Positions 1 to 29,039 of a DNA stretch of 29,039 nucleotides are shown here, piece after piece. The position numbers and the translations under genes were made by a program. Each line of letters starts with the position of its first letter. Positions within the stretch are counted from its first letter, which is position 1. Under the pieces are notes generated by a model, which worked only from the letters and a program-made list of their open reading frames with translations, ran no database searches and had not been told where the DNA came from. The DNA lies in the IMG/VR virus record IMGVR_UViG_3300011440_000049, positions 1 to 29,039 of that record; one strand, given 5' to 3'. The DNA comes from a virus.

Positions 1-617
1 CTAGCCTTACTGCCGATAATAATAGCTGCAAATTCTTTATTTGCAACAAATTCCTTTTCCAGTTGCGCCGTCGTCAATTTCGACGATTGCCCGTCCTTGT
101 CCAAGATAACTAATTCCGGTTCGTCTCCGTCAAATGATACGGTAAGACGTTCAAGTAACGCCTTTGACATAAGGGTTGGAGCCGATGAAATACGACTAGC
201 GATTTCGTTAGCCGCCGCGTTGACCATTTGCTTTTTAATGAATTCGTCCTTACTTGAAAGCTTCGTAGACAGTTCGCCCTTTTCGTCGTCCCAAGCTTTC
301 TGAAGCTTGGCAATATCCGTTGTCTTTCGTTTGTTCGGACGCCTACGCCTATCGCCTTCCCCTTCGTCATCTTCGCCGGGTTCGTCGCCTTCGTCGTCTC
401 CCTCCAGTTCCTTCAACCGGGCTTGTGCTTTCTTCAAATCGTCTTGAGCCTTTTTCTTGTCCGCCTTTTCCCTATCCCGCGCCCGCCGGAGTTCTGCCGT
501 ATCGTCGTCCCCCTCAAGATCAAGAATATAGCTGTCCCCGCTTTCGGTATATTGTTCTTTGATACCGTCCGCTAGCTTCGTATATTCTTCCTTGGTTAGC
601 TTGCGCTTCATTGCCAT
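1..617 (-). CDS. Phage scaffolding-like protein, partial (C-terminus outside window)
   Basis: Open reading frame entering from the left edge, reading leftward, with about 205 residues visible. It starts MAMKRKLTKEEY and continues with a short acidic stretch and a highly charged, probably coiled-coil segment rich in Lys, Glu and Asp (about residues 40-75). An acidic Gly/Asp/Glu linker follows, then a second helical region. The opening, with a Leu-Thr-Lys-Glu-Glu-Tyr element and a later Asp-Leu-Glu-Gly, resembles scaffold or capsid-assembly proteins encoded between the minor head protein and the major capsid protein. Its place just after the Mu-F-like gene fits. The ATG at 617 is preferred because GAGGG lies 7 bases upstream; the ATG at 611 is further away. 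The major capsid gene should lie beyond the left edge. Confidence 0.7.
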   Translation of the reverse strand, partial: MAMKRKLTKEEYTKLADGIKEQYTESGDSYILDLEGDDDTAELRRARDREKADKKKAQDDLKKAQARLKELEGDDEGDEPGEDDEGEGDRRRRPNKRKTTDIAKLQKAWDDEKGELSTKLSSKDEFIKKQMVNAAANEIASRISSAPTLMSKALLERLTVSFDGDEPELVILDKDGQSSKLTTAQLEKEFVANKEFAAIIIGSKA

Positions 618-630
618 GGGTACACCCTCA

Positions 631-1566
631 CTAGATCAAGATGATATCCAACTTATCCCGTAGCCCGTCTAACGAAATAACCTTAACGTTGTCAAGGCTA
701 GGGTCCACGTCCCCAAAGATATCCTTTAAGACTTCGCTAGGTTGTCCGTCTAACCATTCGGCTAACGTATCCGGTTCCTCAATATCTTCCCGGCTAGGGC
801 TAATTGGAACCGTCGTACTACGACAGTTGTAATGGGCTGGAGGTTGCGGACCTTCCCCCATCTTATAAATCTCGCCGTCACGTTCCCAACAGATTTCAGT
901 AGTTACGTCGTCCAATACAGAAACCCATTGGTATTCGTCGTAGTAAGATGGGGCTATCTTATCCTTTACCGAAGAACTAGTATGCGACATTAGGGTACTA
1001 GCCAACGTTCGGCCCCAACCGCTAATCTTTCCAAATACTCCGTCCTTATATCCTAATGATTTAACCCCTCGAATACTTTTGAATACGTCCGTCGTATCCA
1101 ATTTATCAGCGTAGCCATTCCTTAAAAGACGTTCGATATTCCCGACAGACGAATTCCGAAATGTATTGGCAGACTTTTGAAAGGTTTGCCCGGTAGCTGG
1201 AATATTGGAATTCTTCACGCTACCCCACACATTCGAGGGGGTAGCTAACCTGTCTCCGGTATCCTCCCGAAACATTCCTTGGAATAAGGTAGTTTCAACC
1301 CGGGACAGCTTCTTAGTATCGTTCATTAGTTCTTTAGTATTCTTGTTATGAACGTCGTTTGTCCGGAGCCGGATATCTGCCACAAACCTATTAAAATCCG
1401 CTTTGGTAAATTCTCCGAAGTTGTCAACGTTAATATTCTGAAACGCCCGTTTAACTACAGCGTCAAGGTCCGATACAACAGACGAAGAAAATTCGTCCGC
1501 TGTACCTTTCTTCGCCCCCTCCAGATAGAGGGAGTGTCTTAGCATCATGTCGTATAAAGACGCCAT
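631..1566 (-). CDS. Minor head / phage Mu F-like head morphogenesis protein
   Basis: 311-residue protein of the phage head morphogenesis family (Mu gpF / SPP1 gp7 type, PF04233), a minor virion protein near the portal vertex. The diagnostic part is at about residues 215-260: a Trp-Val-Ser-Val-Leu-Asp-Asp-Val-Thr-Thr-Glu-Ile-Cys segment, then Pro-Pro-Ala-His-Tyr-Asn-Cys-Arg-Ser. This is the family's conserved Cys plus His-x-Asn-Cys-Arg signature, which can bind metal. The N-terminal 200 residues are mostly helical and variable. The ATG follows the portal stop codon directly (TAAATG). The order portal, minor head, scaffold is standard for head modules. Confidence 0.9.
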   Translation of the reverse strand: MASLYDMMLRHSLYLEGAKKGTADEFSSSVVSDLDAVVKRAFQNINVDNFGEFTKADFNRFVADIRLRTNDVHNKNTKELMNDTKKLSRVETTLFQGMFREDTGDRLATPSNVWGSVKNSNIPATGQTFQKSANTFRNSSVGNIERLLRNGYADKLDTTDVFKSIRGVKSLGYKDGVFGKISGWGRTLASTLMSHTSSSVKDKIAPSYYDEYQWVSVLDDVTTEICWERDGEIYKMGEGPQPPAHYNCRSTTVPISPSREDIEEPDTLAEWLDGQPSEVLKDIFGDVDPSLDNVKVISLDGLRDKLDIILI

Positions 1567-3006
1567 TTACGCCGCCGGAGGTTCGCTACCGGGTTCGTCT
1601 AAGGTTACGTCCCCTAGCCCCAACTTTTCTTGTTCGTCCCGAATAACTTTCAAAGCTTCGTCGTCAGGCATAGTAGCAATTCCAGCCCGCCGGAGGTTCG
1701 CCCGCATTTCGCCAAAGCTAAGGGCTTGCGCTTGCCATTCCTGAATAAGCGCCGAACGTTCGTTGGACGATAGCTTAATCAAATCAAATTCGGTATTCAA
1801 TTCGAATTTGATAGCGTTCATAGCTTCAGGGGATACGCCTTCGAATTGCGCCGCCCAACGTAGCCCTTGGGTAAAGGCGTCCGATACGTTATCCGCCGAC
1901 GCCGACAACGTAGACGTTTCATAGCTTTGGTCTATGCTAGCCTCCGTCGCCGTTCGCTGTACGGCTTGCGGTTCTACCAGCTTGGCACCCAAGGCCACCA
2001 TTTGCCGTTCCTTGTGCTTCATGGCCTCAAATGGCAACGTGTTCGGGTTGGGCTGGATCATTCCGGCTAGCGCCCCCATAGGCAACGGGATAGCCGCCCT
2101 AGCCCCCATTTGAACCTTACCCTTGAATATTTCATCTACCCATTGTTGGGTCAATCCGCTGAACCACGCCGTAGGCTGTCCAGTAATATAACAACTTTCT
2201 TCATAATCAGCCGAATTGCGATAATGAGCAATATTAAGCGCCGCCAAATCATACAACGGAGGTTCGTCAACATCCGGATCATTGTTTTCGGGTCCAATGA
2301 ACGTAAACGGAATTTCATTGAATGGTTGCCCGTTCGCTTGTGTGGGGGTTATTTCTTGATAGCGCCCCGCCTCCCTCCAACGTTCCGCCGTGTATACGCC
2401 GTTCGTCAACCTTAAGACCCTGTATTCAGGCCTTTTAGTTTGTACGAAACCGTCATCCGAAATAACTTTATTTTCTTTGATTACGACCATGGATAGAATA
2501 CTACGTCCGCCCTTTGGAGACGTTCGCCAGTTGATAATATCCTTTGGGTCAAAGATCGTAAACCCCGCCTTCATATCTCCGTTCTGAAGTTCAGCCCGGG
2601 TAACCGTTCCCCCTGTCTCCGGGAAATCTACGAACAGCCCGGAGCGCCCGTACCCCACAGTATAGCCCGCCCCGAATTTAGATAGTTGGGTAAGGTTGAC
2701 GCCTAGCCCCGTCGCATCGTCCTTTAATTGCTCCAGTTCCGGGGGGACTTCGATGATTGGTTCCCGTGAATAGATTTGGCCAACTAGTCCGCCAAGGGTT
2801 CGCTTAACAACGTTGTAAAAGACAGCCCGCATAATATAAGCTTCGTATCGGAGTTTGTTTTCCTCCGTCACGTCCAACGGGTTCGGTATCGGCAAATACT
2901 TATTCCGCCGTTTCTTTACAGTTATTTCCCCCGCTACGCAATCCCGGATTACGTCCCATTGTTTCTTGACTTCGCGCAAATCGTCGTGTTCTGTATTCAC
3001 GGGCAT
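1567..3006 (-). CDS. Portal protein (DUF4055 type)
   Basis: 479-residue protein matching the DUF4055 phage portal-like family, which forms the dodecameric ring for DNA entry and exit. Family features visible are an N-terminal Trp-Asp-Val-Ile-Arg-Asp-Cys element near residue 17, Tyr-Leu-Pro-Ile-Pro near residue 38, a helical Tyr-x-x-Tyr-Ile-x-Arg-Ala-Val-Phe-Tyr segment near residue 54, and an Ile-Phe-Asp-Pro-Lys-Asp-Ile-Ile-Asn-Trp motif near residue 150. The C-terminal third is helical with a Gln-Arg-Thr-Ala-Thr-Glu-Ala element. Length is typical. It begins 12 bases after the terminase stop, with AAGGG as ribosome binding site, and its stop abuts the next start. Confidence 0.9.
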   Translation of the reverse strand: MPVNTEHDDLREVKKQWDVIRDCVAGEITVKKRRNKYLPIPNPLDVTEENKLRYEAYIMRAVFYNVVKRTLGGLVGQIYSREPIIEVPPELEQLKDDATGLGVNLTQLSKFGAGYTVGYGRSGLFVDFPETGGTVTRAELQNGDMKAGFTIFDPKDIINWRTSPKGGRSILSMVVIKENKVISDDGFVQTKRPEYRVLRLTNGVYTAERWREAGRYQEITPTQANGQPFNEIPFTFIGPENNDPDVDEPPLYDLAALNIAHYRNSADYEESCYITGQPTAWFSGLTQQWVDEIFKGKVQMGARAAIPLPMGALAGMIQPNPNTLPFEAMKHKERQMVALGAKLVEPQAVQRTATEASIDQSYETSTLSASADNVSDAFTQGLRWAAQFEGVSPEAMNAIKFELNTEFDLIKLSSNERSALIQEWQAQALSFGEMRANLRRAGIATMPDDEALKVIRDEQEKLGLGDVTLDEPGSEPPAA

Positions 3007-3018
3007 TTGGTTTAACCC

Positions 3019-4527
3019 TTACGTTGGAAAGACCAGCTTTAGGTTTCGAGCCGCGCGATTGCTTCCCTTTAATACCCGATACCTTACTACGTCGTAACAA
3101 TGATCTTCGCTTTCAGTGTCTACGTCGTCTATTTTATCTTCGTCACGGGGCAACGCTGGCAACGTTGAAATAGACGCTATACAATTCGACATGAAATAAA
3201 GCCCCGCCCCCTCCCGCCTTATTCCAGCCTCCAGCCGTTCCCGGATCAATTGTAAGCCTATCTTACGGGAGCCGGGGGACTTGTCTGATTGTTGCCAGTG
3301 TACGCCCTTATCCCCCATTTTCTTTTCGAGCGTATCAACGTCAGCCTCCCGAACGTCTCGAATAGAGTTGTCCGCCGGGCCGGGCCATGGACGGGTTACA
3401 ATCCATTCGTCTTTGAGTAACGTTAATTCCCGGTCTATAATTCCGTCCGCTATATCCGCCGCCGATAACCTTAATCCTAAGTTCGTCCCGATATCCTTGG
3501 ACCCATACCATTCATGAAATACGATAATTGAGCCGGGAGCCGGGGCGAATATAGACCCATCACTTAGGGTCATTTCTTCGCCATTAGCTTCAGCAAACCA
3601 TAGGACAGCGAATGGTTGCGTTGAACCCCAATCTAATCCCCGGTCTATACTCCAGCCCGCCGGTATCTTACTTCGCGGGATTACGTGAACATTCTTCCGC
3701 CATAGGTCCGATAGAGCGCCGCCCGCGACTATATCCCAATCCCCCCACAACCAAGCTTTACGAAGGTTTTCGTCCATAATACTTTCTAGTTCGGCAATGT
3801 ATTCAGGGGAAAGGTATATGTTCTCTTTATACGAACCGAAGATAGTAACTTGCGTTTTGGTGACAGGCTCCCGCTTTTGTGTGCGGGGATTGAATACGTC
3901 AATGGTTCGTTTAATGACTTGCCCATACGGAGCCGGGTCTATGAACCGCCGCTTTACTACGGAATGTCCAGCCCCGTAGGGATTAGTTGTAGCGAAGATT
4001 TCAAGAGGGATAGGCGGTAGGTTTGGGTTATCCTTTTCAGGTACGAATGACGAACGGTTGCAAGTCATCATTCGGTCAAACAGTTCAAGGGTAGGATACT
4101 TACATACTTCATTCCAACCTATGAAGGGGAATTCTTGCCCGTGATAATTCCAGTAATCGTCAAGTTTCTTAATAGCCCTAAACAAAAGTTCTTCGCCCGT
4201 TGGCCAAGTCCATTTGTAGTCTTGCGCCGACGACAGGAACCTAGCGCCGTCCCCAAATGCGTTGAACCAACGACGGGACTTATTCACCAAATCGTCAAGG
4301 TTCTTGTATTCCCGGTCAAAGATAACCCCGCGCCAGAACGGGCCATAGCCCATACCTACCCGCTTTCGAAACTTCATGAGTTGGGTATCAGTTTTCCCGG
4401 GGCCTCTAGCGCCCGTATACAACGTAATATGGGCACGGCTATCAATAGCTAACTCTTGACTGGAATTAGGTATCGGAACCCAAACAGGAACCGGCCCCGG
4501 CTTCAACTTGGCGTTAGTCCCGTGCAT
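3019..4527 (-). CDS. terL: Terminase large subunit
   Basis: 502-residue DNA-packaging motor with an N-terminal ATPase and a C-terminal RNase H-fold nuclease. Walker A is Gly-Ala-Arg-Gly-Pro-Gly-Lys-Thr at residues 39-46. The Walker B region is Phe-Pro-Phe-Ile-Gly-Trp-Asn-Glu, with catalytic Glu140. The coupling motif is Ala-Thr-Thr-Asn-Pro at about 179-183. The nuclease begins with Gly-Leu-Asp-Trp-Gly (Asp299), and acidic residues of an Asp-Val-Arg-Glu-Ala-Asp stretch follow. Length is normal. The gene lies 7 bases after the small subunit and 12 before the portal, so the order is terS-terL-portal on one transcript. Confidence 0.95.
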   Translation of the reverse strand: MHGTNAKLKPGPVPVWVPIPNSSQELAIDSRAHITLYTGARGPGKTDTQLMKFRKRVGMGYGPFWRGVIFDREYKNLDDLVNKSRRWFNAFGDGARFLSSAQDYKWTWPTGEELLFRAIKKLDDYWNYHGQEFPFIGWNEVCKYPTLELFDRMMTCNRSSFVPEKDNPNLPPIPLEIFATTNPYGAGHSVVKRRFIDPAPYGQVIKRTIDVFNPRTQKREPVTKTQVTIFGSYKENIYLSPEYIAELESIMDENLRKAWLWGDWDIVAGGALSDLWRKNVHVIPRSKIPAGWSIDRGLDWGSTQPFAVLWFAEANGEEMTLSDGSIFAPAPGSIIVFHEWYGSKDIGTNLGLRLSAADIADGIIDRELTLLKDEWIVTRPWPGPADNSIRDVREADVDTLEKKMGDKGVHWQQSDKSPGSRKIGLQLIRERLEAGIRREGAGLYFMSNCIASISTLPALPRDEDKIDDVDTESEDHCYDVVRYRVLKGSNRAARNLKLVFPT

Positions 4528-4534
4528 ACGTTAT

Positions 4535-5017
4535 TCAATCCCTTGAGTGTTCTATTAGCTTCGTTTGATGCTTCCTTGCCTTCGTCTCCCATTCTCCGTC
4601 GTTCCCGAAATCCTTAACCACCATGACCCGTAAGTTAGTGTTGTTCTGGATATTCTGGATATTCGTTTCCGGTTTTGCAATGAACGAACGGATTTCGGCG
4701 TAAAGCTTATAAGCCGCCAACCTGTCCTTAACGTCCGTATTAGGCCTGTCCGCCAAGTCAAAAACACGACGGGCCAGTATCGCCTTTGACGGAAGGTATT
4801 CATCTTCCCCAAATTCCTTTAGTAGTTCGGCCTGAACCTCTAATACGTAGGGGTCAATAACCCAAGCTTGCGAAACTTGTAGCGCCCGAATAGTATCCGT
4901 TCCGAACAGACGATAGGCCGCGCCGTAGGGGTCATTCGGATTACGCAAGAGTTCTTCAGCAAACTTGCGTTTAAGTTCCTTTTCATTCTTCGTTTCAACT
5001 TGCGTTAACCATGCCAT
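4535..5017 (-). CDS. terS: Terminase small subunit (probable)
   Basis: 160-residue protein directly upstream of terL, expected to recognise viral DNA and regulate the large subunit. An N-terminal segment (about residues 15-60, with Arg-Asn-Pro-Asn-Asp-Pro-Tyr-Gly-Ala-Ala-Tyr) looks like the helix-turn-helix region of terminase small subunits. A helical middle and a polar Asn/Gln stretch (Ile-Gln-Asn-Ile-Gln-Asn-Asn-Thr) follow near the oligomerisation end. The start is chosen at ATG 5017, with AGGTGA 8 bases upstream. A GTG at 5029 would add four residues and overlap the upstream stop as GTGA, but it has no ribosome binding site. Assignment rests on position and size as much as on sequence. 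Confidence 0.8.
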   Translation of the reverse strand: MAWLTQVETKNEKELKRKFAEELLRNPNDPYGAAYRLFGTDTIRALQVSQAWVIDPYVLEVQAELLKEFGEDEYLPSKAILARRVFDLADRPNTDVKDRLAAYKLYAEIRSFIAKPETNIQNIQNNTNLRVMVVKDFGNDGEWETKARKHQTKLIEHSRD

Positions 5018-5025
5018 TTCAAAAT

Positions 5026-5253
5026 TCACCTATGACATTGACCGCAAGAAGGTAGCCTAATGTGAGATTGCATACCCGGAGGCGGGGGGACAGGAGGGGG
5101 AGCCGGAGCCGGATAGCCTCCCGGATAGGCTCCAATGGGTCCACCTACACCCCCCGGGTAGCCGAATGTCAACGGCGAAACTGTTACCGGGGCTACCGCG
5201 CAACCTTCAGCTACGACAGCCGTAAGCATTAGCGATACATATAGCCAACGCAT
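5026..5253 (-). CDS. Small Pro/Gly-rich protein with signal-like N-terminus, possible lipoprotein
   Basis: 75-residue protein. The N-terminus (Met-Arg-Trp, then a hydrophobic run to Ala-Glu-Gly-Cys at residues 15-18) looks like an export signal with an imperfect lipobox. The mature part is rich in Pro and Gly (Tyr-Pro-Gly-Gly and Pro-Ala-Pro-Ala-Pro-Pro-Pro repeats) and ends with Cys-Gly-Gln-Cys-His. Small proline-rich lipoproteins in phages are often outer-membrane spanin (Rz1-like) subunits, but no Rz partner is visible, so that remains a guess. The start ATG at 5253 is preceded by GGGGG, which is inside a predicted hairpin (5257-5291). Confidence 0.55.
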   Translation of the reverse strand: MRWLYVSLMLTAVVAEGCAVAPVTVSPLTFGYPGGVGGPIGAYPGGYPAPAPPPVPPPPGMQSHIRLPSCGQCHR

Positions 5254-5256
5254 TAA

Positions 5257-5291
5257 AACCCCCGCCGTTGGAGTTTCCAACGACAGGGGTT
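5257..5291 (-). terminator. Hairpin between two genes: terminator-like and masking a ribosome binding site
   Basis: Read on the minus strand there is an inner perfect 7-bp stem CGTTGGA/TCCAACG with a 3-base loop. It is enclosed by AACCCC pairing with GGGGTT, then TTTT and the ATG at 5253. The GC-rich stem plus T run looks like an intrinsic terminator for the 5321-5968 gene. The 3' arm also contains the GGGGG ribosome binding site of the next gene. Confidence 0.55.
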
Positions 5292-5320
5292 AACACATTC
5301 GAGCCGCTAGGGCAATGTGG

Positions 5321-5968
5321 CTATTCCGTTCGCCAGATACCCGCGCCTTTCTGGCCTTCAGCAACGCCCCATTGCCCCGCCATATCCGCGTTAGCGGTGA
5401 CACTCCGAACAATGAACCGTTTCGGGTCCAGCCGTTTCGTTGCAGACGATACGGTAGACGCAATCCGTTTTGCGGGGTTCGGGTTGTCCGCCGTCGCCGG
5501 AATGAAGAACGATTGATTTACGTCCATGGTTTCGAACCCGTAGACGGTTGAACCACGCCCGCCCCGCGCCGCCGCCGGGGGAAGGATATTCGACGCAAAC
5601 TTATACGTTCCCCGTTTCGCTCCGTCCGTTGCCGGAGCCGGGTTCGGAGCCGGGTTCGGAGCCGGAGCCGGAGCGCCCGCCGGAGGACCCCAACCCGCCG
5701 GGGTTGGATTGACCGCCGGTTGCGTAGCCGTATAGACGGACGAACCAAGGGGAGTTGCGCGGAAGGCGATTTTATCGCCGTCCTTGATTGCCGCGTTGTA
5801 TTCAACCAACGGCCCCCGGGTATCCTTCAAGAGCGCCGCCATATCAGCTTCCGTTGCCATGAACGGCGTATTTGCGTTCAACGCCTTGACAGCTTCCGCC
5901 AGAAGATTGACCGGAGCCGTTGCCGGAGCCGGGGTAGTTGTTGCACCCTTGCGGGGACTTCGTGCCAT
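5321..5968 (-). CDS. Two-module protein with Pro-Ala linker and a small phage regulator-like C-terminal domain
   Basis: 215-residue protein. After a basic, Ala/Pro/Thr-rich start (Met-Ala-Arg-Ser-Pro-Arg-Lys-Gly) comes a module at about residues 25-85. A Pro-Ala-Pro-Asn-Pro linker (about 95-112) leads to a C-terminal domain with Tyr-Gly-Phe-Glu-Thr-Met-Asp-Val-Asn-Gln-Ser-Phe-Phe-Ile-Pro and a final Ala-Gly-Ile-Trp-Arg-Thr-Glu. The pattern 'F-E-x-M-x-V-x-x-S-F-F-x-P ... W-R' is common in small phage proteins annotated as DUF7303-like or putative regulators. This gene is the first after the 6.03-kb promoter, upstream of the terminase genes. Function is not established. Confidence 0.55.
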   Translation of the reverse strand: MARSPRKGATTTPAPATAPVNLLAEAVKALNANTPFMATEADMAALLKDTRGPLVEYNAAIKDGDKIAFRATPLGSSVYTATQPAVNPTPAGWGPPAGAPAPAPNPAPNPAPATDGAKRGTYKFASNILPPAAARGGRGSTVYGFETMDVNQSFFIPATADNPNPAKRIASTVSSATKRLDPKRFIVRSVTANADMAGQWGVAEGQKGAGIWRTE

Positions 5969-6011
5969 GTTTCAGTTCTCCATATCCGGAGCATGATTGC
6001 CCGGTACGTTG

Positions 6012-6050
6012 AATATAGGCATGGACGTACACCCCTGTCAATACGACAGG
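6012..6050 (-). promoter_or_regulatory. Promoter for the packaging/head operon, with an inverted repeat over the -35
   Basis: TTGACA (6041-6036), an 18-base spacer and TATATT (6017-6012), upstream of the gene starting at 5968. No TTAAC element lies upstream, unlike the early promoters. A perfect inverted repeat CCTGTC-AATAC-GACAGG (6034-6050, as read on the plus strand) covers the -35, so a bound repressor could block the polymerase. Confidence 0.7.
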
Positions 6051-6077
6051 CCTACGATTGTTCGGATAGGAATTAGT

Positions 6078-9000
6078 TCACAAGAGCCGATAGGCAAAAT
6101 GTAATGCATAAATCGTGTTAGATATGCCTACGTTTTGGGTCCACTTCCAAGACGCCTTATCAGTTGTAGCGTTCGCTTCAATACGTCCCCCGTCCGCGTT
6201 CGCCAAACCGGCCATTTGGTTAGCAGCCGTCAACGCACTAGCAATAGGCAATTCAATTTGAATTTCAGTTGTCGTATTTACTAACGTAGGTTGAGCCTGT
6301 ATTCGTCCTGTTACCATCACATAACTGCCAATACGTAACCAAAAGAAAGAACTAGCCGTAGACGAAGTAACATTAGCAATATCAGTTAGAATAGGTACAT
6401 ATGTTCCGGAAGCAATATCCGCAAAGTCCGCCGCCGTATACGCTAGCAACGTCTTAGCTTGCGCTACCGTCATATCCTCCGGATCACCTGTCCCCGCCGT
6501 CGCCCGTCCTTTGAACCGCGCCGTTACCATATTCGCAAGATGAACATTCGTAACCTTATCAACTCCGATAGCCGTAGCCCCGTCCCCCGTACTAGTTACA
6601 TCGCCCGTATGATTGGGGTGTACGTAATTGTTAGCTCCGTCCGCTACGTTCAAAATAGTTCGGACTTGTGTAGCCGTTAAATCTACGGGGTCCGCCGTTC
6701 CAGCCGTCGCATTGCCTTTAATTCGTAGCGTAGGCATTTGCGCTAACTTAGCGTTTGTAACTACGTTAGCCTGTATTGTTTGCGCTCCGTCCCCCACAGA
6801 TACAACGTCCCCGGAGTGATTAGGATGGACGTAAGTTGTACGGGTTATACTAATTTCGTCAACGTTAATAACAGACGCTAACGAACCCGCCAAATGTTGA
6901 ACACGAATACGGGCAACCCGTCCACCCGCCGGAACAGTCCATGTACGCTCAATCTTCGTCCATGCGGTTGTGAACGCATTATCCATGTTGGCTGTACCGG
7001 GGACAGTTATATGCCCAATATCATAAGGAAACATCGAAATACGTAAATGGTTCGCTGAAGCTACGTCACCTTTAGCTAATACCGATATGTTCAATACTTC
7101 GCCTTCAATAACTGGAATGAATTCATTGTAAAGCACATTCGTATTAATAGGGATTTGAGCGTAGTATTCGCCCGAAATTCCGTTAGCATCATTCATTAAA
7201 ACAACACTTGTCGCCGTCCAGCCCGTTAACCCATCTTCAAAGCCGCCATTGGTGACAAGGTTACTATTAGTTGAAAGACCTTTAGCAATAACCATCCTGA
7301 CTTGGGAAGCCGTCAAGTCCTCCGGGTCATTCGTTCCCGCTGAAGTTCGCCCCTTGATTGTTTGCGTGGCCATGTTGGCCAAATGTGTATTAGTAACCTT
7401 ATCAGTTCCAATAACCGTTGCACCGTCCCCGGTAGACGTTACGTCCCCGAAATGGTTCGGATGAATATAATTATTGGCTCCGTCCGCTACGTTCAATAAC
7501 CCCCTTACTTGAGCCGGGGTTAAGTCTTGGGGGTCACCTAGCGAAGTTAGCCGCCCCTTTATCGTATCCGCCGCCATATCCGCCAACTTGGTATTAGATA
7601 CGGCATTAAGCGCGATAGTTTGCGCTCCGTCTCCAACGGAAGTAACGTCCCCAAAATGGTTAGGGTGTACGTATGAACTACCGTCTACGATAGCCAATAG
7701 CGCCCGGACTTGCGCTACGGTTAAGTCTGTGGGGTCACCCGCCCCGGCCCCTAGCGCCCGGCCTTTCATAGTATCCGCTGGCATGTCCGCCGCTTTGGCG
7801 TTCGTAACAGCGTTAGCTACAATCGTCGTAGCGCCTTCCCCTGCACTAGTAACGTCTCCCGAATGATTAGGGTGAACATAAGCGTTAGCCCCGTCCGCTA
7901 CATTCAATAAGGTTCTAACTTGTGTAGCGGTCAAATCCTCCGGGTCACCCGTTCCTGTAGTTGTTCGTCCTTTGATCGTTTGAGTAGGAACGTTAGCTAA
8001 CTTAGTATTTGAAACTACATCCGCCGCTATAGTCGTATTCCCATCCGCTACAGAAACAACATCGCCCGAATGGTTAGGGTGAACATAATTAACAATATTC
8101 AAAAGGGTTCGGACTTGAGTAGCGGTCAAATCTTGCGGGTCACCTATAGAAGTTAATCGCCCTTTGAGCGTATCCGCCGCCATATCAGCAAGTTTGGTAT
8201 TGCTTACCGCGTTCGCTGCGATTGTCGTATTCCCATCACTAACAGAAGTAATATCACCACTATGATTAGGATGAACGTAGTTATTGGCTCCGTCTGCAAC
8301 ATTGATAATAGCCCTAACTTGTGTTGGAGTTAAATCTTCAGGGTCACCCGTAGCCGCCGTAGCCCTACCCTTAATCGTTTGCGTAGGAACGTCCGCCGCC
8401 TTAACGTTACTAACGGCATTGTTGGCAATCGTCGTAGCGTTGCTATCAACCGGGGCTGTAACGTCTCCCGTTAACGCCGAACGTCGTAGCGCCGTACCCG
8501 AAATTCCTAATGAAACTCCAACCGTAATAGGTTCGGGTTGACCCGTACCTGAAGCCGAACCCCGACCCAACAGCCGGGACGCAACTAAGTCCGGTACAAA
8601 AGCGTCTGAACCGTCTGCCCCCGCCGGACCCGTTGGACCTATCGGACCTTGAACGCCTTGAATACCTTGAGCGCCGGTTGCCCCGGGAGTACCCGGGTTA
8701 CCTTGGGGGCCTTGCGCTCCAGTTGCGCCGGGATTTCCTTGGGGACCTTGCGAGCCGGTAGCGCCCGTAGCGCCGGTATCGCCTTTCGGACCCGCCGGGC
8801 CGGTTGCCCCGTCAACGCCGTCTGTACCGTCCGCCCCCGGAGGCCCCGTAGCCCCATCCGCGCCCGTTGGACCTATCGGCCCCGGGTCACCTTGCGGACC
8901 CGCTGGACCCGTTGCCCCCGCTGGACCCATGGGGCCTTCTGGACCCGGGGGGCCTTGGTCACCCCCGCCCGGACCAATGGGGCCTTGTTCGCCTTGGGGG

Positions 9001-9476
9001 CCTTGTGGACCCGCCGGGCCTTCCGGACCCTCCGGACCTACCGCCCCGTCCGCCCCATCCGCTCCCGGAGGCCCGCTAGCGCCTGTAGGCCCCTCCGGAC
9101 CAATAGCCCCCGGGGGGCCGGTGGGGCCAGCAACCCCGGGGGCACCGTCAGCCCCTTCCGGGCCGGGAGGCCCCGGGGGTCCATCCGCGCCGGGCTGTCC
9201 AGCCGGGCCGGGTAGCCCAATCTCAGTTACAACGGTAATTGGGCCGTCTGACGGAACTATTGAAATATCTTCAGGAACTACGGTTATAATATCCGTTTCT
9301 TGCGTTATCGTAATTTCTTCGTCACTATCGTCTAATACTATGTCGTCTTGTTCTGCAATATCTAACGCTGTCTCCGGCGTAGTTACCGGGTCCGATTGTT
9401 GAACTACAATAAGTTCATCCGCCGTAGGCGTTATTACGAAATCATCCGGTTCGGAATTGATTACAAAATCAGTCAT
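6078..9476 (-). CDS. Large collagen-like tail fibre protein
   Basis: 1132-residue modular fibre. Residues 1-86 are acidic with Ile-Thr-Val-Val type repeats and probably anchor the fibre. Residues 87-289 are collagen-like Gly-X-Y triplets, broken once by an extra residue at Gln174. From about 325 to 1010 there are eight imperfect 60-70-residue repeats, each with His-Pro-Asn-His-(Ser/Phe/Thr)-Gly-Asp, Asp-Gly-Ala-Thr, Asn-x-Lys-x-Ala-x-Met, Ile-Lys-Gly-Arg and Gly-Asp-Pro-x-Asp-Leu-Thr-x-x-Gln-Val-Arg; the first lacks His-Pro-Asn-His. At about 738-880 a carbohydrate-binding-type jellyroll interrupts the array (Asn-Gly-Gly-Phe-Glu ... Gly-Trp). The last 110 residues resemble C-terminal receptor-binding heads (Gly-Ser-Tyr-Val-Met-Val-Thr-Gly-Arg). 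The ATG overlaps the upstream gene by 8 bases. Confidence 0.9.
6420..8480 (-). repeat. Imperfect ~200-bp direct repeats inside the fibre gene
   Basis: The DNA for the eight fibre repeats forms a tandem array with a period of about 200 bp. The codons for His-Pro-Asn-His occur near 6.61, 6.83, 7.46, 7.66, 7.87, 8.08 and 8.26 kb. Spacing is regular except for the jump between 6.83 and 7.46 kb, where the binding module is inserted. The array could gain or lose units by recombination. Confidence 0.85.
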
Positions 9477-9807
9477 TGCGGGTTATCGGGTTTGCAGCTT
9501 TGAAGTTGCCCCCAATAACATAAACCGGGTCACCCCCGTCTGTCCGCAGAAAATCAAACAGGTATTTCTTACCCGCAACTAACGCCGTCGTATTCGACGT
9601 TTTAAGCGTAAACTTGAACCGCCCCGCCGTAGCTTCAATAACTTCAAAGTTACCAAGAGCCGTTGTCAATTCGTCCAAGATAGCTACCCCTTCAACTGTC
9701 TCCCGAACATCCGCCCGAAAGGTCCAGCCGGTTATATCAATCGGCACCCCGTCACTATCTTGAACTCTAAAGATACGTTCGTAAACCGTTCCCCGGTATA
9801 CTGGCAT
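9469..9807 (-). CDS. Small structural protein, baseplate/fibre-adaptor-like
   Basis: 112-residue beta-rich protein between two virion genes. Motifs such as Gly-Thr-Val-Tyr-Glu-Arg-Ile-Phe, then [13 protein letters not shown], and a late Lys-Tyr-Leu-Phe-Asp-Phe-Leu, are like the N-terminal domains of BppU-type baseplate proteins and small fibre-associated proteins common in proteobacterial phages. It starts 9 bases after the upstream stop, with GAGGG as ribosome binding site, and overlaps the fibre start by 8 bases, implying coupled translation. A role joining the fibre to the virion is inferred from position. Confidence 0.6.
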
Positions 9808-9816
9808 GATACCCTC

Positions 9817-10230
9817 TTACGGCGTATGTTTTTCGAAACTAAACGACAAATCCCCCAAGGGGAATTTAACCGTATCGTTTTGTGCAATCGTCTTTGGCGT
9901 ATCCAACTCCCGAACCGCCAAGATATTCCCCGCCGTAACCGCGTCATGTAACGTTGTATAGGTCACGTTAACGGGCGTAACTGAAACTGAAAGACCAAAT
10001 GAAGTTTCAGCGGATTGTTCAACTAGATTATCAATCCCATCATTCGCCGGAATTACGATAGCTACCGCTATTCGAGCCGCCGCCCCCGTAATCGTAGCGC
10101 CAACCTCCGTACCCCCGGCCAACGGGTCACCATTCCAAAGCCCCACAAACAGCGACGTTGGAGCCGTAGGCATGGCCTGTCCTGCCATCCAACGGGCCAG
10201 CTTGTTAGCTAGGTATGGCGATAAATTCAT
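9817..10230 (-). CDS. Conserved phage virion protein (tail-fibre-associated type)
   Basis: 137 residues of a widespread small phage structural protein. The start Leu-Ser-Pro-Tyr-Leu-Ala-Asn-Lys-Leu is followed by Met-Pro-Thr-Ala-Pro-Thr-Ser-Leu-Phe-Val-Gly-Leu-Trp-Asn-Gly-Asp-Pro, and the end has Lys-Thr-Ile-Ala-Gln-Asn-Asp-Thr-Val-Lys-Phe-Pro-Leu-Gly. Relatives share the order 'ENKLL ... P..vYvGLstGDP ... kTi..GDt..F..G.L'. They are usually annotated as tail fibre or virion structural proteins encoded next to fibres, as here. It is the first gene after the 10.28-kb promoter. The exact role in the virion is not known to me. Confidence 0.7.
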   Translation of the reverse strand: MNLSPYLANKLARWMAGQAMPTAPTSLFVGLWNGDPLAGGTEVGATITGAAARIAVAIVIPANDGIDNLVEQSAETSFGLSVSVTPVNVTYTTLHDAVTAGNILAVRELDTPKTIAQNDTVKFPLGDLSFSFEKHTP

Positions 10231-10254
10231 ATGGGTTCCCCTTGTGAATTGGGG

Positions 10255-10309
10255 ACGCTAGGCCCGTTCTGAACAAACGTCAATTCCGGGCCGGAGGGTT
10301 ATCAACCCT
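10255..10309 (-). promoter_or_regulatory. Promoter for the fibre operon, preceded by a 6-bp-arm inverted repeat
   Basis: TTGACG (10283-10278), 17 bases, TAGCGT (10260-10255), upstream of the gene starting at 10230. No TTAAC element is present. Instead the inverted repeat AGGGTT-ATC-AACCCT (10295-10309) lies 11 bases upstream and covers the stop codon of the preceding gene. It may be an operator or a weak terminator. Confidence 0.6.
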
Positions 10310-10571
10310 TTCCTGTCAACTCCGGTTGACCTTCAAACCTTGCAATCATTTCTTTCATTAATACAACTACGTCTTTCCTATCCGCGCCGTTAGATATATA
10401 GTTACAACGGCTATTCATATGTTCGCCGTAGGGAAAGACCATTAATACGAAACCCGTTTTACGTTCGGGTCCAACAATCTTACCGTTGAACATACGATCA
10501 AGATACCGGGCTAACATTACCATCTTTTTCCGGTATTCCTCCGATATCGGCTTATCCCCAAGTTCCGGCAT
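10302..10571 (-). CDS. Conserved hypothetical phage protein
   Basis: 89 residues. I recognise the type but not a function: related small phage proteins share an Arg-x-Leu-Asp-x-x-Phe-Asn-Gly segment, then Thr-Gly-Phe-x-Leu-x-Val-Phe-Pro-Tyr-Gly, a central Cys-Asn-Tyr-Ile-Ser-Asn-Gly-Ala-Asp-Arg, and a C-terminal Ala-Arg-Phe-Glu-Gly-Gln-Pro. All are present here. It looks soluble and has no signal or membrane segment. The start is supported by GGAGGG 6 bases upstream. It follows the 10635-10832 gene with a 63-base gap in which I see no clear promoter. Confidence 0.75.
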   Translation of the reverse strand: MPELGDKPISEEYRKKMVMLARYLDRMFNGKIVGPERKTGFVLMVFPYGEHMNSRCNYISNGADRKDVVVLMKEMIARFEGQPELTGKG

Positions 10572-10634
10572 TTAACCCTCCGTTAACCTTTATATTTCGA
10601 GGCTCCGCGTTAACCCTAATAGACGGTAATTGAA

Positions 10635-10832
10635 TTAATGCCAAGGTATCCCGAAACAATACGTTGAATGGATCAAGTCTACCATTTCGTCCGTCATATT
10701 GTTACAGCCGATAAGCCTACGAGGAATATCCGTATTGCCATGCTTATTCACGACGTAGATACAGCCGCAATCATCCGACGTAACTAGTTCTTTTGAAAGT
10801 CCTTCCCGGACATACGTTTTCTTTTTCGCCAT
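10635..10832 (-). CDS. Small hypothetical protein
   Basis: 65 residues with a very basic start (Met-Ala-Lys-Lys-Lys-Thr) and four scattered Cys. I do not recognise a domain. AGGGGG 5-6 bases before the ATG supports the start. It sits immediately after the terminator of the DUF932-like gene, so its transcription must depend on read-through or on a promoter that I cannot see. Confidence 0.6.
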   Translation of the reverse strand: MAKKKTYVREGLSKELVTSDDCGCIYVVNKHGNTDIPRRLIGCNNMTDEMVDLIHSTYCFGIPWH

Positions 10833-10849
10833 GATAACCCCCTGCCATG

Positions 10850-10880
10850 TAAGAAACCCCGGGGCTATTCACCCCGGGGC
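10850..10880 (-). terminator. Intrinsic terminator after the DUF932-like gene
   Basis: Read on the minus strand: CCCCGGGG, a short loop, CCCCGGGG, then TTTCTT, 13 bases after the stop at 10893. The 8-bp GC-only stem with a T-rich tail is a good Rho-independent terminator. Confidence 0.8.
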
Positions 10881-10892
10881 CTTCGTCGTAGG

Positions 10893-11978
10893 TTAGGCCG
10901 CAAGGGCCATTACATCGCCCGCGATACGCTCGATTGCTACCCTGTCATCCGTCCGGCCAATTCCCCGGGCGTAGGCGGTAGCCGCCGTAGTCACGTCCCA
11001 AAGGGTTTCAATCGGGCGGTTTTCTTCCGCCGTATGCGTCATCTTCAGCAACGGAGCCAAACGCTTGCCGAACCTCTTGGCAAGGAATTCGTCCACGTCG
11101 TCAACCCGCGAAGCCTGAGCCGCCGCCACGCCGTCCGTAATGGATTTGACGGACGAATTGGAATAGGCGTCAAGGGCCGGGAGGATTTCCCCCAACCATC
11201 TATCGGGAGCCGAAACCGTATGCCGTATCTTGATTTCGGAATACTCCGTAGCACCCCAAACAATACGGTTCATACAAACGTAATCGAACAGGAAGGTACC
11301 AAGCCCGAAGGTCTTGTCCCCAACTTCCGAATTCCAAACGAAGAAACCCCGGGCCAAAGACCCCGACGAACCATTGCGCCGGTTTGGGATTTCGATACGA
11401 TTGGTTTCGTCCGCAAGGAATACGAACATATCCCTATCCGAAGCGTACAGCGTCGTATTGGACTTGTCCACAACGACAGCCTTACCGAATTCGCCCGGAA
11501 CCCGCCATGAACCTGTCACGCCGTCTCCGAATTGCCGGACCATTGATCCGACAATATCCGAATTCCAGATACGCCCATAACGCGGGCCGGTTGCGGCGCG
11601 AAGTTCCGCCGAATGTTCGTCATAGACCAGAACGCCAACATCTTCAATGTTGCGTTTGTGCTTCAGGCCATAGTTGATACAGTCCGCCGAAATTTCCGCT
11701 GGAAGGGTCCGAAGGTAGTTGGCCGGGGCTTCCGCCAATTGCGACAGTTGGCCAAAACTCCAGTGTGTCGGGGCATGTTCGATACCCTTGTCCCCCACAA
11801 TCAGGAGGCTCTTATGGTCCTCAGACGGGACAGCTTCGATACGCCGCGAAGATACGACGGTTTCCCGGGAATGATCCCGCTGATTGCCGAAATGCGCCAA
11901 CATCGCTGTCAGCGAAGTAAAGCGTTCGTCGTCCGGTCTTGACGCCCATTGATTGGACGCCTTCATTAACGTAGCCAT
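10893..11978 (-). CDS. DUF932-like phage/plasmid protein
   Basis: 361-residue cytosolic protein that I assign to the DUF932 family, common on phages and plasmids and of unknown biochemical function. Supporting elements are an N-terminal Trp-Ser-Phe-Gly-Gln-Leu-Ser-Gln-Leu segment, a Gly-Pro-Arg-Tyr-Gly-Arg-Ile-Trp-Asn motif near residue 130, a middle region with Gly-Phe-Phe-Val-Trp-Asn-Ser-Glu-Val-Gly, a Cys-Met-Asn-Arg-Ile-Val-Trp-Gly motif near 235, and Ile-Arg-His-Thr shortly after. The ATG has AAAGGA upstream. It has its own promoter at 12.03-12.10 kb with a perfect TTAA-N7-TTAAC site, and its own terminator, so it is a single-gene unit. Confidence 0.75.
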   Translation of the reverse strand: MATLMKASNQWASRPDDERFTSLTAMLAHFGNQRDHSRETVVSSRRIEAVPSEDHKSLLIVGDKGIEHAPTHWSFGQLSQLAEAPANYLRTLPAEISADCINYGLKHKRNIEDVGVLVYDEHSAELRAATGPRYGRIWNSDIVGSMVRQFGDGVTGSWRVPGEFGKAVVVDKSNTTLYASDRDMFVFLADETNRIEIPNRRNGSSGSLARGFFVWNSEVGDKTFGLGTFLFDYVCMNRIVWGATEYSEIKIRHTVSAPDRWLGEILPALDAYSNSSVKSITDGVAAAQASRVDDVDEFLAKRFGKRLAPLLKMTHTAEENRPIETLWDVTTAATAYARGIGRTDDRVAIERIAGDVMALAA

Positions 11979-12029
11979 GTGTAGTCCTTTCGAGGTTGTG
12001 GCGCGGTTCCTAACCGGCCTTACCCCGTC

Positions 12030-12103
12030 AACGTAGGCCCCTCCCGAACCATTGTCAAACCCTAATTTGCAGACGTTGGCATATGGTTAATTTTCCGTTA
12101 ACG
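12030..12103 (-). promoter_or_regulatory. Promoter of the DUF932-like gene with TTAA-N7-TTAAC box
   Basis: TTGACA (12058-12053), 17 bases, TACGTT (12035-12030). Upstream on the minus strand is CGTTAACGGAAAATTAACCA (12103-12084), a perfect TTAA-N7-TTAAC that also reads as the half-site TTAACCAT. The gap from the box to the -35 is 25 bp. Confidence 0.75.
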
Positions 12104-12153
12104 GGAACCGTCAAAAACATGGTTAATAAAATCCGGTTCCGCGTTAGGGTTAC

Positions 12154-12561
12154 TTATCCGTTAAGTTTGAAATATTCTTCAATTGCGGTAACAGCGTCTT
12201 GCCAACTCCAACATAAAACACAACGATAGCCTACGCTTTCAAGTTTATTAAACCACGCAACTTGACTATCCGATATACGCCCCTTACTAGTTTTCATTTC
12301 GATAAACAGCCCGTGATATCCGCCGGAGGGGACGGCTAGGAATACGTCAGGTACGCCCGCCCGAACGCCTTCCGCTTTCAGCTTGTTTGCCACAACCGGG
12401 TCACGCCAACCCCCGTTAGGGATTGCGAACAGGTTACGGAGTTGGGGATATAGCTGGAACTTCGTAGCCGCCCAACAAAATAGGGCAGCTTGTTCGCCGT
12501 GTTCGGTTCCGCTAGACGCCAACTTTTCCGGGGTCACTAAGTTTGATTTTGATTGGTACAT
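12154..12561 (-). CDS. VRR-NUC domain nuclease
   Basis: 135-residue protein of the VRR-NUC family (PD-(D/E)XK superfamily), often stand-alone in phages and thought to cut branched DNA. Motifs in order are an N-terminal Glu-x-x-Glu-Gln-Ala-Ala-Leu-Phe-x-Trp, Ile-Pro-Asn-Gly-Gly-Trp-Arg, Gly-Val-Arg-Ala-Gly-Val-Pro-Asp (metal-binding Asp), Leu-Phe-Ile-Glu-Met-Lys (the E-x-K pair), Lys-Gly-Arg-Ile-Ser-x-x-Gln, and a C-terminal Trp-Gln-Asp-Ala. The ATG at 12561 is chosen because GGAGG lies 9 bases upstream and homology starts just after it; a longer frame to 12651 only overlaps the upstream gene. It overlaps that gene by 50 bases. It is the last gene of the 13.3-kb transcript. Confidence 0.85.
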   Translation of the reverse strand: MYQSKSNLVTPEKLASSGTEHGEQAALFCWAATKFQLYPQLRNLFAIPNGGWRDPVVANKLKAEGVRAGVPDVFLAVPSGGYHGLFIEMKTSKGRISDSQVAWFNKLESVGYRCVLCWSWQDAVTAIEEYFKLNG

Positions 12562-12757
12562 TCGGGGAGGCCTCCGGTTGGGGGTACAGCTTCGCCAAAT
12601 CGTCCAAGGTAAGGTTAGCGTGTTCGTCCGGGAGGGGGTGTACCGCCGCAAGTTCGCCCGTCACGTCTTTGCCCGAACGGGAGCCGGGAGGCCCGTCAGG
12701 CCATAGGGAAGGCCAGCAACGCCCGTTGTACCGAACCCATACGAACGCCCGCCCCAT
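12512..12757 (-). CDS. Small hypothetical protein
   Basis: 81 residues starting Met-Gly-Arg-Ala-Phe-Val-Trp-Val-Arg-Tyr-Asn-Gly and ending in a Lys/Pro-rich tail. I see no known domain. The N-terminal aromatic-rich segment could be a small beta fold. The start at 12757 is chosen on GGGGAGG 9 bases upstream; the frame is open further back but overlaps the preceding gene. It lies between an acidic small gene and the VRR-NUC gene, whose start it overlaps. Confidence 0.6.
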   Translation of the reverse strand: MGRAFVWVRYNGRCWPSLWPDGPPGSRSGKDVTGELAAVHPLPDEHANLTLDDLAKLYPQPEASPNVPIKIKLSDPGKVGV

Positions 12758-12821
12758 GGCCCCTAGCCTCCCCTGTGACAGCCCCAAGCCCGGGAGCATA
12801 GCCCCGGGGCCGGGTAGGCTG

Positions 12822-13010
12822 TCAATCCTCCGTTTCGTCGTCGTCGTCCTGTTCGTCGTCCGATTGTTCCGCTTCCATAGCCGCGTCTTTGATCCGTTCC
12901 GCTTCCGCTTTTTTGCGGAAGGCTGGAAGGGTGCGGTCAAAGTCCGCCGCCCGTCTAGCAGCTTCCTCAATTTCCCAAGCTTCAACTTCGTCCATGAAAC
13001 TTTTCGGCAT
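12822..13010 (-). CDS. Small acidic helical protein
   Basis: 62 residues. The first 50 are Ala/Glu/Arg-rich and probably one long helix; the last 14 are almost all Asp and Glu. No domain is recognised. The start at 13010 is favoured because the region just upstream forms a GC-rich hairpin in non-coding sequence and GGGAACGGAAC precedes the ATG. Further in-frame ATGs upstream (13064, 13079) have no ribosome binding site and overlap the previous gene. Confidence 0.6.
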   Translation of the reverse strand: MPKSFMDEVEAWEIEEAARRAADFDRTLPAFRKKAEAERIKDAAMEAEQSDDEQDDDDETED

Positions 13011-13053
13011 GTTCCGTTCCCATTGTGGGGAAGCCCCCGTAGGGGCCTCCCGG

Positions 13054-13284
13054 TTACGCCGCATGATCCATGAGGCCAACTACGATTTTGTAGCCCCGCC
13101 CCTTGAGTAAAGCCGCCCGGCGGTTCGCTTCCGCCAACGTCAGCCAGTTGATAACCCGGACTTCGCCGTATTGCGTCCGGTAGGCTACGGCGTACACGTC
13201 ATGAGCCGGGGCCGTATGGGAGGCCAACACGTTCCGAAGATCGTTGGGGCCTTGGAAGGGAATAAACGTAACTTTGTCCGTCAT
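13054..13284 (-). CDS. Small hypothetical protein
   Basis: 76 residues with alternating hydrophobic and polar stretches and an Ala-Glu-Ala-Asn-Arg-Arg-Ala helix near the C-terminus. It looks like a compact alpha/beta fold without a known domain. The ATG has GGAGAACGGCA upstream. It is the first gene after the 13.31-13.38-kb promoter and probably co-transcribed with the three genes down to the VRR-NUC nuclease. Confidence 0.65.
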   Translation of the reverse strand: MTDKVTFIPFQGPNDLRNVLASHTAPAHDVYAVAYRTQYGEVRVINWLTLAEANRRAALLKGRGYKIVVGLMDHAA

Positions 13285-13310
13285 TGCCGTTCTCCGTTGC
13301 TGATAGGGGG

Positions 13311-13384
13311 AATATACACCCCCCTATCCGAAAGTCAACTACGATCTTGACCTACGTTGGCCTACGGTTAATTTCGGGTTAACG
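13311..13384 (-). promoter_or_regulatory. Promoter of the VRR-NUC operon with TTAA-N7-TTAAC box
   Basis: TTGACT (13338-13333), 16 bases, TATATT (13316-13311). The upstream element CGTTAACCCGAAATTAACCG (13384-13365) is a perfect TTAA-N7-TTAAC, with a 26-bp gap to the -35. The box contains the stop codon of the preceding gene (13379). CGTAG directly precedes the -35. Confidence 0.8.
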
Positions 13385-13720
13385 CCCCAAATATCCGTAT
13401 TTGAGGCCCCGGAGGTAGCAATGGTAGTCCGGTTCGTCGTTCTCGCAATCCAACGCTTGCGCGTCCCAACGAATGGCGGTAGCCCGGTCAATCCCATGGT
13501 CCGCCTGAAGCTTGGCCATATCGGCCTCGAAAGCCGCCGCCGCCCGGACTTCGCCAGCCCGTTCCGCGTCAATGCTTTCAACGATTGCGTTCTGGAGGTA
13601 GTCCAGTTCCGCGTTCTGTTCGGCCTCAGACATAGCCGCCACATTGCGGATATATTCGCTGGAGGGACGAAACCCGTATGCGTCTTTGTGCATGTCCAAA
13701 AGGCAAGAAAGGTCGTTCAT
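13379..13720 (-). CDS. Conserved small phage protein ('HKDAYGFRP' type)
   Basis: 113 residues. Near the N-terminus it has Leu-Leu-Asp-Met-His-Lys-Asp-Ala-Tyr-Gly-Phe-Arg-Pro-Ser, a signature shared by many small phage proteins of unknown function. The centre is Ala/Glu-rich helix, and the C-terminus has Cys-Tyr-Leu-Arg-Gly-Leu-Lys-Tyr-Gly. The ATG at 13720 has GGGAG upstream. It has its own promoter and is followed directly by the next one, so it is monocistronic. Confidence 0.7.
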   Translation of the reverse strand: MNDLSCLLDMHKDAYGFRPSSEYIRNVAAMSEAEQNAELDYLQNAIVESIDAERAGEVRAAAAFEADMAKLQADHGIDRATAIRWDAQALDCENDEPDYHCYLRGLKYGYLGR

Positions 13721-13749
13721 TTCCGTAACTCCCGTTTGCTGATACGCAC

Positions 13750-13823
13750 AACATACGCCGTTCCCTACGAATGTCAACTACGTCTTTAGGCTACGACGGG
13801 TTACGGTTAATTTTCGGTTAACG
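13750..13823 (-). promoter_or_regulatory. Promoter with TTAA-N7-TTAAC box
   Basis: TTGACA (13777-13772), 16 bases, TATGTT (13755-13750). The box CGTTAACCGAAAATTAACCG (13823-13804) is a perfect TTAA-N7-TTAAC, with a 26-bp gap to the -35. CGTAG directly precedes the -35 and recurs in the spacer. It drives the 13379-13720 gene. Confidence 0.8.
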
Positions 13824-13828
13824 GGAAC

Positions 13829-14047
13829 TTACGGCACATACCAAACAGGATTGCCGTATTCGTCGTTGAACGTTTCAACCCGATACGGAACAATTTTGTA
13901 AGGCTTGTTCCGAACGAAGTAATCTTCCGTACTTTCAATCCAAACCGGATCAAGGATAGCAGACAGCTTGTCAAGAGCCTCCCGGATTTCAGTTTCCGAG
14001 GTTCCAGCCTTGAACACTAACACAGTTCCATTGCGTACCATTGTCAT
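13829..14047 (-). CDS. Small hypothetical protein
   Basis: 72 residues, no recognised domain. It begins Met-Thr-Met-Val-Arg-Asn-Gly-Thr-Val-Leu-Val-Phe-Lys-Ala and has a helix with Glu-Ile-Arg-Glu-Ala-Leu-Asp-Lys-Leu, followed by a Tyr-rich C-terminal half. The ATG directly abuts the preceding stop (TAGATG), so translation is probably coupled. Confidence 0.65.
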   Translation of the reverse strand: MTMVRNGTVLVFKAGTSETEIREALDKLSAILDPVWIESTEDYFVRNKPYKIVPYRVETFNDEYGNPVWYVP

Positions 14048-14368
14048 CTACTCCCCGAAATCGCTATCAGACCAATCGTCTGACATATGGTCCGCAAAGA
14101 CCAGATAGAAGGCCTTCAGCGTAACCGCGCCGTTAGCGCGGAGCATACGGCAGCTTGCGCCCCGGGCGTTTTGGGTTTCAACCCAATTATTCGCCAGCGT
14201 CTTGGCGTGTTCAACGCTTTCCGCGTCCAACTCCAGCCAAGAGCCGTCGTCCGCTTCAACGTGGACGACAGCAACGAAGGGAACGCCCGACGAAGCACGA
14301 ACCGCCCGCCCCGCCTTCGCGGGAGCCGTCAGCAAATCGCCCAACTTGGTAGCAAGAAACTTGGCCAT
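14048..14368 (-). CDS. Small hypothetical protein
   Basis: 106 residues, basic at the N-terminus (Met-Ala-Lys-Phe-Leu-Ala-Thr-Lys) and acidic at the end (Ser-Asp-Asp-Trp-Ser-Asp-Ser-Asp-Phe). A middle segment, Phe-Val-Ala-Val-Val-His-Val-Glu-Ala-Asp-Asp-Gly-Ser-Trp, then a Glu-Ser-Val-Glu-His-Ala-Lys helix, suggests a small beta-alpha fold. No family is recognised. It is first in a two-gene unit under the 14.41-14.48-kb promoter. Confidence 0.65.
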   Translation of the reverse strand: MAKFLATKLGDLLTAPAKAGRAVRASSGVPFVAVVHVEADDGSWLELDAESVEHAKTLANNWVETQNARGASCRMLRANGAVTLKAFYLVFADHMSDDWSDSDFGE

Positions 14369-14413
14369 GTAGGCCTCCTATGTTCGGCGCGGTATTGCGC
14401 CAGCAACTTCGCG

Positions 14414-14478
14414 AATATACGGAGCGTAATTCCGTTTGTCAACTACGCTCCGTACAGACGGTTAATTTTCGGTTAACG
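14414..14478 (-). promoter_or_regulatory. Promoter with TTAA-N7-TTAAC box, short-gap class
   Basis: TTGACA (14442-14437), 17 bases, TATATT (14419-14414). The box CGTTAACCGAAAATTAACCG (14478-14459) is a perfect TTAA-N7-TTAAC with a 16-bp gap to the -35. It drives the 14368 and 14047 genes. Confidence 0.8.
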
Positions 14479-14491
14479 GGAACTTTGCTCG

Positions 14492-14671
14492 TTACTTCGT
14501 CGCCAAGGCGAACTTGGTTTCGCCCATATTACGGAGGCAAGCGTTCATCTTGCGTTGTGAGGCTAGAACCGTCCGGGCTTCAACCGTAGCGATAACTTCG
14601 CCGTTCTTCAGGACTGAAAGACGGGTCTTACCGTTCGCCAGTGTTTCGCGGCTAATGTCGTATTCGTTCAT
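14492..14671 (-). CDS. Small hypothetical protein
   Basis: 59 residues (Met-Asn-Glu-Tyr-Asp-Ile-Ser), with a Gly-Glu-Val-Ile-Ala-Thr-Val-Glu-Ala-Arg strand-turn-strand pattern and a basic helix. No domain is recognised. The ATG at 14671 has GGAG 8 bases upstream; the in-frame codon at 14689 is TTG and is unlikely to be the start. Monocistronic. Confidence 0.6.
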   Translation of the reverse strand: MNEYDISRETLANGKTRLSVLKNGEVIATVEARTVLASQRKMNACLRNMGETKFALATK

Positions 14672-14711
14672 TTCCGTAACTCCGTTCAAGTTGTCCGTTC
14701 CAACAATCCGG

Positions 14712-14786
14712 AATATACGACGGGCCTACGAACAAGTCAACGATAAAAATATGGGGGTGTAATAGACGGTTAATTTTCAGTTAACG
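14712..14786 (-). promoter_or_regulatory. Promoter with TTAA-N7-TTAAC box
   Basis: TTGACT (14740-14735), 17 bases, TATATT (14717-14712). The box CGTTAACTGAAAATTAACCG (14786-14767) is a perfect TTAA-N7-TTAAC with a 26-bp gap to the -35. The box lies in the last codons of the upstream gene. It drives the 14492-14671 gene. Confidence 0.8.
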
Positions 14787-14952
14787 GGAACTTTTGCCGG
14801 ATATCCAGCCGGGAATGGAGTAAGGTTAGCGTCCGGTATTCGTCCCAATCAGTAGCCGTCCGGCCCCGAACCGCCATGACGAACGCCCGCCCGGACCTTG
14901 TGGGGGTACAGGTAACAGACAACCTCCGTTCCGGAATTACTCCGTCCGCCAT
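14770..14952 (-). CDS. Small hypothetical protein
   Basis: 60 residues, basic (Glu-Arg-Arg-Leu-Ser-Val-Thr-Cys ... Arg-Ser-Gly-Arg), no domain recognised. The start at ATG 14952 has GGAG close upstream and overlaps the end of the preceding gene by 16 bases. Its last codons (Phe-Pro-Leu-Thr-Glu-Asn-stop) are encoded by the TTAA-N7-TTAAC box of the next promoter. Confidence 0.6.
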   Translation of the reverse strand: MADGVIPERRLSVTCTPTRSGRAFVMAVRGRTATDWDEYRTLTLLHSRLDIRQKFPLTEN

Positions 14953-15314
14953 GCTCCAGCCCCCACAATTGGGGCCGTAGACCCCTTGGAAGGGGCCGTA
15001 GTCCAGCCGGTTTCGTCTGTGGGAGGTTTTGGGGCCTCCGTAGACCATTGGGAGCCTGTCAACAGCTTGGCCCGTTCCTTGGCCTCCCTGTCCGCCCGGA
15101 CAGCCTCGATTGCCATGGCCTCCCGGAAGGTCACCCGGGAGCCGTCCCCCAAGGGCTTGGCGTTCAGGAAATTGTCCCGGCATACTTGACAGGTTACGTC
15201 CTGAAAGACGGTTGCCAGTTCATTTGCTGGTACGATTTCATCGCACAACGCCATTTGCTTCGTTGTCCCGTGCAAAGGACCATTCCAGAACATTAGTGCC
15301 ATATGTCTAGTCAT
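14937..15314 (-). CDS. Small protein with Cys pair, possible zinc-binding
   Basis: 125 residues. The N-terminal half has Cys25 and then Val-Thr-Cys-Gln-Val-Cys near 41-46, a pattern seen in small phage proteins with a treble-clef-like metal site, although a full set of ligands is not obvious. The C-terminal third is Pro/Thr/Ser-rich and ends Gly-Ala-Gly-Ala-Trp-Arg-Thr-Glu. That resembles the end of the 5321-5968 protein. The ATG (15314) overlaps the preceding stop as ATGA. Function unknown. Confidence 0.65.
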   Translation of the reverse strand: MTRHMALMFWNGPLHGTTKQMALCDEIVPANELATVFQDVTCQVCRDNFLNAKPLGDGSRVTFREAMAIEAVRADREAKERAKLLTGSQWSTEAPKPPTDETGWTTAPSKGSTAPIVGAGAWRTE

Positions 15315-15463
15315 TTCTTTACCCTTTCCTTGATCGTATCTACGTCCCAACCAATGTAACCAATTGAATTGCGTATCCGCTCTAACTTAGCGTCAACGAA
15401 GTACGTAAAACCTGCTAGACACACTAACGCAAAGATATACGCCCGGATTTCAGAGTAGTTCAT
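15311..15463 (-). CDS. 50-residue single-pass membrane protein
   Basis: Short gene linked by ATGA overlaps to both neighbours. The protein starts Met-Asn-Tyr-Ser-Glu-Ile-Arg, has one hydrophobic segment at about residues 8-23, and ends with a charged helix (Lys-Leu-Glu-Arg-Ile-Arg ... Lys-Glu-Arg-Val-Lys-Lys). The topology suits a small holin, spanin or accessory membrane factor, but no family is recognised. The double ATGA overlap makes it very likely real. Confidence 0.7.
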   Translation of the reverse strand: MNYSEIRAYIFALVCLAGFTYFVDAKLERIRNSIGYIGWDVDTIKERVKK

Positions 15464-15750
15464 TTAGTTGTCACCTCTAAGATTGTTGTCATAAGATACG
15501 CCCCTAGGAACGCCGCCGCTAGGCCGGATATTATGGCTGTCCATATCATGTAGTTCTGTATTCGTTGTTCAAGAGCTACGGAGATAGATACGAACAGTAG
15601 ATACGTTACCAGCCCCACTATCCCGGCGGATATCAGCCCGGTTAGCAGGATCAATTGAACGTAGTTCGGAGCCTTGAACACGAACACGAAGGCTCCGATC
15701 ATGATTGATACGGATAAGCCGTAGATTAGTAGTCTACCCGGGTCAATCAT
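15460..15750 (-). CDS. Three-pass small membrane protein, holin-like
   Basis: 96 residues with three predicted transmembrane helices (about 8-27, 31-55, 70-92) and short polar loops, ending Val-Thr-Thr-Lys. Size and topology match class I holins, but no endolysin gene is next to it, so a lysis role is only a suggestion. It could instead be a superinfection-exclusion or signalling membrane protein. The start ATG (15750) overlaps the upstream stop as ATGA, and its own stop overlaps the next start the same way, so the cluster is translationally coupled. Confidence 0.7.
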   Translation of the reverse strand: MIDPGRLLIYGLSVSIMIGAFVFVFKAPNYVQLILLTGLISAGIVGLVTYLLFVSISVALEQRIQNYMIWTAIISGLAAAFLGAYLMTTILEVTTK

Positions 15751-16646
15751 TCCTTGGCCTCCATTGAAGCTTTGATGTGCCGTTCTTTCAGGATGATACC
15801 CTTTTGAATATCGCCCCGCCAGAACTTGGGAACCCAACGTATGAATTCGTCTGTTTGCTCCCGATGATAGGTTCTGAAATGACCTTCAACGGCATGATAG
15901 GCCGGACTTTCCCTGAACCTGTCCCCCACACTAAGGGTAGAATTGGAGTTAGGTTCGTATTTGATCCGGGGCTTATCAATCATGATCGTAACTTGTTTGA
16001 ATTCGATCAACGGACGTTTGCCGCGCCTAGCCCTAGCCTTTTGCAGCTTGTGGGAATGAACAGTCTTTTTAATCTCACATACCTTGGGAATGGACAGGAC
16101 AAACAAACAATCCAAAGCGTCTCTAACGTAAGCCGTTATCGTATCTTCGCTATCCAGCCCATCCGTCCTAGGCCAACCCAAAGTAAGCATTTCAAAACTC
16201 TCTTGCGAAGCATACGGAGGCATATCAACGGCTAGTACGCCGAACGTATGGCAAACAGCGTCGTTGCACATAACGAACGATATCGACAACATTTCGGCTT
16301 TCTTGGCTATTGTCCCATCTTCGTATTTCATTTCAACGTCGCAAGACGCAATATAGACCCCGATCTTGGTCCGCTCTACCGGGGTTAGAATAGGGTACTC
16401 TATCCAAATGGGGTCCGATGGAAGTTGAATGTTTTTAGCCCATTGGGCAGACGTTAAGGCCTTTGCCTTGTAAAGACGTTCCACCGTATCGGAAGGGGAT
16501 TGCTCAAATACATACTTTGAACAATTGTCGTTAGACATTGCCCCCACAATAGACATATGGGCGGACATGATGTGTTTCCGGTTTTCTACGTCCGACATTG
16601 GGGCCGGTTCCCCTATCTCAAGGTAGCGTTGGGCTACTGTAGCCAT
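15747..16646 (-). CDS. Conserved hypothetical phage protein, first gene of the left arm
   Basis: 299-residue soluble protein. No firm family assignment. The C-terminal quarter carries Ala-Val-Glu-Gly-His-Phe-Arg-Thr-Tyr, then Arg-Trp-Val-Pro-Lys-Phe-Trp-Arg-Gly-Asp and Gly-Ile-Ile-Leu-Lys-Glu. That pattern (G-H-F/W-R ... W-V/I-x-x-x-x-R-G ... G) recurs at the end of many phage proteins of unknown function. An Ala-Arg-Ala-Arg-Arg-Gly-Lys-Arg basic patch sits near residue 205. It is first behind the 16.7-kb promoter and probably expressed early. A 15-codon upstream reading frame overlaps its start. Confidence 0.7.
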   Translation of the reverse strand: MATVAQRYLEIGEPAPMSDVENRKHIMSAHMSIVGAMSNDNCSKYVFEQSPSDTVERLYKAKALTSAQWAKNIQLPSDPIWIEYPILTPVERTKIGVYIASCDVEMKYEDGTIAKKAEMLSISFVMCNDAVCHTFGVLAVDMPPYASQESFEMLTLGWPRTDGLDSEDTITAYVRDALDCLFVLSIPKVCEIKKTVHSHKLQKARARRGKRPLIEFKQVTIMIDKPRIKYEPNSNSTLSVGDRFRESPAYHAVEGHFRTYHREQTDEFIRWVPKFWRGDIQKGIILKERHIKASMEAKE

Positions 16647-16681
16647 GTTGTTCCCCCGTGTTCGTAATGGCAGGTTGCCAT
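16634..16681 (-). CDS. Possible 15-residue leader peptide overlapping the next gene's start
   Basis: ATG at 16681 with its own TGTGGGG ribosome binding site encodes MATCHYEHGGTTWLQ and stops at a TAG 10 bases inside the following gene. The following gene's ribosome binding site and start repeat the same GGGGAACAACATGGC sequence. Translation of the leader would bring ribosomes to the second start, or compete with it. No codon bias test is possible at this length. Confidence 0.4.
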   Translation of the reverse strand: MATCHYEHGGTTWLQ

Positions 16682-16711
16682 GTTGTTCCCCACAAGTTGT
16701 TGTAGGATGGG

Positions 16712-16764
16712 AGGCTAGCAGGGTGAAAAGGGTACGTCAAGGTTCAAACGTATATACGGTTAAC
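16712..16764 (-). promoter_or_regulatory. Leftward promoter of the 16.6-kb operon with TTAAC half-box
   Basis: TTGACG (16740-16735), 17 bases, TAGCCT (16717-16712). Upstream is TTAACCG (16763-16757), with a 16-bp gap to the -35. The second TTAA is present but at the wrong distance (N3), so this is a half-site. It drives the genes from 16646 to 14770. Confidence 0.65.
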
Positions 16765-17151
16765 GATTAAATTCAGACGGGGTGGAAATGGGGTAGCCCC
16801 GACGTTTTGAATAAAATTTTAGGGGTAGGTGGGGGGTGGCGTTAACGTTAACGAATTCGCTTTGGGTGTTGTTGTCTATTGATTAAAATTAATTTTAATT
16901 TGAATACTTAACGAGTGTTAGGGTAATTAATTAACGTTAACGGGTATACACCATGTATGTATGTATGTAGGTACAGCCATACGCTTCACATTCATACAAC
17001 CATAGTGTGTTCGCATAACATACATTATGGAATATAAGGCGGTCGCCTTATTATTGCAACCTATGTTAGTATGGTAAGTAGCGGTTAGCACTAACGATTA
17101 GGGTTAATCATGTATACGCTGTATGAATACTATCTATCAGATATCTAGCAC

Positions 17152-17178
17152 CCCACAAGGGGCTAAGCCCTTGTTCTT
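17152..17178. terminator. Small hairpin with T-rich tail
   Basis: CAAGGG-GCTAAG-CCCTTG followed by TTCTT, in the gene-free region. The 6-bp stem and short T run make a weak terminator candidate. No gene directly upstream requires it, so it may act in the control region instead. Confidence 0.35.
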
Positions 17179-17182
17179 ACTT

Positions 17183-17345
17183 AATATCTATTATATCTAT
17201 TATTATCTATTAAAAAAGAGAGTAGTTGGACAGTATAGAGGTGTATAGAAAGGCCGGTTTCCATAGATATCATAGATATTGATTATTATTGTTTAATATC
17301 AATAGCTTACCAATATCTATCGCCCCCTAGATATAATAGATATTG
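17183..17345. repeat. Iteron-like AATATCTAT repeats
   Basis: AATATCTATTATATCT (17183-17198) has an exact inverted copy at 17329-17344. ATAGATAT occurs in tandem at 17263-17280. The last pair forms a 10-bp-arm hairpin. Such clusters usually bind a replication initiator or repressor. Confidence 0.65.
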
Positions 17346-17362
17346 CCTCCCAACAACAACTT

Positions 17363-17414
17363 TTAACCGTATTTACATAGAGTTCTTGACGTATACACTA
17401 TATACCCCTATGAT
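17363..17414 (+). promoter_or_regulatory. Rightward promoter with TTAACCG half-box
   Basis: TTAACCG (17363-17369), 16-bp gap, TTGACG (17386-17391), 17 bases, TATGAT (17409-17414). It drives the first rightward gene. Confidence 0.7.
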
Positions 17415-17454
17415 ACCGCCCCGACTACACAACACTAATTTGTGGGGAAGTAAC

Positions 17455-17646
17455 ATGTCTAAGCTTGTCTTAATAATCAAAGATGAAAACGAAGTTATCT
17501 ACCAACATTGGGAACTAGAGACAGACGAACAAAGTATAGTACGAAACAAAATGAACATATCTAATCTATGGATTAATTACATTTTGCATAAAACTAAGAA
17601 TATGAAATGTATCATTATCGCAGGCAAACCCCCTGTTAACCGATAA
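17455..17646 (+). CDS. Small hypothetical protein, first gene of the right arm
   Basis: 63 residues: Met-Ser-Lys-Leu-Val-Leu-Ile-Ile-Lys-Asp, then a Trp-Glu-Leu-Glu-Thr acidic stretch, and ending Pro-Pro-Val-Asn-Arg. Codon use is more A/T-rich than in the neighbours. The ATG at 17455 has GGGGAAG 5 bases upstream, and its promoter lies 40 bases further upstream, downstream of any earlier in-frame start. Unknown function; by position an immediate-early gene. Confidence 0.6.
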   Translation: MSKLVLIIKDENEVIYQHWELETDEQSIVRNKMNISNLWINYILHKTKNMKCIIIAGKPPVNR

Positions 17647-17707
17647 TTAACCGTCTCCCAACACTCCAATCTTAGAAGTTGACAACACTACATTCCCAAC
17701 GTATATT
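17635..17707 (+). promoter_or_regulatory. Promoter with TTAA-N7-TTAAC box
   Basis: GTTAACCGATAATTAACCG (17635-17653), a perfect TTAA-N7-TTAAC, 25-bp gap, TTGACA (17679-17684), 17 bases, TATATT (17702-17707). The box contains the stop codon of the preceding gene. Confidence 0.8.
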
Positions 17708-17735
17708 GAATGAAGTTGAACAACGGGAGACAGAC

Positions 17736-17918
17736 ATGACCTACTACCAGAACGAAATACAGAAATTCTTTGGTTGCAGCGAAGTTGCAGCTAAGAATAT
17801 TCACCAATTGGTGTGCGTTTCGGGGATTTCGTTTTCGAATTCCTCACAAGAACAGTTGAACCGGGCTTACACCAATGCCCGTGACGCACTTGTATACCTG
17901 AACAAGCTGGAGGATTGA
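17736..17918 (+). CDS. Small hypothetical protein
   Basis: 60 residues, probably all helical (Tyr-Tyr-Gln-Asn-Glu-Ile-Gln-Lys-Phe-Phe-Gly-Cys). The Cys-Ser-Glu-Val-Ala-Ala-Lys-Asn-Ile segment could be a helix-turn-helix, but I cannot assign a family. The start at 17736 is supported by GGGAG 7 bases upstream. Confidence 0.6.
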   Translation: MTYYQNEIQKFFGCSEVAAKNIHQLVCVSGISFSNSSQEQLNRAYTNARDALVYLNKLED

Positions 17919-17921
17919 TAA

Positions 17922-18077
17922 ATGTCTACGGAACTAATCAAACAGCTACAGTCCGAAATTGCGTACTGGATTGTTCGTATCAAGTTAGAGAATGACTGGA
18001 ATACGATTGTCAAGATTGAAACCCATATCATGGCACTAGAACATGAAATCGGAAGATTAGCCCCACATAGGGGCTAG
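17922..18077 (+). CDS. Small helical protein
   Basis: 51 residues (Met-Ser-Thr-Glu-Leu-Ile-Lys-Gln-Leu-Gln), almost entirely one amphipathic helix with Trp16 and Trp26. It starts 4 bases after the preceding stop, with GGAGG overlapping that gene's end as ribosome binding site. Its stop codon lies in the arm of an intrinsic terminator. Unknown function. Confidence 0.6.
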   Translation: MSTELIKQLQSEIAYWIVRIKLENDWNTIVKIETHIMALEHEIGRLAPHRG

Positions 18078-18086
18078 TTTCTTTTT
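18058..18086 (+). terminator. Intrinsic terminator
   Basis: TAGCCCC-ACATA-GGGGCTA followed by GTTTCTTTTT. The stem is perfect at 7 bp, and the 3' arm contains the stop codon of the preceding gene. Confidence 0.8.
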
Positions 18087-18131
18087 AACTCATTATCAAA
18101 GTATTAAGGTTAACGCCACCCCCCAACTTTA

Positions 18132-18184
18132 TTAACCATGATACAAGATAACTATTGACGTATAAATAAGGATATGCCTAGGCT
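18132..18184 (+). promoter_or_regulatory. Promoter with TTAACCAT half-box
   Basis: TTAACCAT (18132-18139), exactly the described CtrA half-site; 16 bp from TTAACCA to TTGACG (18155-18160); 18 bases; TAGGCT (18179-18184). It drives the operon from 18208 to 20025. Confidence 0.65.
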
Positions 18185-18207
18185 GGACCCCCACATAGGA
18201 GGGCAGA

Positions 18208-18477
18208 TTGTTCAAGGACCTAGAGGCCAAGTCCCATAAGTATACTAACATTGAACATAGGGCATACATCAAGTGTGGGGATAAGTTACTACTAATATCC
18301 GTCACAAGTCATTATAAGTCCCATAGAACATACGGCAAAGTTATTTCTAGCTTCTGGAGGCTGAAAGGGGATACAATCAGCCGACTAGCCGCCCAACTGC
18401 TATTCGAGGCCTACCCATCACAAGAGTTTCGCAAATGCAAGCTACTAGCGCCCAACCAATCCATATCAACAACGTAA
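18208..18477 (+). CDS. Small hypothetical protein (TTG start)
   Basis: 89 residues, basic, with a Tyr-Ile-Lys-Cys-Gly-Asp-Lys-Leu-Leu-Leu-Ile-Ser-Val strand region and a Leu-Ala-Ala-Gln-Leu-Leu-Phe-Glu-Ala-Tyr helix. The start is TTG, chosen because an excellent AGGAGGG lies just upstream. Unknown function. Confidence 0.6.
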   Translation: MFKDLEAKSHKYTNIEHRAYIKCGDKLLLISVTSHYKSHRTYGKVISSFWRLKGDTISRLAAQLLFEAYPSQEFRKCKLLAPNQSISTT

Positions 18478-18683
18478 CCTTTCGCTGCTATCATGTCGTA
18501 GGCCTCCGGTTCAAATGGGTTAGTGACGATACAGAACTAGAGGCCTATCGCTACCCCCATTCATTGACGTATCGGGCCGTAGTAAGAGGGGAACTAATCC
18601 AGAAGAAATTTCGTTCAATGCAAGGGGCAATGCGATACGCCGTTGAAGTTCGGCAATCCTATGACGTATGGAAGGAAAGATAA
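18435..18683 (+). CDS. Small hypothetical protein
   Basis: 82 residues, basic, with several Tyr and Arg and a C-terminal helix (Gln-Gly-Ala-Met-Arg-Tyr-Ala-Val-Glu-Val-Arg-Gln-Ser-Tyr). It overlaps the preceding gene by 43 bases and has a weak AAGAG upstream, so the start is less certain. Its TAA overlaps the next ATG (TAATG). Unknown function. Confidence 0.6.
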   Translation: MQATSAQPIHINNVTFRCYHVVGLRFKWVSDDTELEAYRYPHSLTYRAVVRGELIQKKFRSMQGAMRYAVEVRQSYDVWKER

Positions 18684-18949
18684 TGCCTCAAACCCGAACC
18701 CTTAAAACGAATTGTACGAATTGCCAACTTGAACTAGACGGAGCTACACACCCCACAATGGACATTGGACCCAAGCCCGGGGATATATCCGTTTGCGTCT
18801 ATTGCGGTCACGTCATGGCATTTACAGACACTCTTGGATTGCGTGACTTGACAGACGCCGAAATCGTTGCCGTAGCCGGAGACAAGCAATTATTGGAGGC
18901 CCAACATTTCGGGGCGTTCTTCCGCAAGCTGGACAAGGAAAATCAATGA
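18683..18949 (+). CDS. Small zinc-ribbon-like protein
   Basis: 88 residues. Cys-Thr-Asn-Cys (about 11-14) and Cys-Val-Tyr-Cys-Gly (about 38-41) form two CxxC knuckles separated by 23 residues, typical of a rubredoxin-like zinc ribbon. A helix (Leu-Thr-Asp-Ala-Glu-Ile-Val-Ala-Val-Ala-Gly) follows. Such proteins may bind nucleic acid or partner proteins; the target is unknown. The start at 18683 overlaps the preceding stop as TAATG, with AAGGAAAG upstream. Confidence 0.7.
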   Translation: MPQTRTLKTNCTNCQLELDGATHPTMDIGPKPGDISVCVYCGHVMAFTDTLGLRDLTDAEIVAVAGDKQLLEAQHFGAFFRKLDKENQ

Positions 18950-19044
18950 TGCGCCTACGCCCGGGGGTCAAAATGCTACTTGCGGTCATGTTGCTGGAGG
19001 CATGGATTTTAGTTCTAGTTGTGCTATGGTTGCTATTCCACTAA
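18946..19044 (+). CDS. 32-residue single-pass membrane protein
   Basis: Starts in an ATGA overlap with the preceding stop, with AAGGA upstream. Met-Met-Arg-Leu-Arg-Pro-Gly-Val-Lys is followed by a hydrophobic helix to the end (Leu-Val-Leu-Val-Val-Leu-Trp-Leu-Leu-Phe-His). The basic N-terminus suggests the start is cytoplasmic. Possible roles are a small holin or an accessory membrane peptide; nothing in the sequence decides. Confidence 0.55.
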   Translation: MMRLRPGVKMLLAVMLLEAWILVLVVLWLLFH

Positions 19045-19068
19045 CCCCCATCCTGAAAGGATATTCCA

Positions 19069-20025
19069 ATGCTTAACGTTAAAGACTTAGGTGCGAAAGG
19101 CAACGGAACAACGGACGATACAGAAGCACTACAGAACGCAATCAACGGAGACGACAGACACATCTATTTCCCCAAGGGGCGCTATCTCATTTCCAGCCCT
19201 ATCAGCTTTGAAACTCCCAACTTGAACTTTCATTACGAAGGCGAACCCGGGGCCGGTATCGTAGGCAACTTCCCGGACGCATTATTCAAGCGTAGCGTAA
19301 AGTCACCAATCGGAGGTGTTCACGTTATCGAAAAACTGATATTCGAGAACGGGCATAAAGACGGTAAGTGTTTGATGCTTCATTCTTGCGTTACGGCTGA
19401 AGTATCCAATTGTGGGTTTCAAGGTCAATGCAAGGTAGGAATTGAAACGTTCAATTCACAATGTCTTACAATGAATACCTGTTACGTCATCGGTATCAGG
19501 GGTGTTGGGGTTATGGCTGGAAATGCTACAGCCCTATTCAATTGTGATATTACGGGCTGTAACGAAGGGGTACGTCATCAAAACCTAGGCCTTACGGTTA
19601 TGGGCGGTAGGTACGAAGTAAACGGGATTGCGTTTCACTTGGGGCAGAATGAAAAGGGTGAAACGTTCCAATCTACCGGGGCCAAGATTTCGGGCCTATC
19701 CATGGAAAGTAACGACTACGGTATCTATGTTCGGGCCGGGGCCTCCATTGAAATCAGCGGGAATGCAATTACGAACAATACGCCCGATAAACATGCCGGG
19801 CTATACGTCCATGATGGGGAGGAAATCTTGTTCATGGGGAACGGCGTTAGCTCCGGTACCCATCCGTTCCTAGACGCTGCAATCTATCTGAACAACCCGA
19901 AACAATCCGTATTTCTTGCGAACCGTATCAGCGTAGCTAGTGGCAAGGATTGGCGTATGCCCGAAAGTTTGGAGGGGCGTAACTTGTTCTTTGCAGCGAA
20001 CCTACCCCCGGCCCCCGGAGCCTGA
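19069..20025 (+). CDS. Right-handed beta-helix protein, pectate lyase 3 / tailspike type
   Basis: 318 residues. The start Leu-Asn-Val-Lys-Asp-Leu-Gly-Ala-Lys-Gly-Asn-Gly-Thr-Thr-Asp-Asp-Thr-Glu-Ala-Leu is the N-terminal motif of the pectate lyase superfamily 3 fold, found in phage tailspikes and polysaccharide depolymerases. Then come an Ile-Tyr-Phe-Pro-Lys-Gly-Arg-Tyr element and about ten beta-helix turns with Gly/Asn corners. It has no virion-anchoring domain before the fold and no signal peptide, and lies on the plus strand among small genes, away from the fibre cluster. It may attach through another protein or act free after lysis. A strong terminator follows directly. Confidence 0.8.
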   Translation: MLNVKDLGAKGNGTTDDTEALQNAINGDDRHIYFPKGRYLISSPISFETPNLNFHYEGEPGAGIVGNFPDALFKRSVKSPIGGVHVIEKLIFENGHKDGKCLMLHSCVTAEVSNCGFQGQCKVGIETFNSQCLTMNTCYVIGIRGVGVMAGNATALFNCDITGCNEGVRHQNLGLTVMGGRYEVNGIAFHLGQNEKGETFQSTGAKISGLSMESNDYGIYVRAGASIEISGNAITNNTPDKHAGLYVHDGEEILFMGNGVSSGTHPFLDAAIYLNNPKQSVFLANRISVASGKDWRMPESLEGRNLFFAANLPPAPGA

Positions 20026-20044
20026 TATCGGATAGGTTGCGAAG

Positions 20045-20073
20045 CCCCGGGCCACAACCCGGGGTTTTTCTTT
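20045..20073 (+). terminator. Intrinsic terminator after the beta-helix gene
   Basis: CCCCGGG-CCACAA-CCCGGGG followed by TTTTTCTTT; a perfect 7-bp GC stem. Confidence 0.85.
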
Positions 20074-20081
20074 ATCAATTT

Positions 20082-20134
20082 GTTAACCACTATCAATCGT
20101 CGTAGTTGACGAACGTAGCTAGGCCCCGTATATT
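20082..20134 (+). promoter_or_regulatory. Promoter with TTAACCA half-box
   Basis: TTAACCA (20083-20089), with TTAT instead of TTAA seven bases further upstream; 16-bp gap; TTGACG (20106-20111); 17 bases; TATATT (20129-20134). CGTAG directly precedes the -35 and recurs in the spacer. Confidence 0.8.
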
Positions 20135-20180
20135 CTAATTCATGAGCAACGGGGAATGGTCCCCATAGACGGAGGCTCTA

Positions 20181-20465
20181 ATGAACTCTCAAATCGTAGC
20201 GAACGTCAACGGACGGGACGTAACCCGGGGCGAACTTTCGGAGGCTTTCAACTTGGTTGTTAACAAGACCAATTGGAAGTATCCAGTTGACGCCCGGGTT
20301 ATCTTGACCCCCGAACAGCGCAACTTGGTAACGGAAGCCGTTATCTTCTTTGCCGGATGCGTCCCCACATTCGAACCCCAAGGCCCCGTGTTCGAAAGCT
20401 TCAATCAGCTTGTTTGCGAATACCGGGTTAGGGCAGTTGGCTACTACAATGCGGTAGGGGCCTAG
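20181..20465 (+). CDS. Small hypothetical protein
   Basis: 94 residues starting Met-Asn-Ser-Gln-Ile-Val-Ala-Asn-Val-Asn-Gly-Arg-Asp-Val-Thr, with a Phe-Asn-Leu-Val-Val-Asn-Lys-Thr-Asn-Trp-Lys segment. The order (N-G-R-x-V-T ... F-x-x-V ... N-W-K) recurs in small phage proteins; function unknown. GGAGG precedes the ATG by 6 bases. The opposite strand is also open here but lacks a ribosome binding site. Confidence 0.7.
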   Translation: MNSQIVANVNGRDVTRGELSEAFNLVVNKTNWKYPVDARVILTPEQRNLVTEAVIFFAGCVPTFEPQGPVFESFNQLVCEYRVRAVGYYNAVGA

Positions 20466-20469
20466 GACC

Positions 20470-20724
20470 ATGGCAAAGCCTCCGGGCTACGACGTTAAAA
20501 TTCTTACCCTGATACGGGATACGGAACTAGGGGAAATTCGGGTCACGAATTATTCTACCCCTACGTCCCAACTCTACCGGGTCACGGCGTTTATTCCGGG
20601 CTACGCCTTGTTAGGCCCCGGTATTCCGGATTTAGAGAAATGGTGCGATACGCTGCTACTTGCCATAGATACGTTTGGGAGGTACGCTGATACCGCCCGC
20701 AAACAGGGTTGGAGTTCCCATTAA
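20470..20724 (+). CDS. Small hypothetical protein
   Basis: 84 residues, with strands Val-Lys-Ile-Leu-Thr-Leu-Ile and Gly-Glu-Ile-Arg-Val-Thr-Asn-Tyr in the first half and a helix Asp-Leu-Glu-Lys-Trp-Cys-Asp-Thr-Leu-Leu-Leu in the second. No family recognised. It starts 4 bases after the preceding gene and shares its promoter. Confidence 0.65.
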   Translation: MAKPPGYDVKILTLIRDTELGEIRVTNYSTPTSQLYRVTAFIPGYALLGPGIPDLEKWCDTLLLAIDTFGRYADTARKQGWSSH

Positions 20725-20793
20725 CGGTTTGTTTACTATACGCCAACGTCCCCCATTTTCGTAGTTGACTATCGTAGGTCCGTCGTCTATATT
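20721..20793 (+). promoter_or_regulatory. Promoter with a degenerate TTAAC element
   Basis: TTGACT (20765-20770), 17 bases, TATATT (20788-20793), with CGTAG both before the -35 and in the spacer. The only upstream element is TTAACGG (20721-20727) at a 37-bp gap, over the preceding stop; this is the weakest box of the set. Confidence 0.75.
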
Positions 20794-20840
20794 CCGACTA
20801 TCAGGAACGGGGCAAGGCCCCACAGACAGGAACTACGAAC

Positions 20841-21047
20841 ATGATGGACATTGATACCGCCAAGTCCTACGCCACCCGCGAAAACCTCATGAAAGCTCTT
20901 GAGCGTCTTGGGTTCGCTGATAAGCGCCCGATGGTTGTTCGGAATTCGGAAGGACGTTGGACGGCTATTTTCTCCCTGTCCATGGCCGGGATTGACGGCG
21001 GGTATATCGCCGTGTTTGCGGTTCATGGTTTCAAGACGTTCCAGTAA
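20841..21047 (+). CDS. Conserved small phage protein
   Basis: 68 residues. Thr-Arg-Glu-Asn-Leu-Met-Lys-Ala-Leu-Glu-Arg-Leu-Gly-Phe near the start, then Asn-Ser-Glu-Gly-Arg-Trp-Thr-Ala-Ile-Phe, match a type of small protein frequent in phages of Proteobacteria; function unknown. A second ATG follows directly and could also be used. Monocistronic, with terminator downstream. Confidence 0.65.
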   Translation: MMDIDTAKSYATRENLMKALERLGFADKRPMVVRNSEGRWTAIFSLSMAGIDGGYIAVFAVHGFKTFQ

Positions 21048-21074
21048 TCAACAGAAAGGAAGGTGATAAGGAAC

Positions 21075-21107
21075 AGCCCCGGTAGGTCCCCCCTCCGGGG
21101 CTTTTTC
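21075..21107 (+). terminator. Intrinsic terminator
   Basis: AGCCCCGG, 12-base loop, CCGGGGCT followed by TTTTCG; a perfect 8-bp stem. Confidence 0.8.
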
Positions 21108-21130
21108 GTTGCCCGTATACGATTGATTAA

Positions 21131-21211
21131 GGTTAACGGTTCTTAACCGTATACGGCGAAACTACGTACGTATTCAACGTAGTTGACTATCGTAGGTCCA
21201 GCCCGTATATT
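21131..21211 (+). promoter_or_regulatory. Promoter with a variant TTAA box
   Basis: GGTTAACGGTTCTTAACCG (21131-21149) has TTAA and TTAACC separated by 6 rather than 7 bases, and a 33-bp gap to TTGACT (21183-21188); 17 bases; TATATT (21206-21211). It is off the common spacing. Confidence 0.75.
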
Positions 21212-21245
21212 CTCACTATCGGAACAACGGAACGGAGTTACGGAC

Positions 21246-21536
21246 ATGGCCAAGAAAACTTATACGGTAACTTTCAAGGACGGGGCCACCCATAGCCGCA
21301 AGTCAGAACGGGCGTATACCTACGCCTACAAATATTCGTCATGGTACGAAGCATTTTGCTACGACCCGGAAAACCCGGACGCGGAAATTCCAGTGTTCCA
21401 CCACTATACCAAAGTAGGCTTTGCAGCTACGAAGGAACTTGCCGAAAAAGCCTTGACAACTCGGTTGAACGAAGCCGCTACCGCCCCGGATAGGGTTCAC
21501 GTCATCGGGGGCGAAGTTGCCCCCGTTAACGGATAA
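21246..21536 (+). CDS. Small hypothetical protein
   Basis: 96 residues, basic and Tyr-rich at the start (Lys-Lys-Thr-Tyr-Thr-Val-Thr-Phe-Lys-Asp-Gly-Ala-Thr-His), with a C-terminal helix with Lys-Glu-Leu-Ala-Glu-Lys-Ala-Leu. No family recognised. The ATG at 21246 has GGAG upstream; the frame open before it contains the promoter. The last codons (Pro-Val-Asn-Gly-stop) lie in the next promoter's box. Confidence 0.65.
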   Translation: MAKKTYTVTFKDGATHSRKSERAYTYAYKYSSWYEAFCYDPENPDAEIPVFHHYTKVGFAATKELAEKALTTRLNEAATAPDRVHVIGGEVAPVNG

Positions 21537-21588
21537 TTAACCGTATACTACGGGAGGGGTTGACTATCGTAGGTTCGTGCCGTATATT
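21525..21588 (+). promoter_or_regulatory. Promoter with TTAA-N7-TTAAC box, short-gap class
   Basis: GTTAACGGATAATTAACCG (21525-21543), perfect TTAA-N7-TTAAC, 16-bp gap, TTGACT (21560-21565), 17 bases, TATATT (21583-21588). Confidence 0.8.
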
Positions 21589-21629
21589 CGTGACAGTTGA
21601 ACGGGCCAAGGCCCAACGGGAGAACGGAC

Positions 21630-21932
21630 ATGACAAAGTTTCTTAAGAGCGAATTCCACTATTGGGGCGGATATCTGGACTACGGGCCGGAGCGCAAGTT
21701 CGTTGGCCGGTTCAAACATCAAGGCTCCAAAGCCGCCGCCGCGTTCGCCCGGTTCCTTGTGAAGAACTTCACGGTTGAAGAATACTTCAACGCCCGGGAG
21801 GCCAAACAGTCCCCGTTGGACATTCTGGAGGCCAAGGGGTTCATCCTGCCCCATATCCTGTCTTGGTTGAAGTCCGGACAGCTTGCCGAATGGAAGGGCC
21901 AAGGCTACGCCTATTGGAAGGCCCGGCAGTAA
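21630..21932 (+). CDS. Small hypothetical protein
   Basis: 100 residues, basic and aromatic (Lys-Ser-Glu-Phe-His-Tyr-Trp-Gly-Gly-Tyr), then an Ala-rich helix and a Trp/Tyr-rich end (Tyr-Ala-Tyr-Trp-Lys-Ala-Arg-Gln). No family recognised. GGGAG supports the ATG at 21630. It converges on the primase-helicase gene, with a terminator between. Confidence 0.65.
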   Translation: MTKFLKSEFHYWGGYLDYGPERKFVGRFKHQGSKAAAAFARFLVKNFTVEEYFNAREAKQSPLDILEAKGFILPHILSWLKSGQLAEWKGQGYAYWKARQ

Positions 21933-21941
21933 CCAACGAAC

Positions 21942-21969
21942 CCCGGGGCGAACCCCCGGGACTTTCTTT
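21942..21969 (+). terminator. Intrinsic terminator between convergent genes
   Basis: CCCGGGG-CGAAC-CCCCGGG followed by ACTTTCTTT; a perfect 7-bp stem. Confidence 0.75.
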
Positions 21970-22031
21970 GACCCATAGTTACAATTTGAACTATTAGCAA
22001 TCTATTAAGGTTAACCCAAAGACCCAAAACG

Positions 22032-24416
22032 TTAACCAACTTGGAACGCCCGTAGCGTACCCTTAGCCGCCTTGGGAGCGCCTTCCTTCCTTAAGAATTC
22101 CTCCGTACATTCGAATAATTCGCCGTTGTCCTTTAACGCTTGCAACGTCTTATTTATAGCTTGGGTAGTTCCAAATCTGTCATTCTTGAAAACAGATATA
22201 ACAGACAAACGTTTATTAATATAAAGATACGGCACAATACGTTGTTTATGTAAGTTAGCAGCAAATGACCCCATTTGTTTAACGTAATTAGATACATTAT
22301 TAAAATCTGAATTTACATATTCATTACATATCCTCATAGCTTGCGTCTCTTGTTTCGAGGTTGTATCGTCCTTGCCTACTTCGCCATGTTCAAACCGGCT
22401 AGAGATATTGCGGATACTGGACGTAGTGAGACGTTCCGACCATTCCCATATCGGAGCGTCAATTGTGGGGCTATGGGGGTTGATCCCTATGGCTATCAGG
22501 CTAGCAACCTTGAGCGTTATAAGATGCGCGCGGTTCCATAGTTCTGCCATTGATTTATTCTCAGGCTTATTAATTGCCGTTCTGGCATATTCGCCATATA
22601 TCCGTTCCAACTTTTTAGCGTCATCCGTAAATGTTGGAATGACGGTTTGCCCCTTAGCCATTAGGTCATGACATTGTGCCCCTAGCGCCGCTATCTTCTG
22701 GACAAGTTCCATAGGGGGTTGGACTATATGAAACGTTTCGCTTAATGGGGGACGTTCGCCGTAGTATTCAATAATCAGGAACCGGGGCAAGAGGCCTTGA
22801 GATATCATACCTTCCGTTAAACCTTCGTAGAATGTTCCCGGCGTAGTTTCCGCCAGAATAGAGAACGCTGGAGAATTCAAGATTTTCGTATTCTTGTCCT
22901 TGTCCGAATAGACCATGGGACGGAGAACGTTACCCGCCCCGGACTTGCCGTATACATCCAACAGAACACTACGCAACCCCACAAGATAGCCGCTAGCGTT
23001 TTGCGCTGTCATGGCCTGAAGCTTCAAACCAAATTCACCAATGACAGAAACAAAACAAGAGCGCCTATCCAACTCCCGGAGTAGTGCCGCGTCCGAACGT
23101 ATTTCCCCCGGGCCAAGGAATTCAACGATTGACGGAGTAGCTACAGCCCCGGGCCGGTTCGGAATTAACGTTGCCGCCGAATTAATAAGTTTCGAAATCC
23201 CCGACGCCATGGCCTCTTTACCGCGTCCGCTTTCAGCTACCAGCAACGTATAGAGGTTCAAACCGGCCCCGCTATAGGTGTTGAAGGCCCGTCCGCAAAG
23301 TCCGGACATAAGCCCGATAGCTCCGGCTAATGCGATTTCAGGAACGGGGAGGGGAGCCGCCTTATAAATGAAATCTGCAATTTCGCCCATTAATCCGGGG
23401 GGCAATGTGTAGGGATTGACAGCCGGAGAACTACCCGCTACCAGTGTCGTCACGCTATGCGGTTCCGGGCCTACCCCCGTTCCCCGTTGTTGTACGGCCC
23501 CGCCCATAGCAGACGGCCCCGGCGCGGTTGACCATAGGTCCGCTACGTTCGGGGCCGTCTCGTTTATACGGCTAAACGACGCCTTAAGGTTACTAAAATC
23601 AATCGGGGGCATGTAGCGGTCAAAGCTACGAACCACCATTGTATTGACGTAATCGTTACGGAGCGCCTTGGTACGCTGGCCTAGCGCCGACATACGAAAG
23701 ACCCGCGCGATTTGCTCCCGGTTCTTCGTATGGAATACTAACATATCTATCAGCGCAAAATCAGCTTCCGATTGCGATTGATAAACCCCCTGCCATTCTC
23801 CCATGAATAGCGCCGCAAACTTCGCGCTTTCTTCCATAGCCTTTAATATTAGTGTGTTATCGTCTAACGTTTGGGGTTCGTCAATGGTTATAGCATGTCC
23901 ATTGATATCCTTTCCCATTTCGTGCCAAAGTGTATTGGCCAAGGATTGACGTTCGGCTATCGGCTTCGCTGCTACTACGTCTCCCGTTACAGTCATGTAT
24001 CTATGTGAAGAATATAATTCGATATTGCCGCGCCGCCGTCCTTGTGGGACATGAGCCTTAAAGATGATATGGCAACCGAACCCGCTAGGCGAACGTTCGG
24101 CGTAACTGTCAAACGCTTCAAAGATTTTAATTTGCCGTTGGAGCGTTGCCGCGTCCGTCGTCTTGTCTAAATCAATGAACGCAAACGGGTCCGTATCCGA
24201 AAGGACAAACCCCAACCCCGAATATCCATTGACAGTTGAGTAAGTAGACAAGGCGTGTTCAAACGGTACCCAAGTTCTAAAATCGTCTACTTTAGCCGGA
24301 AACCCCGTCTTAGGGTCATAGGGAATTTTCGTAGGTTTGCCGTCCCGTTCTTCATAGCGCCAACAAATCCAGTTGGGATATTGCTTCAACTCTTGTGGAA
24401 TATCGTCGTATGCCAT
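22032..24416 (-). CDS. Primase-helicase (PrimPol-type N-terminus, DUF3987 helicase)
   Basis: 794-residue replication protein joining an archaeo-eukaryotic-type primase and a helicase. N-terminal part: Trp-Arg-Tyr-Glu-Glu-Arg-Asp-Gly-Lys-Pro-Thr-Lys-Ile-Pro-Tyr, then Phe-Ile-Asp-Leu-Asp (the catalytic D-x-D), Ser-Pro-Ser-Gly-Phe-Gly-Cys-His and Glu-Leu-Tyr-x-x-x-Arg-Tyr-Met-Thr-Val-Thr-Gly. C-terminal part: DUF3987, with Walker A Ala-Glu-Ser-Gly-Arg-Gly-Lys-Glu and a Val-Ile-Gly-Glu-Phe-Gly Walker B region. An ATG at 24500 would add 28 basic residues, but a -35/-10 pair places transcription start downstream of it, so 24416 is chosen; GGGGG lies 9 bases upstream. It is the only minus-strand gene in the right arm. 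Confidence 0.85.
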   Translation of the reverse strand: MAYDDIPQELKQYPNWICWRYEERDGKPTKIPYDPKTGFPAKVDDFRTWVPFEHALSTYSTVNGYSGLGFVLSDTDPFAFIDLDKTTDAATLQRQIKIFEAFDSYAERSPSGFGCHIIFKAHVPQGRRRGNIELYSSHRYMTVTGDVVAAKPIAERQSLANTLWHEMGKDINGHAITIDEPQTLDDNTLILKAMEESAKFAALFMGEWQGVYQSQSEADFALIDMLVFHTKNREQIARVFRMSALGQRTKALRNDYVNTMVVRSFDRYMPPIDFSNLKASFSRINETAPNVADLWSTAPGPSAMGGAVQQRGTGVGPEPHSVTTLVAGSSPAVNPYTLPPGLMGEIADFIYKAAPLPVPEIALAGAIGLMSGLCGRAFNTYSGAGLNLYTLLVAESGRGKEAMASGISKLINSAATLIPNRPGAVATPSIVEFLGPGEIRSDAALLRELDRRSCFVSVIGEFGLKLQAMTAQNASGYLVGLRSVLLDVYGKSGAGNVLRPMVYSDKDKNTKILNSPAFSILAETTPGTFYEGLTEGMISQGLLPRFLIIEYYGERPPLSETFHIVQPPMELVQKIAALGAQCHDLMAKGQTVIPTFTDDAKKLERIYGEYARTAINKPENKSMAELWNRAHLITLKVASLIAIGINPHSPTIDAPIWEWSERLTTSSIRNISSRFEHGEVGKDDTTSKQETQAMRICNEYVNSDFNNVSNYVKQMGSFAANLHKQRIVPYLYINKRLSVISVFKNDRFGTTQAINKTLQALKDNGELFECTEEFLRKEGAPKAAKGTLRAFQVG

Positions 24417-24495
24417 GTCATTCAACCCCCACACTTGAGGTTGCCCGCCGCCCCGGCCCCGTTTTTTAGCTTTCGGAAAATCGTTCCCGGGGAGT

Positions 24496-24525
24496 ATCAT
24501 GCTTCCGTCATGTGGCCCTTGTCAA
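24496..24525 (-). promoter_or_regulatory. Probable promoter of the primase-helicase gene
   Basis: TTGACA (24525-24520), 18 bases, CATGAT (24501-24496, four of six consensus bases). No TTAAC box. It is divergent from a TTGACA on the other strand at 24544-24549. Confidence 0.5.
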
Positions 24526-24543
24526 ACCCCCATGGGTAGCGTC

Positions 24544-24572
24544 TTGACAGGTTTGGCCTACGGGGACAGACT
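24544..24572 (+). promoter_or_regulatory. Possible rightward promoter of the recombination operon
   Basis: A perfect TTGACA (24544-24549), but only CAGACT at the right distance for a -10. The -35 is clear and the -10 poor, so an activator may be needed, or the true promoter may be elsewhere in the 240-base leader. Confidence 0.35.
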
Positions 24573-24632
24573 ACCGGACGGGAACGGGATATGGACTATT
24601 GGCAAACACACCCGGGTTAGCGAAACGGCACG

Positions 24633-24707
24633 CCCGTTGCAGCGTTACAGCAACGGGGCCGGGTAGCTTGTATTTGTCGCCAACTCCTATCGCCTGATAC
24701 CCGGCCC
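24633..24707 (+). promoter_or_regulatory. Two overlapping inverted repeats in the leader of the recombination operon
   Basis: CCCGTTGC (24633-24640) pairs with GCAACGGG (24650-24657). GGGCCGGGTA (24656-24665) pairs with TACCCGGCCC (24698-24707). The two stems share bases 24656-24657, so in RNA they compete at the junction. The second is followed by TTTATAT. It may be an attenuator or leader RNA switch, or an origin-type structure. Confidence 0.5.
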
Positions 24708-24739
24708 TTTATATCGTAGTTCCAAACGGGGAAAGAACC

Positions 24740-25066
24740 ATGGCAAAGAACTTTGAAGAACTTGAGAACGGTATACGACAAGCGGCTAGTACCGCCGTAG
24801 CTGAAGCCCCAACCAAAGGGGAAGTCCTAGCGGACAGGGTAGCGAATACACTGGACCTTGCTAGTGCAACTGTCCTAGAACGTATTGACGCTATCGTTAG
24901 CGAAATGCAAGCAATGCGAACAGCTATCATTGCAGACGCCGATAGGGTCAAACAGGAAATTCAGAACCATATGAGATTTAGCGCCGAATGTGCTAACGTC
25001 ATGGACAGTATGAAAAGTCTGATTAATGTTACTTCGCAAGAGGCTGAAACCCTCAAGAGGAAATAG
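24740..25066 (+). CDS. Hypothetical helical protein
   Basis: 108 residues, acidic and almost entirely helical with heptad-like spacing (Leu-Glu-Arg-Ile-Asp-Ala-Ile-Val-Ser-Glu-Met), so probably a coiled coil. No family recognised. GGGGAAAG precedes the ATG. It is the first gene of the recombination operon. Confidence 0.65.
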   Translation: MAKNFEELENGIRQAASTAVAEAPTKGEVLADRVANTLDLASATVLERIDAIVSEMQAMRTAIIADADRVKQEIQNHMRFSAECANVMDSMKSLINVTSQEAETLKRK

Positions 25067-25068
25067 CT

Positions 25069-25563
25069 ATGTCATGGCAAACAGCAACGGCTAAGACGTA
25101 TACGCCAGATACCCAACGTTTGCTAACATATGTGCAAGGCGATATAAACGCTTTGCTCCAGTTGTGGCAAGCGAAACACGCCGAATTGGAAGCCGCCAAG
25201 GCTACCGAAATGGGGTTGCGCCGGGCCGTATTCGAAGTCCAATTTCCGGACGCAAAAGAGGGAACCCAACGGGTAGCCATTGGCAACGGATGGTTTCTGA
25301 AAGCCGTATACCCTCAGAACTACCGGCTAGACAAAGACACTACGGAAGGGGTCCAAGCCGCTATTGCGAAGATTAGCGCCAAGGCTGAAGTTGTGGGGGA
25401 CAGGCTTGTAAACTGGAAGCCTGAACTTTCAATCAAGGAATACCGGCTATTGGAAAAGCCGGAACTAACTCCGGAAGAACAACAAATCAAGAAACTGATT
25501 GACGGAGTATTGACCATTACTCCCGGAGCGCCCCAACTGGAGTTAGAGGAACCTAAAGCGTAA
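25069..25563 (+). CDS. Conserved phage protein in the recombination operon
   Basis: 164 residues. An N-terminal helix leads to Gly-Leu-Arg-Arg-Ala-Val-Phe-Glu-Val-Gln-Phe-Pro-Asp-Ala-Lys-Glu-Gly-Thr, then Gly-Asn-Gly-Trp-Phe-Leu-Lys-Ala-Val, Tyr-Arg-Leu-Asp, and Trp-Lys-Pro-Glu-Leu-Ser ... Tyr-Arg-Leu-Leu. This order is familiar from small phage proteins near replication or recombination genes (I believe DUF7173). Function unknown. It starts 2 bases after the preceding stop, with GAGGAA upstream. Confidence 0.7.
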   Translation: MSWQTATAKTYTPDTQRLLTYVQGDINALLQLWQAKHAELEAAKATEMGLRRAVFEVQFPDAKEGTQRVAIGNGWFLKAVYPQNYRLDKDTTEGVQAAIAKISAKAEVVGDRLVNWKPELSIKEYRLLEKPELTPEEQQIKKLIDGVLTITPGAPQLELEEPKA

Positions 25564-25564
25564 C

Positions 25565-25825
25565 ATGGCACGAACCCGCCCGCCCCATCTTCGTTTGATA
25601 CAGACGATTGGTAACAGCTACCCATTCTTGAACTTAGCTACCGCCGTTAAATTACCCTACGGGGATATACTGTTATACGCCGACGCTTTTAGTAAGGGGT
25701 TTCATGATTTGAATTGTTGGGAGCGTATAGCGGTTCAGAAGTTGGCGGACCAATTCGCTAAAGACGGCGAATACCAAGGGGCCTTTCTACAGGCCTACAA
25801 CAAAGGAAGGAAGGACAATGGATAA
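25565..25825 (+). CDS. Small hypothetical protein
   Basis: 86 residues with a Pro-Tyr-Gly-Asp-Ile-Leu-Leu-Tyr-Ala-Asp-Ala-Phe helix near the centre and a basic end. No family recognised. ATG one base after the preceding stop; its 3' end overlaps the next gene by 8 bases. Confidence 0.6.
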   Translation: MARTRPPHLRLIQTIGNSYPFLNLATAVKLPYGDILLYADAFSKGFHDLNCWERIAVQKLADQFAKDGEYQGAFLQAYNKGRKDNG

Positions 25826-26072
25826 GATCATTAGCGCCGCGTTGAAACACTTCAACGTTGACGAAATGCAACATCTACGCTCCCTCTTGACTCGGGTTGC
25901 GGCACGGTTGGCCAAACCGGACAAGGCGGAAGTCCAAGCCGCCGCCGACGCCTTGGGAACCAAAATCAGCGAACAGGTTTCCGCGTCCGAACAGACGCCC
26001 CCGGAGGACCCCGCGAAGTCCGAACAGCCCCCGGCGGAAGCCGAACCCGTTCCTCCGCCGCCCAAGGCCTAA
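25818..26072 (+). CDS. Small protein, paralogue of the 26327-26563 gene
   Basis: 84 residues. Asn-Val-Asp-Glu-Met-Gln-His-Leu-Arg-Ser-Leu-Leu-Thr-Arg-Val-Ala-Ala-Arg is nearly identical to a stretch of the protein encoded at 26327-26563, so the two are paralogues. The C-terminal 30 residues are Pro/Glu-rich and disordered. AAGGAAGG precedes the ATG. It contains the window's only GANTC site (25889-25893). Function unknown. Confidence 0.65.
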   Translation: MDKIISAALKHFNVDEMQHLRSLLTRVAARLAKPDKAEVQAAADALGTKISEQVSASEQTPPEDPAKSEQPPAEAEPVPPPPKA

Positions 26073-26075
26073 CCC

Positions 26076-26345
26076 TTGGCGCGGTTTCGACATAACATTA
26101 TTGGACAAGGCGAATATAAGTTCGCCTTGTTCGATAGCGTCGTATATAAGAACGAAGATATTAAAGTTATGGCTACCGTCGTCGCACGATTTAGGAAACG
26201 TAGCAACCTTCAATTCAGATATGTAATTGAAGATAAGAACGGATTTCTAGTAATAACAAGCGAAGAACATTTAGAACCCCATTTCAACAAAGGTAACGTA
26301 CATCGAACAGGGAAAGGGAATGAACCATGGACGCAACCAAAGTAA
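26076..26345 (+). CDS. Small basic hypothetical protein (TTG start)
   Basis: 89 residues, basic, with Phe-Arg-His-Asn-Ile-Ile-Gly-Gln-Gly-Glu-Tyr at the start and a Gln-Phe-Arg-Tyr-Val-Ile-Glu-Asp strand. No family recognised. The TTG at 26076 is the likely start, three bases after the preceding stop; the first ATG is more than 90 bases in. It sits between the two paralogues. Confidence 0.55.
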   Translation: MARFRHNIIGQGEYKFALFDSVVYKNEDIKVMATVVARFRKRSNLQFRYVIEDKNGFLVITSEEHLEPHFNKGNVHRTGKGNEPWTQPK

Positions 26346-26563
26346 TGCCAGTATTCGACATTATGACAGTTGACGAATTACAACACGCTAGGTCACTATT
26401 CACTAGAGTAGCTACCCGCTATCAACATTCCGAAACAGCTACAGAAATGACTATAGCTATCGTTGCCGCTAACGAAATGGCGGACGAAATTACGGCGAAA
26501 ACTCCGGCGGATAAACCGGCTCCAGAAGGCGACGAAATCACCGGGCCGGAGCCTCAAGAATGA
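26327..26563 (+). CDS. Small acidic protein, paralogue of the 25818-26072 gene
   Basis: 78 residues. Thr-Val-Asp-Glu-Leu-Gln-His-Ala-Arg-Ser-Leu-Phe-Thr-Arg-Val-Ala-Thr-Arg matches the paralogue, and the C-terminal tail is again Pro/Glu-rich. GGGAA lies upstream of the ATG. It overlaps the preceding gene by 19 bases, and its TGA overlaps the next ATG (ATGA). Function unknown; perhaps an adaptor for the recombination proteins by location. Confidence 0.65.
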   Translation: MDATKVMPVFDIMTVDELQHARSLFTRVATRYQHSETATEMTIAIVAANEMADEITAKTPADKPAPEGDEITGPEPQE

Positions 26564-27249
26564 TACAGCTACAATCTACAGCGTCTTACCAATCCCGGGG
26601 CGTTAAGGTTCTGGTCTATGGCCCCCCGAAAGTTGGAAAGACCCGGCTAATCGCTACCGCCCCTACTCCCGTCATATTTTCAGCGGAAGGCGGACTATTA
26701 AGCTTACGAACGTATAACCTCCCGTATTTTGAAATCCGTAACCTTAGCGATTTGCGGGAGGCTTACCATTGGAGCATTAGCAGCAACGAAAGCCGCCAAT
26801 TCAACACTATAGGACTTGATAGTATTTCCGAAATCGTTGAACAGATACTAAAGGCCGAAATGGCTAAGACCCGTGACCCTCGCAAGGCCTACGGCGAAAT
26901 CATTACCCAAGGTTTGCAGATAGTCCGGGACTTCCGGGATATGCCGGATAGAAACGTCGTATTGATTGCGAAACAAGAATACAGCAAAGACCAAACCGGA
27001 ATGATGTTCAATCAACCGTCATTCCCGGGCCAACAATTGCAGAACCAAGTTCCGTATTTTCCGGACGAAATCTTTCAATATAATATTTTACGCAATCCGC
27101 AAACCGGCCAAAGAATAGAAGCCTTGCGTTGTTGGCCGGATCAAACTAACATAGCAGGGGACAGGTCCGGGGCCTTGGACGAATGGGAACCTCCCAACTT
27201 GTCTCACATCTTTCAAAAGATAATGTCAGGTCATGTAGCCAAACGGTAG
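26560..27249 (+). CDS. Sak4-type RecA-like ATPase (phage recombinase)
   Basis: 229 residues of the AAA_24 / Sak4 group: RecA-fold ATPases that act as single-strand annealing recombinases in phages. Walker A is Gly-Pro-Pro-Lys-Val-Gly-Lys-Thr near residue 21. A Phe-Ser-Ala-Glu-Gly-Gly motif follows, then a Walker B-type Thr-Ile-Gly-Leu-Asp-Ser-Ile-Ser near residue 82, and Val-Val-Leu-Ile-Ala-Lys-Gln-Glu near 143. Length is typical. It is followed by a single-strand-binding-type protein and an exonuclease, the usual partners of Sak4. ATGA overlap with the preceding gene. Confidence 0.85.
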   Translation: MIQLQSTASYQSRGVKVLVYGPPKVGKTRLIATAPTPVIFSAEGGLLSLRTYNLPYFEIRNLSDLREAYHWSISSNESRQFNTIGLDSISEIVEQILKAEMAKTRDPRKAYGEIITQGLQIVRDFRDMPDRNVVLIAKQEYSKDQTGMMFNQPSFPGQQLQNQVPYFPDEIFQYNILRNPQTGQRIEALRCWPDQTNIAGDRSGALDEWEPPNLSHIFQKIMSGHVAKR

Positions 27250-27262
27250 AAAGGACTAAACC

Positions 27263-28108
27263 ATGGCGTTTCAATTCAATGCGAGAACGGTAGCCCCACA
27301 AGTAGCGTTGGACCCTGTACCCGAAGGATGGTACAAAGTTGTCATTGACAAATCCAACGTCAAACCTACCCGGGACGGCCAAAATGGCATGATTGAACTT
27401 CAATGCAAGATCATTGAAGGACAATTTCAAACCCGGGTCTTATACTATAATCTGAACCTTTGGCATAGCAATGCGACGACAGTTGAAATCGCCTATAAGC
27501 AACTGTCCGCTATCTGCCATGTTGTGGGGCAATATGATATCGTAGCCCAAGACAACGCCCCCGCCGACAACTACCTTCCAATGTTGCACAACGTCCCCTT
27601 TATGGTTCACGCCGTAGTTACCCAAGGCGAACGGGGACCAATCAACAATATTCGGGGCCTCAAAGACACAATGGGCAACGACCCCGGCAAAGGGGGACAG
27701 GCCCCACAACAGACGGCCCAACAGTTCCCGCAAGGCGGTACCGCGCCCGGAGCATGGCAAGGGGGAGCGCCCGCGCCTACTGGAGCGCCGCCGCCCGCCG
27801 CCGGTCAATGGACTACCGCCGCCCCGCAACCCGCCGGAGCGCCCCCCGGGCAACCTTGGGGAGACCAGCCCCTTCCCCCCGGCCTAACGCCTAGACAGCC
27901 CCTACCCCCGGCCCCGCCGCCCGGACAGCCCTTCCCGGGCCAACCCTACCCGCCCCCTCCGGCCCCGGCCCCCGCGCCAATGCCCGGACAGCCCCAATGG
28001 GGAGCGATCGCGCCCGGGGCACCCCAACAGCCCCCACAAGCTGCCCCGCAATGGCCGGGCCAGCCCGGAGCGCCGGGACAGGCTCCAGCTTGGGGAGGCC
28101 CCCGCTAA
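27263..28108 (+). CDS. DUF669 single-strand DNA-binding-type protein with a long disordered tail
   Basis: 281 residues. Residues 1-138 match DUF669, a family of SSB-like proteins in phage recombination modules: Val-Pro-Glu-Gly-Trp-Tyr, Lys-Pro-Thr-Arg-Asp-Gly, Val-Leu-Tyr-Tyr-Asn-Leu-Asn-Leu-Trp and Ala-Tyr-Lys-Gln-Leu-Ser-Ala-Ile. Residues 139-281 are almost only Pro, Gly, Gln and Ala, ending Ala-Trp-Gly-Gly-Pro-Arg. Bacterial SSB tails end in an acidic tip; this one does not. AAAGGA lies upstream, 13 bases after the Sak4 stop. Confidence 0.8.
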   Translation: MAFQFNARTVAPQVALDPVPEGWYKVVIDKSNVKPTRDGQNGMIELQCKIIEGQFQTRVLYYNLNLWHSNATTVEIAYKQLSAICHVVGQYDIVAQDNAPADNYLPMLHNVPFMVHAVVTQGERGPINNIRGLKDTMGNDPGKGGQAPQQTAQQFPQGGTAPGAWQGGAPAPTGAPPPAAGQWTTAAPQPAGAPPGQPWGDQPLPPGLTPRQPLPPAPPPGQPFPGQPYPPPPAPAPAPMPGQPQWGAIAPGAPQQPPQAAPQWPGQPGAPGQAPAWGGPR

Positions 28109-28189
28109 CTCCCTTGGCGACCCCGTTTAGGGAGTTGGGACGGCGGGGGGTTCAACTTTGGCACACACCAAACCCCCGTGAACCCCCCG
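28107..28189 (+). terminator. Two stem-loops between the DUF669 and exonuclease genes
   Basis: First, AACTCCCT/AGGGAGTT (28107-28114 with 28129-28136). Second, CGGGGGGTTCA/TGAACCCCCCG (28144-28154 with 28179-28189), a perfect 11-bp stem enclosing TTTGG/CCAAA. There is no T run right after, so termination would be incomplete; it may be an attenuator or an mRNA-protecting structure. Confidence 0.5.
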
Positions 28190-28247
28190 TCTGCCCCGTT
28201 CACGTTTTGTTCTGGAGGTTCCCGGTTTTCTATATTTTTGGGAACGT

Positions 28248-29039
28248 ATGTCTATAAACCTCAAGATACTATCCGAACGTATACGCAATGATATTGATAG
28301 GCATTGCGTTGAACTATACGCTGAAGAACACCGTAACCATTTAGGGGCCAGCGTAATAGGGCACGATTGCGAAGCCTATATTTGGCTAGCGTTTCGTTGG
28401 GCTAGAAAGGAAATATTCAGCGGACGTATGCTCCGGTTATTCAATCGGGGGCACCGCGAAGAACAGCGTTGTATTGAATATCTAAAGGGTATTGGTTTCA
28501 ATATCTATGACGCTCCGAATAACGAACAGTTCCGTATTGTGGGGTATGGGGGTCATTACGGAGGTTCAACGGATAGTATTGGGACAACACCGTATAAGGA
28601 TTTCCCGGAGCCTATGGTATTGGAATTCAAAACCCATAATTCTAAATCGTTTGCCGATTTGAAGGATAAGGGGCTACTCCGTTCCAAGCCCCGACACTAC
28701 GCCCAAATGTGTAGCTATGGACAAACCTACGGATATAAGAACGGATTATATTACGCCGTTGGCAAGAATGACGATGATATACATATTGAAGTTGTGAAGC
28801 TGGACTATACCCAAGCCGAGTACTTACACGCTAAGGCGGACAAGATCATTCGTTCAATGGTCCTACCGCCCCGCATTGCCCTACAAGAAACCTACTTCGA
28901 ATGTAAAATGTGCCCATTCGTAGGCGTATGCCATAGGGGAGAACGTCTTGACATTAGTTGCCGTTCGTGCTTCAATGCCGAACCCATTGATAACGGGCAA
29001 TGGTTCTGTAGACACTTTCAACAGACAATACCAACGGAG
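28248..29039 (+). CDS. Cas4-like PD-(D/E)XK exonuclease with Fe-S cluster motif, partial
   Basis: 264 residues to the right edge, still open. Metal-dependent nuclease residues: Gly-Ser-Thr-Asp109, Val-Leu-Glu126-Phe-Lys128, and Gln153 in Tyr-Ala-Gln-Met. Cys41 near the N-terminus plus Cys219-x2-Cys222-x5-Cys228 is the four-cysteine set that holds a 4Fe-4S cluster in Cas4 and AddB nucleases. Further Cys at 238, 241 and 254 could hold a second metal. It would supply single strands for the Sak4 and DUF669 proteins. The start at 28248 has GGGAA 4 bases upstream; TATATT at about 28230 may be a -10. Confidence 0.85.
   Translation, partial: MSINLKILSERIRNDIDRHCVELYAEEHRNHLGASVIGHDCEAYIWLAFRWARKEIFSGRMLRLFNRGHREEQRCIEYLKGIGFNIYDAPNNEQFRIVGYGGHYGGSTDSIGTTPYKDFPEPMVLEFKTHNSKSFADLKDKGLLRSKPRHYAQMCSYGQTYGYKNGLYYAVGKNDDDIHIEVVKLDYTQAEYLHAKADKIIRSMVLPPRIALQETYFECKMCPFVGVCHRGERLDISCRSCFNAEPIDNGQWFCRHFQQTIPTE

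Follow-up and report, generated by a model that had tools for sequence, protein, structure and literature searches.

Results

The window analysed here, that is the whole stretch of 29,039 nucleotides, carries a DUF932-like gene and a number of small ORFs whose promoters are preceded by TTAA-N7-TTAAC boxes (Table 1). An initial annotation had listed seven such elements at promoters, and all of these were found again, five on the minus strand (12–15 kb) and two on the plus strand, each upstream of a complete sigma-70-type promoter in which TTGAC and TA...T are 16 or 17 bases apart. All promoter boxes found in the window lie within 12–22 kb, and one more box is present elsewhere in the genome of this phage (G002). 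An eighth TTAA-N7-TTAA, at 10572–10587, coincides with the start codon of an ORF, and no promoter could be tied to it. A comparison with shuffled sequence had also been proposed; TTAA-N7-TTAA is observed 8 times in the window versus 1.16 times expected for the pattern, and this count exceeds those of all 100 dinucleotide shuffles, for which the maximum was 4. CtrA-regulated alphaproteobacterial phages are characterised by promoter regions in which TTAA-N7-TTAA(C) occurs several times and more often than by chance, as is the case here.

A sequence scan confirmed the half-site TTAACCAT previously reported at 18132 and revealed further copies at 5005 (plus strand), 12126 (minus strand) and 12090 (minus strand), the last of which forms the right half-site of the box at 12086. 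Two additional promoters are preceded by boxes with one mismatch, and the one at 20721, TTAACGGTTTGTTTAC, is identical to a box of the Caulobacter phage phiCbK, TTAACGGTTTGTTAAC, but for this mismatch. The virion promoters near 6.03 and 10.27 kb, which had been described as lacking the element, are indeed free of TTAAC over the 60 bases that precede them.

Table 1. Boxes, half-sites and promoters in the window; spacing is the number of bases between the box or half-site and the −35 element
Feature	Positions	Strand	Spacing	Remarks
Box TTAACGGAAAATTAAC	12086–12101	−	27	Upstream of promoter of DUF932-like gene
Promoter TTGACA-17-TACGTT	12030–12058	−		Serves DUF932-like gene 10893–11978
Box TTAACCCGAAATTAAC	13367–13382	−	28	
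Promoter TTGACT-16-TATATT	13311–13338	−		Small ORFs 13054–13284, 12822–13079
Box TTAACCGAAAATTAAC	13806–13821	−	28	
Promoter TTGACA-16-TATGTT	13750–13777	−		Small ORF ending at 13379
Box TTAACCGAAAATTAAC	14461–14476	−	18	
Promoter TTGACA-17-TATATT	14414–14442	−		Small ORFs 14048–14368, 13829–14047
Box TTAACTGAAAATTAAC	14769–14784	−	28	Overlaps stop codon of upstream ORF
Promoter TTGACT-17-TATATT	14712–14740	−		Small ORF 14492–14689
AT-rich gap between divergent arms	16650–17450	both		12 TTAAC versus base-shuffle mean of 2.8
Single half-site TTAAC	17363–17367	+	18	Promoter at 17386
Box TTAACCGATAATTAAC	17636–17651	+	27	Overlaps stop codon of upstream ORF
Promoter TTGACA-17-TATATT	17679–17707	+		Small ORF ending at 17918
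Half-site TTAACCAT	18132–18139	+	18	Counted from TTAAC end to TTGAC at 18155
One-mismatch box TTATCAATTTGTTAAC	20072–20087	+	18	Promoter at 20106
One-mismatch box TTAACGGTTTGTTTAC	20721–20736	+	28	Promoter at 20765
Box TTAACGGATAATTAAC	21526–21541	+	18	Overlaps stop codon of upstream ORF
Promoter TTGACT-17-TATATT	21560–21588	+		Small ORF ending at 21932

Spacing between box and −35 element

In position order, the seven perfect boxes are separated from TTGAC by 27, 28, 28, 18, 28, 27 and 18 bases. Throughout this phage, perfect boxes end 17–28 bases upstream of TTGAC at 8/8 promoters, and the spacings are confined to 17/18 or 27/28, values that are one helical turn apart. The sites thus precede a full −35/−10 pair at distances that differ by whole turns, as at class I promoters, and do not overlap the −35 element, unlike those of canonical CtrA-activated promoters. 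An exception to the phasing is the promoter at 21183, whose half-sites are at 35 and 45.

The boxes are retained in two relatives of the phage (L051 and G058) at spacings of 27, 28, 28 and 38; at the promoter of the DUF932-like gene, which is orthologous in these three diverged phages, the box is kept while the spacing is 27 in the window, 28 in L051 and 38 in G058. The same 18/28 rule recurs in a second lineage, comprising the Mesorhizobium phage Cp1R7A-A1 and a contig (G059) whose nearest phage is assigned to Microcystis, and the two lineages have at most a distant portal similarity in common. In these five phages, 33/42 boxes with a downstream promoter scoring at least 12, a single cut-off of our own choice, have a spacing of 17, 18, 27, 28 or 38, which is reached by 11–13% of random positions. 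Per phage, the in-phase boxes amount to 8/10 in G002, 2/2 in L051, 2/2 in G058, 17/23 in G059 and 4/5 in Cp1R7A-A1, where boxes within one phage are mutually dependent observations. G002 is no independent test of the spacing, because the set of spacings was derived from this phage, and G058 and G059 were recruited with a pattern allowing only spacings of 15–28, which fixes one box of G058 and three of G059. Two of the 17 in-phase boxes of G059 lie on the opposite strand, have poor −35 elements and may be due to chance. The base after the first TTAA was not specified in the search pattern and is C in 31 of the 33 in-phase boxes. Counted by hand, the right half-site reads TTAACC followed by any base and T in 30 of the 33, and TTAACCAT, the CtrA half-site, in 14 of the 17 in G059.

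Of the 72 loci with a terminase below 100% identity, 49 were searched, and a box with TTGAC was found in one (L051); none of the alphaproteobacterial relatives R3, Birtae, Kimi and Kharn has a perfect box. In 13 named phage records, TTAA-N7-TTAAC was present only in Cp1R7A-A1, phiCbK and Shewanella S0112 (one site), and in 10 more only in Erythrobacter XM05 and Sphingomonas MMDA13, neither of which shows the 18/28 spacing.

Generality of the phasing

The spacing rule is not general, as neither host genomes nor other viral contigs show clear phasing. Across 385 genomes from the alphaproteobacterial class, the box–promoter arrangement is rare (21/385) and without clear phasing, with 4/22 spacings at 17, 18, 27 or 28, one of the 22 coming from the centre genome, which had itself been chosen by a similar pattern. 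As a control, 369 genomes from the class to which a Pasteurellaceae genome belongs were scanned, and 16 had a match. Among the matches listed for genome contigs, 20/122 spacings were at 17, 18, 27 or 28, with a flat expectation of 17. A broad phasing trend across viruses was hinted at by the first viral hits and was dropped after a wider scan, because only 9/41 distinct stretches outside the named lineages were at these four spacings versus about 5 expected. In another viral scan, 9 of 119 distinct stretches among the matches listed were at these spacings, and 73 of the 119 hold TTAAC-N6-TTAAC repeats at a spacing of 8–11; it therefore seems probable that such boxes serve several regulators. 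TTAA-N7-TTAA alone is not diagnostic of CtrA, since TTAAC repeats at other spacings precede promoters in many other viral contigs.

Host of the phage

The window phage contains one GANTC versus 83 expected (observed/expected 0.01). The ratio is 0.00 in Paracoccus phage R3 and 0.03 and 0.01 in Sphingomonas phages Birtae and Kimi, compared with 0.71, 0.68, 0.67 and 1.12 in the Variovorax, Stenotrophomonas, Pseudomonas and E. coli relatives. The host is probably an alphaproteobacterium, because this avoidance matches the three alphaproteobacterial and not the four beta/gamma relatives. GANTC avoidance is weaker or absent in some other alphaproteobacterial phages (ZS04, 0.37; Cp1R7A-A1, 0.53; Lacusarx, 0.51; phiCbK, 1.01), and the terminase, portal and primase of the window phage are nearest to those of beta/gamma phages.

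Discussion

CtrA control of phage genes is prior art, published in 2022 (PMC9437464), whereas a phased arrangement of boxes upstream of the promoters seems new; the terms spacing, helical, RNA polymerase and bp upstream are absent from the main text of that paper. Among the closest known systems is the gp19 promoter of Cp1R7A-A1, which was shifted by CtrA~P, with loss of the main shift on mutation of the site, and whose activity was lower by almost 2-fold in a ctrA-ts strain (PMC9437464). By position, its box is 5921–5936, and we scored its spacing as 28. Like the window phage, Cp1R7A-A1 has TTAAC-N6-TTAAC boxes upstream of small-gene promoters; over record positions 2800–13000, the region scored, four boxes with a promoter score of at least 12 have spacings of 28, 28, 28 and 18, a fifth has a spacing of 28 with a promoter score of 11.5, and the box at 3339, one of the four, can be read either with a spacing of 28 or as being itself the −35 element. 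Unlike in the window phage, the −35 elements are of the type TTGC. This large phage has been put in one group with phiCbK, whose gp5 and gp18 promoters are CtrA-activated (PMC9437464). The phiCbK boxes TTAACGGTTTGTTAAC and TTAACCTCTTGTTAAC resemble the window phage in the near-identical degenerate box at 20721; by eye, however, the phiCbK box stands where the −35 element would be, and no promoter scoring at least 12 was found downstream of boxes in the first 10.4 kb. CtrA-activated promoters of the Caulobacter host have the same consensus, TTAA-N7-TTAA, with the site near −35 (PMC4287350, PMC11264516), whereas the boxes of the window phage are centred at about −62, −72 or −82, upstream of a complete −35 element. 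These are not ordinary CtrA promoters, because the boxes sit away from the usual activating position.

We consider it likely that the boxes are sites for CtrA~P of an alphaproteobacterial host, or for a close relative of the OmpR/PhoB family, that activates from class I positions. The earlier proposal that the host's CtrA switches these operons stands in part. CtrA is the best-supported candidate binder, given the GANTC avoidance, the same box and spacing in a CtrA-bound phage promoter and the lack of a phage regulator among the proteins searched; however, the boxes are off the usual CtrA position and the box is not diagnostic. According to the model, a head-to-tail CtrA~P dimer would occupy two TTAAC half-sites 11 bp apart and would activate RNA polymerase from one helix face, with class-I-like box centres at about −62, −72 or −82 and complete −35 and −10 elements lying downstream. 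Abundant CtrA~P would then raise the expression of the DUF932-like gene and the small accessory genes and not that of the virion genes. The role of CtrA as the binder, an activating rather than a repressing effect, a contact with the polymerase (e.g. its alpha subunit) and a link to the cell cycle are all inferred.

We lean, by a small measure, towards the idea that two alphaproteobacterial phage lineages independently built promoters at which CtrA acts as a class I activator in helical phase (−62, −72, −82), a mode hardly used at host box-plus-TTGAC promoters, and that these may keep a basal expression that CtrA only boosts. If so, there would be a second, phased upstream mode of CtrA action besides activation at −35, the mode ascribed to CtrA, changing CtrA site prediction, and a mechanism would be at hand for a published phage promoter. 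The phage could in this way read the cell-cycle or motility state of its host while retaining a complete promoter.

The likelihoods we attach to the different readings overlap and do not sum to one. The alternative that survives best, although we regard it as rather unlikely, is that the boxes are bound by another host regulator of the OmpR/PhoB family whose site is a TTAAC direct repeat, with activation from the same positions. Regulators that bind TTAAC-type repeats include ArcA, Bacillus PhoP and those of cyanobacterial Pho boxes, and the abundance of spacing 8–11 repeats in the viral matches listed (73/119) would fit such a binder. Against it speak the alphaproteobacterial signal from GANTC, the match of box and spacing to a published CtrA-bound phage promoter, and the presence of TTAACC, not TTAACA, in 30/33 boxes. 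ArcA itself, whose consensus agrees with the box read on the reverse strand at 12/16 positions by hand count, was rejected as binder on the GANTC signal for an alphaproteobacterial host.

CtrA might also bind but mainly repress or delay expression, which we judge a little less likely still. Helical phasing upstream of complete promoters, as found here, is typical of class I activation and argues against repression, as does the gp19 promoter, which has the same spacing and is reported to be CtrA-activated (PMC9437464). There is precedent for the opposite effect, as CtrA sites located upstream lower the expression of pilA in Caulobacter and delay it (PMC11264516). In the Brevundimonas phage vB_BsubS-Delta, a TTAA-rich gap between divergent gene blocks resembles the AT-rich gap of the window, but CtrA represses there, at DELTA_120, unlike in our model (PMC9437464). 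Phages termed LPEG are characterised by a normalised positional entropy below 0.75 for their predicted CtrA sites (PMC9437464).

That a phage-encoded regulator copying the CtrA site binds the boxes in place of the host protein seems improbable. Many phage ORFs have no match to a named family and a gene of Paracoccus phage R3 is annotated as a CzcR-like response regulator; yet no response-regulator or helix-turn-helix Pfam family was found with an E-value of up to 0.015 in a scan of 74 ORFs, which covered the near-complete phage genome except for its collagen-like tail protein and some short ORFs and showed families with E-values of 0.015–0.05 in part, nor with an E-value of up to 0.001 in ten phage proteins, and the geometry recurs in another lineage. 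Least probable are boxes without a specific binder, either UP-element-like A/T stretches or leftovers of a duplicated promoter cassette: some promoters are alike around the box (families D9, D14 and D15), but the DNA between box and −35 varies while half-sites and spacing are constant and the spacing shifts by 10 bp, and UP elements were rejected because the half-site C (31/33 in-phase boxes) and the phasing are conserved.

Boxes and promoters in the window phage

The initial annotation had placed seven CtrA-type boxes (TTAA-N7-TTAAC) upstream of promoters, and all seven are present in the virus record of 29,039 bases. In a shuffle check TTAA-N7-TTAA occurs eight times in the window against 1.16 expected, with a maximum of four across 100 shuffles; one of these eight sites, at 10572, has no promoter link. 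A longer contig of the same phage (G002, IMG/VR 3300009610_000038; 47,127 bases), which spans 28.8 kb of the window at >99.9% identity and extends by about 18 kb, adds an eighth promoter box, TTAACGGTTCATTAAC. Downstream of all eight promoter boxes stands TTGAC, followed by a 16- or 17-base spacer and then TA...T. Between the box and the first T of TTGAC lie 27, 28, 28, 18, 28, 27 and 18 bases for the window boxes in order and 17 for the additional one, which by arithmetic puts the box centres at about -62 or -72 relative to the expected start. It had also been claimed that the two promoters at about 6.03 and 10.27 kb are without the element, and indeed neither has a TTAAC upstream.

Promoters of the window with imperfect boxes or TTAAC half-sites
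Promoter	Upstream element	Spacing	Phase
20106	one-mismatch box	18	
20765	one-mismatch box	28	
17386	single half-site	18	
18155	single half-site	18	
21183	half-sites	35 and 45	out of phase

The genes behind the boxed promoters are small ORFs of unknown function and one DUF932-like gene, so named because homologous phage genes carry the DUF932 annotation and one scanned ORF matches Pfam DUF932 with an E-value of 0.012; the gene itself has no Pfam match at 0.001. Three boxes (14769, 17636 and 21526) share bases with the stop codon of the ORF that precedes them. An AT-rich gap of 0.8 kb (16650-17450) separates divergently transcribed arms. Counting both strands it contains 12 TTAAC, where base shuffles average 2.8, and it may serve in control or as a replication origin. 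Elsewhere, 6078-9476 encodes a collagen-like tail protein of 1132 residues that contains a Gly-X-Y stretch as well as four imperfect repeats of 171 bases.

Spacing in relatives and in a second lineage

For each TTAA-N7-TTAAC, whichever its orientation, the downstream sequence was searched with a fixed promoter score of our own making, and at a single threshold we counted boxes with a score of at least 12 within 0-49 bases; spacings of 17, 18, 27, 28, 37 or 38, one helical turn apart, were taken as in phase. Random positions with such a promoter are in phase in 11-13% of cases, the spacing set having been derived from the window phage itself.

Boxes in phase with a promoter (binomial tails; boxes of the same phage are not independent)
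Genome	In phase	Binomial tail
G002, window phage	8/10	1.4e-6
L051, relative	2/2	0.013
G058, relative	2/2	0.017
G059, second lineage	17/23	1.1e-11
Cp1R7A-A1, Mesorhizobium phage (record 2800-13000)	4/5	0.0014

L051, which entered through a terminase search (terminase 77% identical), has boxes at spacings 27 and 28, and the 48-kb contig G058 has them at 28 and 38. The DUF932-like promoter keeps both half-sites and TTGAC in the window phage, L051 and G058, at spacings of 27, 28 and 38. The contigs behind G058 and G059 entered through a pattern restricted to spacings 15-28, and one box of G058 and three of G059 were thus fixed by the selection.

The 16-kb contig G059 matches G002 solely through a weak portal similarity (38% over 71 residues). 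Its portal and terminase are closest to a Microcystis-assigned phage and next closest to Cp1R7A-A1 and to Ruegeria, Rhodobacter, Erythrobacter, Citromicrobium and Caulobacter phages. Seventeen of its boxes have the promoter at 18 or 28; 15 of these share a strand, and the -35 elements of the remaining two, on the opposite strand, are poor. The contig is denser in such in-phase boxes than the other phages scored, and its 15 one-strand boxes lie upstream of small ORFs. Cp1R7A-A1, found through homology, has spacings of 28, 28, 28 and 18 at promoter scores of 12 or more, the spacings having been noticed by eye before scoring; a further box at 28 has a promoter score of 11.5. In Erythrobacter phage XM05, TTAAGGTTAACG-type sites occur in clusters, and by eye half-sites TTAACCATCAAA precede TTGA/TTGC stretches by some 20 and 30-31 bases.

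Is phasing a general property of TTAAC boxes?

Among 385 genomes sampled from the alphaproteobacterial class around one Rhodobacteraceae genome, 21 contained a total of 22 matches, whose spacings were scattered, four of the 22 falling at 17, 18, 27 or 28; for genome contigs of all bacteria the share was 20/122 among the matches listed. In a viral scan for TTAACC-any-T boxes, counted after near-identical stretches had been collapsed and 12 loci from the window's own species removed, 14 of 46 distinct stretches fell at these spacings; G059, L051 and G058 supplied five of the 14, and without those five the figure is 9/41 against about 5 expected. Viral contigs at large yielded a different class of TTAAC repeat, with a spacing of 8-11 in 73 of 119 distinct stretches among the matches listed. 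Helical phasing therefore characterises a few phage lineages rather than TTAAC boxes as a whole. In many viral contigs (L320-L431), TTAAC-N6-TTAAC ends 8-11 bases upstream of TTGAC promoters, and these repeats are perhaps sites of PhoP/PhoB-like regulators.

The candidate binder and published CtrA sites

Direct repeats 11 bp apart fit a dimer of the OmpR/PhoB family. By hand count, the 33 in-phase boxes have C after the first TTAA in 31, C after the right TTAAC in 30 and T two bases further on in 32; TTAACCAT is found in 14/17 G059 boxes and TTAACCGT in 11/12 boxes of G002, L051 and G058. No response-regulator or helix-turn-helix Pfam family was matched with E up to 0.015 in 74 phage ORFs (best 25 of 36 families); ten larger proteins, scanned separately, gave no such family with E up to 0.001. 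These scans covered the phage ORFs apart from the tail protein with the collagen-like stretch and a small number of short ORFs. A gene of the related Paracoccus phage R3 (L296:17014-17814) is annotated as a CzcR-like response regulator.

Phage control by CtrA has already been published (PMC9437464; also Jorvik, PMC10589892). Mascolo et al. (2022; PMC9437464) showed that the Cp1R7AA1_019 promoter is bound by phosphorylated CtrA and is CtrA-dependent. The gene lies at 5370-5834 on the minus strand, and the box upstream of it (5921-5936) is, by our scoring, at spacing 28 to TTGCGT-16-TACATT. The terms spacing, helical, RNA polymerase and bp upstream are all absent from the main text of that paper. 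Activating CtrA sites in Caulobacter lie near -35 (PMC4287350, PMC11264516), whereas the boxes of the window phage lie upstream of TTGAC; in Rhodobacter sphaeroides, the CtrA site is described as ending 23-24 bases ahead of the start (PMC6180460). CtrA sites phased upstream of a promoter did not turn up in the literature searched, in which passages of PMC11264516, PMC6180460, PMC4287350 and PMC3616915 were consulted; supplements and most subscription papers fell outside this search and may describe them.

Host signal

The DNA polymerase of the window phage is closest to those of Paracoccus phage R3 and Sphingomonas phage Birtae, then to that of a Microcystis-assigned phage, whereas its terminase, portal and primase are closest to those of beta- and gammaproteobacterial phages; gene similarity alone therefore gives no firm answer on the host. 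The window has a single GANTC, the CcrM site, where a second-order Markov model predicts 83, and G002 likewise has one against 137; among the 16 palindromes of the same form, no other is nearly so depleted in G002. Observed/expected ratios are 0.00-0.03 in alphaproteobacterial relatives (R3 whole; Sphingomonas phages Birtae and Kimi, first 40 kb), 0.67-1.12 in beta/gamma relatives (Variovorax, Stenotrophomonas, Pseudomonas and E. coli phages, first 40 kb each), 0.98 in Shewanella phage S0112 and 0.62 in Synechococcus phage S-ESS1. Avoidance is not shared by all alphaproteobacterial phages, the partial genomes giving 0.37 for Erythrobacter phage ZS04, 0.51 for Lacusarx, 0.53 for Cp1R7A-A1 and 1.01 for phiCbK; the ratio in G059, also partial, is 1.06. 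GATC is also rare in the window (31 against about 113 expected from base composition), and judged from these counts the scarcity of both motifs points to avoidance of methylation or restriction sites.
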